Virus record (IMG/VR): IMGVR_UViG_3300036766_002280
Coordinates: 1-54,802 of that record
Strand: one strand, 5' to 3'
DNA from: a virus
DNA: 54,802 nt
Program-made: the position numbers and the translations under genes
Shown here: positions 1 to 54,802 of the stretch, one piece after another
Layout of the letters: each line of letters begins with the position of its first letter
Numbering within the stretch: the stretch's first letter is position 1
Notes under the pieces: model-generated
The model's input: only the letters and a program-made list of their open reading frames with translations
The model's database searches: none
What the model was told of the DNA's origin: nothing

Positions 1-3000
1 TTTGTTCTAGGAAATTATGCTTATATTACAAATTATGGTTCTAACAACTTTCAAATCTTTGATGTGTCCGTTCCTTCATCAACTTCTCCTCACACATTGC
101 TGAGCACCACCACCACAGGAACAGGACCCTATGATGTTTTTGTGGTGGGTAATTATGCTTATATAGTAGACTATGGTTCTAACAACTTTCAAATCTGGGA
201 TATAAGTTCTCCAACAGCCCCAGTTCTAAAAAGCACCACCATCACAGGAACAGGACCTTTCAGAATTTTTGTGGTAGGAAATTATGCCTATGTAGCAGTT
301 TATACCTCTAACAATTTTCAAATCTTCGACATTACCACAACAGGAACTGCCTACTTTGGGGGTTACGGAAACAGTCCTGGAATAATTGCACGTATTAATC
401 TATCTAGTTTTTCGTTTACAGATTCAGTAACTTTAATTAGTGGGGAAAACAGTCCCAGAAATGGTGTGATAGATGTAACAAATCAATTGCTCTACTGGGC
501 TTTGGATTTATCTCCAGGAAAGATCGTAAAAATAGATTTGAAAACATTTACACGTAGTAGCGTAATTACTCTTCATTCTACTGCATCTCTTCTTTATGCC
601 GCCGCTATTGATGTCCCAAATGGGTTTGCCTACTTCGGAGAGTATGTTAGTCCAGGTAATATAATCAAAGTAAGATTATCAGATTTTACTCTTGTAAATG
701 TTTTACAGCTTAATACTGGAGAGAATCTTCCTCATGATTTATTTATAGATGGTCTGAGTCAGTTTCTTTATGCGGCCTGCTCTACCTCCCCAGGAATTGT
801 TGTCAAAATAAATCTTACTACATTCACAAGAGTTGGGTTTATTACCTTTAACAGTGGTGAAAATTTTTGCAATTCAGGCGTAATAGATACCGTAAATGGA
901 TTTCTATATATTGGCACAGATACCACAGTAGGAAAAGTGGTAAAAATTAATTTAACAACCTTTTTAGAAGTGGGTACGGCACTTTCACTAAATTCAGGAG
1001 AAAATATTCTTTATTCTGCAGTCATAGATCAGCCAAACCAATTTGCTTATTTTGGAACAAAAACTGTTCCAGGAATCGTTGTCAAAATAAATTTAAATGT
1101 AGCAGCTTCTTCCCCACCTACAAGAGTAGGAGCAGTTAGCGGCATTAGTGGAGAAGATAATTTTTATTCTGCAGTCATAGATCAGCCAAATAAGTTGGCT
1201 TACTTCGGATGCGGCACAGACCCAGGAAAAGTAGTTAAGTTTGATTTGAACGTAGGTGCAGGTTCCCCACCAACAAGAGTTGGGGTAGTTAATTTTGTTA
1301 GTGGGGAAAGATACGCCACCTTTGCTGTAATAGATACAACGAATTTATTTCCTGCTTTGAAGAGTACTACCACTACAGGAAATGCCCCCAACAATAGTTT
1401 TACCTTAGGTAATTATACCTATGTGGCCAATTATACTTCAGGCACTTTTCAAATTTTTGACATATCAAATCCAGCATCCCCAGTTCTGAAAAATGGATCT
1501 CCGGGAACTACCACGGGTTCCGGTTGTTATGGCATTTTTGTTGTAGGAATTTATTGCTATATAGTTAATCAGTCTGCCAACACTTTCCAAATCTGGGATA
1601 TAAGTTCCCCCACTGCTCCAGTATTAAAAAGCAGTACTGGTATAGCTGGAACAAACTCATCATATGTTTATGTTTTGAATAATTATGCTTATATAGCAAA
1701 CAGCTCAACAAATGCCTTTATGATTTTTGATGTTTCTTCTTCTAATGCACCAGCTTTAAGAAGTACAACTCCAGTAGGGGCAAGTTCTAATCCACAAGGT
1801 GTTGTTGTAGCTGGAAATTTTTTATATATAGCAAACTACGGCACAAATAATTTTCAGGTGTGGGATATTTCCAATCCTTTAGCACCTTCACAAGTAGGAT
1901 TAAACAACTCAACAGGGGCAGGTTCTAATCCAAGAGAATTGGTAATTGCTGGAAATTATCTCTATATTAATAATACTGGCACCAATGCTTTTCAAATTTG
2001 GGACATCGCTGTCCCTGCTTCTCCAGTTCTAAAAAGTACTACCACAACAGGCACCTATCCGTATGGAATTGGAGTAGTAGGGAATTACGCTTATATTACA
2101 ACCAACTCCTCAAGTCAATTAGATATATGGGATATCAGTTCTCCCACAGTTCCGCTACTAAAAAGTAGAACTCCTACTGGAAGTGGTCCACGAAGCTTGT
2201 GGGTGGTTGGGAATTATGTTTCTTTCACAAATGGAACAGCCAACAATTTCCAAATCTTCGACATTACCACAATTGGAACAGCTTATTTTGCAACAGATAC
2301 ACTAGCCGCAGCAAATATTGTAGTTAGAATAAATTTAACAACTTTTACAAGAACGGATGCCCTTACTTTGAATTCAGCTGAACAAAGAGCAGCTGGTTTT
2401 GTTATTGATACAGTAAATCAGATAGCTTATTTGAGCACCTATAATACTCCTGGTCAAATTGTAAAGATAAATACTGCTTCTTTTACACGAGTTGGAGCCG
2501 TAACAATTTTAGCAGAAAATAGACCCTTTTCGGCTGCTATTGATACTGTAAATCAATTCGCTTATTTTGGGTGCTACGTGTCTCCAGCTATTATTGTAAA
2601 AGTAGATCTAAGTACGTTTGTTAGGGTATTTTCATTAACGTTGAATACGGGAGAAAATCTGGCCTATCATGCTTTGTTGATTGACGTAACTCATCAGCTC
2701 TTGTACGTAGGATTGTATACTACTTCAGGAATTGTAGTAAAAATAGATTTGGCCACGTTTTCAAGATCGGCAGCCTTAACGTTTAATACTGGTGAGAATT
2801 CTATAGGATCAGGGGTAATAGACGTAGCAAATCAATTGATGTATTTTGGAACAGATACTAGTCCTGGAAACATTATAAAGGTAGGCGAAGGAGCTATAAC
2901 AAATTATTCAAAAACATTATCGTTGGATTCATTTTTGCTTACGCATTTTAGTAAACAATCTAATTTTGATGCAGCATTGTGGAATAAAACTTATCCAGAA

Positions 3001-3210
3001 AATTTAGTGTTGCTATGTGCTAGTACTTCAGCTATTAGATTAGACTGGATGGATAACTCCGGTGGAGCATCTAACTTCGTAGTTGAAAGAAGAAGAGATG
3101 ATGAAACAAATTTTACTTCTATTGCTACAGTACCTGCTGGTACTTCAGTTTACGTGGATAGTGGATTAAGTACTGTTTTGGGGTATACTTATAGAGTACG
3201 GTATTATTAA
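1..3210 (+). CDS. LVIVD / beta-propeller repeat adhesin (5' partial)
   Basis: The frame is open from base 1, so the gene starts upstream; the GTG at 64 lies inside a repeat. About 1,069 residues are visible. Two repeat families alternate. LVIVD-type repeats (GNYAYI..., FQIWDISSPTAPVLKS) fill roughly bases 1-340 and 1355-2265. Propeller repeats (SPG.IVKI.L.TF.R, then VIDTVNQFAYFG) fill roughly 343-1345 and 2270-2880. A short linker (KTLSLDSFLLTHF) and a fibronectin-III-like domain (about 2995-3210) close the protein. Such repeat proteins usually bind surfaces, so a receptor-binding or virion-decorating role is inferred from the family and the tail-gene context. No signal peptide can be judged because the N-terminus is missing. 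Confidence 0.8.
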   Translation, partial: FVLGNYAYITNYGSNNFQIFDVSVPSSTSPHTLLSTTTTGTGPYDVFVVGNYAYIVDYGSNNFQIWDISSPTAPVLKSTTITGTGPFRIFVVGNYAYVAVYTSNNFQIFDITTTGTAYFGGYGNSPGIIARINLSSFSFTDSVTLISGENSPRNGVIDVTNQLLYWALDLSPGKIVKIDLKTFTRSSVITLHSTASLLYAAAIDVPNGFAYFGEYVSPGNIIKVRLSDFTLVNVLQLNTGENLPHDLFIDGLSQFLYAACSTSPGIVVKINLTTFTRVGFITFNSGENFCNSGVIDTVNGFLYIGTDTTVGKVVKINLTTFLEVGTALSLNSGENILYSAVIDQPNQFAYFGTKTVPGIVVKINLNVAASSPPTRVGAVSGISGEDNFYSAVIDQPNKLAYFGCGTDPGKVVKFDLNVGAGSPPTRVGVVNFVSGERYATFAVIDTTNLFPALKSTTTTGNAPNNSFTLGNYTYVANYTSGTFQIFDISNPASPVLKNGSPGTTTGSGCYGIFVVGIYCYIVNQSANTFQIWDISSPTAPVLKSSTGIAGTNSSYVYVLNNYAYIANSSTNAFMIFDVSSSNAPALRSTTPVGASSNPQGVVVAGNFLYIANYGTNNFQVWDISNPLAPSQVGLNNSTGAGSNPRELVIAGNYLYINNTGTNAFQIWDIAVPASPVLKSTTTTGTYPYGIGVVGNYAYITTNSSSQLDIWDISSPTVPLLKSRTPTGSGPRSLWVVGNYVSFTNGTANNFQIFDITTIGTAYFATDTLAAANIVVRINLTTFTRTDALTLNSAEQRAAGFVIDTVNQIAYLSTYNTPGQIVKINTASFTRVGAVTILAENRPFSAAIDTVNQFAYFGCYVSPAIIVKVDLSTFVRVFSLTLNTGENLAYHALLIDVTHQLLYVGLYTTSGIVVKIDLATFSRSAALTFNTGENSIGSGVIDVANQLMYFGTDTSPGNIIKVGEGAITNYSKTLSLDSFLLTHFSKQSNFDAALWNKTYPENLVLLCASTSAIRLDWMDNSGGASNFVVERRRDDETNFTSIATVPAGTSVYVDSGLSTVLGYTYRVRYY

Positions 3211-3245
3211 AGAGTTTTGTGAAAGGTATCAATGGAGGTTAGAAA

Positions 3246-5369
3246 TTGAGTTACTACAGGACAAACGCACAAGTAGCAGTTAACGTACGCATGATTACTG
3301 CCGCAGGATCTCCAGTTACAGGATTAACTTTTTCTAATTTTTCTGTTACTTTGATAAAGGGAGGAATTACTGTAAATATAACTAGTTTGTATACTATCGC
3401 CGAGCAACAATATGGTGTGTACCGAATAGCATTAGATTCTTCTGTTACAGGAACAGCTGATATTGACTACGTGTTGATAGTAAGGGATCTAACGGGACTA
3501 GCTCTTACAGACGCAGTTGAGTTTACTCTTTACAATGAATCGATTGATACCGTCAAAGCAGATGTCGATTCTACAACTTCTGTGCTATCAGCGAAGTTAG
3601 ACGTTGTTACAAGTTACACAGACGAAGTAGAACCACTCTTAAAAAACTCTTCTTATGGTTTATCTGCTTTGCAGACGTTGGTAAATAGCCTAAGCACTCA
3701 GTTAGCTACGGCAAGATCAGCTATCGAAGGAGATATCTCATCTTCAAGTAATAGTCAAACCGTTTTGTTGAATCAGATTATAAGCAATCAAAGTTCTGGT
3801 TCTGGATCAATATTAACGCAGATTGCTTTAGTAGCTTCAAAGTGTGACATTGTTCTAAGCTATACCGATGAGGTAGAACCACTTCTAAAAAATACTACCT
3901 ATGGTTTATCTGCCTTAAAAACTGAGTTAGATAGTATTTTAACAAAGGTGCTGTTGACGGCACAAGAAACTGATTTGGTATCTCACATGTCTACCACAAG
4001 TACTAATTTTACTAATCTATCCGCCCAAGTTACAACAGCTGTAAATGATGTGTTAATTAATACCAATTTACTGAATATAATCGTTTCGTACGTAAACACA
4101 CTAAATCCTCTTCTAACGAATGCAACCTATGGCTTATCGGCGTTAAAGGCGGAATTAGATACCATTTTAACCAATGCCTCATTAAACACTACTAGTATAA
4201 ACTCGAATGTTACTTCTCAGACGAATATCACTTCAACTAAGGTGGACGCACTATCTACTACGTTAGGAACCGACTATTCTAATCTTACGAGTCAGATTGG
4301 ATTAATTCCTACCAATCCGTTGAAAGCAAACGACGCTCTGGCTTTGAATTTGGCAAAGTTAGATACGACCGTATCTAGCATCGCTGTATCGGCAGCTCAG
4401 CAGGTTTGGAGTTTTGGGGCAAGATATCTTAGTGGAACATCTGGGGTTAATCAGATAGACGTATCAGGCATCGATGCAGGATTTTTGGTTGGGCAGGATG
4501 CCCACATCAATGTGGCGCTACTTGATTCTACAGCTGTGGCAGTTACAGGAAGAACTTATCCTGGAAGTCTAGGGGTTGGATTCTGGAGAGGTGGGGCATC
4601 AACTACGCCAACAGGGGTTACAGTTCAGGAAACGGCTGCAGGAGTCTACAGGACGACCATTCCAGGGGCTCTGATTAATACTCCTGCAATCGATTATCTT
4701 TTAGTTGTTTCCGATACAAGTAGTGTTGGAACTACTCAGAGAGTTGAGTTTACAGCATTTCAACTCACTGGAATAGCCGGTCCTCGAACAGTAACAGTCA
4801 TAGCAAACGATTCTAATACGTTGTTGCCAATTCCCGATACTCAAATTTATGTCAAGGACCCGACCAATTCAATGATTATTAACAAAGGATTAACGGATGT
4901 ATCTGGAAGGTATACTACGGGGTTAACGGATGGAACTTATAAAGTTATTCTTAGAAAAAGTTTTGTAGATTTTGTCGTTCCACAAAATTTAACAGTATCT
5001 GGAGATACCACAGCAGTTTATCTTGGAGCAGCATTTACTCCAGTAAGTCCTACTAGTCCAACAACGTGTGTAGTCTACGGCTGGATTACAGATTTAGGTG
5101 GTACTGCGGTAAGAAACGCAACTATTATCGCAAAAGATCCAAGTAACGCAAGTTATAGTGGGGTATACAAACTTGGCAAGACATCAAAACAAACTACTAC
5201 CGATAGCAATGGTTACTGGAATTTACAGCTGATTAAAAATTCACAGTTAATTCCTGCAGGTGTGCCTTATCAAGTTGAAATTTCTTATCCGGGGTTTAGT
5301 TATAAGGCATCGGTTGTTATTCCGGATACTTCATCAGTGGAGTTTAGCACAGTGGCACAAACAATATGA
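3246..5369 (+). CDS. Fibre-like virion protein with repeated helical linkers and Ig/CarboxypepD-reg-like domains
   Basis: The 707-residue protein starts with TTG at 3246, chosen because GGAGG (3234-3238) lies 7 bases upstream. An N-terminal beta domain (about 1-97) is followed by a Ser/Thr/Asn-rich helical region. That region holds three copies of a segment like SYTDEVEPLLKNSSYGLSAL, near residues 123, 205 and 281. A second copy of the N-terminal-type domain lies at about 405-510. Two carboxypeptidase-regulatory-like beta sandwiches follow (about 515-590 and 600-707), a type common in phage fibre and whisker proteins. The architecture suggests an elongated fibre. Its exact place on the virion cannot be told. 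It shares an ATGA overlap with the next gene. Confidence 0.7.
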   Translation: MSYYRTNAQVAVNVRMITAAGSPVTGLTFSNFSVTLIKGGITVNITSLYTIAEQQYGVYRIALDSSVTGTADIDYVLIVRDLTGLALTDAVEFTLYNESIDTVKADVDSTTSVLSAKLDVVTSYTDEVEPLLKNSSYGLSALQTLVNSLSTQLATARSAIEGDISSSSNSQTVLLNQIISNQSSGSGSILTQIALVASKCDIVLSYTDEVEPLLKNTTYGLSALKTELDSILTKVLLTAQETDLVSHMSTTSTNFTNLSAQVTTAVNDVLINTNLLNIIVSYVNTLNPLLTNATYGLSALKAELDTILTNASLNTTSINSNVTSQTNITSTKVDALSTTLGTDYSNLTSQIGLIPTNPLKANDALALNLAKLDTTVSSIAVSAAQQVWSFGARYLSGTSGVNQIDVSGIDAGFLVGQDAHINVALLDSTAVAVTGRTYPGSLGVGFWRGGASTTPTGVTVQETAAGVYRTTIPGALINTPAIDYLLVVSDTSSVGTTQRVEFTAFQLTGIAGPRTVTVIANDSNTLLPIPDTQIYVKDPTNSMIINKGLTDVSGRYTTGLTDGTYKVILRKSFVDFVVPQNLTVSGDTTAVYLGAAFTPVSPTSPTTCVVYGWITDLGGTAVRNATIIAKDPSNASYSGVYKLGKTSKQTTTDSNGYWNLQLIKNSQLIPAGVPYQVEISYPGFSYKASVVIPDTSSVEFSTVAQTI

Positions 5370-6241
5370 TTGTTAAATTGGTAAATGTTTTAAAATTTAT
5401 TTTGAAGCATTGTCGTTGTGGTTGTGGAGAGAAAGTAAAGTTTGGTAATAGATTCATTAGTGGGCATAATTTAGGAATTTCTTGGAATAAAGGGCTGTCT
5501 AAAGAAGTTGACAAGCGCCTAAGAATCATGGCTGAAAATAAGATAGGTAAGAAGCATACAAAGGAATCTAAGAGAAAAATGGGTTTGTCTAATGTAGGAC
5601 GTCGTGGATGGAATAAAGGATTGACCAAAGAAACAGACGAAAGAGTAAAAAAACAGGCTGAAAAAATGTTATCAAAAGAGTATAATACGTGTTTTCTTTT
5701 AGGTAAAAAATTATACGAAGAAAGTAAGGAATATTTTTGTGCCTGTGGTTGTGGTCAAAAAATAGTTTTGAAGCACTGGCATAGATCTGAAGGAGTTCCA
5801 AAATATCTTCATGGGCACAATGCTAAAACTTTTGAATTCAAACAAAAACAAAAAGAATGGATTCGGCAGAAAGTTATTCCATTTCAAGACACTTCTATCG
5901 AAATCAAACTTCAAAATGCTTTAACAAGAGAAAATATCATTTTCGAAAAACATAAGCCAATTATAGGACATCCAGACATTTTCATATCGCCGAACGTCTG
6001 TGTTTTCGCAGACGGCGACTACTGGCACGGCAATCCAAAGTTTTATAAGGAAAGCGATACTATTGCTATAGACAAAAGAGCTCAAGAAATCTGGGACAAA
6101 GATTTGAGCATAACCAAAACTTTAACATCCAAAGGCTATACCATTCTCCGCTTCTGGGAACACGAGATAAATAGTAATTTAGAAGAATGTATTAGCAGGA
6201 TAAAAGAGATTCATAGTTCGATCGATTTTTCCACTCTTTAG
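5366..6241 (+). CDS. Vsr-like (EDxHD-type) homing endonuclease with NUMOD3 motifs
   Basis: A 291-residue free-standing endonuclease. Two short Cys/His motifs (CRCGCGEK...GHN near residue 17 and CACGCGQK...GHN near 125) look like small zinc-binding modules. Between them are NUMOD3-like DNA-binding motifs (WNKGLSKEVDKR, KKHTKESKRKMG, WNKGLTKETDER). The C-terminal half has a Vsr-type nuclease core: GHPDIFISPNVCVFADGDYWHG, in two parts PDIF and FADGDYWHG, followed by a segment ending ILRFWEHEI. Known EDxHD enzymes such as I-Bth0305I share this fold and are mobile. The ATG overlaps the stop of the fibre gene (ATGA), so translation is probably coupled to a late structural gene. No own promoter was seen. 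Confidence 0.85.
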   Translation: MIVKLVNVLKFILKHCRCGCGEKVKFGNRFISGHNLGISWNKGLSKEVDKRLRIMAENKIGKKHTKESKRKMGLSNVGRRGWNKGLTKETDERVKKQAEKMLSKEYNTCFLLGKKLYEESKEYFCACGCGQKIVLKHWHRSEGVPKYLHGHNAKTFEFKQKQKEWIRQKVIPFQDTSIEIKLQNALTRENIIFEKHKPIIGHPDIFISPNVCVFADGDYWHGNPKFYKESDTIAIDKRAQEIWDKDLSITKTLTSKGYTILRFWEHEINSNLEECISRIKEIHSSIDFSTL

Positions 6242-6265
6242 AAATTAGAAGGAGAATACTTCCCA

Positions 6266-6535
6266 ATGGAAATTTCTGAAAGTTCAAAAGATAAAATACT
6301 AGATTTAGATAAAAGATTTGAAGCAATGGATGGTGTTTTAGAGGGTGTGGTTCAAGGGCAAGCTGAATTGAGAATGATTCACGTAAAAAAGCTTATGTGC
6401 CATAGTATAAAGAAGGAAGATATATTTGTTGGATGCACTAAAACAGCGGATGATTGTCTTCTTTTCGGGGATCCACAGTGCTGCATACACAGATTAAATA
6501 CGAGTACGAATACGAATACGAACACGATTTTGTAG
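6266..6535 (+). CDS. Small cysteine-containing protein with microsatellite tail, unknown
   Basis: An 89-residue protein with an AAGGAG ribosome site upstream. I do not recognise it. The N-terminal half is charged and probably helical (KILDLDKRFEAMDGVLEGV). The middle has five cysteines (MCHS, VGCTK, DDCLL, QCCIH). The last residues, NTSTNTNTNT, are encoded by a hexanucleotide-like repeat of the form AATACG/AGTACG (about 6497-6528). It sits between a homing endonuclease and a coiled-coil membrane protein. Its N-terminal helix resembles that of the next protein, which could mean a loosely related or partner protein. Confidence 0.55.
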   Translation: MEISESSKDKILDLDKRFEAMDGVLEGVVQGQAELRMIHVKKLMCHSIKKEDIFVGCTKTADDCLLFGDPQCCIHRLNTSTNTNTNTIL

Positions 6536-6550
6536 AGGAGAACGAACTTA

Positions 6551-6883
6551 ATGTCGGTAGATGAGCTCGAGCTTTTGCTGGCCCGCCTCGATGAGCGCAG
6601 CCGCAGTATGGAAAAATCGATTAATCAAATTGTAAGCGACCAAAAAGATACTAATAAAATTTTGGCTCAAATGGCAAAGGAACAGGAGCGAGTAAACATT
6701 CTTGATGCTGATTTAAGAAATCTAAAAGCAGAAGTTACGAAGAATAGTGAGTGGGTTGATTGCCAAACACGTGATCAACTAAAACGAAAAAATGATTTTA
6801 TTTTTGAATTACTAAAATTTTTAGTTATTGCCATGATCGGTGGGGTTCTTGGGAGCCTAGGAATTCGAGTAATAGAAAAATAA
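6551..6883 (+). CDS. Coiled-coil protein with C-terminal membrane helix (XhlA/holin-like)
   Basis: A 110-residue protein preceded by GAGGAG. Residues 1-80 form a heptad-rich coiled coil (LLARLDERSRSMEKSINQIV and onward). One hydrophobic helix lies near the C-terminus (FLVIAMIGGVLGSLGI) with a basic end. This plan resembles XhlA-type haemolysin/holin-associated proteins and other phage membrane-anchored coiled coils. A lysis role is possible, but no endolysin is adjacent, so the function is only suggested. Confidence 0.6.
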   Translation: MSVDELELLLARLDERSRSMEKSINQIVSDQKDTNKILAQMAKEQERVNILDADLRNLKAEVTKNSEWVDCQTRDQLKRKNDFIFELLKFLVIAMIGGVLGSLGIRVIEK

Positions 6884-6922
6884 AGAACGAACGAACGTTA
6901 CGAACGAAAGAAGAGGTGAGAA

Positions 6923-7414
6923 ATGGCAGCAAATGTTCAGATCCACGAAATAGTATCTGCTAGCGCTGGGGTGGATAAAACAAGCAGTACGATTCGATTC
7001 AAAGCAGCTGATACTACGTCTGTTGATACATCGAACGGGGTGGTAATTCCAAGCTCAGGAACAACCTATAGTTTTACAAAGCAGTTGAGATTTAATTTCA
7101 ACACAGCTCCAGTTACGAACATTCAAAATCTTAGGGCCTACAGTGCTGGTGGGGCAGGATTTGGAACTGGAGTAGGGGTAAATTATGATACCACGAATGT
7201 CTTTGGTAGTAACTTCAGTGTGAGTCTTGGAGGTACTAGTTTCTTTACGAAAACGAGTGGCTCTCCTATTGTCCTTGATACTACAAATGTTGGTCCCTTT
7301 ACTGGTACAGGGTATAAGGGTGATATTTTACGCCTGCAAATGAATCTAATATCGACCGCAACTGCAGGATTACTTGCTGCCCAGACAGCAACATTCACCT
7401 ACGACGAATCGTAA
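6923..7414 (+). CDS. Putative virion structural protein
   Basis: A 163-residue protein after an AGAGGTGAG ribosome site. It is rich in Ser, Thr, Gly and Asn with alternating beta-strand patterns (SFTKQLRFNFNTAPVTNIQN), no cysteine and no charged enzyme motif. This composition is typical of phage decoration or tail proteins. It begins MAANVQIHEIVSASAG. I cannot assign it to a specific family. The upstream gap contains short ACGAACGAA iterations (6885-6908). Confidence 0.55.
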   Translation: MAANVQIHEIVSASAGVDKTSSTIRFKAADTTSVDTSNGVVIPSSGTTYSFTKQLRFNFNTAPVTNIQNLRAYSAGGAGFGTGVGVNYDTTNVFGSNFSVSLGGTSFFTKTSGSPIVLDTTNVGPFTGTGYKGDILRLQMNLISTATAGLLAAQTATFTYDES

Positions 7415-7424
7415 TGGAGTCACA

Positions 7425-7799
7425 ATGATGGAAATCAGCACAGATGTTAAACTCAATTACCAGTGGGAAATCCAAACAGTAGAAGACGTAGTTTACAGCC
7501 AGTATCTTGAGACGGGACAGGAACTTAGTTTTGACATTGTTCCATTAAGTAAGGTCTGCAGAATTTCTTTGATTTCAAAGTTAGACAATCTTCCTCGTCA
7601 TGATTGCATTATCGATCTCGCTAAAGGGGAACGATTAGTAAAAAGATTTGGAAGAGGTATTATTAAAGAAAAAGAATCTGAAGGATATGCTACTGTTGAA
7701 TATCTTCAATGCGTTGAGACCACTAGTTATAGATTGTGGTTATTTTCTTCAAATGGCAGATGTTTGGTAACACATCCTAATTTTGAGTTGTATTTGTAG
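7425..7799 (+). CDS. Conserved-looking phage hypothetical protein
   Basis: The start is ATG at 7425 or the adjacent ATG at 7428; GGAG at 7416-7419 is 5 or 8 bases upstream. The longer frame from 7374 would overlap the previous gene and lacks a ribosome site. The 124-residue product is mixed alpha/beta (KLNYQWEIQTVEDVVYSQYL) with two cysteines near the C-terminus. I do not recognise a family. It lies between virion-type genes, so a structural role is plausible by context only. Confidence 0.5.
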   Translation: MMEISTDVKLNYQWEIQTVEDVVYSQYLETGQELSFDIVPLSKVCRISLISKLDNLPRHDCIIDLAKGERLVKRFGRGIIKEKESEGYATVEYLQCVETTSYRLWLFSSNGRCLVTHPNFELYL

Positions 7800-7805
7800 G
7801 TAAAA

Positions 7806-8933
7806 ATGGGTTTTATTTTAGCTGATACTTTAAATATAGGCACTACGTACAACGATGCTATTGCATCTGCCATTGATCTTGCAAACCAGGTTTTATATGT
7901 TGCTGCAACGAAAGGTACAAACGATTATTTTAACGTATTCAAAATATCTTTAACAACGTTTACACTTGTTGGAACAGTTAGTATTGCTGTGGCTTCAGCA
8001 ACTCAACCTTCTGCTTGCATGTCAATTGACTTAACAGGTAGAAAGTTATACGTAGCAAGACGAAATATAGGTGGTAACAATATGTTGGCTAGAATTGATC
8101 TGAATACTTTTACTTTAGATATTTCCAATTTGATTGGAAATGCTATTCAATATGGGTTAATTTATAGTGGTACCACCTTGTATGCTAATACCACAAACAA
8201 TATTACTTTATTAATTAATCCGTCAAATTTAGTTGTAACTTCTTCCGTAACACGAAGTGCCATTATAGCAGGAGGAGGTTTCTGCGTTGTACAAGATCAA
8301 TCAGGAAATCGTTATTGGAATAATACCTCTAATCCCGAACATCTTTCCAAGAACGAACCAGGAACTGGGCTGACTTTAAACAATGATGTAAGTTATTGTA
8401 CTTTTTCAAGCCAAACAATGGTTTTTGATTCTGTAAATAATCTAATCTATGTGTCAGGAACTGATTATTCTACTAAGTCGAAAGTTGCTATTGCAAAAAT
8501 TTCTACATTAAGTTATACAGATGTGGGATCTTTTATTCTGTCTTCTTTGGCCGCATCCACTTACGGGTACTCGGGAATTGCCACTGATGGCACTTATATT
8601 TTTTTAGCTAATGGAGTCAATTATTACAAAGTTGCTATTGCTACAGGTTCTATAGTAAATTCTATTACAACAGGAACAGTTGGAGTACATCAAATTCAAG
8701 TAGACCCAACATATCAATACGTTTATTACATTGGAAGTGTGGGAGGAAATGCTGGTGTTGCTAAAGTTTCTTATGGTCCTACTGGGACAAAAACTTTATC
8801 AATTGATTCATTGTTGCTTCAGCATAGTTTAAAAACTTCAGGATTAGATGCAAGCTTGTATCGATTACCATCGCCTGATACAGTTAAAAAGCCAATAAAA
8901 AGGTTATTTGGTTACAAAAGAAATATCAATTGA
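7806..8933 (+). CDS. Beta-propeller (YVTN-like) virion adhesin
   Basis: A 375-residue protein made of propeller-like repeats (AIDLANQVLYVAAT, VFDSVNNLIYVSGT, QVDPTYQYVYYIGS). The repeats resemble the propeller blocks of the protein at the left edge of the window. It also shares that protein's post-propeller peptide: KTLSIDSLLLQHSLKTSGLD here against KTLSLDSFLLTHFSKQSNFD there. It ends with a basic tail (KKPIKRLFGYKRNIN). A binding role on the virion surface is inferred. It starts 6 bases after the previous stop and has only a weak ribosome site (GTAGGTAAAA). Confidence 0.6.
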   Translation: MGFILADTLNIGTTYNDAIASAIDLANQVLYVAATKGTNDYFNVFKISLTTFTLVGTVSIAVASATQPSACMSIDLTGRKLYVARRNIGGNNMLARIDLNTFTLDISNLIGNAIQYGLIYSGTTLYANTTNNITLLINPSNLVVTSSVTRSAIIAGGGFCVVQDQSGNRYWNNTSNPEHLSKNEPGTGLTLNNDVSYCTFSSQTMVFDSVNNLIYVSGTDYSTKSKVAIAKISTLSYTDVGSFILSSLAASTYGYSGIATDGTYIFLANGVNYYKVAIATGSIVNSITTGTVGVHQIQVDPTYQYVYYIGSVGGNAGVAKVSYGPTGTKTLSIDSLLLQHSLKTSGLDASLYRLPSPDTVKKPIKRLFGYKRNIN

Positions 8934-8982
8934 CGTAAAGTAGAATAGAAAACGTTAAACAATTTTGTAGGAGGGTAAATCC

Positions 8983-9819
8983 GTGCCAGGCACATTCACA
9001 TCGCAGACTTTAACGAACCCGAACCAAAGTTTTATTTTGTTATCAGGGCAAACCAAAAGAATAAAAGTAAACTTCAATAATGCAAACGCAGTTGACTACG
9101 ATCCAGCTATCTTGAGCATCGTTATCTACAGATCAGATAATATAGTTTACAAACAAGAAACTTACAGCCCAAGCGGAACGGTAATCATAAAAGATTCAAC
9201 GGGAAATTACCATATTGATTTTACAGGGGATACTAATTATTTAGGGGACTATCAATTTGTTTGGGCATGGAGAGATAGTTTAACGGGAGATTTTTTTAAT
9301 GGATTTCAGATGGTATCGTTGATTCCAGTGAATGTTATACCGTTAGTTCCAACTCTTCGAAGTCAGTTGGATAAGGCTCAGTTGGATTTGAATACTATTT
9401 TTGGGTACAACGATGAGAATCTGTATATGTATTTGAAAGGAGCAGTAAGTCGTATCAATATGGCTCCACCAAATACTGATCTGACCTTAGTCAACTTTCC
9501 ATACAATATAAATTTCCAGCTCGTAATTGATGTGGCAACTTTTATTGGGCTGGAAGCACAAGGGCTTTTAAGTATCAGCACGGATGCTAATTATAATCTT
9601 CAAGGTAATAGTATGACCGTAGACCACTGGAGTAAGATTTCACAATTTTTAAGTATGCTAGAGAAACGAACTGATCTGTCATTAAGACATTTTAAACTGA
9701 ATTATTTGACAAGGATAGGGGCAGTAAAAAGTGAAAGAGGACCTGGATTTAGACAGGTGAGCATATTTAGTGCCTCTCCCGGAGGAACGTCATTCGGGAA
9801 TTTCATGGGAGTTCGTTAA
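8983..9819 (+). CDS. Putative virion/tail structural protein
   Basis: A 278-residue protein with a GTG start; TAGGAGGG (8968-8974) lies just upstream. The N-terminal half is a beta-sandwich-like domain (SGQTKRIKVNFNNAN, NYHIDFTGDTNYLGDYQFVW). The C-terminal half is helical (RSQLDKAQLDLNTIFGYNDE; HWSKISQFLSMLEKRTDLSL). It looks like a phage structural or connector protein but matches no family I can name. It is followed by an independently promoted homing endonuclease gene. Confidence 0.55.
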   Translation: MPGTFTSQTLTNPNQSFILLSGQTKRIKVNFNNANAVDYDPAILSIVIYRSDNIVYKQETYSPSGTVIIKDSTGNYHIDFTGDTNYLGDYQFVWAWRDSLTGDFFNGFQMVSLIPVNVIPLVPTLRSQLDKAQLDLNTIFGYNDENLYMYLKGAVSRINMAPPNTDLTLVNFPYNINFQLVIDVATFIGLEAQGLLSISTDANYNLQGNSMTVDHWSKISQFLSMLEKRTDLSLRHFKLNYLTRIGAVKSERGPGFRQVSIFSASPGGTSFGNFMGVR

Positions 9820-9836
9820 TTTATATCCATATTTAT

Positions 9837-9865
9837 TTGAAATTTACGTTACAATCAAGTATAAT
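9837..9865 (+). promoter_or_regulatory. Sigma70-type promoter for the downstream endonuclease, predicted leaderless
   Basis: TTGAAA at 9837-9842 and a perfect TATAAT at 9860-9865 are separated by exactly 17 bases. The downstream ATG (9872) is 6 bases after the -10 box, where transcription would normally start. No ribosome binding site precedes that ATG. A leaderless mRNA is therefore predicted. Confidence 0.65.
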
Positions 9866-9871
9866 AATATT

Positions 9872-11404
9872 ATGGAAAATTTAAAACAAGAGTTACAGGA
9901 TTTGATTGTAAAATTCGGTAATATTGGTTCAGTGTTGAGATCTATGAGATCTAATTTGGAATTACAAATTCATCTGAAAGAATTAACTTCGTTTTTACCA
10001 GATAGTGCGTCAATCTCACAAAGAATTTGGCATGTAATGAGTAATGTTACGTCTATAAACAAATGTATTTTTTGTGGAAATAATACTAATTTTAGGATAT
10101 TCAGTGAGGGATACTCGGAATATTGTAGTAGAAAATGTGCCAGTTTAGGAACTGTTGAACGCAGAAAAGAAATCTTTTTAGCTAGATATGGAGTAGAAAA
10201 TCCAGCAAAATCTGCAGAAGTACAAGAAAAAACAAAACAAACTTGTTTAGAAAGGTATGGAGTAGAAAATCCTAGGCAATCCCAAGATGTTATTGAAAAA
10301 ACTAAAATAACCTGCTTAGAAAGATACGGAGTCAAATCCTATTCTCAAACTAGTGAGTACAAAGAAAAATTTAAGCAAACTTCATTAGAGCGTTATGGGG
10401 TAGAAAATCCCAATCAAGCTACGTCTGTAAGAGCTAAATATGTTAATACCTGTAAAGATAAATATGATATTACAAATACTTTTCAATTAACAAAACAGGA
10501 AGATCGAGAACAATCTTGTATAGAAAAGTATGGAGTAAAAAATCCATTTCAAATTCCGGAAGTTCAAGAACAAGTTCGTCAAACAAACTTAGAAAGATAT
10601 GGATTTGAAAATGTTGCATCATCCCCAGAGATTCAGGAAAAGATTTCTAGGTCTGTTAGGGACTACTGTCAGGATCATGATAATCCATTTTTGGGGAAAC
10701 ATCACACAGAAGAATCAATTCAAAAAATGAAGGAAGCAAAAATTAAGTGGAAAGAAAATGGAGGAAGAATAGTAAGAACTGAAGAGTATTGTAGTCTTCT
10801 AAGTACAGCATTAATAAAATATCACGCTTCTAGATCTGTAGAAGAAAAAAAGAAACAGGCTATGATTATGACGAATGCCAGAAAAGAACAGAATACAATT
10901 CCTTGGGCTAAAGGTCTAACTAAAGAGACGGATGAAAGAATTCTTAGGATCTCTCAAAAACAATTAAGAAAAATTATATCAGAAGAAACACATAAAAAAC
11001 AATCGATAGCTGCTATAAAAAGAATAATTCAACATGGGCCATCTTATGTTCATAGACATTATTGTAAAGGGCACTTTTATTCTGAAAAATCAAATTCGAA
11101 GTTAAGATATGATTCTTCTTATGAGTTAGTTGCTTTCAAGTCGTTGGAACAGCGAGTTGATATTCAAAGTTATGATCGATGCAAGTTTTATATTGAATAT
11201 TTATTGGATGAAAAAATTCATAGATATTCTCCAGATTTTCATGTTGTTTATGAAAATGGTATTCAAGAAATAATTGAAGTCAAACCTTCCGATCTTGTTT
11301 ATTGGAAAATTAATCAAATAAAAATTCAAGCTGGGGAAAAATATTGTAAACAACGTAGCTGGAATTTTACTGTTTGGACTGAAAAAGAGCTAGGAATCAA
11401 ATAA
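9872..11404 (+). CDS. Homing endonuclease-like protein: zinc finger, RYGVENP repeats, PD-(D/E)XK-like nuclease
   Basis: A 510-residue protein. The ATG at 9872 is preferred over an upstream frame start at 9770, which would overlap the previous gene. An N-terminal zinc finger (CIFCGNN...YCSRKC) is followed by about seven tandem repeats of the type ERYGVENPxQxxEVQEKxKQT. Next come a NUMOD3-like motif (WAKGLTKETDERIL) and a C-terminal domain with SYE, then YSPDFHVV and IIEVKPSD. The last set fits the E...PD...ExK order of TnsA/PD-(D/E)XK nucleases. The repeats probably bind DNA. It sits after a structural gene with its own promoter, as free-standing homing endonucleases often do. Part of its repeat DNA is almost identical to a stretch in the gene at 16593. 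Confidence 0.8.
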   Translation: MENLKQELQDLIVKFGNIGSVLRSMRSNLELQIHLKELTSFLPDSASISQRIWHVMSNVTSINKCIFCGNNTNFRIFSEGYSEYCSRKCASLGTVERRKEIFLARYGVENPAKSAEVQEKTKQTCLERYGVENPRQSQDVIEKTKITCLERYGVKSYSQTSEYKEKFKQTSLERYGVENPNQATSVRAKYVNTCKDKYDITNTFQLTKQEDREQSCIEKYGVKNPFQIPEVQEQVRQTNLERYGFENVASSPEIQEKISRSVRDYCQDHDNPFLGKHHTEESIQKMKEAKIKWKENGGRIVRTEEYCSLLSTALIKYHASRSVEEKKKQAMIMTNARKEQNTIPWAKGLTKETDERILRISQKQLRKIISEETHKKQSIAAIKRIIQHGPSYVHRHYCKGHFYSEKSNSKLRYDSSYELVAFKSLEQRVDIQSYDRCKFYIEYLLDEKIHRYSPDFHVVYENGIQEIIEVKPSDLVYWKINQIKIQAGEKYCKQRSWNFTVWTEKELGIK

Positions 11405-11448
11405 CAACTCTAAACAACAAACATAGCTACAAAGGAAAGGACGTAATA

Positions 11449-12069
11449 ATGAGTAAGAGCATGAGCACGAGTAAACGTAAGAGTAAAAAACAGGAAGCAA
11501 ATTCAAACGCTAACGAACAAGTTTGTATAGCATGCCAACACGGTGATCACAGTAAATGCGTAAACTCAAACGTAGCTACAGAGAGTACTAATACTAATAC
11601 GAGTACGAACGAGAATGAGAATGAGAATCTTTGGTTCGATAATTTGGTTAAATACCTTGTAGCAAGAAATTCTACAGATAATCGAATTGATCCGAATATT
11701 CTTGAAGATGTGGTCACGTCGTTCGTTTATATTACTTATGAAATTCCACGATTCGTAGATTTGTTGCCTATTCTATGCAGTGCTAGAAATTTCATTGATG
11801 AGTTTGATAATCTGGAAGAAAACATAGTTGGGGATGATTACCAGCCTTGTGCAGAAGATGCCCAAAAATTAAATGATTATGTTTTGAACAGGTTAAATCC
11901 AAACAAAGTAATTGATTTGTTTTTTGTAGATATGACTACTTATATTTTGGTTCAATTTGATGATTTTAGAGACTGCGTTCAAGTACTAGCACAGTTCGAT
12001 CAACATTGCGGGGAATACCAGCAGTTGATAGAACGAGAAAAAGAGGAAGCAGAAGATCTAGTACGATAA
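11449..12069 (+). CDS. Hypothetical acidic protein with low-complexity N-terminus
   Basis: A 206-residue protein with AAAGGAAAGGA upstream. Residues 1-25 are Ser/Lys-rich, then CIACQHGDHSKC may bind a metal. A Thr/Asn/Glu microsatellite-coded stretch (STNTNTSTNENENENE) follows, then an acidic, mostly helical domain (about 62-206). The helical domain contains FVDLLPILCSARNFIDEFDN and ends in a charged coiled coil. I do not recognise the family. The position among neck/tail genes suggests an assembly or virion role, which is inference. Confidence 0.5.
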   Translation: MSKSMSTSKRKSKKQEANSNANEQVCIACQHGDHSKCVNSNVATESTNTNTSTNENENENLWFDNLVKYLVARNSTDNRIDPNILEDVVTSFVYITYEIPRFVDLLPILCSARNFIDEFDNLEENIVGDDYQPCAEDAQKLNDYVLNRLNPNKVIDLFFVDMTTYILVQFDDFRDCVQVLAQFDQHCGEYQQLIEREKEEAEDLVR

Positions 12070-12102
12070 CAATAAGTCTAGCATTAGCAAAGGAGGTTCC
12101 AG

Positions 12103-12441
12103 TTGCTGGCAGAGTTAGTTTTGTCTTATGCCTTGATGTCCAGTGAGCCAATTTATCTGCGTCAAGCAGGCGAACCAGTAGTAGATTCTATTGTTCAACT
12201 TAACGTTGAAAAACGTTGGGATAATAATATTTTTCTAAAAATTACTCCTTACGTTATGAGAAACTGGGCTCAAGATATTACAGGAAGGGCAGGGGCAGAA
12301 TTAGAACTGGGTTACTCTTTCAAGTACTTTGATCTAGGTTACTATCACCATTCAGCTCATAATCTGGATCAAAATTTTGGGTCATCAGTTGAGTTAGATA
12401 TGGTTAGGATGCATATATCACTTATTGATACGAGGAAATAG
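12103..12441 (+). CDS. Small beta-rich phage protein, unknown
   Basis: A 112-residue protein with a TTG start at 12103, chosen because AGGAGG (12091-12096) lies 6 bases upstream. Sequence patterns alternate like beta strands (IVQLNVEKRWDNNIFLKITP; AGAELELGYSFKYFDLGYYH). The segment LGYYHHSAHNLD superficially recalls outer-membrane lipid A deacylases (PagL), but there is no signal peptide and the length is short. I therefore leave the function open. It lies 4 bases before the next structural gene, so it belongs to the same transcript. Confidence 0.5.
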   Translation: MLAELVLSYALMSSEPIYLRQAGEPVVDSIVQLNVEKRWDNNIFLKITPYVMRNWAQDITGRAGAELELGYSFKYFDLGYYHHSAHNLDQNFGSSVELDMVRMHISLIDTRK

Positions 12442-12444
12442 ATT

Positions 12445-13299
12445 ATGGCACCAGTGTGGAAGGACGTATATTTAGGATACGAGCAATGGACGACTTGGTC
12501 CCACGTTTTGGATCAGCATTGGCAACTCCTTCTAACGGGTGGGCAAATCTGTAAAGTTCTCATTCGAAACCAGACTGGAACGCCAGTGGGGGATCAAGAA
12601 AATCCTATTCCAATTTCTGTTTGGAATTCTGATTCTACATCGACCTCGCCTAGAAAAAGAATCTGGACATCAGGAGATGATGAAACACTTTATCCTAATC
12701 CAGATTCTGTTCGAGTGTTTGTAGATTCAACGGAACTTCATCGTACTTACAATTACAAAACTATTCAAACGAATAATGAGTTCTATGTTGAGGTTCAGGA
12801 TAAGAAACTTGATTATGTTGACAACGTTTCTATCTATTTGAATAAAGGATACAGTACGACAGGTCATGCGATAACCTATTTGTACACAGCACGTGCAAAG
12901 TCCATTAATCTTTTCAATCAGCAACCAAAGCAGGATCAGACTAATTTTAGATCGCTGTTCGGATTTACTCAGTACATTAACCCTTCGTATACGTTTAGAA
13001 ACATGTCGTTTCCACACAGCATTGCTATTAGCTTTCCACCTCCACCTCCACTAGACACAAAATTCAGCGGGTTCGGTAAAGCGGAGCAGTGGCAGAATAG
13101 GGCTTGGACTTTAGGGGATCCATTAATTTTACATGAGTTCGATATTATTTATCGGGTTTCAGATCAACGGTGGTATGAACTCAGAGATATCGAGCCAAAC
13201 GTGATTATGTATAAAGGGGTATGGAAGGTAATGACTCAAAGCTTTACTCTAACCCAAGTAGGGCCAAACGATGTTATTAGGCAATTTCCGTTGATTTAA
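12445..13299 (+). CDS. Putative virion structural protein (neck/connector region)
   Basis: A 284-residue beta-rich, tryptophan-rich protein (MAPVWKDVYLGYEQWTTWSH). It has a proline run (FPPPPPL) near residue 196 and a C-terminal region rich in aromatic strands (DIIYRVSDQRWYELRDI). It has no enzyme motif. Its position two genes before the sheath is typical of neck, connector or tail-completion proteins. I infer a virion role but cannot name the homologue. Confidence 0.5.
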   Translation: MAPVWKDVYLGYEQWTTWSHVLDQHWQLLLTGGQICKVLIRNQTGTPVGDQENPIPISVWNSDSTSTSPRKRIWTSGDDETLYPNPDSVRVFVDSTELHRTYNYKTIQTNNEFYVEVQDKKLDYVDNVSIYLNKGYSTTGHAITYLYTARAKSINLFNQQPKQDQTNFRSLFGFTQYINPSYTFRNMSFPHSIAISFPPPPPLDTKFSGFGKAEQWQNRAWTLGDPLILHEFDIIYRVSDQRWYELRDIEPNVIMYKGVWKVMTQSFTLTQVGPNDVIRQFPLI

Positions 13300-13316
13300 G
13301 ATTGAAAGGGATAAAC

Positions 13317-13511
13317 GTGGAAGATCAAAAAAGTAATACGAATGTAGACGTAGATGATATAGTAAAGCTTATTACCACTGCAATAGGGCAACCTGCAAAA
13401 GAACTCAAAGAAGAGATAAAGAATTTAGCAACAGTAATCGAGAATAAGAAGATGATACAAGTTCGCACCATTAAAGAAGGAAAGATTGTTACAATTTCTA
13501 AACTTGTTTGA
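13317..13511 (+). CDS. Small helical protein, unknown
   Basis: The start is GTG at 13317, with AAAGGG at 13305-13310 six bases upstream. A TTG at 13302 would extend the frame but has no ribosome site. The 64-residue product is charged and helical (VDDIVKLITTAIGQPAKELK) and ends with a short beta hairpin (IQVRTIKEGKIVTISKLV). The family is not recognised. The 129 bases after it (13512-13640) are AT-rich with no convincing hairpin terminator. Confidence 0.5.
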   Translation: MEDQKSNTNVDVDDIVKLITTAIGQPAKELKEEIKNLATVIENKKMIQVRTIKEGKIVTISKLV

Positions 13512-13640
13512 TTACTCTTTTTAGAAAAATTCTGCCTCAAATAAATCCTCTTTGATTTTCAAATTTCTTCTGTTTTTTAAATAGCATTTCCCTTTAAAAT
13601 TCTATAGAGGTAAAGATTTCTAACAATAGGTATACTATTC

Positions 13641-14270
13641 ATGTACTACCGATTATCCCAGGATATCAAATTAAACTTTATTGATTTTTTTAAAATTTTA
13701 TTCACTCAGTACAGTGAAGGAAAGATCTCTTTTGATGATGGTCGTAATAAAATAAGTTTTAGCGCCAATCCATTAAGCGGAGATCTAGATTCCTACGATT
13801 TTAAATATTTTCCTTCCGTTATGGTAGGGGTAAGCCCAGGATCTTTTAAAGATACTCATTTTAATAAGTACCGAGGTTTAGGGGTTGATGCGAATAATCT
13901 ACCTGCTAGAATGACTGGTGGAATTTTTTCAACAACTGTTAATTTTAATGTCTATGCTACCTCTGAAGATGATCGAAATGACCTTTCTGATCTTGTTTGT
14001 TCCTATCTTACAAAAGCTGATACCAAAGCAGGATTTTTAAATCAATTTGGCATAAGAATAGAATCCCCTAAGTTTTCTGGAGACAGTAAAGAAGAAGATC
14101 CACAAACAAACGTTATGATATTTTCTACTGTAATTTCACTTTCGTTAGAAGCAGATTTTGAAGATGCCACTACTATTGTGGATGCTAGTGGGAGAACTGG
14201 TTTAACAGTTCTTGATGTGATTTCTTTAATCGCTTCCCAGCGCGGAAGTGGGGAAATAGTGGGCTACTAA
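13641..14270 (+). CDS. Putative tail terminator/neck protein
   Basis: A 209-residue protein directly upstream of the tail sheath, the slot often occupied by tail terminator or connector proteins in myoviruses. It begins MYYRLSQDIKLNFIDFFKIL and contains beta-rich segments (FSTTVNFNVYATSEDDRNDL; IFSTVISLSLEADFED). The latter patterns suit a terminator-like fold, but this is positional inference. The ribosome site is poor: only AATAGGTA lies close to the ATG. Confidence 0.5.
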   Translation: MYYRLSQDIKLNFIDFFKILFTQYSEGKISFDDGRNKISFSANPLSGDLDSYDFKYFPSVMVGVSPGSFKDTHFNKYRGLGVDANNLPARMTGGIFSTTVNFNVYATSEDDRNDLSDLVCSYLTKADTKAGFLNQFGIRIESPKFSGDSKEEDPQTNVMIFSTVISLSLEADFEDATTIVDASGRTGLTVLDVISLIASQRGSGEIVGY

Positions 14271-14314
14271 TATTGAAAGCTGTATCAAAAGAATTATCGA
14301 ATAAGGAGAATTAA

Positions 14315-16006
14315 ATGAGTTCAAGAATTCCGGGGGCTATTGCAAATGTCGTATCGGCGGCGGGTCTTATTACAGGTGGAAATGGGGTTAGAAAACCTGT
14401 AATACTTGGCGTTGGCGATATAAAAGTTTTGGTTACGGACGAGAAGGTCAATCGTGGAACTACAGCAGGAACAAAAGATGTTTTAGCTAGTACCTTATAT
14501 GATTCCAGCTCGATTGTAAAAATAGGTAACAGTCCAGGAAGCACAGATTGGACTCCGACATCTCAGTATGTTGCTGATACTGCTACAAACGCAGTGGATT
14601 GGTCGCCTGGCCCTGACATTGGTGGCACAACTCCGATTACTGTTTATGGAACAATCGTTGCAGCTGTACCATCTGATTCTACTACAACCCATATAGTAGT
14701 CAATAACTCTGCTGCTTTATTCAATACGACGACTAATTATTATGCTGGAGCTTCTGTTGTTGTTACCAATCCAGATAGTTCAAACTACGGGCAATCTCAG
14801 ACCATTACGGCATCAGTTATTAATAATACAACTAATTTAAAGTTTACGTTGGGAGTTGAGTTTACTCAATCTCTTCTAGTAGGGGCAACAGTTCTTGTTA
14901 CCTTAACTCCTGATGAACCAGGTTCTGGTCAAGAATATTATATAACCTATTACAAAAAATTAAACAACTTTACTTTGACGGAATATACTTCTGAAGCAGA
15001 TATCAAGAAAGCTTTTGGAGATATTAGTCTTAGTAGTGGATCTAGTAATCCTAACAAGCTAACTATTGGGGCTTTACTGGCACTTAGAAATGGGGCTCAA
15101 TCTGTAATTGTAGGACAACTTGATTATTCAAGTTGGGGTAGTAAACTTTCTCCTACCGAGTCTGAATACAATGCCAGTTTAAATACTCAGTTGGAGGCGT
15201 TGAAGCAATGGACCAATTTTAAATATTATGTTGTTCCAATGATTGATTTCGTGGGACCTACTGCTTCGACAAGTTGGCCAACAAATGGGCAAAGTTGTAT
15301 TACGTCGGTTTGGAATCATTGTAAACTTCTTTCAGCTCCAGAGAACAAAGGAGAACGTACTTGTATTGCTGGATGGAGTAGAGGAACAACACAGCCTACT
15401 TTTGTGGCTCTTGGCCCTGCCTATGCAAGTTCAAGGTTGATTTTAGTAGCTCCGGCTGAAACAAGATTTTCAGATTTGTCCTCTGTGGCTTTAAATGGTA
15501 GTATTGCCGCTGCGGCATACGCTGGTATGAGATGCTTTCCGGCAAGGGTATCTACTACCATTACAGGACAAGCCCTTACTGGAGTATCAATTGAAACTGT
15601 TTATACTCCTTCGCAGATAAGAGATCTGTTGGGGGCAGGTATTGCGGTACTTCAATCGACAGCTGGAGTTGTTAATATCGTCCATGATAAAACAACTAAT
15701 ACAGCTACGGCAGATACAGAAGAGGTTTCTGTCATTGAGGTGGCTGATTATCTTAAACGGCAAACAAGAGAGACTTTGTTCAATATCTACAAAGGGGCTC
15801 CAATCGATGCGGTTCTTCCTTCTGCTATGGGCGGAACAATGGCAAAGATTTTTGAAAAGGAAATTACAAACATTAACATTGTATCTTACAAGGACATCAG
15901 TGTCGTGCAGGATACATCCGAACCAAGGCTGATGGTTGTCAACGCAAAAGTAAAACCAATCTATCCACTTGTATGGATCGATATAACTATGTCATTCTAT
16001 GTTTAA
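14315..16006 (+). CDS. Contractile tail sheath protein
   Basis: A 563-residue protein preceded by AAGGAG. The N-terminus (SSRIPGAIANVVSAAG) and C-terminus (LMVVNAKVKPIYPLVWIDIT, then MSFYV) match the sheath family. The latter is the conserved C-terminal strand that links neighbouring subunits. The middle carries an inserted beta domain (about 110-210), as is usual for surface-exposed sheath domains. It polymerises around the tail tube and contracts on infection. It is followed by the tube gene, the standard order. Confidence 0.9.
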   Translation: MSSRIPGAIANVVSAAGLITGGNGVRKPVILGVGDIKVLVTDEKVNRGTTAGTKDVLASTLYDSSSIVKIGNSPGSTDWTPTSQYVADTATNAVDWSPGPDIGGTTPITVYGTIVAAVPSDSTTTHIVVNNSAALFNTTTNYYAGASVVVTNPDSSNYGQSQTITASVINNTTNLKFTLGVEFTQSLLVGATVLVTLTPDEPGSGQEYYITYYKKLNNFTLTEYTSEADIKKAFGDISLSSGSSNPNKLTIGALLALRNGAQSVIVGQLDYSSWGSKLSPTESEYNASLNTQLEALKQWTNFKYYVVPMIDFVGPTASTSWPTNGQSCITSVWNHCKLLSAPENKGERTCIAGWSRGTTQPTFVALGPAYASSRLILVAPAETRFSDLSSVALNGSIAAAAYAGMRCFPARVSTTITGQALTGVSIETVYTPSQIRDLLGAGIAVLQSTAGVVNIVHDKTTNTATADTEEVSVIEVADYLKRQTRETLFNIYKGAPIDAVLPSAMGGTMAKIFEKEITNINIVSYKDISVVQDTSEPRLMVVNAKVKPIYPLVWIDITMSFYV

Positions 16007-16091
16007 AATCAATAGGTTATAGAGAGTATTTAAAGTGAAATCTATTGAAAAACAATATTATGATCATACTTGTTCTTAAGGAGACTGATAA

Positions 16092-16541
16092 ATGGCAACT
16101 TTAGTTCCTCAAACTCAAACGCTTAGTACTTTTTCGTATGATGTTCTAGCGAATGGGAACAAAATAGGGAATCTTCAAACTTTTGCTCCCAGTTCTACTA
16201 AAACTCTTACTCGTGTTCGTCAAATAGCTTCAGCACAAGCTGGAGAATCTGTCGAGATTGTTCCAGGTATTACCGATCATCAAATCACGGTTACAACTTT
16301 AGAGTTGTATCGGCAAAAAACTATGGAGGCATTTGGCTATTCCAATTTTGCATCCATTGAAGATCTTCGGAATTCGATTGATATCAAAGAACGTATTGTA
16401 AAACCAGATGGTACTACATCTGTAATTGATTACCAAGAATGTTGGGTACAGACTTTTAATAAAACAGGCATCGCTGCGAACGGGAATGTGGTAACTGACA
16501 ACGTTACTTTCTGGGTAACAAGGGTCAGACAAGGGACCTGA
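16092..16541 (+). CDS. Tail tube protein
   Basis: A 149-residue protein directly after the sheath gene, preceded by AAGGAGA. It has a beta-barrel-like pattern (TFSYDVLANGNKIGNLQTFA; VEIVPGITDHQITVTTLELY) and the length expected of contractile-tail tube subunits. It forms the inner tube. Synteny with sheath, chaperone and tape measure makes this assignment firm. The gene is followed by an inserted endonuclease gene that separates it from the chaperone. Confidence 0.85.
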   Translation: MATLVPQTQTLSTFSYDVLANGNKIGNLQTFAPSSTKTLTRVRQIASAQAGESVEIVPGITDHQITVTTLELYRQKTMEAFGYSNFASIEDLRNSIDIKERIVKPDGTTSVIDYQECWVQTFNKTGIAANGNVVTDNVTFWVTRVRQGT

Positions 16542-16556
16542 AATTATAGAAAGTAC

Positions 16557-16585
16557 TTGAATTTTTGTAGGAAAATTACTATAAT
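16557..16585 (+). promoter_or_regulatory. Sigma70-type promoter for the downstream endonuclease, predicted leaderless
   Basis: TTGAAT at 16557-16562 and TATAAT at 16580-16585 are separated by 17 bases. The ATG at 16593 follows the -10 box by 7 bases, at the expected transcription start, and there is no ribosome site between them. This is the same arrangement as in front of the endonuclease at 9872. Confidence 0.65.
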
Positions 16586-16592
16586 TAGTGCT

Positions 16593-18611
16593 ATGATTCC
16601 TAACGATACTTCCATTGTTAATAAGTATAAATCTACGCTTTCGGATCAAAAGCTTGGGGATCTTAATCCAGCTAAAAGGCCCGAAGTTAGACAAAAAATA
16701 AAAGATTCGCTACTCTCTAGAAAGTCCAATTTTGTAATTTTGAACTTATCCAAAGAAAGTCTTCTTGAAGAAATTAGTAATTTATTTTCCAGTAAGGCTA
16801 ACAATATCAAAAGTATTTCATCTTATCTTAGTCATAATACTTCTTTAGCTAAGGAAATAGAGCGCCATACTCCATTTTTAGTCACTGCGAATACTAATCA
16901 ACGACTTTATCATCTCAGGCACAATCTTGTTGAGCAGGGTAAATGCCTAACCTGTTGTAGTATTACTAAATTTGAAAATTATGCTAAAGGATATAGATCT
17001 TGGTGCAGTGTTGAATGCGTTCAAAATTCCACTCAGATTCAGGATAAAAAGAAGAAAACTTCATTTCAAAACTATGGAGCAGAATATGCCTTACAATCTG
17101 AATTAATCCAGAATAGGAAAAAACAAACAAATCTTGAACGATTTGGGGTAGAGGAACCTCTTAAATGTGATACTATAAAAGAAAAAATAAAACAAACAAA
17201 TCTTGAACGATTTGGGGTAGAAAATCCTTTTGAATTAGAGTCGATTCAAGAAAAAATAAGAGTAACAAATCTTGAACGTTATGGGGTAGCCTACCCACTT
17301 CAAAATAAAGAAGTACAAGAAAAAACAAAACAAACAAATCTTGAACGTTATGGAGTAGAAAATCCAGCAAAATCTGTAGAAGTACAAGAAAAAACAAAAC
17401 AAACTTGTTTAGAAAGGTATGGAGTAGAAAATCCAGCAAAATCTGCAGAAGTACAAGAAAGAATTAAGCAAACTAATCTTGAACGTTTTGGCTTTGAGAG
17501 TCCTTTTAAAAATAAGGAAATTAGAGATAAAACAAATAAAAAAATTTTTCAAAAGACTTATTTTAAATTACTGCACAACGATAAATTTAGTACTAAAATC
17601 AGGCCATTATTTTTACTAGAAGATTTCAAAGGGGTAGAATTCAGGTACAAATTTCAATGTCTAAAATGTGAGAATGTTTTTGAAGATAATTTACGAGATG
17701 GCAAAATTCCAAGATGTTGCATTTGTTTTCCTCATGCCAAATCCATATTAGAAAATAACATTCATGATTTTTTAAAATTGTGTAATGTTCCAAATATTTC
17801 TAGGAATTCCAAATCAATTATTCCTCCTCTAGAACTTGATTTGTACCTTCCTAATCATAAATTAGCTATCGAATTTAATGGAGTATTTTGGCATAGTGAA
17901 AACAGTCCTGGAGGCACAAGTCCTCAATATCATCTCAACAAGACTAAACTTTGCGAAGAAAAAGGAATTCAACTTCTTCATATCTTTGAAGATGAGTGGA
18001 TTGAAAAACAAGAGATTGTGAAATCAATTATCAAAAACAAACTAGGTTTAATAGAAAACAAAATCTATGCTCGTAATTGTGAGATCCGAGATGTTAGCAA
18101 CGAAGAAGCCTACAACTTTCTTTTTGATAATCATCTTCAAACTCCTGTAAATTCTAAGCACAATTTTGGATTGTATACTAAAGACAACGAACTAATGTAT
18201 TTGATAGGTTTGTCCAAACCTAGATTCAACAAAAAGTACGAGTACGAATTAGTTCGTTCTTGTCCTAGAATAAGTACTAGTGTAATTGGTGGATTTTCTA
18301 AACTTTTAAACTATGCTGTTAAAACTTTACAAATAAAAAGTTTAGTCAGCTACGTTGATAAACGATACTTTACTGGGTCTGGATACAACGATAAAAATTG
18401 GAAGTTAGCACATGAAACCACTCCGAATTACTTCTACACTACCGGGAATGTTTTAAGGGAATCACGAGTCAAATTCCAAAAACATAAACTAAAGCATTTG
18501 TTTCCCGATTTATACGATGCAAAACTAACTGAATGGCAGATCATGCAGTTAGCCGGATACGACCGTATCTGGGACTGCGGCAACCTAGTATTCGAGCTAA
18601 TTATTCAGTAA
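16593..18611 (+). CDS. Large homing endonuclease-like protein: zinc finger, RYGVENP repeats, Vsr-like nuclease
   Basis: A 672-residue protein. The ATG at 16593 is preferred to the frame start at 16557, which lies in the -35 box. It has a zinc finger (CLTCC...WCSVEC) and about eight repeats of the ERFGVENPFELESIQEK type. A CxxC pair (QCLKCENVF, CCICF) comes next, then a Vsr-like core (LELDLYLPNHKLAIEFNG, FWHSE, ending LLHIFEDEW). A further alpha/beta C-terminal domain (about 480-672) follows; its LVRSCPRISTSVIGGFSKLL looks acetyltransferase-like in pattern, which is weak. The gene separates the tube gene from the tail chaperone, so it is an insertion into a conserved tail operon. Confidence 0.8.
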   Translation: MIPNDTSIVNKYKSTLSDQKLGDLNPAKRPEVRQKIKDSLLSRKSNFVILNLSKESLLEEISNLFSSKANNIKSISSYLSHNTSLAKEIERHTPFLVTANTNQRLYHLRHNLVEQGKCLTCCSITKFENYAKGYRSWCSVECVQNSTQIQDKKKKTSFQNYGAEYALQSELIQNRKKQTNLERFGVEEPLKCDTIKEKIKQTNLERFGVENPFELESIQEKIRVTNLERYGVAYPLQNKEVQEKTKQTNLERYGVENPAKSVEVQEKTKQTCLERYGVENPAKSAEVQERIKQTNLERFGFESPFKNKEIRDKTNKKIFQKTYFKLLHNDKFSTKIRPLFLLEDFKGVEFRYKFQCLKCENVFEDNLRDGKIPRCCICFPHAKSILENNIHDFLKLCNVPNISRNSKSIIPPLELDLYLPNHKLAIEFNGVFWHSENSPGGTSPQYHLNKTKLCEEKGIQLLHIFEDEWIEKQEIVKSIIKNKLGLIENKIYARNCEIRDVSNEEAYNFLFDNHLQTPVNSKHNFGLYTKDNELMYLIGLSKPRFNKKYEYELVRSCPRISTSVIGGFSKLLNYAVKTLQIKSLVSYVDKRYFTGSGYNDKNWKLAHETTPNYFYTTGNVLRESRVKFQKHKLKHLFPDLYDAKLTEWQIMQLAGYDRIWDCGNLVFELIIQ

Positions 18612-18641
18612 ACGAACTGGAATTGAAAACGTGGAGATAAT

Positions 18642-19163
18642 ATGTCTGAACAGGAAGATAGCGCTAGAACAAAAGAGGAGAAGTTTTTAGATTTACCACC
18701 CACCACTAATGATTTTAATACCGCACAATATGGCCTGTTCCTAGATACCTTATTTAGTCTAGGAGACGTAAGAGATACCGTATTCGAAATCTTTCCAGGA
18801 TTCGTAGTATCTTTACGAATTCTTACCCCGATCGAACAAATTGAAGTAATGAAAAAAGTCGATGCCTCTGAAGGTAATTTATCTAAAGTTTTAATTTTAA
18901 AACTTGAAACTTTGGCTCGTTGTGTTGAAAAAATAAATGGGCAATATCTCCGTTTTTCAGATTCCATGATTGAGGAATGGCAAGATTTTAGAGGCGGCAT
19001 AAAAGATAAACCTACCGAAATAGAACAGCAACGCTTCGTTTTGCAATATCGTTTTAAACAATTTATTATTGATGAAATTTATAGAACCTATGAAAAGTTA
19101 CTGAAAAAGCAGGAAGATATTATTAATAGTTTAAAAAAAAATTCATCTCAGACCCAGCTCTAA
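18642..19163 (+). CDS. Tail assembly chaperone, short (unshifted) form
   Basis: A 173-residue protein preceded by GTGGAGA. It is helical and acidic, with FPGFVVSLRILTPIEQIEVM near the middle. It lies between the tube and tape measure genes, the slot of the lambda G/GT and T4-type frameshifted chaperones. Such proteins coat the tape measure during tail assembly and are absent from the virion. The 3' end carries a slippery run (19130-19139), and the -1 frame is open downstream, so a longer fusion product is predicted. Confidence 0.8.
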   Translation: MSEQEDSARTKEEKFLDLPPTTNDFNTAQYGLFLDTLFSLGDVRDTVFEIFPGFVVSLRILTPIEQIEVMKKVDASEGNLSKVLILKLETLARCVEKINGQYLRFSDSMIEEWQDFRGGIKDKPTEIEQQRFVLQYRFKQFIIDEIYRTYEKLLKKQEDIINSLKKNSSQTQL

Positions 19164-19411
19164 GAATTGAAGTAGCACTTTGTGGCTATTATAAAGTTCT
19201 TCCTACTTCAGAAGATTATAAAAAACTAACTTGGATTCAAAAAATAGCCTTATTGAAAGGCATAACTGAAGATAGAAATTATGTTGGGGAGTACATTCAT
19301 TCTGTTTTAGAATCTTTAAAACCATGGTTAGATAAAGATATGTATTTTGAGCTGAAAGAACGTAAAGAGAATTTGAAAATAAATTCAAATTATGGTAAAC
19401 CTAATTTTTAA
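18642..19411 (+). CDS. Tail assembly chaperone, long -1 frameshift fusion
   Basis: This is the predicted fusion of about 256 residues: some 166 from the first frame plus 90 from the -1 frame. The -1 segment begins FISDPALRIEVALCGYYK. It continues through a compact helical domain (LTWIQKIALLKGITEDRNYV) and ends at TAA 19409-19411. It has no start codon near its beginning, so it can only be made by frameshifting. The position directly before the tape measure gene matches gpGT-type proteins, which recruit the tape measure protein. Confidence 0.8.
19130..19139 (+). promoter_or_regulatory. Programmed -1 ribosomal frameshift site
   Basis: In the zero frame the sequence reads T_TTA_AAA_AAA, which gives two overlapping canonical X_XXY_YYZ heptamers (T_TTA_AAA and A_AAA_AAA). 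An internal Shine-Dalgarno-like AGGAAG (19111-19116) lies 13 bases upstream, a known stimulator of -1 slippage. The -1 frame has a TAG at 19127-19129, just before the slip site, and stays open to 19411. Confidence 0.85.
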
Positions 19412-19444
19412 CTAGGTCAACTTTGTTTGGAATGAGTAAATAAA

Positions 19445-21358
19445 ATGGCTGAAGAAAAGTTTGGAATAGATCCTGTTACTAAGCAAACTATAACAAAGGA
19501 TCTAAAAGATATAAAAGATATTCGAGATGAGATTACTTCGGCATTGTTACAGTCTTCGAAAGAAGGTATAGATTCTGTTTCAGAATTTTTAAAGGCTTTC
19601 AAAGATGCCACAAGTGAAGGATTTGCTTTTACTGATGTAATTACTGATCTTGAAGAGAAGTTTGGTGCTTCTTCTGCTGCTATCGGAGTTATTGTCGACG
19701 CTCTTAAAAAGGCAGAAGTAGCAGGGAAATCTGTAGAAGACGAAGCTGAAAAAATAACTGGAGCTTTTCGATTAGCAAAATCAGAAGTTGAAAAACTAGC
19801 ATTATCTTTAGATTCTTCTCTTAAGATTATGCAAAATATGGGAGCTACTGATTTAGCGGCTACTTTTGGAAAGATGAAAAAAGCTGCTGAAGAAATGGGA
19901 AAAGCTTTCGAACTGCTTACAGCTGGATCAGGAATGAAAGGTTTGCTGTTTTTATTAAGCGTCGTATCTGATATATTTGCTGTAACAAAACAATTGAGGG
20001 ATGCTTCTCAAGACATAAATAGAATAATGTATGATGCAAATGCTGCTATGGGTAAAATGGGGGAACGGCAGAATGATTTGCTTAAAGATGCAAATGAGTT
20101 AGCAACTAGATGGGCTATGACCCCTATAGAGGTCATGAAGGTGGAAAAAGGTCTTGCTGGTATTGGGGCAAATCAAAGTGAGATAAAAGATTTAACAAAG
20201 GATATTCTAGATTTGACTACAGCATGGACAGAAATTACTCCAGAGAAACAAATGCAAATGATGCAGCAGTTAATGCATAGTTTTGGGGCATCTGCTAAGG
20301 ATGCTAAAAATGCAATGTTTGCTTTGTACAAAGAAGCTGAAAATGTAGCTAGTGCCATGGGCATTACTAATATAAGCTCCAAAGATTTTGCTGACCATGC
20401 TATGGTATTAGAACAATCTGCTGGTAGGTTAGGATACAATTTAGGAGATGCCAAAGCAATTTTGTCTGCCATGGTGGCAACAATGAAGGATGCCAAAGGG
20501 GTTGTCGACATAGAATCTGCCACTAAATTAACTTCTGGCATAATGGGTTTAGGGGTCTCTAATATGGGAATGCAGGCTTACATGATGTCTCAGTTTGGAG
20601 GTCCAGGAGGAAAAGGAGTAGGCGGAACTGCAATAGAACAAGCTGGATCCTTTATTATGGCAGGAGCTAAAGAAAAAACTGATGCCCAGATGAGCATGTT
20701 TCAGCAGCTTATGGAAGGAGCAGGTGGAGGCAAAGTTCCTACTACCAAAGCAGGAATGGCTGGTGCAGCTGAATTAATAAGTCAGCAGTTTCAGTTAGGG
20801 ATGGATCCTACAGCTATCAAGGAAATGGTGGAGAAGGTAGGAACAGGAAAAGAAGGCATTGAAAAACTTAAATCAAAATTACATGAACAATTAGAGGCTT
20901 CAGAAAAATCAAGAATATCTAATTCTGCTGCCAACGCATTAATAGGTCAAAATACGAAAGAAATTGTTACTAGGACCAAGTCGGTAGAAGAGATTTTGAC
21001 TTCTAAGTTGGCTGATATAGGTGGTACTCTTAAAGATATTTTGCATGCATTTTTACATCCAGAAGACGCTAGATCCTTGGAAAAACAAAAGAAAGAACAA
21101 GAGCGTGCTATTGAAGACGCTAAAAAGAAAACAGATGAAATGATTAAAGAGGTTGCTTCTAGAAAAAGAATGGGAGAAGTAGGATTTGTAGAAGCGGCAA
21201 CAGAAGAACGTTTAAATACAGAATTAAATATGGATTCCCTATCAAGTGCAGGTAGATCAAGAGCGGCGGGCTGGGAAGCTATAATTACCTTACGTGAAAA
21301 ACCAGGAGCTGACCAATTTCCTGAAAAAGGATCATCCTCAGTTAAACTTAAAAAGTAG
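19445..21358 (+). CDS. Tape measure protein
   Basis: A 637-residue, almost wholly helical protein directly after the frameshifted chaperone. It is rich in Ala, Lys, Met and Glu. It has a hydrophobic stretch near residue 165 (GLLFLLSVVSDIFAV), Gly-rich hinges (GGPGGKGVGG near 390) and a charged coiled-coil end (KQKKEQERAIEDAKKKTDEM). Tape measures set tail length, eject during infection and often carry such a membrane-active segment. It is short for a myovirus, which predicts a short tail (under about 100 nm by the usual rise per residue). Confidence 0.8.
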   Translation: MAEEKFGIDPVTKQTITKDLKDIKDIRDEITSALLQSSKEGIDSVSEFLKAFKDATSEGFAFTDVITDLEEKFGASSAAIGVIVDALKKAEVAGKSVEDEAEKITGAFRLAKSEVEKLALSLDSSLKIMQNMGATDLAATFGKMKKAAEEMGKAFELLTAGSGMKGLLFLLSVVSDIFAVTKQLRDASQDINRIMYDANAAMGKMGERQNDLLKDANELATRWAMTPIEVMKVEKGLAGIGANQSEIKDLTKDILDLTTAWTEITPEKQMQMMQQLMHSFGASAKDAKNAMFALYKEAENVASAMGITNISSKDFADHAMVLEQSAGRLGYNLGDAKAILSAMVATMKDAKGVVDIESATKLTSGIMGLGVSNMGMQAYMMSQFGGPGGKGVGGTAIEQAGSFIMAGAKEKTDAQMSMFQQLMEGAGGGKVPTTKAGMAGAAELISQQFQLGMDPTAIKEMVEKVGTGKEGIEKLKSKLHEQLEASEKSRISNSAANALIGQNTKEIVTRTKSVEEILTSKLADIGGTLKDILHAFLHPEDARSLEKQKKEQERAIEDAKKKTDEMIKEVASRKRMGEVGFVEAATEERLNTELNMDSLSSAGRSRAAGWEAIITLREKPGADQFPEKGSSSVKLKK

Positions 21359-21361
21359 ATT

Positions 21362-22168
21362 ATGGCAGTTCAAAATCCAAAAAACGAACAGATATCTTTT
21401 ATTCCTGCTGATCCCACTATTCAGCCAGTTGAGTTGTTGATCAATCCTGAAACATTAACTCTAACTTGGAAAAAAGTTATTACCAGAAGAAGAACAAAAA
21501 CAAGATTGGTTACTTTTTTCTGGGGGGAAGAACCAGTTAAATTTACGTATCGAGGACAAACTGGATATGCCTATCCATCCCCATCAAACGTTACAGGATC
21601 AGTTTCAGCATCTTCCACAGCTCTTTTATCCCAGACTTATGCCTTAAATAGCGAGATAGGTCAATTACAAAGAGAAATCGATCAAGGTGGGGCAGGTGGT
21701 TATAAATATGTAACTGCTGATGGAAATCGCAATGCGCTGGCTAGTGTGAATACTCAGTTGGGGGGAGTAAGTCAGGCACTAGCTGCAAATACAACTATTT
21801 ATGATAATCTTGGATCTTTGTTTACTAATACTCAAATTCTTTATTTTTCTGATAAGTTTAAGATTCTTAAAAATTTGGAAGTTCTTTATCGGAAATACCA
21901 AACTCCGTCAGATACGTTAATGAAGTTGGTTTACAGGGATTATATTTTCAAAGGATATTTTGAAAGTTTTAGCTACACAGATGATGCGAAAAATCCTTGG
22001 AATTGGATTTACACGATCGATTTTACTATTTTGGATTGGACAGAATATCCAACGGCAACTATTACTGCAAATGGAGAAGTGGTCTTCCCTGGATCGCAGA
22101 ATGTTATGCTGGAAACAATTAAATCTGCCGTAAATTTATTAACAATCGATCAGCCTCCAACACAATGA
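21362..22168 (+). CDS. Baseplate/tail-tube-initiator-like structural protein
   Basis: A 268-residue protein following the tape measure gene by 3 bases. The N-terminal strand region (IQPVELLINPETLTLTWKKV) and later FTYRGQTGYAYP, plus a C-terminal beta domain (NPWNWIYTIDFTILDWTEYP), resemble proteins linking tail tube to baseplate hub. Position between tape measure and hub supports that. A helical insertion lies at about 85-150. It overlaps the next gene by ATGA, which indicates coupled translation. Confidence 0.6.
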   Translation: MAVQNPKNEQISFIPADPTIQPVELLINPETLTLTWKKVITRRRTKTRLVTFFWGEEPVKFTYRGQTGYAYPSPSNVTGSVSASSTALLSQTYALNSEIGQLQREIDQGGAGGYKYVTADGNRNALASVNTQLGGVSQALAANTTIYDNLGSLFTNTQILYFSDKFKILKNLEVLYRKYQTPSDTLMKLVYRDYIFKGYFESFSYTDDAKNPWNWIYTIDFTILDWTEYPTATITANGEVVFPGSQNVMLETIKSAVNLLTIDQPPTQ

Positions 22169-24072
22169 ACATTTTTGATAAGGCATTAAATCAAATGACA
22201 GGAAGAGGTTCTCGTACCCCTCTTTCTGATGATACAGCAAAATTACCATCGCACTATATCGAGGTCAATCCAAAATTCAATTCTGAAAGATCCACAAATC
22301 AATATGGTGCAGTTATTGTTAAATTTCATTGGGATTTACTTGCTCAAACAATTGCGTCAAGTTACTTTATTCGTGGCGAAGTAAGAAAAGATATTATGAC
22401 TGCTTTACAAAATACTCCTGTAAAAGATATGAAACAATATCAAACTTTTAAATCGGCTTTGGTTTACTATTTTTCTGATTTGAATAAAACATTTGATAGT
22501 TCTAAAAGTTTGGATGTCCAGTTAAACAAGTTTGCTAATGAGAGTTTGCTTTCAAGTAGAACAAATATTTCTACCACGTTAGGATCTGGAACTGCCCAGT
22601 TAACGTTTGAAAATTTAGATAATCAATGGCTGTTTCAAGCAAGCGATAATACTTATGCTGATTTGTTTGGGGAAGTCTTGTTTATGGAAGGTCTTTATCT
22701 AACTATTGACGCCATAGGTAGATTTGATTCTACTAAGTATTATCGTATTTTTACTGGATCAGTTAAGTCTTATACTGTTACAGATAATCCTGAGGATAGA
22801 ACAGTAAGTATTGATTGCAGGGATCTATCAAAGCTTCTAACCTCCAGCAGATATAATGTTCATCCTGCTTTGTTTAACACGGATCTAGCAGCTTTACAGG
22901 GCAAAGTAACTATTGCAAAAAATAATTTACAAAATAAATCAAATGTAGAAATTGCCAAATTAGTTATTCCAGATGTAACTAAGGGTGAGTGGAGCAATCC
23001 AACTGATAAGTTTAGTGTTGCAGCTTTCAAGGAAATGTGGAAACCTCCTACGTCTTTACCTATCAAGCATATTAGTAATGCTGTTGGAGGAACTGATTTA
23101 GTTACTCAGACTTATAGAAAAATTTATAATGCTTCTGAGGCTTCCTATGATAATGAGGTACAACAGCCAGGAGAAACGGAACTGTACTATTTAGTCTGGG
23201 GGGACAAGCAATCAGATTCAGATAAAGGAGTTTTTTCTAACACTGCCCATCCTGCTTATGCTTTAATGTTTAATAAGTTTGAATTATATCTTAGTGAATA
23301 TCAAACAAGAGCCACAGTTTTAAAAGATACGGCGGATTTAACTTTATTTTTTACTTATTTGGATTCTTCTGGAAATATTCATTTTCATCCCTCTAGACAT
23401 GATTATTTGATATCTGATAAAAATACTGAAGGATATCCAATGTATCGATTGAATAATTTGGATGGTTCTCTAGAAAATGCCTATACCTATATTCTAGATC
23501 CAGGGGAATCTATTTCTGAATCCTACTCATCGGACGAAGAAACTATTTTTACTAATTTAAAAGTGACTGGAGAAAGCGCCTTTGGAATTTTTGGACAAAT
23601 TCAAGGGGTAAACCCTAGAATGTATAGACCTATGGTTGCCTGGTGGGATGGAATGAAAAGGTTTGGATTTAAAGAACAAACCATAAGCACTGCTGCATTT
23701 CAAGGTTCAGATGCTGAAGCAAAATTGAAAGCTTTTGGACTGGCAGTTTTTATGCGAAGTTTTTTTATGCGAAGGACCATGACTTGTTCTATTCCTTTAC
23801 GTCCTGAGTTGGATATAGACAGACCCTTTTATGTTCCAGGAAGAAAAAAAGTTTATCATATCAAAGGAATTCAGCATTCCTATACAGCTGGAACTGATAG
23901 AAGTGGCGGAGAGTTTATAACTACTGTAAATTGTGATTCAGGAAGACCTTTGCATCAAGCTGATTTGATAAGCACTAATCTTTTTAAAAATTTAGATTCT
24001 GATCAGTTGATTAATATTTTTTATGAAAATGGTTTTAATCTTGATGTAGATATAGGTGGTACGGGGAAGTAG
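22165..24072 (+). CDS. Baseplate hub protein (T4 gp27-like)
   Basis: A 635-residue protein in the hub slot between the tube-initiator-like gene and the spike gene. It contains phage late-control/gpD-type features: ...GSVKSYTVTDNPEDRTVSI (about residues 190-210), then a long insertion. The C-terminal ring domain includes FYVPGRKKVYHIKGIQHSYT and TTVNCDSGRPLH. Hub trimers connect tube to spike. The assignment rests on synteny and these tube-like strand patterns. It starts within the previous stop codon (ATGA). Confidence 0.7.
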   Translation: MNIFDKALNQMTGRGSRTPLSDDTAKLPSHYIEVNPKFNSERSTNQYGAVIVKFHWDLLAQTIASSYFIRGEVRKDIMTALQNTPVKDMKQYQTFKSALVYYFSDLNKTFDSSKSLDVQLNKFANESLLSSRTNISTTLGSGTAQLTFENLDNQWLFQASDNTYADLFGEVLFMEGLYLTIDAIGRFDSTKYYRIFTGSVKSYTVTDNPEDRTVSIDCRDLSKLLTSSRYNVHPALFNTDLAALQGKVTIAKNNLQNKSNVEIAKLVIPDVTKGEWSNPTDKFSVAAFKEMWKPPTSLPIKHISNAVGGTDLVTQTYRKIYNASEASYDNEVQQPGETELYYLVWGDKQSDSDKGVFSNTAHPAYALMFNKFELYLSEYQTRATVLKDTADLTLFFTYLDSSGNIHFHPSRHDYLISDKNTEGYPMYRLNNLDGSLENAYTYILDPGESISESYSSDEETIFTNLKVTGESAFGIFGQIQGVNPRMYRPMVAWWDGMKRFGFKEQTISTAAFQGSDAEAKLKAFGLAVFMRSFFMRRTMTCSIPLRPELDIDRPFYVPGRKKVYHIKGIQHSYTAGTDRSGGEFITTVNCDSGRPLHQADLISTNLFKNLDSDQLINIFYENGFNLDVDIGGTGK

Positions 24073-24080
24073 GAGATTAA

Positions 24081-25154
24081 ATGCATGTAGCAGGAGATTC
24101 TGTTTATCCATCTTATATGTTAGGCAATGTTACTTCTGTCCATCCAGAAACTCATTCGATAGATGTTCAGCTGTATGGCTATATTGAGTTGTTAGAGAAA
24201 GTACCATTATTTAGAACTCCCGGTACTGTAAATCTTCCTCATAAAGAAGATATGGTTATTGTTATTTTTGATAGGCGTCATAAACCATTGGCTATTGGAT
24301 GGTATCCGAAATTTATAAGAGACGATATCAGTATCAGTAAAGTTTATCAACTTCAAGAAGGGGAGCTTCTTCTACATTCAGACTACGGCGGGAGACTTAT
24401 GATGCTTAAATCAGGCATTATGAGGTTTTCCAACTGGGTAGATCAGGGAATTGAAATCGATGGGGCTTCTGGATCTTACATCGAACGTTCTCCGAGTAAG
24501 AAAGATATTTTTGCAGGGGTTGTGGAACGGCATGGGTATATTAGAAGAGCAGGAGTAGTTACTCTAGGCGGTACTCCAAGTATTTTTGAAATGGATAATC
24601 TGGAGAGTTTGTTAAAGAAAGTAGGGACCATTTCTGCTACTGGGGCAATCACAACCTTAAATGATCCAGGAAGTATTGAGCTATATGAAAAAAGAATAGA
24701 AGTAAAAGTTCCGGGAAGTGCTACAACTGCTGCTCCGAATGGAATAAATATTTTTGAGGATACTGTTGGCACAGCGGTAATAAGTAACAATAGTGTTGCA
24801 GGAGTTTACCAAGAAACTTTAAGCAGTCCTCCAGTAACAGCAAATACTCCTACACCGAATCCACTTCGCAGGAAAACTGTTTACTACGATTCGGCAGGGG
24901 TAACTCCATTGGTTACAGAGGAAGTAGATTGTTTTGGAAATATCAATATCAGTATAAGTGCCTTGGCAACAAACGGAGTAAATTTGACTACCCCTTTCCT
25001 TGCTTTGAATGTTAGAAGTGCTGCTTTAACTCCGACAATGATTCCACCAACAAGTATGGGAAATATTGTTACTAATAATCCTGTTAACGCGGATCCTATA
25101 ACTGGAATACCCCTACAAGGTATTTTACAGTTAGCAGTGAATACGGCACTGTAA
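24081..25154 (+). CDS. Baseplate spike/OB-fold protein (gp5/gpV-like)
   Basis: A 357-residue protein preceded by AGGAG. The N-terminal domain (YMLGNVTSVHPETHSIDVQL...VPLFRTPGTVNLPHKEDMVI, seen as two segments) has the pattern of the gpV/gp5 OB fold. It is followed by HSDYGGRLMMLKSGIMRFSN, which begins a repetitive beta region. The C-terminal part is Thr/Asn/Val-rich. It probably forms the membrane-puncturing spike below the hub. I see no lysozyme domain. Confidence 0.65.
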   Translation: MHVAGDSVYPSYMLGNVTSVHPETHSIDVQLYGYIELLEKVPLFRTPGTVNLPHKEDMVIVIFDRRHKPLAIGWYPKFIRDDISISKVYQLQEGELLLHSDYGGRLMMLKSGIMRFSNWVDQGIEIDGASGSYIERSPSKKDIFAGVVERHGYIRRAGVVTLGGTPSIFEMDNLESLLKKVGTISATGAITTLNDPGSIELYEKRIEVKVPGSATTAAPNGINIFEDTVGTAVISNNSVAGVYQETLSSPPVTANTPTPNPLRRKTVYYDSAGVTPLVTEEVDCFGNINISISALATNGVNLTTPFLALNVRSAALTPTMIPPTSMGNIVTNNPVNADPITGIPLQGILQLAVNTAL

Positions 25155-25155
25155 T

Positions 25156-25776
25156 ATGGCATTAGTAGCAAATGTACTAAACGGTTTATTACAAACAGCT
25201 ATGGCGGCAAAATTTGCCCCATACAACAACGGAGTGGTAGGTCCACAGTTTGTTAACTTTTCAACGGCATTATCAGCAGGAATAAATACCGGAATAGTAG
25301 GATCCACTTTTAATACGGTTGATGTTGGATCAGTTGCCAATCCAGGAACTGGAGTAGGGTTAGCTATAACGGGGTTGAGCACATCGACTTTAAGTACCTT
25401 AATGTATAACAATTGTTATACTGCTTTTGGAAATAGCGCAGGAGTAAGATTGCAGGACCTTACAGATGCCATTTCAGCTTCGGTAGTAACCCACTTGGCT
25501 CAAGCTGTTTTTACTAGTACGCATACCCCTGTATACACTGGAACTGGGGTGGTTTCTTTTGCTTTGTCGTCAATGAATTCTGGCACTATGGCTTTAGCTA
25601 TAAAAAATGCCGCACCACTCTTTACAGGACTTCAATGGTTAAATCTTTGTAATTCTGTTGCTAGTGCCATTGTGACTCATATTAAAGCAGTTGGCACAGG
25701 AGTAGTGGTTATTACAGGAGCAGCACCTCCTTCCCCTGTTCCGGGAGCTGGAGTTGGTACAGGAGTGGTTTCTTAA
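25156..25776 (+). CDS. Putative baseplate/virion structural protein
   Basis: A 206-residue Ala/Gly/Ser/Thr/Val-rich protein starting 1 base after the spike stop. It has two related halves, each with a Val/Ile-rich segment containing ..SA.VTH (ISASVVTHLAQAVF and VASAIVTHIKAVGTGVVVIT). That pattern suggests an internal duplication. It ends with a Pro/Gly tail. No family is recognised; it is placed by context in the hub/spike region. The stop abuts the next ATG. Confidence 0.55.
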   Translation: MALVANVLNGLLQTAMAAKFAPYNNGVVGPQFVNFSTALSAGINTGIVGSTFNTVDVGSVANPGTGVGLAITGLSTSTLSTLMYNNCYTAFGNSAGVRLQDLTDAISASVVTHLAQAVFTSTHTPVYTGTGVVSFALSSMNSGTMALAIKNAAPLFTGLQWLNLCNSVASAIVTHIKAVGTGVVVITGAAPPSPVPGAGVGTGVVS

Positions 25777-26388
25777 ATGGCAGTATTTGCATTAAGTCCT
25801 TGCCTTAAAGCTTTCGTTCTAGCACTTTCTGCCCCATTACGGGCTCAGCTTAGAACTTTGTTGTATACAGCTCAAGGAATTTTAAAGGCTCAAATTGCTC
25901 AGAATGTAGCTTTACTTGGAAGAAATGATATTTCAAAAGCCTTGTACAAAAATGCCGTAGATCAGATTGAGAGCTACCTTAGACCTATAGAGCAGGCAAT
26001 GAATTTGATTCCTTTTTCTGATATGGCAGGATGCGTTGAAGGCAATGTAATGTTGTCCAACGTTCAGAATATTTATTTTCAATACAAAGGAAAGGCTCAA
26101 GATTTTGCTTACAAGTATGCGCAGTACGGATTTGCTAGTACCTATGCCACTAAGACTCAGGATGAGTTAATAAACGCTTTGAATCAGATAACAGGAATAC
26201 TGGATCAATTGGATAATCTAGGGTCGTCCTTAGTAACAATTGGGACAAGGGTACAAGTCTATTCAATAAATAAGATAGGTACGGTAACTGGTTTACCATC
26301 TGGAAATCAGGTTACCGTTACTTTGGATATTCCACCACCAGCAACTATCACAACAGGGGCAGGAGACGTTGGGGTAGTTAATGCTTAG
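25777..26388 (+). CDS. Putative baseplate-associated structural protein
   Basis: A 203-residue protein starting directly after the previous stop. It is mostly helical (LRAQLRTLLYTAQGILKAQI; DELINALNQITGILDQLDNL) with a short C-terminal beta segment (NQVTVTLDIPPPATITTGAG). It could be a chaperone or a structural component; nothing in the sequence decides. It closes the hub/spike cluster and is followed by the 5' leader element of the gp25-like gene. Confidence 0.5.
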   Translation: MAVFALSPCLKAFVLALSAPLRAQLRTLLYTAQGILKAQIAQNVALLGRNDISKALYKNAVDQIESYLRPIEQAMNLIPFSDMAGCVEGNVMLSNVQNIYFQYKGKAQDFAYKYAQYGFASTYATKTQDELINALNQITGILDQLDNLGSSLVTIGTRVQVYSINKIGTVTGLPSGNQVTVTLDIPPPATITTGAGDVGVVNA

Positions 26389-26450
26389 AATTATAACCCC
26401 TTAGTTAGAAAACTCTTGAGTCTTTAGCTCATGGCTAGTTCGCAAAGGAG
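26388..26450 (+). promoter_or_regulatory. Conserved 5' leader element, copy A (promoter-like -10, hairpin, ribosome site)
   Basis: This 63-base stretch is about 90% identical to 36558-36617. It contains TATAAC (26392-26397), with TTGGGG 17 bases upstream at 26369-26374. A hairpin with a GAGT/GCTC stem and CTTTA loop follows. It ends in AAAGGAG (26444-26450), 8 bases before the predicted ATT start. It is probably a promoter plus structured 5' untranslated region. Confidence 0.65.
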
Positions 26451-26458
26451 TATTTAAA

Positions 26459-27226
26459 ATTATTCTAGCACAAATAAAATCTAAATTAGACGGTAGGGTC
26501 AGTTTATTCGACGTTCAGAGCCAATCCACACTAAACAACCGGAACGACCTCGTAATTAACCCTCAAGGTCAATTAAGCCGATTAATAGGGATAGATAAAC
26601 TTTCCGCTCATGTAATTAAATATATACTAGTTTTGAAAGGGACTTACTCAGATGTCTTGATTGGAACGGATTTAACAAATCTTAAAGTTGCTGGAAAAAG
26701 CGATTTTTCATTGAAGTCGGATATACTTCTTAGTCTTACTGAATATAGTAGTCTTCAATCTGCCAATTCTGTTGTTGATAAAACTATTATTGGACGGAAT
26801 ATATACCGAACAAGAACTCCGGATATTACTACGTCTTGGACTAAAATAAATAAATATTTAGTATCAAATAATTTTTATTATGATGGGAATTTAAATGCTG
26901 GAGCCATCTATTATTATAGCTTAACTCAAGTAAAAAATGTAAATGGATCCCCAGTTGAAAGTGGCATAGGAACCACAGTTAAGATTAAGATTCCAACTTC
27001 AGATTCTTTGAATGCCCAGATAACTGGAGATTTTATAGTAGTTCCAAAAAATAAATCAGTTACTTTATATTGGAAAACAGGTATTTTTTATCAAAAAGAA
27101 GAAGTACTTAGAAGCGTAACTAAAATTTTAACGTGGTTTGATGCAGGTGACCCTCGCAGTTTAAATATTGTCCTAGAACTTACCAATCTGGATAAGCAAG
27201 TTCTTACAGCAAGTGCTGTAGCATAA
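26459..27226 (+). CDS. gp25-like baseplate wedge protein with ATT start codon
   Basis: The coding frame runs upstream past TTG 26633 without a stop to at least 26459. The added N-terminus (KSKLDGRVSLFDVQSQSTLN; NPQGQLSRLIGIDKLSAHVI) matches the gp25/gpW-type wedge pattern. No ATG, GTG or TTG is available in frame. GGAG (26447-26450) lies 8 bases before ATT (26459), exactly the spacing found between the paralogous leader and its ATG at 36626. The product is 255 residues: a gp25-like core and an inserted FN3-like beta domain (about 105-200). It lies directly before the J-like wedge gene, the standard order. Weak AUU initiation would keep its level low. Confidence 0.75.
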   Translation: MILAQIKSKLDGRVSLFDVQSQSTLNNRNDLVINPQGQLSRLIGIDKLSAHVIKYILVLKGTYSDVLIGTDLTNLKVAGKSDFSLKSDILLSLTEYSSLQSANSVVDKTIIGRNIYRTRTPDITTSWTKINKYLVSNNFYYDGNLNAGAIYYYSLTQVKNVNGSPVESGIGTTVKIKIPTSDSLNAQITGDFIVVPKNKSVTLYWKTGIFYQKEEVLRSVTKILTWFDAGDPRSLNIVLELTNLDKQVLTASAVA

Positions 27227-27236
27227 GGAGTAATTG

Positions 27237-28709
27237 GTGGCTATTTTAGACGTATTTCAGATGGTAACACAGCTTCAAAATTTTATTAAAGCTAAAAATC
27301 CACAAGTAGATATACAACCTGGCACGGATTTGTATGATCTTTTATTTTTAACAAATGCTCAAGCTGCCAGATCTTTATTTGAGGCAATAAATACTTTACA
27401 GTTGAATCAAAGCCTATCGACAACGACTGGAACTGATTTAGATTTAATTGCAAAGAATTATAACATAACAAGACGTCCTGCTACGTATGCTACAGGGGAA
27501 GTAACTTTTTACGCAACGTCTTTTTCGACTGATATTTTGATTCCAAGTGGGACAATTGTCAGTACAGCTGGAACAAATGTTACCCCTCCGATTAGATTTT
27601 TGACCACAAAATCGGTTGGAATGGATGTTGTTAATAAAGCTATCTATTACGATTCTACTGCTACAAGATATCAAGTTACGACGCCAATAATTGCTGAATC
27701 TGCAGGCATTTCTTCTAATGTTGATACCCAGATTATAAATCAGATTGTTTCTCCAGTAGCTAATATTAGTGGGGTAGTAAATAATACTCCTACAATTGAT
27801 GGAACAGCACAAGAAACTGATGCCCAACTTCAGCAAAGATGTCTTCAAGCCTTTGTTGTCGGTAGCGTAGGAACTTTGTATGGGTATAGAAAATTACTAA
27901 CTGATAACTATACACAAGTGCTGGATGTTAAATCTATTGGCCCATTTGATACTGGTGCTATTAGAACAGATGGGGTAGATACTTTTGTGATTCTTTCCTC
28001 TACTTCCTCTGCTGGTAACAGCATCCAAACGTCCGAAACTTTCGTTTTTAATACGGGAGATACTGGGTACGTTCCAGTTAATAGACCTGTAATTACTATT
28101 GATACCGTATATGGCACAGCGACAGGGGCGGTCAGAACTTTTATACCATATCCGAATGCTTTCCCAGATTATAAATATGTAAAAGATACTACAGGGGCAT
28201 ACGCTATGTCAGTTCAATCAGCGGATAAACTTTTGTGGCTGTCTGGAATCAAACCTGATACAAATTCAAGTGTTTTAATTACTTATACTTATAACAGTCT
28301 GGTTCAGACTATGCAAACGTTTATGAATCGGGATGAAAATAAAGTGGTAGGTGCTAATGCCTTAGTTAAGCTAGGCTTCATAGCACAGACATATATAACT
28401 TTGTCTGTAAAATACTTTTCAACTGTAACAGATACTGGAGCTGCTCAGACTAAAGTTGCTGCAGCAATTACACAATATTTGTCGTCTTTTACATTTGGGC
28501 AGCAACTAGATTTATCTGATCTTATAGTAGTTGTTCAGACTGGAGCTTTTACTGATTATACTATAACAGAAGTAGATTACGTAGTTTTTAACACAGCTCA
28601 AATGTATGCAATTGTTCCTGATCTTGGGTATACCCTACCGATGGTCAACGACGTTATTATAGTTTCAGCCAACCAGTACATCCGTGAAGGACTAACTGTT
28701 TTTGTATAA
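27237..28709 (+). CDS. Baseplate J-like / T4 gp6-like wedge protein
   Basis: About 490 residues. GTG at 27237 is 6 bases after AAGGAG; the TTG at 27234 is only 3 bases away. The N-terminus (VDIQPGTDLYDLLFLTNAQA; STTTGTDLDLIAKNYNITRR) and ETDAQLQQRCLQAF are hallmark baseplate J sequences. The middle is beta-rich, and the C-terminal QYLSSFTFGQQLDLSDLIVV matches the family's last domain. It joins neighbouring wedges around the hub. It follows the gp25-like gene as in most contractile tails. Confidence 0.85.
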   Translation: MAILDVFQMVTQLQNFIKAKNPQVDIQPGTDLYDLLFLTNAQAARSLFEAINTLQLNQSLSTTTGTDLDLIAKNYNITRRPATYATGEVTFYATSFSTDILIPSGTIVSTAGTNVTPPIRFLTTKSVGMDVVNKAIYYDSTATRYQVTTPIIAESAGISSNVDTQIINQIVSPVANISGVVNNTPTIDGTAQETDAQLQQRCLQAFVVGSVGTLYGYRKLLTDNYTQVLDVKSIGPFDTGAIRTDGVDTFVILSSTSSAGNSIQTSETFVFNTGDTGYVPVNRPVITIDTVYGTATGAVRTFIPYPNAFPDYKYVKDTTGAYAMSVQSADKLLWLSGIKPDTNSSVLITYTYNSLVQTMQTFMNRDENKVVGANALVKLGFIAQTYITLSVKYFSTVTDTGAAQTKVAAAITQYLSSFTFGQQLDLSDLIVVVQTGAFTDYTITEVDYVVFNTAQMYAIVPDLGYTLPMVNDVIIVSANQYIREGLTVFV

Positions 28710-28724
28710 AAAAGGAGAATAGAA

Positions 28725-29411
28725 ATGCCTGGAATCGCAACCCCATTCAAACCAGTAGGAATTGGAAATGTTAATGCTGTGAATGTTGTTCAAGTCTCAT
28801 TTTCGCAGGCTTTATCCTCCATTCCATTTGTAACAGCTTACGATAATTATAATGCTTCTACGTTTACTCATGTTCTTTTTACAGGATCAGCAGGAAATGG
28901 TAACTTATCAATGATAGCTGCTGTTGGAGGAACAGCTCCTGGTGTAGCAGTATGGTTTCCAACAGTTGCTGTAGCAGGAAATACTGTCGCAGGAACTCCA
29001 AACTTTTTGAAGGGAACTACCAACGGAGCCAACATATCTTCTATCGTTCCAGGAGCAGGTGGAACGGGAGTATTCAATCTTGGGTATAGATTTCCTTCAG
29101 ATATAACAGCTGTTCTTAACGCTTCCGGGGATATGGATTGTGCTATACTTTGTCAATATCAGTATACCGGCGCCGCCCCTACGATTACCTGGAATGCCAA
29201 TAAATCTCCTGGAACGGAAGGAGCTCCAAGTTGGTCTGCCATAGTACCTTATACGACAGGATCTGCTCCAGTTGTTGGAGATACCACTCAAGTTCGTCCA
29301 TGCGATACAGGAACTGGAGATCCAGGATCTGGTGGAGATGGAACTTATCGACAAACAATTCCATCAAGTGGGCAAGCATATCCGAATGAAATATGGGTAA
29401 AGAACTACTAG
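28725..29411 (+). CDS. Virion structural protein, fibre- or baseplate-associated
   Basis: A 228-residue Gly/Ala/Thr/Ser-rich protein preceded by AAAGGAGA. Beta patterns recur (NVVQVSFSQALSSIPFVTAY; AVAGNTVAGTPNFLKGTTNG). The C-terminus is a Gly/Asp loop (GTGDPGSGGDG) then IWVKNY. The opening VNVVQVSFSQALSSIP recalls beta-sandwich domains seen in fibre heads. No firm family. Confidence 0.55.
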   Translation: MPGIATPFKPVGIGNVNAVNVVQVSFSQALSSIPFVTAYDNYNASTFTHVLFTGSAGNGNLSMIAAVGGTAPGVAVWFPTVAVAGNTVAGTPNFLKGTTNGANISSIVPGAGGTGVFNLGYRFPSDITAVLNASGDMDCAILCQYQYTGAAPTITWNANKSPGTEGAPSWSAIVPYTTGSAPVVGDTTQVRPCDTGTGDPGSGGDGTYRQTIPSSGQAYPNEIWVKNY

Positions 29412-29422
29412 AGGAGAATCCG

Positions 29423-29770
29423 ATGGACAGCAACTGGAAACTATTTTTAAATGATGGAAATGTAATCACTGAAAAAGAAACAGAATACTGGGACAATGTG
29501 CCGCACATACCGATTACTAAAGCTGTTTTTACTCTTTTAACGGGAGAAGATTTAACTTTTGAAAATTTTAAAAAAATTTGTATAGCCAAAGTTGGAAGAT
29601 CTTCTGTTGGAGGACCAAGTGCTTTTGTAGGATACTGTATTACTGAAGTAAAAAAGGATTCCCTACAGTATAACAGCATTATGATTACTTCAGAAATACC
29701 AAATATAAAAACGCATAACCTTTCAGAGCTTGCAGTTCCGGAAAGATGTTTTCGTAGAGGAGCGATTTAA
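29423..29770 (+). CDS. Hypothetical phage protein in the fibre cluster
   Basis: ATG at 29423 follows AGAGGAG. A longer frame start at 29393 overlaps the previous gene and has no ribosome site. The 115-residue product is mixed alpha/beta (NWKLFLNDGNVITEKETEYW; NSIMITSEIPNIKTHNLSEL). I do not recognise it. It sits between structural genes with almost no spacing, which suggests a virion or assembly role. Confidence 0.5.
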   Translation: MDSNWKLFLNDGNVITEKETEYWDNVPHIPITKAVFTLLTGEDLTFENFKKICIAKVGRSSVGGPSAFVGYCITEVKKDSLQYNSIMITSEIPNIKTHNLSELAVPERCFRRGAI

Positions 29771-29772
29771 AA

Positions 29773-30546
29773 ATGCCAAATCTTCCGACAGTTGGAGGCG
29801 ATAATAACGTATGGGGAACTAAGCTGAATACATGGCTTAGTACGGACCATGATACTACAGCTTACCACAAGCCTAGGGTGATCGATAGAGAGCATTCCTT
29901 GGATGTTACGGTACTTCCAGGTGATGTAGTTTATTGGGATAGTACAGCACAAAATTACAAACAAGCTCTAGCAAGCGGAGCAGGTAATCAACCACAATTG
30001 GCGGTAGGGGTTGTATCTCAATCCGATCCTGCTGTTGTAACTATTGAAGGATTTACTGATACTACAGCTGTTTTAAATCAAGGTAGTGATTATTATTTAT
30101 CCAGTATTACGGCTGGAAGAATAACTCCAAATCGTCCTCTTACCAATATCGTAAGAATTGGGCATGCTGTGTCTTCCTCAGTTCTTCTTGTTAGAATGGC
30201 TTTTGAAGAAGATAGTTTGGATACTACTGTTGCATATCCTGTTAGAACGTTTAATACTACGTATCAACCTGATGCTAACTACCCTGTTGTGGTAACGTTA
30301 TCTACCCAGCATATTGCGACAGCAGTCGGCGGTGTATCGTACCTACAAGTATTAGCTGATACCACAAGCCCGCCTGTAACTGTAAGAGCAACTTCAGGAA
30401 CTACAGGGTTTCTTAATCCTGATTCTACCAATTACTACACTACAACCTTTTTGATAGGAAGAGCCAACTATTATAGAGTAAATTCAACTACAGTAGGAGG
30501 TACTGTTACTTCTGTGAACTGGAATGAGTCCTCATTAAAGGAGTGA
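29773..30546 (+). CDS. Tail fibre/decoration-like protein
   Basis: A 257-residue protein. The N-terminus (LPTVGGDNNVWGTKLNTWLS) is a motif common at the start of phage fibre and tail-associated proteins. A beta-rich domain follows (GDVVYWDSTAQNYKQALASG). The C-terminal third is Thr/Val-rich. It starts 3 bases after the preceding stop. A fibre or fibre-attachment role is inferred from the motif and neighbours. Confidence 0.6.
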   Translation: MPNLPTVGGDNNVWGTKLNTWLSTDHDTTAYHKPRVIDREHSLDVTVLPGDVVYWDSTAQNYKQALASGAGNQPQLAVGVVSQSDPAVVTIEGFTDTTAVLNQGSDYYLSSITAGRITPNRPLTNIVRIGHAVSSSVLLVRMAFEEDSLDTTVAYPVRTFNTTYQPDANYPVVVTLSTQHIATAVGGVSYLQVLADTTSPPVTVRATSGTTGFLNPDSTNYYTTTFLIGRANYYRVNSTTVGGTVTSVNWNESSLKE

Positions 30547-30549
30547 TAG

Positions 30550-32580
30550 GTGCCTTCTAGTAGTTTATACGGTTCCGGTTTATACGGTGCTGGTATATAC
30601 GGTGGACAGCCAAGCAACTCTGTTTATATTCTTTCCTCTGTTTATCTAGCGCCAACAATTACAGAATCAAAATATATTCAAAGCACTGCTTTGATACAAG
30701 GAGTATCAAAGCAGTATATTCAATCAACGGCATTTTTAGAAGCTCATAAAGCTAAGTATTTACTGTCGTCTGTTTCACTTTGGCAGAAATCAAACTACAT
30801 AGCTTCTAGAGCATTTGTACAGACTACTTCTTATAGCTATATAGCTTCAAAGATACTTCTAACTGTAGAACTTTTACAGTATGAAGTTGATGAGTTTCAG
30901 GTAATTGTAGATAAACAATATGTTAAGTTTTATTGGAAGGATACATCCCCAGGAATTGGAAAGACTTATACTATTTATGATTCTTCCGATTCTGGAACGA
31001 CCTGGAATACAATTAATAGTACTACAAGCACAGAATATCAATTAAATAGTATTCCATTTGATATTCCGAGTAGAATTTATAAGATTACGATTACATCAGG
31101 ATCTAGGGTTAGTTATGGGTTTTTAAGTTACCCTACTTTTAGTTTTAGAAAGGTGTTGAATGCTCTTGACAATGGATATTGGGATACTGATCCAAATTCA
31201 AATGTTTATAAAATTCATCAAGGGATAACGAAGGAGACAAGTACAAGAGCTGAACTTGAAATAAGTTATACCAGGCAAGACGAAAGCATTCTTCGTATTA
31301 GAAATTCTCGTATAAGCGATGTCTACGGAGTAGCTTTTGATCAACAATCTTCTACGATTGATGAAGACTATAGAAGAAAAATTTGGAATTTGTTCGAAGG
31401 TTTTAGAAATTCCTTAACCTATACAGGTGCCTACGATGCTACAAAAGCCTTTACGCATATTCCACCAAGAATTAAAAAGTTATCTCAAGATGGATGGATT
31501 CTTGGTCGACGTTACTTAGGAAAAGATACGATTCCGTTATCTAATTTAACGGCTTTGTATGGAGTAAAATTTGAAGTTCATTTGTACAAACTGGCATCAG
31601 GAGGGGTCAGTACCACAGCAGATAGCACTACTACATTCGATGCCACTTCAATAAGTGGGGATAGTTTTAATCAGCTTACTAACTATTATAAAAACAAATA
31701 TCTAGTTTTCAATACAGGAAATAATGCTTATAAAAGCAGAAGAATAGCTTCTTATTCAGCCATTACTAGTTCCGTGAGTAGATTTGTAACAGATCCTTTT
31801 GTTTCTAATTCTACTTCTGGGGATACCTTTTTTGTTTCAGAGGCTTCAACTGATGTAATAGAAAAATATATTAAAGAGGTGATACCCCTTCATTCGTCTG
31901 CCATCTTTTTATATTTTTCTGATTATGCCACTGAGAATCAGAGCACTGGATTTACTGGTACTCTTAGCAATATTGAAAAAATTCCTTCTTCCAGATTAAG
32001 GGTTTTAAATATAAACAATACTGTGGATGATGAGGGGAAAAATGTTCAAGCTGTATACGAATCTGGTGTGACTTTATCAAGTGTTTATCCATTAAGTAGT
32101 TTTGGTGGAAATGGAGTTGTTTGTTGGGATTCTATTTTATGGGGAGAATCTCCTGCAGATTTTAGATTGTATGTTTCTTACGCTAGCGATCTTATGGCAC
32201 CAAACTGGACTTATCAATCAGGAGTTACCCAGTATGTACAATTAAATGGTTTGCAAGATGTTTCATTAGTTGAGTATATAAAAACTAATTCAGAAGTAGT
32301 TGCCGCTGCAGATACTACGGGCTTTAATTATATAAGAAATGTAGATTATGTTATGGATTATCGAAATGGAACAATTAGAAGAGCTGTAAACAGTGGCATA
32401 CCAACAGGACAAATTGTTTCTGTTCGCTATGATAGTGAGTGGGGTCAAATGGCTCAAAATCAATCCCTAGATTTTGGGGCGGGAAGAAATTATTTCAAAT
32501 ACAAATTTACAATTAATGGTTTATCAGACCGCGACGACTTCGAGTTCAGTGGTTTTTACATTAAAAAATTAGCGCCGTAG
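30550..32580 (+). CDS. Large baseplate/tail fibre protein with N-terminal beta repeats
   Basis: A 676-residue protein with GTG start; AAAGGAG lies 9 bases upstream. Residues about 1-120 hold short repeats (YIQSTALIQGVSKQ, YIQSTAFLEAHKAK, YLLSSVSLWQKSN, YIASRAFVQTTSYS). An FN3-like domain lies at about 120-190. A wedge-like region follows (RIRNSRISDVYGVAFDQQSS), with later beta domains to 676 (GRNYFKYKFTINGLSDRD). The repeats may form a beta-solenoid stem. It probably links the baseplate to fibres. Confidence 0.6.
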   Translation: MPSSSLYGSGLYGAGIYGGQPSNSVYILSSVYLAPTITESKYIQSTALIQGVSKQYIQSTAFLEAHKAKYLLSSVSLWQKSNYIASRAFVQTTSYSYIASKILLTVELLQYEVDEFQVIVDKQYVKFYWKDTSPGIGKTYTIYDSSDSGTTWNTINSTTSTEYQLNSIPFDIPSRIYKITITSGSRVSYGFLSYPTFSFRKVLNALDNGYWDTDPNSNVYKIHQGITKETSTRAELEISYTRQDESILRIRNSRISDVYGVAFDQQSSTIDEDYRRKIWNLFEGFRNSLTYTGAYDATKAFTHIPPRIKKLSQDGWILGRRYLGKDTIPLSNLTALYGVKFEVHLYKLASGGVSTTADSTTTFDATSISGDSFNQLTNYYKNKYLVFNTGNNAYKSRRIASYSAITSSVSRFVTDPFVSNSTSGDTFFVSEASTDVIEKYIKEVIPLHSSAIFLYFSDYATENQSTGFTGTLSNIEKIPSSRLRVLNINNTVDDEGKNVQAVYESGVTLSSVYPLSSFGGNGVVCWDSILWGESPADFRLYVSYASDLMAPNWTYQSGVTQYVQLNGLQDVSLVEYIKTNSEVVAAADTTGFNYIRNVDYVMDYRNGTIRRAVNSGIPTGQIVSVRYDSEWGQMAQNQSLDFGAGRNYFKYKFTINGLSDRDDFEFSGFYIKKLAP

Positions 32581-32594
32581 ATGGAGGATTTTAA

Positions 32595-34874
32595 ATGAAA
32601 AGAACTGAGTTTGCAAACCTTGTCCTTGTAGCTATGGAAGATCTCAACAACTTAGCACAGTATTATGTCCAAGCAATTAAAGAACGTTCAAACGCTGCGA
32701 CTACTGGAACAGATCCAACAGGGGTAACTACTCCTGCTTATAATGGAATTGTAAAGTCCTCAACTGATTTACTACTGACATCGATTTCTCCTAGTCCTAA
32801 TGTTACCATAACAACTGGAGCTGCTTATACTAGATTCGATCCTACTTCTGTAACTCAAAGTAGTAATCAGTATAATGGTGGGGAAAGAGTTGGTTTGGCA
32901 TCTTCTATTGCCGCACCAATTAAAAATACTTCAGGGCATAGCTATTTCTTTTTAGTATACGCAGAGTTACGTAAGAGTAAAAAGTATGATGAAAGTGGAG
33001 TAAATGCTTATTTTGTAGATAGACCAGAATCTTACCTAGTAGTTCAGATGACTGCAGCAGAAGCAACAGCTCTAGGATCCTATACAATCAATCCTACAGG
33101 AACAGTTACGGTTACCAATGTTGCGGCTCCCCATCTAGATTCAGTTTTAAGTAATGCTGAAAAAAGTGCCACTTTTAGTGGTTGGACTTACTTAAGTGGG
33201 GTATTTACTGTTACTAGTTTTACTGTTACTCAGTACAATTCTGTTTATTTAGGACATATGAATGCTACTGCTTATTCAGCTCCAAATGTTACTTACACAG
33301 TTGATGCTAGTTCTCAGGTTCTTGGATCTAGTACGTTTTCTAGACCACTTTTTTCTACTGTTGATCAGCTTCATAGAACTCAGTTAGGAAGAGGTACTTC
33401 TTCTACTACTAATCCTCATGGTATGCTTATTCAGGATCTTGGTAATTTAGATGATATAAGGGAACTTATTAGTTCTGGTATAATTCCTAAGTTTACTGGT
33501 TCATTAGCATGTGTTGTCAACGGAGTTTCAGGAAATGTTGTTATTACCAATTTATCTGGAATAGATTATTTGTTTATGGATGGAAAAAGGGTCACTACAG
33601 TAAGTCCTCTTACCATTGCTGTTTCTGGTATGACCGCAGGTATTAACTATGTTTACGTTCAAATACTAGGAACAGTTCAAACGCAAGGAACAGCACCATG
33701 GAACTATTACATAGGAAGCGTTGTTGCGGCAACTTCGGTTCCAAGTTCAAATGCTTTTGTGTTATGTTCAGTATATGTTTCAGGTGGTATTGCTTATGCC
33801 TATAATGGAGATACAAGATATGTTGCAGGTAGTACTACTAATCCAGTAACAGATCTAAGAGTGTTTGGAGTTGATGGATATGATTATCTTCACAGTACTT
33901 TGTATGAATCCATTAACAAAGAAAATATGATTCCAAACGGAAGTATGCAAGCAAGTGAAAGAGGAAAAATAAAAGGATGGGTAACAGGAGCAATATCTAC
34001 GTTACTTCCTGCAAGCGGAAGTACAGCTTTGTATGCTTCTGCTGTGGATGATAGTCTCTTATTTCCTTTTGATGCTAATATTGATTATGCTTTTCGTGTT
34101 AAGGTAAATACACGTCCAACTCCTTCCACAACTGGTGCTTCTACTTATACTATTAAGTTGTTATTATTTAGAGGAAAAGATCGATCAAAAGATCTAGTTG
34201 GTCAATATACTTTAGTTTCTGAAGTTGCTCAAACTCATTCTACTTGGTTTTCTCCCTCAGTTACTGATTTTTTATCAGGATCTGCTATATCGGCAAGTAG
34301 TCCACCAGCACCTGGTACTTTTGATCCAAACGTTGCAGATAGAAGTGCAATTGGCTGGGCATGTATTGAAATTACCCCTACTGTAGGGGTAATCAACCTT
34401 GTAGACATGATTCTACGTCCTAAGATGCAAACTAGTGATATAAGTAATCTTGCTGTTACTACAGCTAAAATTGCTAACGCAGCTGTAACAGAAACACAGT
34501 TAGCTACAAGCGTTGCTGGATATGCTTTAACAGGTGGCGGAGGAACTCCATTAAGTGTTGTCGCGGATGAATCTTCATTAACAGTTGATACTGTAGGAGA
34601 TTTAATTAAGATAAAACCAGCAGGTGTTACAACTTCTCATGTTAATACTTCTTCCGAAATTGGACGTGTTATTGTTAATGGAACTGTTATGCTGGATAGT
34701 GCTGGTGAAAATATAGGGTCAGCTCTTAGACTTGCATTTGGTGGGGTTACCTACTATGTTCCAGGATGGACCTCAGCCAATGGTTGTGGATGCACCTGTA
34801 CTTGTACAGGAAACTGTGGTTGCACTTGTACTTGTGCTGGGGATTGTGGATGCACTGGAACTTGGGGAAATTAA
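32595..34874 (+). CDS. Tail fibre protein with C-terminal cysteine tandem repeat
   Basis: A 759-residue protein preceded by GGAGGA. The N-terminus is helical (FANLVLVAMEDLNNLAQYYV), then long Ser/Thr/Val/Tyr-rich beta regions typical of fibres, with a carbohydrate-binding-like module near 450-600. Residues 1-730 contain only three cysteines. Residues 731-753 contain ten, in repeats of [N/D]CGCTCTC[T/A]G, followed by the end GTWGN. The gene for a radical SAM enzyme begins one base after the stop, and its ribosome site lies in the last fibre codons. The tail therefore looks like a modified or metal-binding tip; this is inference. It has no likeness to a known fibre C-terminus that I can recall. 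Confidence 0.75.
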   Translation: MKRTEFANLVLVAMEDLNNLAQYYVQAIKERSNAATTGTDPTGVTTPAYNGIVKSSTDLLLTSISPSPNVTITTGAAYTRFDPTSVTQSSNQYNGGERVGLASSIAAPIKNTSGHSYFFLVYAELRKSKKYDESGVNAYFVDRPESYLVVQMTAAEATALGSYTINPTGTVTVTNVAAPHLDSVLSNAEKSATFSGWTYLSGVFTVTSFTVTQYNSVYLGHMNATAYSAPNVTYTVDASSQVLGSSTFSRPLFSTVDQLHRTQLGRGTSSTTNPHGMLIQDLGNLDDIRELISSGIIPKFTGSLACVVNGVSGNVVITNLSGIDYLFMDGKRVTTVSPLTIAVSGMTAGINYVYVQILGTVQTQGTAPWNYYIGSVVAATSVPSSNAFVLCSVYVSGGIAYAYNGDTRYVAGSTTNPVTDLRVFGVDGYDYLHSTLYESINKENMIPNGSMQASERGKIKGWVTGAISTLLPASGSTALYASAVDDSLLFPFDANIDYAFRVKVNTRPTPSTTGASTYTIKLLLFRGKDRSKDLVGQYTLVSEVAQTHSTWFSPSVTDFLSGSAISASSPPAPGTFDPNVADRSAIGWACIEITPTVGVINLVDMILRPKMQTSDISNLAVTTAKIANAAVTETQLATSVAGYALTGGGGTPLSVVADESSLTVDTVGDLIKIKPAGVTTSHVNTSSEIGRVIVNGTVMLDSAGENIGSALRLAFGGVTYYVPGWTSANGCGCTCTCTGNCGCTCTCAGDCGCTGTWGN
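34785..34853 (+). repeat. 30-base tandem repeat encoding the Cys-rich fibre tip
   Basis: About 2.3 copies of a 10-codon unit of the form TGTGGATGCACYTGTACTTG followed by TRCWGGRRAY. Each full copy encodes four cysteines separated by one residue (CGCTCTC). The unit could expand or contract by slippage, which would change the number of cysteines at the fibre tip. Confidence 0.85.
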
Positions 34875-34875
34875 G

Positions 34876-35805
34876 ATGGAAATGATTCAGTTTGAAGTAA
34901 ATATGGCAAACACTTGTCCCATGCAGTGCCACAATTGCTTGATGTCTAAGTACAGACCTGCTCAAGATATTATGGCAGAAGTTATTGCTGCCGTAGATAA
35001 AGAGTTTCCTGTATTCACGTGGATTACTGGCGGAGAACCAAGTCTATTTCCAGATAAAATCGAACTGTATCTTAAAAATGGTAATATTTGTCAGATGCCT
35101 AGTGCTGGAGTATACAATGAAGACCAACTGGTTGGACTATTGGAAAAGTATCCAAACTTTAGACGAATAAATGTTTCAATTCTAGGAACGCAGGAGTATG
35201 AAAAAGAATTTAGAAAAGTGGATAAGAATTACAAACGAAATTGGATGTGGAAAGTTGGAAGGGATCGTTTAATGATCATGTTTGTAATCTTTAAAGAGTC
35301 TGTAGACAAAGAACAGATTTATAAAAATATAGATTATGTATTTAAACATTACCATTATTTTCCGATAATGATTTACTATGATAGATATTCAGAGCATGAC
35401 CCATCTGGAATAGATGCCTTCGATCAAGAAGAATTGATTGAGTATGGTCATTATATCAAAGACAAACAGCTGTACTACAACTGCGAAGTTCAAATTTATC
35501 CAGTGAGGGTACTTAGACCAACCGTGTTTGCAAGTGGATCCAACCTAATGTTCTATCATGGTAAAATATCACATTCAATTCCTGCTGAAGAAGTGTTGAA
35601 AGATCCTGCAGGATTTGTTCATACTCTAATGTCCAGTCATTATCTTAATTCAATTGATACTTCAAAAAATTGCGATGTTCATAAACAGTATCAATGTGGT
35701 GGTCCATTTTGTAGGCTAGGATATAAACAAGATTGTAGAAATTATTGGTCTCAGTTTATTATTCCTTCCAGAGAAATAAAAACAAGATCTTTTTCTTTGA
35801 AATAA
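34876..35805 (+). CDS. Radical SAM enzyme, candidate fibre-tip maturase
   Basis: The start is ATG at 34876 (or 34882). The longer frame from 34732 runs through the fibre's cysteine repeat out of frame and has no ribosome site. The 309-residue protein has the cluster motif CPMQCHNC (residues 14-21, CX3CX2C) and the GGEP motif (52-55) for SAM binding. A C-terminal group of cysteines (NCDVHKQYQCGGPFCRLGYK, then QDC) may hold an auxiliary iron-sulfur cluster. Its GGGGA ribosome site lies in the fibre's final codons, so expression is tied to the fibre. Radical SAM enzymes next to Cys-rich peptides usually install thioether or related cross-links. The substrate here is inferred from position only. 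Confidence 0.8.
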   Translation: MEMIQFEVNMANTCPMQCHNCLMSKYRPAQDIMAEVIAAVDKEFPVFTWITGGEPSLFPDKIELYLKNGNICQMPSAGVYNEDQLVGLLEKYPNFRRINVSILGTQEYEKEFRKVDKNYKRNWMWKVGRDRLMIMFVIFKESVDKEQIYKNIDYVFKHYHYFPIMIYYDRYSEHDPSGIDAFDQEELIEYGHYIKDKQLYYNCEVQIYPVRVLRPTVFASGSNLMFYHGKISHSIPAEEVLKDPAGFVHTLMSSHYLNSIDTSKNCDVHKQYQCGGPFCRLGYKQDCRNYWSQFIIPSREIKTRSFSLK

Positions 35806-35816
35806 ATGGAGGAAGT

Positions 35817-36125
35817 ATGGCATTAAGTCAATCAGTACAGCAGGTAGGTATTATAATTGATAGATATTTTTTAAAGGACGTTCCACTGTCAAGTGTTGAT
35901 ACTGCCTTAGTTGGAATGACCGTTACAGATATGGTGGGATTTTTTGATCAGCATGGAAGCACGATTATGCCTCAAAGAGTATTTTCACTTCTTCTTAGAG
36001 GTTTGTCCAGAGCAAATCCAACTTATAAGGTTTGGTTTTTGAGTTCAGAATACATTCAGGCAATTCTAGCTAATACTGCTACTATAACTGAAGCATCTAA
36101 TATAATTCAGGAGTTGATACTATGA
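35817..36125 (+). CDS. Small protein in the radical SAM cassette, unknown
   Basis: ATG at 35817 has GGAGG immediately upstream; the frame start at 35745 is inside the previous gene. The 102-residue product is mostly helical and hydrophobic (QQVGIIIDRYFLKDVPLSSV; FSLLLRGLSRANPTYKVWFL). It contains no cysteine. It overlaps the next gene by ATGA. In RiPP clusters small proteins at this position often serve as recognition or partner proteins, but I see no decisive motif. Confidence 0.6.
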   Translation: MALSQSVQQVGIIIDRYFLKDVPLSSVDTALVGMTVTDMVGFFDQHGSTIMPQRVFSLLLRGLSRANPTYKVWFLSSEYIQAILANTATITEASNIIQELIL

Positions 36126-36547
36126 ATATAAAGTTGATAGAGTTTGCCGTTACGGATCCACTGCCTACGAATTTTCCTGTTTATGGATCAGTTGGATTTG
36201 TGGACTACTTAAGGGATGCTTCTCTTTTTGCTGCAGGGGATGCTATTTATTGTCCAGTACGAGCATCCTTAGGAAGAGGCATTCGGGAGTTGTATGTAAA
36301 TTTTAATGCTCAGTTATTTAATTATACGGTAAGTGCCTTTAGTAGTGTTATTCTGAATCATTTGTGGGGATCTCCAACTCAATTTAAAAATGATCTAACT
36401 CAATTAATTTCAGTTAATCTAAATTTTGTTTTGATTTTGGCAGGTTCTCTGGAAGATTTTGATTTAGTAAGACAGCTTGGAGCTGGATCGTTTTATACAG
36501 TTGTGGTAACATACGATGCAGGGTTAGATAATCTTAAAGTTGTGTAG
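36122..36547 (+). CDS. Small alpha/beta protein in the radical SAM cassette, unknown
   Basis: A 141-residue protein translationally coupled to its neighbour (ATGA overlap). Strand-helix patterns recur (LNFVLILAGSLEDFDLVRQL; SFYTVVVTYDAGLDNLKVV). Its single cysteine (IYCPV) is not in a cluster. It is not recognised. It is followed by the second copy of the conserved leader element, which introduces the SPASM enzyme. Confidence 0.6.
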   Translation: MNIKLIEFAVTDPLPTNFPVYGSVGFVDYLRDASLFAAGDAIYCPVRASLGRGIRELYVNFNAQLFNYTVSAFSSVILNHLWGSPTQFKNDLTQLISVNLNFVLILAGSLEDFDLVRQLGAGSFYTVVVTYDAGLDNLKVV

Positions 36548-36557
36548 ACAAATAATC

Positions 36558-36617
36558 GAATTATAACCCCTTAGTGAGAACCCTCTTGAGTCTTTAACTC
36601 AGGGGTAGTTCAAGGAG
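36558..36617 (+). promoter_or_regulatory. Conserved 5' leader element, copy B
   Basis: This is the 60-base partner of 26388-26450. TATAAC (36562-36567) has TTGTGT 16 bases upstream (36540-36545). A longer hairpin forms from GAAC-CCTC-GAGT paired with ACTC-GGGG-GTTC around a CTTTA loop. AAGGAG follows, 8 bases before ATG 36626. Sequence differences from copy A fall mostly in positions that keep or weaken pairing, not in the loop. Confidence 0.65.
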
Positions 36618-36625
36618 ATAAGATA

Positions 36626-38017
36626 ATGCAAGTGCAATCATCAGCGTATATTCATGGAAAATTAGGAAATACCTCATCGTTTGTAGTCTACTATCCAAAT
36701 ACGAATGTCTACGAGATTGCTAACGATTTACCGGGCATTTCTTTCGATTTTGGGGATAAATACCAACACCTCATTTGGAAACTTTTCAAGTTATCTAGAA
36801 CCCTTCAAATCTACAATGAAACTTTTGAAACAGACAGAAACTATACCCTGTTTATTGAACCGTACGGAACTTGTAATCTGAAATGTTCTTACTGCTATGA
36901 AAAAGATAGTTGGTTCAATAAAAATAAGTTGGAGTATGATCGTATTGTCGAGGTCATCGGACTTTACAAAGTGAAAGATATTCGAATCTTTGGTGGAGAA
37001 CCATTCCTTGATGAGCAAATGATTTTGAGGCTGTTCAAAGAGTATCCAGATATGGAGTACCATGTTTCTTCCAATGGCATTCCTATCACAGAAAGAATTG
37101 TTGAAGCTCTGAATGAGGTACAATGCAATTTGCAATTGAGTCTTGAACCAGAAGAATGGAAGCAGAGAGTTAACTACGTTGAAACGACTCAGATGGAATT
37201 GCTTGAGCCAAAATGGAAGATAATAAGAAAATATAGAGGAAGACTTTCTGTCCGGGTTACTATTCCCTGTGATATGGATATTCCGTATGTATCTTTTATT
37301 GATTTTGTGGATAGAATTGCGGAGAAGAAAGGCGATTACAATTTTTCTTTGTCGCTTTGGCCTTCAGCAGGACAAAAACTTCCAGTGTGGTTTGATAAAG
37401 TGTTGGAAGAAGGCCAGATAATTTTGGACGATCCAGAACTTAGAAAGAAAATGTATGATAAATTTGTTTGGACTTCTTATATTAGCAGGTTCAAAGAATT
37501 CACCAGATTTCCTTGGTACATGGCAAATTGTAATGCAGGCAGTAGTTCAATCAGCTTGGCTCCAAGTGGAATGCTATATGGTTGCCACGAAGACGCAGTC
37601 ATTGAGAACGAGGCATCTTTAATTGGAGCAAAAACTGTTGACCCTGATAAACAATTCAAAGTGATTAGCGAGTATATAAGAGCAGCGAATACAAAAAAAG
37701 AATGTCCAACGTGCGATGCCCGGTATATGTGTGGCGGTATTTGCTATACAAAAGAAATTGATAGTGCTTGCGACTATTCCAGAAAGATAATGCCCTTACT
37801 GATGAGGTGGATGCCTTTGGCTGTATCCAGGCAGTTACCAAGTTGGGAAGGAAAAACAAAGGAATTTGAGACTTTTATTAAAATGAATATGACTGAGTTG
37901 GATTTGTTCTTTCAGGAGGAAGTATGGAATCAGTATTGTTGTGGGGAGCTACCAAAGGAAAAGGTTCTGGAGTTGGGGAAAGTGTTGCAAAGTCTCTTAT
38001 CGCAAAAGACAAGTTAG
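36626..38017 (+). CDS. SPASM-domain radical SAM enzyme, candidate peptide maturase
   Basis: A 463-residue protein. Residues 1-75 may be a substrate-binding domain. The radical SAM core has TCNLKCSYC (82-90) and GGEPF (123-127). From about residue 300 the spacing CNAG...GCHED...CPTCDARYMCGGIC...C fits a SPASM domain binding auxiliary clusters, as in anSME, PqqE and thioether-forming RiPP maturases. It lies in the same direction as the fibre and first radical SAM gene, with two coupled small genes between. I infer that it modifies the Cys-rich fibre tip or another peptide. Its last 94 bases overlap the SDR gene. Confidence 0.85.
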   Translation: MQVQSSAYIHGKLGNTSSFVVYYPNTNVYEIANDLPGISFDFGDKYQHLIWKLFKLSRTLQIYNETFETDRNYTLFIEPYGTCNLKCSYCYEKDSWFNKNKLEYDRIVEVIGLYKVKDIRIFGGEPFLDEQMILRLFKEYPDMEYHVSSNGIPITERIVEALNEVQCNLQLSLEPEEWKQRVNYVETTQMELLEPKWKIIRKYRGRLSVRVTIPCDMDIPYVSFIDFVDRIAEKKGDYNFSLSLWPSAGQKLPVWFDKVLEEGQIILDDPELRKKMYDKFVWTSYISRFKEFTRFPWYMANCNAGSSSISLAPSGMLYGCHEDAVIENEASLIGAKTVDPDKQFKVISEYIRAANTKKECPTCDARYMCGGICYTKEIDSACDYSRKIMPLLMRWMPLAVSRQLPSWEGKTKEFETFIKMNMTELDLFFQEEVWNQYCCGELPKEKVLELGKVLQSLLSQKTS

Positions 38018-38556
38018 TAATCCTTGCAGGTAGAAACGAGCAAAAATTATTAAAACTTAGTTCTGAAGTTGGTTATCCCGCTGATAGCCAATATACATTC
38101 GTTTCTGGTTATCCATTAGATCCGATTCTGTATCAAAACATACTGGAAAAGCACAATATTAGAACAGTAATAAGTTTTATTGGAGTAGGCTACGCAGAGG
38201 CACTTCCATTCCTCGATGATACTTTGATTGCCGATATGGTTCAAAGTAATTTTTTGGTAAATCTTGACATTATTAAAAAATCAATTATCCCGTTGAAACG
38301 AAGGCATAGTACAATTATTATTGCAAATTCTATTGTTGGAATGCTTCCTCATGAGGGATCTTCCGTCTATACAGCGAGTAAATTTGCACTAAGAGGACTG
38401 ATTGAAAGCGCTAGAATCGAGCTAAGAGAATTTAACGTAGGTTTATGTAGTCTATATTTTCAAAACGTCAAAAGAGCAGGAATGGATTCTCTGGTTGATT
38501 GTATTTTAACCGCTAGTAAGAACGCTCCTTTGAACTTCGATTTTGTAATTAGCTAG
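37924..38556 (+). CDS. Short-chain dehydrogenase/reductase (SDR)
   Basis: A 210-residue protein. The ATG at 37924 is preceded by AGGAGG (37915-37920) and lies inside the 3' end of the SPASM gene in another frame (94-base overlap). It has a glycine-rich nucleotide-binding start (WGATKGKGSGVGESVAKSL), a catalytic Ser in ANSIVG and the YTASK form of YxxxK. SDRs use NAD(P)H; some tailor peptides in RiPP pathways. Its role here is unknown but the overlap ties it to the cassette. Confidence 0.75.
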   Translation: MESVLLWGATKGKGSGVGESVAKSLIAKDKLVILAGRNEQKLLKLSSEVGYPADSQYTFVSGYPLDPILYQNILEKHNIRTVISFIGVGYAEALPFLDDTLIADMVQSNFLVNLDIIKKSIIPLKRRHSTIIIANSIVGMLPHEGSSVYTASKFALRGLIESARIELREFNVGLCSLYFQNVKRAGMDSLVDCILTASKNAPLNFDFVIS

Positions 38557-38567
38557 TGGAGAATTCT

Positions 38568-38879
38568 ATGTCCTATCAGTCAGAAAATAAAACTAAAACA
38601 GATTTTATTACTGTTTTATCTACGGGAATGATAGGTAAAGATGCAAAAGATTTTACGCAGGATGCCTTTAATTACGCGAAAATGGATCAAATCATTCTCG
38701 ATAAATGGGTATCCACTGATCCAGTTTTTGCTGAAGTTTACCAAGAAGTAAGAAAACAAACTGGTTCTGTAATAGGAAGAACCTTACAACAACACATGGT
38801 TTACGTCAACGGGCTTCGTAATCGTCTTCTGAACAGACCTGATATAATCGATGTTTCCTTCTCAATAATAAAAGAATAA
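38568..38879 (+). CDS. Small hypothetical protein closing the cassette
   Basis: ATG at 38568 has TGGAG 7 bases upstream; a GTG at 38556 is possible but lies in the previous stop region. The 103-residue product is helical with a TEVYQEVRKQT-like charged centre (VFAEVYQEVRKQTGSVIGRT). No family is recognised. It is the last gene before the first palindromic early-type promoter. Confidence 0.55.
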   Translation: MSYQSENKTKTDFITVLSTGMIGKDAKDFTQDAFNYAKMDQIILDKWVSTDPVFAEVYQEVRKQTGSVIGRTLQQHMVYVNGLRNRLLNRPDIIDVSFSIIKE

Positions 38880-38909
38880 ATCAAAATACGGTACTACTAA
38901 AATTTATTC

Positions 38910-38936
38910 TTGATTTTGTATTCAAAATATTATAAT
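38910..38936 (+). promoter_or_regulatory. Early-type promoter, copy 1
   Basis: CTTGATTTTG begins at 38909 (TTGATT 38910-38915) and TATAAT lies at 38931-38936 inside a near-perfect palindrome (ATATTATAATAT). The spacer is only 15 bases, shorter than in copies 3 and 4. The downstream gene starts at 38956 with AGGAG at 38943-38947. Confidence 0.6.
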
Positions 38937-38955
38937 ATAATTAGGAGCTAATTTA

Positions 38956-39237
38956 ATGAATCAAAAAGATCTTCAAAAGAGAATTCAAGAGTATATAAAA
39001 GAAAATGGAATTGATAAATTCAATGAGTTAATTATGAAAAATATTTTTCTAAAGTACTTGGGTTTAGGAGATGGTGTGATGGTGGTCAAACCTACAAAGA
39101 AAAGGGTTCAGTTGGTGGATATTTCTCTATCTAAAAGCAATAAAAGATATTTTTTTGAAGTGGGTGGAAAGAGCACGGAGCTTACTGAAGTTCAGGCTGA
39201 GATTTTTGAAGTACAGAAATTGTTTTTAAACAGGTAA
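38956..39237 (+). CDS. Hypothetical 93-residue protein
   Basis: It is preceded by AGGAG and the copy-1 promoter. The N-terminal half is helical (LQKRIQEYIKENGIDKFNEL) and the C-terminal half strand-rich (RYFFEVGGKSTELTEVQAEI). It is not recognised. As the first gene behind an early-type promoter, it belongs to the metabolic block, not the virion block. Confidence 0.55.
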   Translation: MNQKDLQKRIQEYIKENGIDKFNELIMKNIFLKYLGLGDGVMVVKPTKKRVQLVDISLSKSNKRYFFEVGGKSTELTEVQAEIFEVQKLFLNR

Positions 39238-39267
39238 TATAGTAGAATTGGATGGAGGAATTTAACA

Positions 39268-40008
39268 ATGGTAATGTTCAAGGAAGAAAGTAGAATACCT
39301 GGTCCAAATGATATCGCTAAAGCCTTATGCGAAGTATTTAATTTCCTACTGCCTAGATTAGGGGTAGGAGATTTAATTTTAATGAAGGGGGTATCCCCAA
39401 CAGAAGTTTATGATATTTTGGTAGGAGAAAAACCTCATCTTACTCCTCCTGGATTTAAGCCTTTTTCAAAAACCCATTTAGCATTACCTACTATCAAAGC
39501 TTATATGGTGTACGCAAAAACACAAGATCCAAATAATTTATACTTCAATATCATTAAAAAAAATGGAGGATCCCCAGAACATAAACTCGCACCTATGCAA
39601 TTGATACCTTTCGTAATATTTGATTTACCTTCTAGCAAGCAAAAAAAGAGATTAATTACTAAAGCTGCTGTTCGTTTAGCCGCTGAAGCAGCAACAGCAA
39701 AAGCAGTAATTCCAGAAATAAATAAAGATAAACCACTGGTTATTCGGGCAAAAGATGGCACTCCAAAGTATCTTCCTACGTTTAGAATTTATATCAACGA
39801 GCATGTTGGGGAAATATTGATGGTAACAACAATCAATAAAGAGTTTATTAACAGAGGAATGGACGGTAAAAGTCAACATGGTAAAAAAAGGATAATGAGC
39901 TGTATCCATAAATGCCATAAATATCTTCAAACTTTCCCACTTGAAGGAAAAAAATCTGGTATCGGTAGTATAAAGGTTTTAAGAAGGGTAGAAAAGAAAA
40001 GTGATTGA
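39268..40008 (+). CDS. Hypothetical 246-residue basic protein
   Basis: It is preceded by GGAGGA. The protein is lysine-rich in its second half (SSKQKKRLITKAAVRLAAEA) and ends KVLRRVEKKSD, so nucleic-acid binding is possible. No catalytic motif is seen. Its last 8 bases overlap the XGPRT gene. Confidence 0.5.
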   Translation: MVMFKEESRIPGPNDIAKALCEVFNFLLPRLGVGDLILMKGVSPTEVYDILVGEKPHLTPPGFKPFSKTHLALPTIKAYMVYAKTQDPNNLYFNIIKKNGGSPEHKLAPMQLIPFVIFDLPSSKQKKRLITKAAVRLAAEAATAKAVIPEINKDKPLVIRAKDGTPKYLPTFRIYINEHVGEILMVTTINKEFINRGMDGKSQHGKKRIMSCIHKCHKYLQTFPLEGKKSGIGSIKVLRRVEKKSD

Positions 40009-40477
40009 AAAAGAAGTTACCTGGCATTCGTTCGAATACGACTGTCAAAAACTGGCAAAGGATATTAAAGATTCTAATTTAAAAATTTCTACACTTATTG
40101 CTATCGCTCGTGGTGGTTTGTTTGTTTCTGGATATCTAGGACATCTTTTAGGCATAAACGATATCAGGGTTGTCTGCCTAAAATCTTATGCTAACAAAAC
40201 GCAAGGAAACCTAGAATGTTTGTTCTTATCGGATTTCGATCCAAAAACTTCTTTAGTTGTAGACGATCTGGTAGATACTGGCAGAACTTTGGCGTACTTA
40301 ACAAAATTAAAAAACAGTGAGCTAATTACCTCTGTTTTATATTATAAGAGGACTTCTTCTTATATTCCAACATTTTTTGCTGAAAAAGTCGATCCAGATT
40401 GTTGGATTAATTTTCCGTGGGAGCTTCAAATAAAAAATGAGCAGACATCGTACAGACATGGTAGGACAGATTTTTGA
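40001..40477 (+). CDS. Phosphoribosyltransferase, XGPRT-like
   Basis: A 158-residue protein with GTG start overlapping the previous gene by 8 bases. The PRPP-binding motif is clear (LVVDDLVDTGRTL, about 85-97), with an N-terminal LIAIARGGLFVSGYL hood/loop region. The C-terminal WINFPWE is typical of xanthine-guanine phosphoribosyltransferases. These enzymes convert xanthine or guanine plus PRPP to nucleotide for salvage. The tail after WINFPWE is read through the start of the following endonuclease gene, suggesting that its original stop was displaced by that insertion. Confidence 0.8.
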   Translation: MIEKEVTWHSFEYDCQKLAKDIKDSNLKISTLIAIARGGLFVSGYLGHLLGINDIRVVCLKSYANKTQGNLECLFLSDFDPKTSLVVDDLVDTGRTLAYLTKLKNSELITSVLYYKRTSSYIPTFFAEKVDPDCWINFPWELQIKNEQTSYRHGRTDF

Positions 40478-41114
40478 TCGATTAACTGTATTGTTCTTCA
40501 GTCATTATAATAAATGGGGGCAAGCGTACTGGCTGTGTCGCTGTCTCTGCGGCACAGAAGTTGTTGTCTCAGGGTACAATCTTCGAAGTGGAAATACTAG
40601 ATCTTGTGGTTGTTTGCGTAGAGAAATAGTAAAAGAACTTCATACAACTCACGGCCTTTCATCACACCCTCTTTGTCAAGTTTGGTTGGAAATGAACTAT
40701 CGATGTAATAATTCTAATCATGATGAATACCACAACTACGGTGGTCGAGCTGTTCCGATCGCTGTCTGCGATCGATGGCATCAAGACAATCCAGATGGAT
40801 TAGCTAACTTTATTACGGACATGTATCCAACATACAAAGCAGGCTTGTCCATCGAAAGAACAAAAAACAACTCAGATTACAACGCCGAAAACTGCACCTG
40901 GGCCACAAGAAAGGAACAACAGAATAATACAAGAAGAAATCGTTTGATTGAGTATCAAGGGAATGAAATAACTTTATCTCAGTTAATAGACATAACAGGT
41001 ACGACAATTCCCAGACAGATTTTGTATGGTAGAATCTTCGTCCGGAAATGGCCTATCGAGAAAGCATTAACAACTCCAGTAAGAATACAAAAACGAAAGA
41101 GAACGAAAGAGTGA
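40437..41114 (+). CDS. HNH/zinc-finger homing-endonuclease-like protein, paralogue 1
   Basis: A 225-residue protein overlapping the XGPRT 3' end by 41 bases. A zinc-finger module (WLCRCLCGTEV...SCGCLRRE) is followed by NYRCNN, YHNYGGRAVPIAVCDRWHQD, LSIERTKNNSDY and NCTWATRKEQ. This is the order of a phage family usually labelled HNH or AP2-type endonuclease. A C-terminal helix-turn-helix-like segment follows (TLSQLIDITGTTIPRQILYG). It is close in both DNA and protein to the gene at 49963. The start at 40437 aligns with the paralogue's start region; GGGAG is 13 bases away, so initiation may depend on coupling. Confidence 0.75.
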   Translation: MSRHRTDMVGQIFDRLTVLFFSHYNKWGQAYWLCRCLCGTEVVVSGYNLRSGNTRSCGCLRREIVKELHTTHGLSSHPLCQVWLEMNYRCNNSNHDEYHNYGGRAVPIAVCDRWHQDNPDGLANFITDMYPTYKAGLSIERTKNNSDYNAENCTWATRKEQQNNTRRNRLIEYQGNEITLSQLIDITGTTIPRQILYGRIFVRKWPIEKALTTPVRIQKRKRTKE

Positions 41115-41126
41115 GAAGAAAATCAA

Positions 41127-41621
41127 ATGCAGGACTTAAAAAAAATTATTATTATTGACTTAGATGGCACCTTAGCGGATAGTTCCCTTCGCAAGCATCA
41201 TGTAGAAGGCGTGAACAAAGACTGGGCGTCCTTTTACTTTAATATCCCTTATGACAATGTTAATCTGTGGTGTAAAGAATTAGTACTAGGCATGATCAGT
41301 AGATCAGTTGAATCTCTATTTGTATCAGGACGTCCAGAAACGATGGAATCTAATGGAGTTGTACATCCTATCAAAGAATGGACCCTTGATTGGCTCCAAA
41401 CCCAATTTCAGCTGACTTCAAAATCCTTTTTTGAAGAAAAGTTATTCATGAGAGCTTCTGGGGACAAACGAGAAGATTTCATAATCAAAAAAGAATTGTA
41501 CGAAGACCATATCAAAGGTAAATATGAGGTCTTATTCGTAGTTGATGACCGTAGGCAGGTCGTCAACATGTGGAGATCTGAAGGGCTTGTTGTTCTGCAT
41601 TGTGCTGACGGAAATTTTTAA
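41127..41621 (+). CDS. HAD phosphatase, polynucleotide 3'-phosphatase-like
   Basis: A 164-residue protein with the HAD nucleophile motif DLDGTLAD (11-18), the second motif SGRPE and the acidic motif VVDDRRQVVNMWRSEGL. The last motif is characteristic of the phosphatase domain of T4 polynucleotide kinase and its stand-alone relatives. It likely removes 3'-phosphates from nucleic acid or nucleotides. Only the phosphatase half is present; no kinase P-loop is seen. Confidence 0.8.
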   Translation: MQDLKKIIIIDLDGTLADSSLRKHHVEGVNKDWASFYFNIPYDNVNLWCKELVLGMISRSVESLFVSGRPETMESNGVVHPIKEWTLDWLQTQFQLTSKSFFEEKLFMRASGDKREDFIIKKELYEDHIKGKYEVLFVVDDRRQVVNMWRSEGLVVLHCADGNF

Positions 41622-41623
41622 TC

Positions 41624-41657
41624 TTGATTTTGAATTCAGTTTCCACTATATTATAAT
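41624..41657 (+). promoter_or_regulatory. Early-type promoter, copy 2
   Basis: CTTGATTTTG starts at 41623, and the palindrome TATATTATAATATA ends at 41660 with TATAAT at 41652-41657. From TTGATT (41624-41629) the spacer is 22 bases. A second -35 candidate, TTGAAT at 41630-41635, gives 16. Confidence 0.6.
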
Positions 41658-41680
41658 ATATGAAGGCTAAAAATGGAACC

Positions 41681-42118
41681 ATGAACAATGAAAGAAAATC
41701 AATTTCAATAAAAGATTTAATAAAAGAATCTTTACAACAAGGTAAAGAAACAGATAAATTCGTCCACGAAGCTCTAGCAAGAGGTGGTAGAAGTTTACTG
41801 CTTGACGAAAATGTTAAAGGACTAAGATCTTTTTTACAAAAGAAAAATTATACAGCGAGTGTTGCCATAGGAACTGATGATCAGATTAAAGAAAATTTGA
41901 TTAGAAATCATGTTTTTATTTCTGATGATGATCGAGGATTTTTAGATTTTCAAACTAGGCAATTGTACTACTACGGGCTGATTTTAGTTCCTAATGAAAT
42001 GGATTCAAAAAATCTTGCTAACTTAGTTGAAAAAGTTTTAATGGCAGCAGGTTTTGGTAATAATTTGCTACAAGTTTGGCAAATTTACTCTGATGGTACT
42101 TTTGATAAAACCGACTAG
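41681..42118 (+). CDS. PIN-like (DUF5615-type) protein
   Basis: ATG at 41681 is used because the in-frame ATG at 41660 lies within the promoter, before the expected transcription start. The 145-residue protein has LLLDENVKGLRSFLQKKNYT, DDQIKENLIRNHVFISDDDR and YYYGLILVP. Together these follow the DUF5615/PIN-like nuclease pattern, with acidic residues D in DEN and in DDD. Cellular members are often toxins of toxin-antitoxin pairs. No cognate antitoxin gene is evident. The ribosome site is weak. Confidence 0.65.
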   Translation: MNNERKSISIKDLIKESLQQGKETDKFVHEALARGGRSLLLDENVKGLRSFLQKKNYTASVAIGTDDQIKENLIRNHVFISDDDRGFLDFQTRQLYYYGLILVPNEMDSKNLANLVEKVLMAAGFGNNLLQVWQIYSDGTFDKTD

Positions 42119-42140
42119 TACTTTTTTGAGGGAGTTAGTA

Positions 42141-42377
42141 ATGACAAATTTTGAAAGATGTGAACTGACTATTCCAGTAAATAAAGGTGGTTCAAGATGC
42201 GTAAAAGAAGTTTTTACTACAAATCCAGTTCCTTTGTGTCGAGTACATAATAGAATGATTGAAATGATGCAGATCGATATGCCTGACACTTACAAGAAAA
42301 TTTTAGAATCTTGGTGTGGAATTCATAAATCTGCTTGGAACACTTACAATACCAAGAAAAGTAAAACAACAAAGTAA
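42141..42377 (+). CDS. Small Cys/His protein, possible zinc-binding
   Basis: ATG at 42141 follows GAGGGAG; the frame start at 42054 overlaps the previous gene without a ribosome site. The 78-residue product has CEL, RCVKEVF, PLCRVHNRM and SWCGIH, a C-C-C-H-C-H set that could bind zinc. A lysine-rich tail follows. No family is recognised. Confidence 0.55.
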   Translation: MTNFERCELTIPVNKGGSRCVKEVFTTNPVPLCRVHNRMIEMMQIDMPDTYKKILESWCGIHKSAWNTYNTKKSKTTK

Positions 42378-42399
42378 GTAAGTAAGAAGGAGAACACGT

Positions 42400-42852
42400 A
42401 TGCGTATGCAGACTTTAAAAAGTGTGCCTGTAGAATTATTTGGAAAAGACCATTATAGTTTACTTGCCTACATTGAGACTCGGTGTGTGGATCACGATGG
42501 TATTCTGGATCATCGACACATGAGGTGCAATGTTGAAACTCACCCATTACAATATCGAGCAGTAATAGCAACGATTCAACAGTGGAATCCTGACTGGGGT
42601 ACCAGATTAAAAGGGTATTGGAAAGACGATAAAACTAAGGATCAGGCATTAAAACTTCCTCATCATGATGATTGGGATTGCCTGGACGATCTAGCTGCAA
42701 TTGGGATTGTAAAAATAATTAGTATGGTTAATGGTTTTGTTCAAATGACTGACAAAGGAAATAAGTTGGTGGCACAGTTGAGAGCCTTCAAAACTAAAGG
42801 CGGAGAATTTGCAGATTTTGATTACCAACCAGATCCAAAGGAGCTGAACTAG
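42400..42852 (+). CDS. Hypothetical protein with C-terminal winged-helix-like region
   Basis: It is preceded by AAGGAG. The 150-residue product has a His/Cys-rich N-terminal half (ETRCVDHDGILDHRHMRCNV). Its C-terminal part (LAAIGIVKIISMVNGFVQMT, then DKGNKLVAQLRAF) reads like a winged helix, as in small phage regulators. A DNA-binding role is possible. The upstream gap contains four AAGT/AAGTAAGT iterations. Confidence 0.5.
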   Translation: MRMQTLKSVPVELFGKDHYSLLAYIETRCVDHDGILDHRHMRCNVETHPLQYRAVIATIQQWNPDWGTRLKGYWKDDKTKDQALKLPHHDDWDCLDDLAAIGIVKIISMVNGFVQMTDKGNKLVAQLRAFKTKGGEFADFDYQPDPKELN

Positions 42853-42860
42853 CTATACTG

Positions 42861-42995
42861 GGGAGGGACTGATTGTCACTTCCACTTGGGCTGACAAAGG
42901 TCGGTGGCGTAACACTTAGACTTCAAATCAGCCGCCGGGTTACGACGGAAAGCGACTAAGTAGACTGTGGAGTTGACCACAATACGAAATCGCCT
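42861..42995 (+). ncRNA. Candidate structured RNA, type unknown
   Basis: This stretch has no coding frame but several exact pairings. GGAGGGAC (42862-42869) pairs with GTC-A-CTTCC (42875-42883). CGGTGGC (42902-42908) pairs with GCCGCCG (42931-42937). GTAAC (42909-42913) pairs with GTTAC (42939-42943), either as a pseudoknot or as an alternative stem. TGTGG (42966-42970) pairs with CCACA (42977-42981), enclosed by GCGA/TCGC. It is more GC-rich than its surroundings. It could be a leader/riboswitch-like element or a stand-alone RNA; no known class is recognised. Confidence 0.45.
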
Positions 42996-43028
42996 AGTTC
43001 ATTTTTATAAAATTAAAGGACGAGAAAA

Positions 43029-43052
43029 CCCCTGAGTTTTTAGCCTCAGGGG
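43029..43052 (+). promoter_or_regulatory. Perfect 8-bp hairpin related to leader elements A and B
   Basis: CCCCTGAG (43029-43036) pairs perfectly with CTCAGGGG (43045-43052) around TTTTTAGC. The core TGAGTTTTTAGCCTCA closely resembles the TGAGTCTTTAGCTCA core of the leaders at 26388 and 36558. No U-tract follows, so it is probably not an intrinsic terminator. It lies 60 bases before the small secreted-protein gene. Confidence 0.55.
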
Positions 43053-43112
43053 ATGAATCACCAAACGCAGAAGAATTAAAAACCTTTTTGGCGAAAACGA
43101 AAGAAGGTGGGT

Positions 43113-43481
43113 ATGAAAAACTTACTTTTAATATTTACTTTCTTGATTGTATTATTAGTCGAAGTTTCCTGTGGCCCGACTGTCCACGTGGGTGGGAGTG
43201 ATGCGTGGTACTTGTTGGTACCTCTCAGCACGGTGCCCATTGAACAGGCTGTCCAAATGCCTTTGGCTAAATGGGATCAATACAAATCCTCCTCGTCTTC
43301 TTCCGGGACTGGGTGTGAGTTTTATCTATCTTTTTTACAACAATATGCTAGAAGTCCTGTTGATTCAGACTTTTACTCAGACGAAAAACATTTTATAGAG
43401 GACCACCACGTCAGTACAGAGGCAATTAAATATGCTAGATGTGTCCCTATCCTAGACCCCAGATTAACTAGAGGAGAATAA
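43113..43481 (+). CDS. Small putative lipoprotein/secreted protein
   Basis: ATG at 43113 has GAAGGTGGG upstream; the GTG at 43107 lies within that site. The 122-residue product begins MKNLLLIFTFLIVLLVEVSC, a short signal sequence ending in cysteine. The residue at -3 is Glu, so the lipobox is non-standard. The remainder is small-residue-rich with KSSSSSSGTGCEF. In a phage this could be an outer spanin or a superinfection-exclusion protein; neither is shown. It is followed by a chain of coupled small genes. Confidence 0.55.
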   Translation: MKNLLLIFTFLIVLLVEVSCGPTVHVGGSDAWYLLVPLSTVPIEQAVQMPLAKWDQYKSSSSSSGTGCEFYLSFLQQYARSPVDSDFYSDEKHFIEDHHVSTEAIKYARCVPILDPRLTRGE

Positions 43482-43531
43482 TGAATTGTAATCAATGTGA
43501 TTTGAAGAAGTTGGAACATATGGCCGAATGA
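43481..43531 (+). CDS. 16-residue coupled micro-ORF
   Basis: ATG 43481 overlaps the previous stop by one base (TAATG), with GAGGAG at 43471-43476. The product is MNCNQCDLKKLEHMAE. Its stop overlaps the next ATG (ATGA, 43528-43531). The double coupling and CxxC content suggest it is translated, at least as a relay between neighbouring genes. Confidence 0.45.
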   Translation: MNCNQCDLKKLEHMAE

Positions 43532-43728
43532 AAATAATAACCAGAAAGCATTTAACAAGGGTAGTAACTCTGCATGATGTAGCTCGTTCTGTGGCAAAAA
43601 GTATGAATAAATATTTGGCAACTTTACCAGAAGAGGAAAGAAAAAATCGAATGGGGCATTTAGATAAAATTGTTGAAGAAGTGAAAAAGGAATGGAAAAT
43701 TGAAGACAGAAGAAAAACTTGGATTTAG
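43528..43728 (+). CDS. Small helical protein, unknown
   Basis: A 66-residue basic, helical protein (LHDVARSVAKSMNKYLATLP). It starts by ATGA overlap with the micro-ORF, so it is read by coupling. It overlaps the next gene by 29 bases. No family is recognised. Confidence 0.5.
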   Translation: MKIITRKHLTRVVTLHDVARSVAKSMNKYLATLPEEERKNRMGHLDKIVEEVKKEWKIEDRRKTWI

Positions 43729-44440
43729 GCAGCTTTCAGAAGAACGACGTAAGAAGATTATTGATAAGATCAAAAAGCTGTTATCTTTGTCTGATAAGGG
43801 TAAAAATACCAATGAATACGAAGCAGCGCTAGCGGCATCTAAGGCACAAGATCTTTTACTACGCTACAATCTTAATCTTACTGATATAGAATACAAGTCT
43901 GAAAAGTGTAAACAGACTTTCTTTGATATTGGAAGTAAAAACCCGGGTAAATGGGCCTCTTCTTTAGTTGTAATGGTGATGAGGCATTTTTATTGCGAAG
44001 TGCTTTACGCAGGCAAAGGGAAGTATATTATAGTTGGAGAAGAACTTGATGCTGAGGTAGCTAGTTTTACTTTTGATTATCTGCATGAAACAGTTACTAG
44101 ATTGGCTAAAGATTTTGCAGTGAAGCATAAGATATTGAGGGATGCCAGAACTATGAGGACTTCTTACAGTATCGGCGCAGTTACATCGATTGAAGAAACT
44201 TTGGTACGCTTAAAAAAAATTAATGAGTCAGTTGCTAGATTTGATGCTCGTATAGAGCATGGAGAAGAAAATGCTCTGGTAATTTTAGAAAATAAACTTG
44301 AGAATATAAAAGAACACATACAAGAAAATTTTCCAAATCTAAAGAAAAAACAAAATTATATTTCTGTAAATGATCAGTATGCTTATGAACAAGGCCGTGA
44401 AGATGGGCGATCTATTGCTATCCGCCAGGGCTTAAAATGA
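43700..44440 (+). CDS. DUF2786-containing protein
   Basis: A 246-residue protein with TTG start and AAAGG upstream. The N-terminus (KIIDKIKKLLSLSDKGKNTN; EYEAALAASKAQDLLLRYNL) is the DUF2786 signature, common in phages and often paired with this type of second domain (SLVVMVMRHFYCEVLYAGKG). The C-terminus is charged, with AYEQGREDGRSIAIRQG, a short repeat-like tail typical of the family. Function is unknown. Its stop overlaps the next ATG. Confidence 0.7.
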   Translation: MKTEEKLGFRQLSEERRKKIIDKIKKLLSLSDKGKNTNEYEAALAASKAQDLLLRYNLNLTDIEYKSEKCKQTFFDIGSKNPGKWASSLVVMVMRHFYCEVLYAGKGKYIIVGEELDAEVASFTFDYLHETVTRLAKDFAVKHKILRDARTMRTSYSIGAVTSIEETLVRLKKINESVARFDARIEHGEENALVILENKLENIKEHIQENFPNLKKKQNYISVNDQYAYEQGREDGRSIAIRQGLK

Positions 44441-44772
44441 ACGAACAGTTTAGGGCTAGAATTGAAGGTCTAAAACAGGATCTTAAAGAAGAGGATCCAA
44501 ACGCTTCGATCAATGCTGTATCGTTGAAAACTTTTGAATACTTTGTTACGGAACAAGATTTTGATGACTGGGCTGTTTCCTTAACCCCATACAATACCAT
44601 TGTCTGTTCTCTTCGTTTAGGAAACAGTCAATTCATATCTCTACATTTTTTAGACGATGGACAAATTTCTTTAATTATTCGAGCGACTTCGATGGTAGCA
44701 AATCTTGAGGCTATTATTGAATGGGTACTGAAAAATTTAGCTCGCGTAAATAAATGGATCAGAACAGGGTAA
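44437..44772 (+). CDS. Hypothetical 111-residue protein
   Basis: It is coupled to the DUF2786 gene by ATGA. Mixed alpha/beta pattern (TFEYFVTEQDFDDWAVSLTP; QFISLHFLDDGQISLIIRAT). It is not recognised. It is the last of five overlapping genes that start at 43113 and appear to be one translational unit. Confidence 0.5.
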   Translation: MNEQFRARIEGLKQDLKEEDPNASINAVSLKTFEYFVTEQDFDDWAVSLTPYNTIVCSLRLGNSQFISLHFLDDGQISLIIRATSMVANLEAIIEWVLKNLARVNKWIRTG

Positions 44773-44808
44773 ACTCGTAGTATAATAATAACAACAAAGG
44801 AGGGAAGA

Positions 44809-45057
44809 ATGGAAACGGAAGCAAAAGTAAAGAACGAGATGGCTATCATGGGCATCGAAGGGGATCTCAAGCACATGTGGGATCCAGATAATAAAGAAGA
44901 GACTGAACATGCACGTAAAACCTTTGATGACTTCGTTACCAAGAAGCATTATCTTGCTTATACAGTAGATAGAAAAGGTAATGCTGGGGAACAGATGAGA
45001 AAGTTTGATCCTCAGGCAGAGAAGATGGTTTTAGTTCCGCAGATGGCAGGAGGGTGA
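44809..45057 (+). CDS. Small conserved-type phage protein
   Basis: It is preceded by AAAGGAGG; a TATAAT at 44781-44786 lies upstream but without a good -35. The 82-residue protein ends KFDPQAEKMVLVPQMAGG, a pattern seen at the end of many small phage proteins. It contains FDDFVTKKHYLAYTVDRKG. Function is unknown. Confidence 0.6.
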   Translation: METEAKVKNEMAIMGIEGDLKHMWDPDNKEETEHARKTFDDFVTKKHYLAYTVDRKGNAGEQMRKFDPQAEKMVLVPQMAGG

Positions 45058-45058
45058 T

Positions 45059-45823
45059 ATGTCTGGACCATATTATTCAACTTGCGATGTTGGCACAATT
45101 GCGAATGTAACTGCGTGGACAAATTGGGTTGCTACTGCTAATGTGACAACTCGTGCTTCCACTTGGGCAAACTGGACTTCTGGAACTTCTGGAACTTCTG
45201 GAACTGCCACCTCTCTTTCAGCAATAACGAGTAATATGTTCTTCTATCCAATTCCATCAGATGTTAATGAGTGGGGTGGGGCGGAAGTTCTTCAGCCGCC
45301 GATGCATTTTCAAACGGCAGATCTTACTGAAGAACAAGTTGTTGATCAGACAAAGGACTGGAATGTCCAACGTGAAGCAATTGTTCAACGTAGAGAAGCT
45401 TCTCGACGACAGGAAGAAGAACGACAGGCAACACTTGCCGCTTTGGAAGCAGAGGAAAAGAAGAAACGTGTTGAAGCAGAAGATCGTGCAATGAAGCTTT
45501 TACTCTCCAATCTGACAGTATCTCAGTTGAAGAACTTCAATGGGAACAAATGTATCGCTATCGATGGAAAATCTGGAGACCGGTATAGAATTAAATTCGG
45601 ACGATCTGGAAATATTGATGCGTTTAACAAGAATGGTAAGTTTAAATATCGGTTGTGTGTTCATCCTACGATGCAAGTTCCTGATGCTGATACAGTTTTA
45701 GCTCAGAAACTTATGCTTGAAACTGATGAAGAGATGCTTCTTCGTCTTGCAAATAAAACGAATCCTGATGTGGCAGATTGGAATCCTGATGTGGCAGATT
45801 GGAATCCTCCAAATCAGGTGTAG
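45059..45823 (+). CDS. Hypothetical phage protein with coiled coil and C-terminal repeat
   Basis: A 254-residue protein starting inside the AGGAGGGTGAT ribosome site region. The N-terminus is Thr/Trp/Ser-rich, with TSGTSGTSGT coded by tandem DNA repeats. A charged coiled coil spans about 105-150 (REASRRQEEERQATLAALEA). A compact beta domain follows (RYRIKFGRSGNIDAFNKNGK), a pattern seen in other large-phage hypotheticals. The C-terminus duplicates NPDVADW. Confidence 0.6.
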   Translation: MSGPYYSTCDVGTIANVTAWTNWVATANVTTRASTWANWTSGTSGTSGTATSLSAITSNMFFYPIPSDVNEWGGAEVLQPPMHFQTADLTEEQVVDQTKDWNVQREAIVQRREASRRQEEERQATLAALEAEEKKKRVEAEDRAMKLLLSNLTVSQLKNFNGNKCIAIDGKSGDRYRIKFGRSGNIDAFNKNGKFKYRLCVHPTMQVPDADTVLAQKLMLETDEEMLLRLANKTNPDVADWNPDVADWNPPNQV

Positions 45824-45838
45824 GAATTCTTAGTTAGG

Positions 45839-45947
45839 TTATTCGATACTGCTTCGAATAATGGGGCTAAGATAAATGTAGGGCCATGTTTCTGACGGGG
45901 TTGCACCTACCGTAAGTTGCTAAGAATGATCTGGTAAGGCTGATCAT
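45839..45947 (+). other. Unexplained structured non-coding stretch before tRNA-Asn
   Basis: Between 45824 and 46027 there is no coding frame. TTATTCGA (45839-45846) pairs with TCGAATAA (45854-45861) around a 7-base loop. ATGATC (45926-45931) pairs with GATCAT (45942-45947). The region may be a small RNA or a tRNA-cluster leader. I do not see tRNA T-arm sequences in it. Confidence 0.4.
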
Positions 45948-46027
45948 CGTATTGGATCTTTCATGAGATGTAAGCAGGGTCTCTAGCTTAGTAGATTACG
46001 ATCCCCCGTATAAATTTGTATGGTTCT

Positions 46028-46100
46028 TCCGCAGTAGCTCAGCTGGTAGAGTAGGTCACTGTTAATGACACGGTCGGCGGTTCGAACCCGTCCTGCGGAG
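46028..46100 (+). tRNA. tRNA-Asn (anticodon GTT)
   Basis: A 73-base cloverleaf. Acceptor TCCGCAG pairs with CTGCGGA. The D arm is GCTC/GAGT. The anticodon stem GGTCA/TGACA has one end mismatch, with loop CTGTTAA giving GTT. The T arm is GGCGG/CCGTC with loop TTCGAAC, and G is the discriminator. CCA is not encoded. The loop keeps U33-G34-U35, the site used by tRNA-guanine transglycosylase. Confidence 0.9.
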
Positions 46101-46125
46101 TTCGCAAAAGGAACTAGGAACTAGG

Positions 46126-46338
46126 ATGATAGATATTATAGTTTCTTTAATAAAACCAAAGTTATTCAAAAACGGTGCTCTTCAAGCAATAGCCTTATGT
46201 TTGGAGGTACCTAGATCAGAGAATGTCATAAGACTTAGACGTTGGGGTATGGACGAATTAAAAGCTGCAAGAATATTAGCTCAAGAAATACAATTTGTTG
46301 ATGAACAATTAGAAGATAAAGGAGTAGAAGTAGAATGA
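46126..46338 (+). CDS. Small hypothetical protein
   Basis: A 70-residue protein 25 bases after the tRNA, preceded by AACTAGGA. It is helical, with FKNGALQAIALCLEVPRSEN and an acidic end. It is coupled to the next gene by ATGA. No family is recognised. Confidence 0.5.
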   Translation: MIDIIVSLIKPKLFKNGALQAIALCLEVPRSENVIRLRRWGMDELKAARILAQEIQFVDEQLEDKGVEVE

Positions 46339-46529
46339 CTAAAGAACAACAACTAATGATTACGGAGTTGCTAGAGCACCGCGACGAGCTTAATGAATGG
46401 GAGCAGGGGTTTGTTGATAGCATCAAGAATTGGAATAACCTGTCGATTGCTCAGGTTGAGTCACTTGAGAAAACTTACGAGCGAGTATTCGTCGGAAATG
46501 ATGAGGAAAGCGAAGAAATGGAATTTTAA
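46335..46529 (+). CDS. Small acidic helical protein
   Basis: A 64-residue protein with the pattern EWEQGFVDSIKNWNNLSIAQ followed by VESLEKTYERV. This short helical module occurs in many phage proteins of unknown role. It ends in an acidic tail (DEESEEMEF). It is translationally coupled to its neighbour. Confidence 0.55.
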   Translation: MTKEQQLMITELLEHRDELNEWEQGFVDSIKNWNNLSIAQVESLEKTYERVFVGNDEESEEMEF

Positions 46530-46536
46530 ATAATCC

Positions 46537-46565
46537 TTGATTTTTGATTCCAATTATATTATAAT
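46537..46565 (+). promoter_or_regulatory. Early-type promoter, copy 3 (ligase)
   Basis: TTGATT (46537-46542) and TATAAT (46560-46565) have 17-base spacing. The -10 lies in the perfect palindrome TATATTATAATATA. It drives the DNA ligase gene at 46595. Confidence 0.75.
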
Positions 46566-46594
46566 ATAATTATAAATTAATTGGGAGATATAAA

Positions 46595-48451
46595 ATGGAA
46601 TTAACTAATTTACAAAAACTTAGGGCTAAAATTATAGCAGCAAATAAAGCCTATCGCTTTGGTCATCCTATTATATCAGATTACGAATTCGATAACCTTA
46701 TGGACGATCTTGCAGAACAGGATCCACACGATGATCTTATTTTTCAAGTTGGTTTCGTTAACGAAAAAGATAGTCGTAAAGAAAAGCTTCCGATCGAGAT
46801 GGCATCGATGAACAAAGTCAAAACTGTCGAAGAGCTCAATAAATGGATGGAGTTGAAGGGCATTCCTGTCAATACCAAATTGATTCTTACACCGAAGTAC
46901 GACGGTGCTTCTTTTTGTGTAGTAGAAGAAAAACAAATGGCATACACAAGAGGAAATGGTTATATCGGACAAAGAAGTGATGCTCATTTAAAAGTTTTGA
47001 ATGGTGGAAAACTTCCCGTAAGTTTTTACAAGGGTCTGATCACTGTAGGGGAAGTTATTCTTCCAACAAACAAGTGGTCGAACTGGTCAGAGGACTATGC
47101 AAATCCACGCAATATGGCGGCAGGGCAGTTAAATTCTGATGAACCTGGCCAGGAGTTAGAAGATTGTGTTTATATTCGGTACGGAACCAACCTCGAGCAT
47201 CTCGATAAGATTTCTCAGTTAGAACATTGCAATTCTATGAACTTTATAAAAGTTCCTTACCTTGCTACTACGATCCAGATTATCACAGAAGATTCCTTAA
47301 AACAGCTTTTTGAAAACTGGAGAAAAGATTTTGATATCGATGGTATCATTGTCGAGGTAAACGATCCAGAATTAAGAAAATCTTTAGGTCGGGAAAGATC
47401 TGGAAATCCTGCGTACGCAAGAGCTTATAAAGGAAATTTCGAAGAGGTCAAGAACACAACTGTTTTAAAGGTTGAGTGGAATGTTTCTAAGCAAGGATAT
47501 CTTAAGCCTTTAGCCCATGTGGAATTGGTTAATCTCGATGGGGCCAACGTCCAACGGGTTACTCTGTTTAATGCTAAGTTTGTTCAAGACATGGGAATAG
47601 GGGTGGGAGCAGTTCTCAAAATCAAGCGCAGTGGACAGGTTATTCCTTTTGTTATTAGCGTGATCAGCCACGGTCCTAGTACTAATTACGATATGCCTTT
47701 TACCTGCCCTTCATGTGGGAGCGACGTAAAAGGGAATGAGAATGGAGTCGAACTGGTTTGTTTCAATGATGATTGTGGAGCCAGGAGGGTAAACAAGATT
47801 ATTTCTTTCTTTGCTATTCTTGGAGTGGAAAATGCAGGTGAAGGAGTTTTCACAGCTCTTTATAATGCTGGTTACAATACAGTAGAAAGAATTCTATCGA
47901 TGAAGAAAACTCATTTTATGGGCTTGGAAGGGTTTGGTGAACGCAAGGCTGACATAGTTTTTAAGGCCATCCAAGAAAAAATGAAAGACGTAAGTTTAAG
48001 TAAGCTTCAGCATGCATCCGGAATATTTAAGATTCTTGGATCTAAGAAGCTCGTGTTGTTGGAAGACTTTTATGAGAAAAATCCAACAGTTGAGGACATT
48101 CTGAAGGTTGGAGGATTCGCCGAGAAGTCAGCCGCAGATTATCTTCAAGGAATGCCGAAGTTTAAAGCGTTTATAGAAAATCTTCCAATTACTATTAAGA
48201 AGGAGGTTAAAGTGGATCTTAGAACAAACAAATACGAAGGTATGGTTGTAGTCTTTACTGGTTTTAGAAGTAAGGAAGCCGAACAGATAATTGTTGAGAA
48301 TGGTGGCAAGATCGGCAGCTCAGTTTCAAAGGCAACAACGCATTTAGTGATAAAAGAAAAAGGATCTGGGTCAGCAAAGGAACAGAAAGCTATCGACCTT
48401 GGAATTAAGATTTGGAACGCCGAAGAGTTTAAAGATTTCTTATCTAAATAA
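46595..48451 (+). CDS. ligA: NAD-dependent DNA ligase
   Basis: A 618-residue protein preceded by TTGGGAG. It has an N-terminal NAD-binding domain (FGHPIISDYEFDNLMDDL), the adenylation motif KYDGAS with catalytic Lys101, and the nucleotidyltransferase motif DGIIVEVND. An OB fold and a four-Cys zinc finger follow (C371, C374, C389, C394). After these come helix-hairpin-helix repeats (FMGLEGFGERKADIVFKAIQ) and a C-terminal BRCT domain (about 535-618; VVVFTGFRSKEAEQIIVENG). It seals nicks using NAD+. It is somewhat shorter than bacterial LigA (about 670) but has all domains. Confidence 0.95.
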   Translation: MELTNLQKLRAKIIAANKAYRFGHPIISDYEFDNLMDDLAEQDPHDDLIFQVGFVNEKDSRKEKLPIEMASMNKVKTVEELNKWMELKGIPVNTKLILTPKYDGASFCVVEEKQMAYTRGNGYIGQRSDAHLKVLNGGKLPVSFYKGLITVGEVILPTNKWSNWSEDYANPRNMAAGQLNSDEPGQELEDCVYIRYGTNLEHLDKISQLEHCNSMNFIKVPYLATTIQIITEDSLKQLFENWRKDFDIDGIIVEVNDPELRKSLGRERSGNPAYARAYKGNFEEVKNTTVLKVEWNVSKQGYLKPLAHVELVNLDGANVQRVTLFNAKFVQDMGIGVGAVLKIKRSGQVIPFVISVISHGPSTNYDMPFTCPSCGSDVKGNENGVELVCFNDDCGARRVNKIISFFAILGVENAGEGVFTALYNAGYNTVERILSMKKTHFMGLEGFGERKADIVFKAIQEKMKDVSLSKLQHASGIFKILGSKKLVLLEDFYEKNPTVEDILKVGGFAEKSAADYLQGMPKFKAFIENLPITIKKEVKVDLRTNKYEGMVVVFTGFRSKEAEQIIVENGGKIGSSVSKATTHLVIKEKGSGSAKEQKAIDLGIKIWNAEEFKDFLSK

Positions 48452-48467
48452 AAAGGAAGGAAAACAA

Positions 48468-48644
48468 ATGGACAATGACAATGGTTATTTTTGTACAAGG
48501 TGCAAGGAAGTAACAACCAAAGGAGTTTCAGCAACAGTACAACCATCCGAATGTGGTCCTATTACTTTTTTGGTTTGTCCACGTTGTAAAGACGAAATGC
48601 GTTTAGCAGGAGAGTTAATAGCAGACATCATCGTAAGAAAATAA
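48468..48644 (+). CDS. Small zinc-ribbon protein
   Basis: ATG at 48468 has GGAAGG upstream; the start at 48399 lies in the ligase. The 58-residue product has CTRCKEV and CPRCKDE, a two-knuckle zinc ribbon, plus an extra Cys. It probably binds zinc; the function is unknown. Confidence 0.65.
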   Translation: MDNDNGYFCTRCKEVTTKGVSATVQPSECGPITFLVCPRCKDEMRLAGELIADIIVRK

Positions 48645-48661
48645 TACCCCACTAAAATTTT

Positions 48662-48690
48662 TTGTAATTCTTTCCAAACTACGGTATATA
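48662..48690 (+). promoter_or_regulatory. Putative promoter
   Basis: TTGTAA (48662-48667) and TATATA (48685-48690) are 17 bases apart. The downstream AAGGAG (48715-48720) and ATG 48730 are well placed. It lacks the palindrome of the four early-type promoters. Confidence 0.45.
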
Positions 48691-48729
48691 TCTTTGTAGA
48701 TGTTAATCATCAAACAAGGAGTGTATCGT

Positions 48730-49710
48730 ATGTTTCTAGACCAGCAAATCCCAGTAAGTAAACTCGTACAAGTCATTCCTAAGCTAGGTAATACTGGAAT
48801 GAATTCTATTGCCTATCATCTTCAGCTTCCAAACAAAGTAGTTTCTTCTTTATCGGAACAAGATCTTTTATCCGTTGTTCTGTCCGAGATCGAAAAAAGA
48901 AAACCAAATGAAGTATGTCTATTTCGTACCTTCAACGACCATCCAGTCGGCATTCCAAGAGGTTTATCGGCCACAGATTTAAATAAGGTGTTGGAACGAT
49001 TTGGAAGTCTAGTCACCATGGATGCCCCTTACACTTTATTTTCCTACCATAGAAAAATTGATCAGGAATTTGAACTGTTAAAAAATGATGCCTTTAAAAT
49101 GAACTACAGTGCTGTTATAAGCACCTTGACATCAAAAGTGGATCAACGAGCAGAATTATTACGCATGTTTTGTACCAATAGATCTATGATTCCAGTTCGT
49201 GGATTTACCAGAAGATGCAGCCTTGCCACTTTTGATTCTTCTTTCGCTATTTTTAATGAAAAACGAAATGATTTAATTGAGAAGGTCAAGAACGTGTTGA
49301 ACGTTGCTTTAAGTAAGAAAGCAGATGTTACGGATCTTCGAATTGTATCTAACATTGCAGGAAAGTTAGATAACGCAGAACTTAAAAGTTATACGAAACA
49401 AAAACTTACAGACGTGATCAATAAGTATGAAATTCCCATTACTAAAAAGAATGATGGTGGTAGCTCATTTAATCTGTTTTTACTTCCTCTCTCGTGGCAG
49501 AAAACAGCATTGCTGGACGATTCTGTTTATGATGTATGGAATTCTACTACTTCTGAGATCTCAAAATTTGAGACACTAAAAAATCAAACTCCAGAAGTAT
49601 TATTGGAATCTCATATTAAGGCTTCTAAATTAATTGAGTTCAAAACATCGGAGATACTAACGGCAAAGAAAAGAAACTCAACAATCACAGGTGTTGCCGT
49701 ACAGAAATAA
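48730..49710 (+). CDS. Hypothetical 326-residue protein
   Basis: ATG at 48730 follows AAGGAG by 8 bases; the ATG at 48700 has no ribosome site. The protein has helical segments (QDLLSVVLSEIEKRKPNEVC; NDLIEKVKNVLNVALSKKAD), LFRTFNDHPVGIPRGLSATD and no recognised motif. It is one of the longest unassigned genes in the metabolic block, with its own probable promoter. Confidence 0.55.
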   Translation: MFLDQQIPVSKLVQVIPKLGNTGMNSIAYHLQLPNKVVSSLSEQDLLSVVLSEIEKRKPNEVCLFRTFNDHPVGIPRGLSATDLNKVLERFGSLVTMDAPYTLFSYHRKIDQEFELLKNDAFKMNYSAVISTLTSKVDQRAELLRMFCTNRSMIPVRGFTRRCSLATFDSSFAIFNEKRNDLIEKVKNVLNVALSKKADVTDLRIVSNIAGKLDNAELKSYTKQKLTDVINKYEIPITKKNDGGSSFNLFLLPLSWQKTALLDDSVYDVWNSTTSEISKFETLKNQTPEVLLESHIKASKLIEFKTSEILTAKKRNSTITGVAVQK

Positions 49711-49717
49711 ATAACGA

Positions 49718-49888
49718 ATGAATGACTTAGAAAAACAAAAAATTTTGATACAGTGGGCTACTAAAAGTTACTTCGTCTGTGATAAATGTTTTAACATAGT
49801 AGCAAAGTGGGACTGCGAAATTTTCAACGGGCAAGATCTTTGTGGCTCTTGTTTTTACAAACAAAGAGAAACGAATACCGAACATTGA
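49718..49888 (+). CDS. 56-residue zinc-ribbon-like protein
   Basis: An open frame from ATG 49718 to TGA 49888. The product has VCDKCFN, DCE and DLCGSCFY, giving C-x2-C, C, C-x2-C like a zinc ribbon. There is no clear ribosome site, but the previous stop lies only 8 bases upstream, so reinitiation is possible. The HNH-type paralogue is inserted just behind. Confidence 0.45.
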   Translation: MNDLEKQKILIQWATKSYFVCDKCFNIVAKWDCEIFNGQDLCGSCFYKQRETNTEH

Positions 49889-49962
49889 AACCCTAGAAAA
49901 GATTCAGATCAAAATATTTGATTTTTGAAAATTGTAAAGGTAAAAATCAGTATATAACGATT

Positions 49963-50607
49963 ATGGGCAAATTCATAGACATGATAGGACATGTTTTTGA
50001 TAGATTAACTGTATTGTCCTTCAGTCATTATGATAAATGGGGAAATGCCTGCTGGCTGTGTCGCTGTCTCTGCGGCACAGAAGTCATTGTCGCAGGGCAC
50101 AGTCTTCGAGATGGAGATACTAGATCTTGTGGTTGTTTGCGTAGAGAACTTCGTACAACCCATGGATTATCATCGCATCCACTTTATAATGTTTGGGGGA
50201 TGATGAATGATCGTTGTAATAATTCTAATCATGATGAATACCACAACTATGGTGGCCGAGCTGTTCCGATCGCTGTCTGCGATCGATGGCATCGTGACAA
50301 CATCGATGGACTGCAAAACTTCATTACGGACATGTACGATACATACAAAGTAGGCCTGACTATTGAACGAACAGAAAACAACTCAGACTATTGTAAATCA
50401 AACTGCACCTGGGCCACCATGAAAGAACAATCTAATAATACAAGAAGTACAAGATTTATTGCCTACCAAGGCAGAGAAATAACTTTAACTCAGTTGATAG
50501 ACATAACAGGTACGACAATTCCCAGACAGATTTTGTATGATAGATTCTTTGTACGAAAATGGCCTATCGAGAAAGCATTGACAACTCCAGTTAGGAAAAG
50601 GATTTGA
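49963..50607 (+). CDS. HNH/zinc-finger homing-endonuclease-like protein, paralogue 2
   Basis: A 214-residue protein. ATG 49963 aligns with the start of the paralogue at 40437. It shares the zinc-finger module (WLCRCLCGTEV, SCGCLRRE), YHNYGGRAVPIAVCDRWHRD, LTIERTENNSDY and NCTWATMKEQ. The helix-turn-helix-like end (TLTQLIDITGTTIPRQILYD) is also shared. No ribosome site lies near the ATG. A TATATA (49951-49956) ends 6 bases before it, as in the other predicted leaderless nuclease genes, but no well-spaced -35 is visible. Confidence 0.75.
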   Translation: MGKFIDMIGHVFDRLTVLSFSHYDKWGNACWLCRCLCGTEVIVAGHSLRDGDTRSCGCLRRELRTTHGLSSHPLYNVWGMMNDRCNNSNHDEYHNYGGRAVPIAVCDRWHRDNIDGLQNFITDMYDTYKVGLTIERTENNSDYCKSNCTWATMKEQSNNTRSTRFIAYQGREITLTQLIDITGTTIPRQILYDRFFVRKWPIEKALTTPVRKRI

Positions 50608-51054
50608 ATGAGTGATATCAAGTACATTAAAGGAAATCTATTTGATGCCCCAAAAGGATCGATTTTGATCCATGCTTGTAATTGTGTAGGACTTTGGGGA
50701 AGTGGAATTGCTAGGCAGTTTGCCACTAAATTTCCTAGTTCTTATACAAAGTATCAAAGATTATGTCATAGGCATGGAACAGCAGTTCTTGGAAAATGTC
50801 TTTATATTTCAGAAGATCCTGATTACGATATAGCTTGTTTGATGACGTCAAGAAGCTATGGCAGGAATATAGATCCGCCTGACCAGATCTTAAAAGCTAC
50901 GAAAACAGCAATTCAAGAACTAATTAGTTTTAACGTAAACAATAAAGAACTTCATGCTTGTAAAATTAATTCAGGATTATTCAGAGTGCCATGGGATGAA
51001 ACGGAAGCTATTTTAAAAGAAACAGGAGTACCATTTACAGTATATGAGTTATGA
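50608..51054 (+). CDS. Macro domain protein (Poa1/ADP-ribose-1''-phosphate type)
   Basis: A 148-residue protein starting right after the HNH-type gene. It shows the macro-domain pattern: IKYIKGNLFDAPKGSILIHA, CNCVGLWGSGIARQFATKFP, LMTSRSYG and KINSGLFRVPWDETEAIL. This resembles the Poa1p family, which removes the phosphate from ADP-ribose 1''-phosphate, a by-product of tRNA 2'-phosphate removal. ADP-ribosyl hydrolase activity, as in TARG1/DarG relatives, is an alternative. It could support RNA repair or counter ADP-ribose-based defence; this is inference. Confidence 0.8.
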   Translation: MSDIKYIKGNLFDAPKGSILIHACNCVGLWGSGIARQFATKFPSSYTKYQRLCHRHGTAVLGKCLYISEDPDYDIACLMTSRSYGRNIDPPDQILKATKTAIQELISFNVNNKELHACKINSGLFRVPWDETEAILKETGVPFTVYEL

Positions 51055-51064
51055 GGAGTGGCAA

Positions 51065-51730
51065 ATGAATGAAGTAAAACTTACAAAAAATATTCATGAG
51101 AATTTTGATACCCTTTTACTTTTGATTGATACCTTTATAGAAGAAGCTGAGCTCAAAGGCAAATATATTAAAATGCTAACAGAATTAGAACGGGATCAAA
51201 TGCCGGAAGATTCTAAGGTCACTTTTCTAGGTTTTAAACGAGCTCCCGCTGCAAGAGGGTATCACCATAATTTTGAGGGTGGTCTTGTTTATCATCTTAT
51301 AGAAATGTGGAATACTTGGACGATCTGGCGGGATAGTTTTGCTCTAGTTGATAAATGGTTTATTACGAACGATAGAATTCTCAGAGCCATTATCAATCAC
51401 GACTTGCATAAAGGGTATGCAACATATATTTTAAAAAGGATCCTTCCTTTTGAAACAGAATATGGGCATCATTCTTCTAAAGATTTACTAACAAAAGATA
51501 GTAAATCAATTTCCATATTGTCTAAGTTTGGAATTTCTTTAGATGGAGAAATGATGAATGCTTTGCTATGGGCTGAAGGCGGTTTTGCAATTGTTCAGCC
51601 AGAGGCAAGACCAGCTCTTTCTGTACTTGCCTACCTACTAGACGAATTTTCTGCAAATGTTGTAAATCGGATCGAAAAAGGGACTATGCTAGACGTCGCT
51701 GGCAAGTTAGGAATTTTCAAAAGATTGTAG
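51065..51730 (+). CDS. HD-domain phosphohydrolase
   Basis: ATG at 51065 has GAGGAG six bases upstream; a start at 51044 overlaps the macro gene. The 221-residue protein has HHNFEGGLVYHLIEMWNTW, the HD motif INHDLHKGY and YGHHSSKDLL, the metal-binding His/Asp set of HD hydrolases. Substrates may be nucleotides or phosphodiesters. Placement between the macro domain and the QueC fusion suggests nucleotide metabolism. Confidence 0.7.
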   Translation: MNEVKLTKNIHENFDTLLLLIDTFIEEAELKGKYIKMLTELERDQMPEDSKVTFLGFKRAPAARGYHHNFEGGLVYHLIEMWNTWTIWRDSFALVDKWFITNDRILRAIINHDLHKGYATYILKRILPFETEYGHHSSKDLLTKDSKSISILSKFGISLDGEMMNALLWAEGGFAIVQPEARPALSVLAYLLDEFSANVVNRIEKGTMLDVAGKLGIFKRL

Positions 51731-51743
51731 GGAGGAAATTCGA

Positions 51744-54569
51744 ATGTGTACGTTAGGAGGGTTTGTAGCTGGAAAAGATGGTAAAGTGGATTCAAGAATT
51801 TTTAATCAAATTCTTAAGAACATGGACCTACGAGGTAGAGATGCCTTTGGGGTAGTTCTAAAAAGCTCTGGTCTAGAAACAATAAAATTTGTTTGTGACA
51901 ATGTAAAAGATCTTATTGCTAATTTCAACCAGCCGATGGATCTAGGCACTCTTGAGTTTGTATCTATGACAGGAAGAGCTATACCTGCTGCAGAACGTGT
52001 AATGGGAACTATCAATGTTAAGCGAGATACCCAGCCTTTTGTGTACAAAGATTTTATCGTATCTCATAATGGATTACTGAGCAATGATGATATACTAAGA
52101 TCGTCTTTCAATATTACAACGGAGTCTCCTGTTGATACAGCAATCATTCCTCGTCTGATAGATTTTTTCAAAGATAATTATTACAGCAATACGACTATGC
52201 ATGTTATCAATAACGTAATCAAAGGATCTTATGCTTTAAGTGTTATTGATACGGACAAAGACAAAATTACTTTGGCAACTAATTTTATGCCTCTTTATTA
52301 TCAGTTTCATCATAATGTTTTGTACTGGGCATCAGATCCAAAGCAATTACCAAATGGTAAACAGCTTGATTATTATTCTGCGTTAGAATGGTATTGGAAT
52401 TCTTTATCAATCGATGGGTATTCTGTTCATTCAAATTATTCCCTACATAATAAGTTGGATTCAAATAAGGTGCTTGTGATTTGTTCTGGTGGGTTAGATA
52501 GTGTTACTACGTTAAAATTGTACAAGACGCTTGGGCTCAATGTAACGATGGTTCATTTTAGGTATGGACAAGCTGCAGAAGAGGCGGAAGAATGGTCTAC
52601 TGCAAAAATTGCAAAAATAGTCGGAGTAGAAAGAATTGTTCTAGATGTAAAGGATTTGTTCGGCCACACTATTCCAAGCGTACTTCTCGGAAACAAAACG
52701 ATTGAACATGACCGTCAACTGGATATGGAGTCAACTTTAAGTTACGTGGGCTGCCGTAATTTGTTGTTTACTTCGATCACTATGGGGTTAGCTGAGAAAC
52801 TTGGAGCTGGGAAAATTAGTTTGGGCTTGAACTTAGATGACAGTGTTTTTGGAAGTACCCAATTTTTAATAAGACACGAAGATAAAATTGTTAGAAAGAC
52901 TATAGCAGAGATAGAATCAGAAAATTTAACTAATCTAAGTGTTTTATCGATGAATAGAGAAAACTATAAACTAGAAGAGAAAAAGATAACAAAGGTCTGG
53001 AAACATTCTGTTAAGAAAAAAGCATTTGAAATTAGAACAAAAAATAATGTTGTATTAAAAATATCAGAAAGTCATGGTATTTTTAAGTTAAACTGCAGTT
53101 CTTTTAAAATTGAATCTGTTTGTGGGAAAAATATAGTAGTTGGCGATTATCTGATTATGTCTAAAAATCAGTTAGTAAATTCGTCGGATACTTATTTTAA
53201 GGATCAGCTTGTTGAGGTTAGATCCAAATCGGTTGTTTATTCAGTTCCTTTAACTTCTACCGTTTTAGAATTTTTAGGATTATGGATTGCTGATGGATGT
53301 TATGATAGCCACAGCGTGAAAATCAGCTGCAACAAAAAAGAATTTGATACCGAATGGTGGGATAGGTTAATTAAAGATTTGCAGATCAGATCCTATACTA
53401 CCCAGGAAATAAATAATTCAATCGATGGAACTATTAATAGTGTTAAATTAAAACGATGGATGGAGCAATCTGGTTTTGAAGGTTATAGTCATACAAAAAT
53501 AGTTCCTGAATGGATATACAATTTGACATCTAAACAGATTTCGAGTTTTTTAAGAGGATATTTTAGTGGAGATGGATGTGTTTGTAGTAGAAGTAAAACT
53601 ATTCAAGCAAGCAGTGTATCTTCTGGGTTGATTCAGGGCATAAGAAGTTTACTTCTTCAGTTAGGTATTTTTTCAACGATATATGATGGTATTGAAGGAG
53701 GGCCAGGATATATTTTTAATAAAATATATCAACTTAAAAAAAGTTATGAGCTAGTTATAAGAGGTATAGATAATATTAAAAATTTTAAAAATATTGGATT
53801 TTTGCAAGTAGAGAAAAATAATAAAGTATTAAAAACTTCAAATTTAATTATTCAAGATCATTTTCATAAAATCCCAGTAGCAAAAGAAGTTTTAAAAAAA
53901 GTACGAAGTCAAAAAGGTTTGTTTAGTAAGTTACCTTATTTAGCAAATTTGTATGAGCAAGTAGGAATTAATAGAAATCATTTAAGAACTATTAGTAAGT
54001 TAATTAATAATAAAAACTTAGAGATTTTAGCTGACAGTGAAGTTTATTTTGTGCCAGTAATATCTGTTAAAGAAATCCCAATGGAAGAGTACGTTTATGA
54101 CTTTAGCGTAGAGGATAATGAAAACTTTTTCGATGCTAATGGAATTCTTTACCATAATTCCGTGTATTCGGACAACAACATTACCTTTCTACGAGAGTTT
54201 ACAAAATTAAGTGCCTGTTCTATGGATGTAGGCGCCCGAGTAGAAGTTACCGCCCCGTTTGTAAATTTGACAAAAAAAGAGATTTTGGAAATTGCCTTCG
54301 CAATCGGATCTCCCTTAGAATATCAGGTTTCGTGTTATTATCCACAGTTGATCAATGGAAAGATAATGGGTTGTGGGGACTGTGGATGTGACAAATTACG
54401 AGAGTATAGTTTCAAAGCTTTAGGCATCAAAGACCCGGTTGAATACCTTAAACCTATCGATTGGGGAACTTGCAGGTCGATTGAAGAGGTCTATCCTGAT
54501 TATCAAAAACATTTGAATTCTTCTACTCTACCTCCTTCCATTCCTTACTACAAATATTTGAATTTGTAA
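51744..54569 (+). CDS. queC: Class II amidotransferase-QueC fusion interrupted by an intein
   Basis: A 941-residue precursor preceded by GGGAGGA. Residues 1-240 are a class II glutamine amidotransferase domain: Met-Cys start with Cys2 as nucleophile, RGRDAFG and VSHNGLLSNDD. Residues 241-366 and 806-941 are QueC: PP-loop SGGLDS (248-253), zinc motif CYYP...GCGDCGCDKLR. Residues 367-805 are an intein. After splicing, 502 residues remain. Gat-QueC fusions are known from phages that put 7-deazaguanines (predicted archaeosine type) in their DNA and so resist restriction. Partner genes (folE, queD, queE, a DNA transglycosylase) are not in this window. Confidence 0.9.
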   Translation: MCTLGGFVAGKDGKVDSRIFNQILKNMDLRGRDAFGVVLKSSGLETIKFVCDNVKDLIANFNQPMDLGTLEFVSMTGRAIPAAERVMGTINVKRDTQPFVYKDFIVSHNGLLSNDDILRSSFNITTESPVDTAIIPRLIDFFKDNYYSNTTMHVINNVIKGSYALSVIDTDKDKITLATNFMPLYYQFHHNVLYWASDPKQLPNGKQLDYYSALEWYWNSLSIDGYSVHSNYSLHNKLDSNKVLVICSGGLDSVTTLKLYKTLGLNVTMVHFRYGQAAEEAEEWSTAKIAKIVGVERIVLDVKDLFGHTIPSVLLGNKTIEHDRQLDMESTLSYVGCRNLLFTSITMGLAEKLGAGKISLGLNLDDSVFGSTQFLIRHEDKIVRKTIAEIESENLTNLSVLSMNRENYKLEEKKITKVWKHSVKKKAFEIRTKNNVVLKISESHGIFKLNCSSFKIESVCGKNIVVGDYLIMSKNQLVNSSDTYFKDQLVEVRSKSVVYSVPLTSTVLEFLGLWIADGCYDSHSVKISCNKKEFDTEWWDRLIKDLQIRSYTTQEINNSIDGTINSVKLKRWMEQSGFEGYSHTKIVPEWIYNLTSKQISSFLRGYFSGDGCVCSRSKTIQASSVSSGLIQGIRSLLLQLGIFSTIYDGIEGGPGYIFNKIYQLKKSYELVIRGIDNIKNFKNIGFLQVEKNNKVLKTSNLIIQDHFHKIPVAKEVLKKVRSQKGLFSKLPYLANLYEQVGINRNHLRTISKLINNKNLEILADSEVYFVPVISVKEIPMEEYVYDFSVEDNENFFDANGILYHNSVYSDNNITFLREFTKLSACSMDVGARVEVTAPFVNLTKKEILEIAFAIGSPLEYQVSCYYPQLINGKIMGCGDCGCDKLREYSFKALGIKDPVEYLKPIDWGTCRSIEEVYPDYQKHLNSSTLPPSIPYYKYLNL
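52842..54158 (+). mobile_element. Intein with LAGLIDADG homing endonuclease in QueC
   Basis: A 439-residue in-frame element. The first residues SVFGSTQFLIR fit splicing block A with Ser1. The last, FFDANGILYHN, fit blocks F/G with the terminal His-Asn, followed by Ser+1 of the extein (SVYSDNN). Two dodecapeptide motifs are visible, FLGLWIADG (precursor residue 510) and FLRGYFSGDG (602), each with the expected Asp. The extein joins as GLNLDD-SVYSDNN, a continuous QueC sequence. Confidence 0.92.
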
Positions 54570-54570
54570 T

Positions 54571-54601
54571 CTAGTCTAAAAATAATTTTCTAGTCTAAAA
54601 A
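54571..54601 (+). repeat. Pair of 12-base direct repeats upstream of promoter copy 4
   Basis: CTAGTCTAAAAA occurs at 54571-54582 and 54590-54601, a 19-base period, ending 8 bases before the -35 box. It could be a binding site for a phage or host regulator acting on that promoter. Confidence 0.6.
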
Positions 54602-54609
54602 GATTTTCC

Positions 54610-54638
54610 TTGATTTTTGTTTTCTGCTATATTATAAT
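54610..54638 (+). promoter_or_regulatory. Early-type promoter, copy 4
   Basis: TTGATT (54610-54615), 17-base spacer, TATAAT (54633-54638) within TATATTATAATATA. It is nearly the same as copy 3. It drives the DUF932 gene at 54695. Confidence 0.75.
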
Positions 54639-54694
54639 ATAGTTATTGAATGAGATTGGGTATAGTAGTCCAACAATAAATAGGAGGATATAAA

Positions 54695-54802
54695 ATGACT
54701 GCAAATGTAGAAAGTATGATGTACGCCAACGCAAAACCATGGCACGGGTTGGGCCAATATGTCGGAGAAAAAGATATCACGGCAAGGGAAGCCATCATCG
54801 CA
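54695..54802 (+). CDS. DUF932 family protein (3' partial)
   Basis: ATG at 54695 with TAGGAGG upstream. The 36 visible residues include NAKPWHGLGQYV, the N-terminal signature of DUF932 phage/plasmid proteins, then EKDITAREAIIA. The gene runs off the window. Family function is unknown; it is common in early regions of large phages. Confidence 0.75.
   Translation, partial: MTANVESMMYANAKPWHGLGQYVGEKDITAREAIIA

Follow-up and report, generated by a model that had tools for sequence, protein, structure and literature searches.

A gp25-like baseplate gene with a candidate AUU start codon behind a putative IS200/IS605 terminal remnant in an uncultivated phage

The window analysed here, a stretch of 54,802 nucleotides, comprises bases 1-54802 of the 118,802-bp record of an uncultivated virus, a single contig from one metagenome assembly. 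It carries a gene for a gp25/sheath-initiator-like baseplate protein, which is followed by the gene of a Baseplate J/gp6-like wedge protein, and a short element in front of the gp25-like gene is found again in front of a radical SAM gene (Table 1).

Table 1. Features of the baseplate locus and copies of the repeated element, with positions in the window
Feature	Position	Strand	Remarks
Element copy 1	26388..26442	+	GAATTAT target-like start, body, right-end hairpin, ending TAGTTC(G); 89% repeat; R1 match 26404-26442
Hairpin of copy 1, CTCTTGAGT-CTTTA-GCTCATGGC	26413..26435	+	looks decayed; two non-standard pairs (cmsearch alignment)
Mini-ORF ATG..TAA (MASSQRSI*)	26431..26457	+	other frame, SD score 0; sole possible +1 frameshift donor
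Shine-Dalgarno (SD) AAGGAG	26445..26450	+	just outside the repeat element
Proposed start codon ATT	26459..26461	+	sole near-cognate with a strong SD in the open stretch
gp25/sheath-initiator-like baseplate protein, 255 aa	26459..27226	+	BLASTP Tunturi_5 gp242, E 9e-6; adjoins baseplate J
Conserved segment, residues 23-60	26525..26638	+	upstream of and across TTG 26633; 28.5 bits, 0/200 shuffles
First canonical start TTG	26633..26635	+	without SD, within conserved domain
Baseplate J/gp6-like wedge protein	27234..28709	+	TTG start with AAGGAG; phrog_6 E 1e-35, PF04865 E 3.5e-22
Element copy 2	36558..36612	+	intact 9-bp hairpin, ending TAGTTCA; R1 45 bits, E 1.2e-10; R2 E 2.2e-6
SD AAGGAG of radical SAM gene	36612..36617	+	ATG 36626
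Radical SAM protein downstream of copy 2	36626..38017	+	PF04055 E 2e-13
Element copy 4	43020..43053	+	hairpin only, without TAGTTC; R1 E 0.002; R2 E 1, not significant

Residues 23-106 of the gp25-like protein are similar to gp242 from the Tunturiibacter phage Tunturi_5 (whole-protein E 9e-6), a baseplate protein that is encoded directly upstream of the Tunturi_5 baseplate J gene, and the order of a gp25-like gene followed by baseplate J recurs in Rctr197k, PhiCh1 and HRTV-24. Homology and position suggest that the protein belongs to the gp25/sheath-initiator-like family, an assignment in which no gp25 Pfam or PHROG profile was reached: no Pfam match, to PF04965 and PF10934 included, appeared at E up to 5, and the best PHROG was one of unknown function (E 0.12). 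An ORF of LR745208, a relative of gp242, matches PF10934 at 6e-6, under the curated cut-off. Compared with the short gp25-like proteins, the protein has a C-terminal extension. A single-sequence AlphaFold2 model was useless (pLDDT 32), and distant baseplate J proteins gave an alignment of too great divergence to serve as a search query.

The frame of the gp25-like gene is preceded by a TGA at 26417 and stays open from 26420 to its stop at 27226. As the initial annotation had pointed out, it contains no ATG, GTG or TTG upstream of TTG 26633, which leaves 213 nt free of canonical starts. Among the 117 ORFs of at least 120 aa in the whole 118.8-kb record this is the longest open stretch before a first start; the runner-up has 93 nt, with a good SD at that ORF, and TTG 26633 had no SD in the same survey. 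The annotation had also read a gp25-type N-terminus in this stretch, which the similarity to gp242 and the gene order bear out. Residues 1-60 alone align with gp242 at 28.5 bits (E 3e-6), a score equalled by none of 200 shuffles, and the aligned segment NDLVINPQGQLSRLIGIDKLSAHVIKYIL lies ahead of residue 59, so that initiation at TTG 26633 would truncate it. The first 58 codons have a codon-usage log-odds of 2.0 (mean 19.8, sd 7.8), which is atypical, yet far better than in the other two frames. The stretch 26459-26632 combines the atypical usage with a GC skew that is negative compared with the rest of the gene, as if acquired by recombination. That the protein starts at TTG 26633 behind a frame open by chance is hardly credible and was rejected, for although TTG opens 22 of the 117 large ORFs and the upstream codon usage is weak, this TTG lacks an SD and its use would lose the segment homologous to another baseplate protein.

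A normally spaced SD is present at the upstream end of the open stretch. GGAG at 26447-26450 precedes ATT 26459 by 8 nt, as previously described and now confirmed by direct reading, and forms part of a six-base AAGGAG. We examined ATT, ATA, ATC, CTG, ACG, AAG and AGG as near-cognate codons, with an SD defined as a match of at least 6 nt at a spacing of 4-9 nt. Nine near-cognates occur in 26459-26632, and only ATT 26459 has an SD match of more than 4 nt at usable spacing (6-nt AAGGAG, 8 nt). Such an SD is unusual by chance, being found at 16 of 3320 interior near-cognates of other genes (about 0.5%). Only 18 of 96 first canonical starts have one, so the AAGGAG is strong even by the phage's own standard. 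The gene has an open coding frame with no canonical start ahead of conserved protein sequence. ATT 26459 is the best start candidate, for which the SD evidence is good, not conclusive, and the gp25-like gene probably starts at this AUU.

Among the other readings of the start, an assembly error or strain polymorphism deserves most weight, unlikely as we consider it. The true base at 26461 might be G, giving ATG, or a surplus base in TTT 26453-26455 might part ATG 26431 from the frame, and indeed the dropping of one base near 26453 would join that ATG to the gp25-like frame. The record is a single metagenome contig, no second record of the phage was found, and the collections searched (viral_contigs and genome_contigs) hold no relatives close enough for a start-codon comparison: close relatives were absent from viral_contigs for the gp25-like protein, baseplate J, the DNA polymerase and the FtsH-like protease, and from genome_contigs for baseplate J. 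Against this reading, such short-read consensus errors are uncommon, and ATG 26431 has no SD, its use leaving the strong AAGGAG unexplained.

There is a slight chance that translation begins at a different non-canonical codon in the interval from 26459 to about 26540. The N-termini of the homologues are 14-20 residues shorter, residues 1-22 as counted from ATT 26459 lie outside all homology coverage, and the conserved GD/ND sits 28 residues in from the ATT start, versus 8-14 in the shorter gp25-like homologues; however, the remaining near-cognates of the stretch have an SD match of 4 nt at most. Still less probable is a programmed +1 frameshift similar to that of RF2, in which translation from ATG 26431 (MASSQRSI) would meet the UAA at 26455 and slip from AUU to UUU, aided by the upstream SD-like AGGAG. 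A +1 slip from AUU-UAA to UUU-AAA is conceivable and would enter the gp25-like frame exactly. However, ATG 26431 is without SD, sits in the hairpin of the element and is missing from copy 2, and 1 nt separates the SD-like run from the shift codon, where RF2 has 3 nt.

The leader of the gp25-like gene contains one copy of a 54-nt repeat (26388-26441 versus 36558-36611, 89% identical; chance expectation 0.00), of which the 118,802-bp record holds only two copies at BLAST sensitivity. Copy 1 follows the stop codon of the preceding gene and ends before the SD. The initial annotation had seen in the second locus a paralogous leader with GGAG 8 nt before a normal ATG. The repeat and the spacing stand, as GGAG 36614-36617 is followed after 8 nt by ATG 36626, with the AAGGAG spaced identically to that before ATT 26459, but SD and start are not inside the repeat. 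The identity spans only GAATTAT to TAGTTC, which makes the repeat a discrete element with shared ends and unrelated flanks. Since at both loci the homology runs no further than TAGTTC and the SD lies beyond it, each SD and start belongs to independent flanking sequence, and the equal spacing is ordinary SD spacing. The further claim that ATT occupies a homologous start position is thus not upheld, the repeat being a right-end hairpin of IS200/IS605 type, and the case for AUU is made by the SD, the absence of another start and the homology, the paralogous leader having no part in it. No Rfam riboswitch or other RNA family matched the leader, apart from an irrelevant opposite-strand match below threshold; ARAGORN gave only a tRNA-Asn at 46 kb; the first 15 nt of the leader had 33 matches in viral_contigs, none of which reached into the hairpin, and a relaxed pattern for the whole leader found none.

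The relation to IS200/IS605 ends of TnpB type emerged from a viral-contig search for the repeat's loop and arms, which retrieved a locus (L061) carrying GAAGCCCTTGAGTCTTTAGCTCAAGGGTAGTTCAC. The 21-base pattern CTTTARCTCARGGGTAGTTCA, derived from L061 and copy 2, matches 45 times in 257 Gb of prokaryote genome sequence, exclusively in methanogens, and unrelated sequence follows right after TAGTTCAC in these matches. Directly upstream of the matched hairpin, a TnpB gene (PF01385 and PF07282) was found at three loci and a PF07282 gene at a fourth. TnpB genes collected by family, not by pattern, have varied hairpins with the common end GTAGTTCA. A covariance model of right ends (R1) placed copy 2 (E 1.2e-10) and copy 1 (29.7 bits, E 4.7e-6) as the top two in the record. 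Since R1 was built from matches picked by a pattern that derives partly from copy 2, its E-values are generous, and the independent model R2, built solely from TnpB-flanking ends, is the fairer test; it gave E 2.2e-6 for copy 2 and E 0.007, a moderate match, for copy 1. A third copy before dnaB (record 97685-97724) reached E 8e-5 with R1 and was not significant with R2 (E 0.23). All four copies share the left TTATAA and the hairpin core, and three of the four have the TAGTTC end. Their left pentamers, ATTAT in copies 1 and 2 and TTTAT in copies 3 and 4, resemble a target site, of which no empty form was seen; most of the solo archaeal elements inspected start with TTTAT or GTTAT.

The element has a near-terminal palindrome like those of TnpB elements, ending TAGTTCA, as is characteristic of a PATE. 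PF07282, PF01385 and NF040570, the TnpB signatures of an autonomous element, are all absent from the record. In methanogens, mostly Methanosarcinaceae, solo elements lacking a tnpB in reach have this build and length, with the order TTTAT, AACGCAGCGTAAAACCCC, hairpin and TAGTTCAC. Judging from its sequence, the leader is most likely not a dedicated control region but what is left of one end of a small transposon, a terminal-only IS200/IS605 remnant (PATE). Twelve methanogen loci, mostly of Methanosarcinaceae, bear numerous discrete solo elements, each about 52 nt long with a right-end hairpin of IS200/IS605 type, and for the most part no tnpB is adjacent to them. Near the third copy, a second GGTAGTTCACTG lies 63 nt past the hairpin and directly before the dnaB GTG start (record 97685-97787), with a short frame that opens with TTG GAA ATT ATT between the two. 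Copy 4 is preceded by a strongly folded non-coding stretch (42853-43003; z -3.3 for 42853-43060) with CCTAGTTCA near its end and no Rfam match.

Two other roles of the element were considered, the first of which is compatible with an AUU start. We give only a small chance to a transposon end domesticated as a 5' UTR element, an operator or processing hairpin that would co-regulate the baseplate and radical SAM genes. The copies directly precede genes and copy 2 has kept a perfect 9-bp hairpin; however, the fold z-scores are unremarkable (-1.1), and the stem of copy 1 is decayed ahead of an essential-looking gene, which makes a conserved regulatory function at the gp25-like gene less likely. 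Very improbable is a role of the solo hairpins as working short guide RNAs that serve, in trans, a TnpB-like protein encoded by the host or by a missing part of the genome; no self-target of the flanks as guides longer than 12 nt was found within the record. If this were true, the guide would come from the 3' flank, so that in each unit the 5' end of a phage gene (gp25-like, radical SAM, dnaB region) would be the guide; rival phages without the insertion would suffer cleavage in important genes, and the ATT start would be a by-product of keeping the flank fixed.

Several further features of the record were observed. Three similar sigma-70-like promoters (TTGATTTT...TATAATA; 38898-38939, 41619-41660 and 46525-46566) stand before short genes and a DNA ligase gene; such repeated promoters, together with replication genes of bacterial type, suggest that the host is a bacterium. 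Record positions of about 79800-81490 (L037:5000-6690) encode a 335-aa protein similar to phage transposases (phrog_4285), flanked on both sides by a period-36 array composed of AGAAAACTA, about 10 nt, GTGTGTTA and about 9 nt; array and protein look like a TIGR-TasA system (PMC12045711). An ATP-dependent protease encoded nearby (L037:6918-8546) is about 50% identical to those of Bacillus phages AR9 and PBS1; the other proteins searched had no close relative. Two paralogous genes (40454-41083 and 49977-50594; 225 and 229 aa) lie 9.5 kb apart with 81-89% DNA identity and no Pfam match. Tandem coding repeats of 69 nt (ERYGVENP) are common to two ORFs (10155-10621 and 17041-17510), one of which matches homing endonuclease families.

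The joint explanation that we consider best, and moderately probable, is an AUU start at 26459 with a separate, terminal-only IS200/IS605 remnant in front of it. The 30S subunit would bind AAGGAG 26445-26450 and initiate at AUU 26459, presumably with the fMet initiator tRNA. Since AUU pairs imperfectly with the initiator tRNA, the yield is expected to be below that of AUG, and this may be tolerable because the baseplate part is needed in few copies. The leader would represent a transposon remnant of about 50 nt, consisting of a target-like ATTAT pentamer, a short body and a right-end/omegaRNA hairpin ending TAGTTC, with a sister copy before the radical SAM gene and weaker copies before dnaB and at 43.0 kb. 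It would have arrived by transposition and, in front of the gp25-like gene, would now be a spacer left by the transposon end. Gene callers readily overlook AUU starts and in this case would shorten the baseplate protein by 58 residues, into the conserved domain; if confirmed, the protein would be an unusual example of a virion protein initiated at AUU. As reinterpreted here, the leader implies that very short IS200/IS605 ends can occupy phage 5' UTRs and mimic paralogous regulatory leaders.

Comparison with known systems places each part of this locus. The window protein resembles PhiCh1 ORF29 and Tunturi_5 gp242 of the gp25/sheath-initiator family (PF04965, PF10934) in its gene order before baseplate J and in a central conserved segment, and differs in its long extension and in the lack of a score with gp25 Pfam or PHROG profiles. 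The reRNA of TnpB starts in the right end and extends into flanking sequence (PMC8612924), and like such reRNA/omegaRNA right ends the leader has a hairpin ending TAGTTCA with flank-derived sequence at once after it; unlike the reRNA of about 150 nt, its body is much shorter and the record is without TnpB. In Haloquadratum, the terminal-only form of PATEs can be as short as 52 bp, as in an ISHwa23 derivative (PMC3119063). The leader is like this 52-bp element in its length of about 50 nt, in a near-terminal palindrome related to IS200/IS605 ends and in having no transposase, whereas its copies are few, diverged and located in a phage genome, and their mobility is putative.

For the proposed start, E. 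coli infC and pcnB provide AUU codons behind a strong, well-spaced SD, an arrangement that the window gene shares with them and with S. aureus cvfC1; all three are chromosomal and experimentally confirmed, whereas the window gene encodes a phage virion protein with a start inferred from its sequence. AUU is preceded by a strong SD in cvfC1 and yields less than AUG in a reporter, AUU and AUA starts lowering the yield in S. aureus (PMC13009471). The GTC start of Streptomyces sigR was shown to be repressed by IF3 (PMC5472188). Both sigR and the window gene have a non-canonical start that is proposed to limit expression. That IF3 would limit the level of the wedge protein in this phage, as the initial annotation proposed, is plausible by analogy with the lowered yield of the S. 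aureus AUU and AUA starts.

Follow-up and report, generated by a model that had tools for sequence, protein, structure and literature searches.

The genes that directly follow a tail fibre-like gene in a 54,802-nucleotide stretch of viral DNA (the window) probably constitute a system by which the phage matures the tip of its own tail fibre post-translationally. The window is part of a 118.8-kb virus record with a contractile-tail-like module, and the fibre ends in a dense array of cysteines behind which two radical SAM enzymes are encoded. We regard the array as the presumed substrate of these enzymes: some kind of tip modification appears very likely, and we lean slightly towards thioether formation as the main chemistry. 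The pairing of Cys arrays with radical SAM genes recurs in dozens of unrelated phages, which points to an undescribed hardening or arming of tail tips. In open PMC full text, where absence is not proof, no literature was found that connects Cys-rich fibres with radical SAM enzymes, and the arrangement is considered novel on the basis that nothing comparable appears there.

A cysteine-rich fibre tip and the genes behind it

The fibre gene lies 3′ of baseplate genes, including a baseplate wedge gene at 27234–28709. The features of the fibre and the adjoining cassette are as follows.

32595–34874, plus strand: open reading frame for a tail fibre-like protein of 759 aa, the candidate substrate
34785–34853, plus strand: Cys-array tip, fibre residues 731–753, CGCTCTCTGNCGCTCTCAGDCGC, 10 Cys in 23 aa
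34864–34868, plus strand: GGGGA, probable ribosome site of radical SAM enzyme 1, judged from the sequence
34876–35805, plus strand: radical SAM enzyme 1 (rSAM-1), 309 aa, with CPMQCHNC and a further Cys cluster close to the C-terminus
35817–36125, plus strand: open reading frame for a small protein of 102 aa, an accessory candidate
36122–36547, plus strand: open reading frame for a small protein of 141 aa, coupled to the 102-aa gene
36626–38017, plus strand: radical SAM/SPASM enzyme 2, 463 aa, SPASM region at about 37529–37765
37924–38556, plus strand: short-chain dehydrogenase/reductase (SDR), 210 aa (PF00106, 3.2e-14)

A preliminary description of this DNA had reported ten cysteines within 23 residues at the fibre C-terminus, and these were located at residues 731, 733, 735, 737, 741, 743, 745, 747, 751 and 753, with only three of the protein's 13 cysteines falling in residues 1–730. 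When the fibre was shuffled with its 13 Cys kept, none of 20,000 shuffles reached ten in 23 residues (maximum six), and no other window ORF of at least 60 aa exceeds six Cys per 23 residues. The C-terminal end of the protein reads ...YYVPGWTSANGCGCTCTCTGNCGCTCTCAGDCGCTGTWGN. The repeat had been written as [N/D]CGCTCTC[T/A]G; this stands for units 2 and 3, which are preceded by N and D, but not for unit 1, which is preceded by G (NG-CGCTCTCTG). Differences between the repeat units are partly synonymous (GGA/GGT, ACC/ACT, GGA/GGG), so the repeat is maintained as a protein feature.

The fibre had no match in Pfam, PHROG, NCBIfam or PDB, and a Pfam scan found no S74 chaperone (PF13884) in it. Its C-terminal 149 residues, tip included, align with the Cys-tipped fibre of another phage contig (L117, described below) at 31% identity in a BLAST search without composition correction. 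The array proteins, the window fibre included, are predicted to be present in the virion. Elsewhere in the window, two large homing-endonuclease-like genes with LERYGVENP repeats (PHROG 3339) sit amid the structural region at 9770–11404 and 16557–18611, and toward the window start, 64–3210 and 7806–8933 encode long proteins that look propeller-like by eye and are rich in NYAYI/INLTTF-type repeats.

The cassette genes are tightly packed behind the fibre, all on one strand, and their arrangement agrees with the earlier account. The first radical SAM gene starts one base after the fibre stop (stop ending at 34874, ATG at 34876), and the use of the last fibre codons as its ribosome site is plausible. 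The two small genes are coupled by a 4-nt overlap, and the SDR gene overlaps the SPASM gene by 94 nt. Enzyme 2 is a radical SAM protein by Pfam (PF04055, 51.1 bits, cut-off 29.5) with CxxxCxxC at residues 83/87/90, and its SPASM assignment was borne out by TIGR04085, where it scored 36.1 bits (cut-off 27). By comparison, rSAM-1 appears to be a weaker match to the family, and uncharacterised (PF04055, 4.9e-5, 24 bits, under the curated cut-off of 29.5; PHROG 1802, 4.5e-6). Searches of Pfam, PHROG and NCBIfam gave no convincing family match for the 102-aa protein and none for the 141-aa protein, and neither rSAM-1 nor the two small genes have relatives among the other cassette loci. The SDR was not found in the other cassettes compared. 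The window cassette contains no separate Cys-rich small ORF, and no peptidase or exporter family was detected by Pfam, PHROG and NCBIfam in the seven window proteins scanned.

Recurrence of Cys arrays beside radical SAM genes

A protein search of viral contigs yielded no close relatives of the SPASM enzyme, rSAM-1 or the fibre; with tblastn against named phages the SPASM enzyme gave weak radical SAM matches only, and rSAM-1 and the fibre gave none. Relatives were instead obtained by scanning IMG/VR DNA for the codons of the CGCTCTC tip. All long ORFs ending in this motif come from phages with radical SAM genes directly behind, and the motif terminates the fibres of L034, L077 and L030. In L117 (a 363.5-kb contig) and L118 a pair of small genes separates the fibre gene from four syntenic radical SAM genes; the fibres align over their last ~80 residues only, tip included, and the four enzymes are collinear and 31–40% identical. 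In L119 (a 170-kb contig) a 245-aa gene, three radical SAM genes and a methylthiotransferase-like radical SAM gene of MiaB/RimO type (1.5e-43) were found. A scan for (CT)n identified a lambda-like siphophage family (L181/L376) in which a 191-aa protein ending CECECTCTCTC... precedes two radical SAM genes. Matches to the (CT)4 pattern were mostly low-complexity reading frames (CRCRCR and similar) and served as an internal control. On bacterial genome contigs with CGCTCTC, no convincing array protein and no adjoining radical SAM gene was seen among the matches listed.

Searching from the enzyme side with an alignment of radical SAM proteins (R4), 80 loci were fetched, most of which contain Cys-repeat proteins. 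The partners comprise (CTCNCNY)n, (PCNCNF)n and CDC-rich arrays as well as distinct CXX and CXXX repeats, and between the array cysteines the predominant residues are T, N, D and Y. Several (CTCNCNY)n arrays immediately precede SDxRLK, with which the S74 tail-spike chaperone (PF13884) begins; the chaperone scores above cut-off directly behind the array in three proteins (L409, L406 and L442). In an AF2 model of the L409 array protein the pLDDT was <50 throughout the array, and we make no claim about its fold. Long CXX or CXXX repeats lie beside radical SAM genes in L380, L395, L424, L411, L413, L426, L377, L404 and L445, and these two periods appear to form second and third array classes apart from CxC. 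The CXXX (CHSN) arrays of L404 are carried on a protein resembling, by eye, the L409 carrier of CTCNCNY arrays.

In total, at least 43 non-redundant Cys-array families, counted at 70% identity, adjoin radical SAM genes (CGCTCTC, (CT)n, (CTCNCNY)n, (PCNCNF)n and others). In an independent codon scan of loci of at least 4 kb, a radical SAM ORF was present at 38 of 42 CTCNCNY-array loci, compared with 1/34 chance-frame loci (Fisher p 7e-16) and, among other phage loci, 1/182; the sole positive chance-frame control, L497, probably contains the end of a real array. Six array contigs initially lacked a radical SAM gene, five of which have 3–11 such genes elsewhere in the contig; the 43.8-kb fragment G007 has an array and no radical SAM gene in the contig. 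Conversely, a Cys-rich partner (an ORF in which 60 aa hold 9 or more Cys, within the fetched 9–17 kb) was identified for 34 of 42 non-redundant radical SAM groups and at 21/118 control phage loci, a control biased upward because its loci were fetched for Cys-codon patterns. The remaining eight groups had no Cys-rich partner inside the fetched stretch, and no Cys-rich protein was found near the radical SAM loci of Atu_ph07 (three annotated radical SAM genes in the stretch) and phiKSUM. The preliminary description had suggested a database search for other phages with this pairing; the outcome favoured its interpretation, as many unrelated phages were recovered with Cys arrays that are C-terminal or close to the chaperone, from arrays and enzymes alike. 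Radical SAM relatives without a Cys-rich fibre, which it had named as contrary evidence, are rare, as the proportion of groups with a partner indicates.

The pairing also occurs in isolated phages. A 534-aa protein with a CTCDCNY array is encoded in each of the 15 Firehammervirus records (Campylobacter phages) found, and in all 15 a SPASM radical SAM gene lies ~2.2 kb downstream of it. Phages with an array protein and a nearby SPASM radical SAM gene include CP220, CPt10, CP21, F379, IBB_35 and others; in CP220 (L527) the array protein is at 20932–22536 and the enzyme at 24742–25911, and in CP21 (L479) the enzyme is 3.8 kb from the array start. The array protein of vB_CcoM-IBB_35 has the accession AEF56812. 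The array locus is annotated as hypothetical in the CP220 group and as N-acetylneuraminate pyruvate lyase in CP21, a label that looks like a misannotation. A 21-bp intragenic repeat and 11–12 radical SAM proteins were reported separately for such phages by Timms et al. 2010 (PMC2853527), who considered a metabolic benefit for the latter and did not mention cysteine. The central five-enzyme cluster of CP220 (L529, 64000–83900) contains no Cys-array protein, indicating that some phage radical SAM enzymes stand outside the array system and that other roles exist.

Arrays are conserved independently of the proteins that carry them: across 19 aligned array proteins (A4), pairwise identity is 90% in the array and 26% in the fibre body. 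That tip and enzymes form one functional unit is best supported by two loci of one siphophage kind, L376 (5965–9181) and L392 (4528–9113), whose flanking proteins are 62–93% identical. Their Cys proteins are 24% identical over the body and differ in Cys pattern, and their radical SAM sets (two versus three enzymes, 23–28% identical) were replaced together with the Cys protein. The pair constitutes a natural experiment on substrate–enzyme specificity.

Proposed chemistry and alternative explanations

The SPASM enzyme is similar in both sequence and predicted fold to CteB, the SCIFF maturase that forms thioethers. CteB was its top PDB match by sequence (5wgg, 4.4e-9) and the top Foldseek match (5e-12) of an AF2 model with a mean pLDDT of 67, which exceeds 90 in the core and is low at the N-terminus and in parts of the SPASM region. 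In a check for a RiPP recognition element (RRE), the N-terminal 65 residues were found within the CteB-aligned span, with model pLDDT there <52. The best NCBIfam equivalog models for the enzyme are RiPP maturases, PapB first (3.2e-16), all well under cut-off: the PapB ranthipeptide maturase model NF047865 scored 59.5 bits (equivalog cut-off 340) and the SCIFF maturase model TIGR03974 47 bits (cut-off 425). The QhpD model TIGR03906 was matched at 43.9 of 453 bits (1.2e-11). Across the cassettes, a profile built from 71 radical SAM enzymes matches CteB at 2e-55, the PapB model matches 55 of the 71, and the top match to TIGR04115 reaches 9.7e-103.

We propose that the nascent or trimerised fibre tip would be acted on by the co-expressed radical SAM enzymes of the same operon, most likely yielding thioethers between Cys sulfur and carbon atoms of neighbouring Thr, Asn/Asp or Gly residues, with the SPASM maturases of ranthipeptides and sactipeptides as precedent. 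The presumed products of the small genes are accessory or recognition proteins for the fibre; the SDR might be a redox tailoring enzyme. Maturation would give the fibre a compact distal end, either a needle or a receptor-binding cap, that is laced covalently and withstands proteases and redox changes, rigid enough, perhaps, for receptor contact or envelope penetration. Endosialidase chaperones autoproteolyse at Ser; in the S74 versions, cleavage at the chaperone Ser would expose the array as the extreme C-terminus, the position it already occupies in the window fibre.

The alternative that survives best, though unlikely, is that the enzymes act on the array by another chemistry, such as formylglycine formation, epimerisation, methylthiolation, C-methylation or C–C / C–O cross-linking. 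The top structural and family matches include anaerobic sulfatase maturases as well, the L119 cassette includes its methylthiotransferase, the second radical SAM enzyme of the L181 family looks B12-type by eye, and the several different enzymes per cassette suggest several modifications. Thioether formation is nevertheless favoured by CteB as the nearest solved structure to the window SPASM enzyme by PapB (ranthipeptide) as the most frequent best model and by the absence of the C-x-P-x-R sulfatase motif from the tips.

It is distinctly less probable that the array forms the needle of a trimeric fibre and binds metal or Fe-S there, by analogy with the HxH iron sites of T4 gp37 and P2 gpV, with the enzymes helping to assemble a cluster or being incidental. 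Such a needle would fit CxCxC strands in a three-fold fibre, where the thiols would face a common axis, and the high constraint on array residues. However, arrays are accompanied by 1–11 radical SAM genes, whereas HxH tips require no dedicated enzymes, and the period-7, CXX and CXXX arrays lack a single common coordination geometry. The HxH motif itself is absent from the window tip, which contains no His.

Extracellular Cys-rich tips often form disulfides, and cysteines this dense could do so, or bind metal, without enzymes. A disulfide-rich cap that forms by itself upon release from the cell is still very improbable: CxC, with one intervening residue, is a poor spacing for intrachain disulfides, and the enzymes would be left unexplained. 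Least credible of all is that the radical SAM and SDR genes serve auxiliary metabolism or DNA modification and adjoin the fibre by accident, since, although a metabolic advantage has been proposed for the Campylobacter phage enzymes (PMC2853527) and the window phage also has a QueE-like radical SAM gene (G000:91939), the Cys-array association (38/42 versus about 1/182) spans unrelated phages, translation is coupled to the fibre, SPASM domains are typical of peptide and protein maturases, and the enzymes are exchanged en bloc with the Cys protein.

QueE-type deazaguanine chemistry was rejected for the cassette, the QueE-like gene (G000:91939–92685) being far from the fibre. The window also encodes a protein of 941 aa (51744–54569) whose matches are to glutamine amidotransferase and QueC-like families, which together with the QueE-like enzyme makes 7-deazaguanine DNA modification possible. 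A further radical SAM-like gene (CDLGCAYC, IGGGNP), slightly under the Pfam cut-off, is located outside the fibre region at G000:58103–58981.

Returning to maturation of the fibre tip, we consider it reasonably likely that many phage lineages have dedicated radical SAM systems that lace Cys-repeat arrays (CxC, CXX, CXXX, CTCNCNY) on fibre or spike tips, a RiPP-type chemistry on virion proteins in which array and enzymes are exchanged as one module. If true, no enzymatic system that cross-links phage tail fibres would have been known before this one; it would also account for phages that carry as many as a dozen radical SAM genes, and provide a large natural set of Cys-repeat substrates with matched enzymes.

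Comparison with known maturation systems

By analogy, the cassette appears to work like ranthipeptide or sactipeptide maturation, yet not to be a member of either. The earlier view of the tip as a RiPP-type core is sound as an analogy, but leader, short precursor and export are absent; as the cassette has neither short precursor nor exporter and no score reaching an equivalog cut-off, it is not classed as a RiPP system. The likeness to the ranthipeptide/SCIFF systems (PapB, CteB) lies in a radical SAM gene and a SPASM enzyme adjoining a Cys-dense target. In the window, however, that target is the C-terminus of a 759-aa predicted virion protein rather than a short leader–core precursor, no protease or exporter accompanies it, and the scores are far under the equivalog cut-offs.

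The CXXX-repeat RiPP systems (TIGR04115 / TIGR04119) similarly combine fixed-period Cys repeats with radical SAM maturases, and CXXX arrays occur in the phage cassettes L377, L413 and L426, with one partial TIGR04119 match among phage cassettes. The window array is CxC, and where the bacterial systems yield peptides, the phage ones involve long proteins. In quinohemoprotein amine dehydrogenase maturation, the radical SAM enzyme QhpD introduces cross-links in a structural subunit, not a peptide product; its substrate is unrelated to the window fibre. The T4 gp37 needle and the P2 gpV tip carry HxH iron sites, which harden the extreme C-terminus of a trimeric fibre or spike, whereas the window tip has Cys in place of His and dedicated enzymes. 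Among isolated phages, the likeness is to CP220 and CPt10, in which a CTCDCNY array protein is likewise accompanied by a nearby SPASM radical SAM enzyme.
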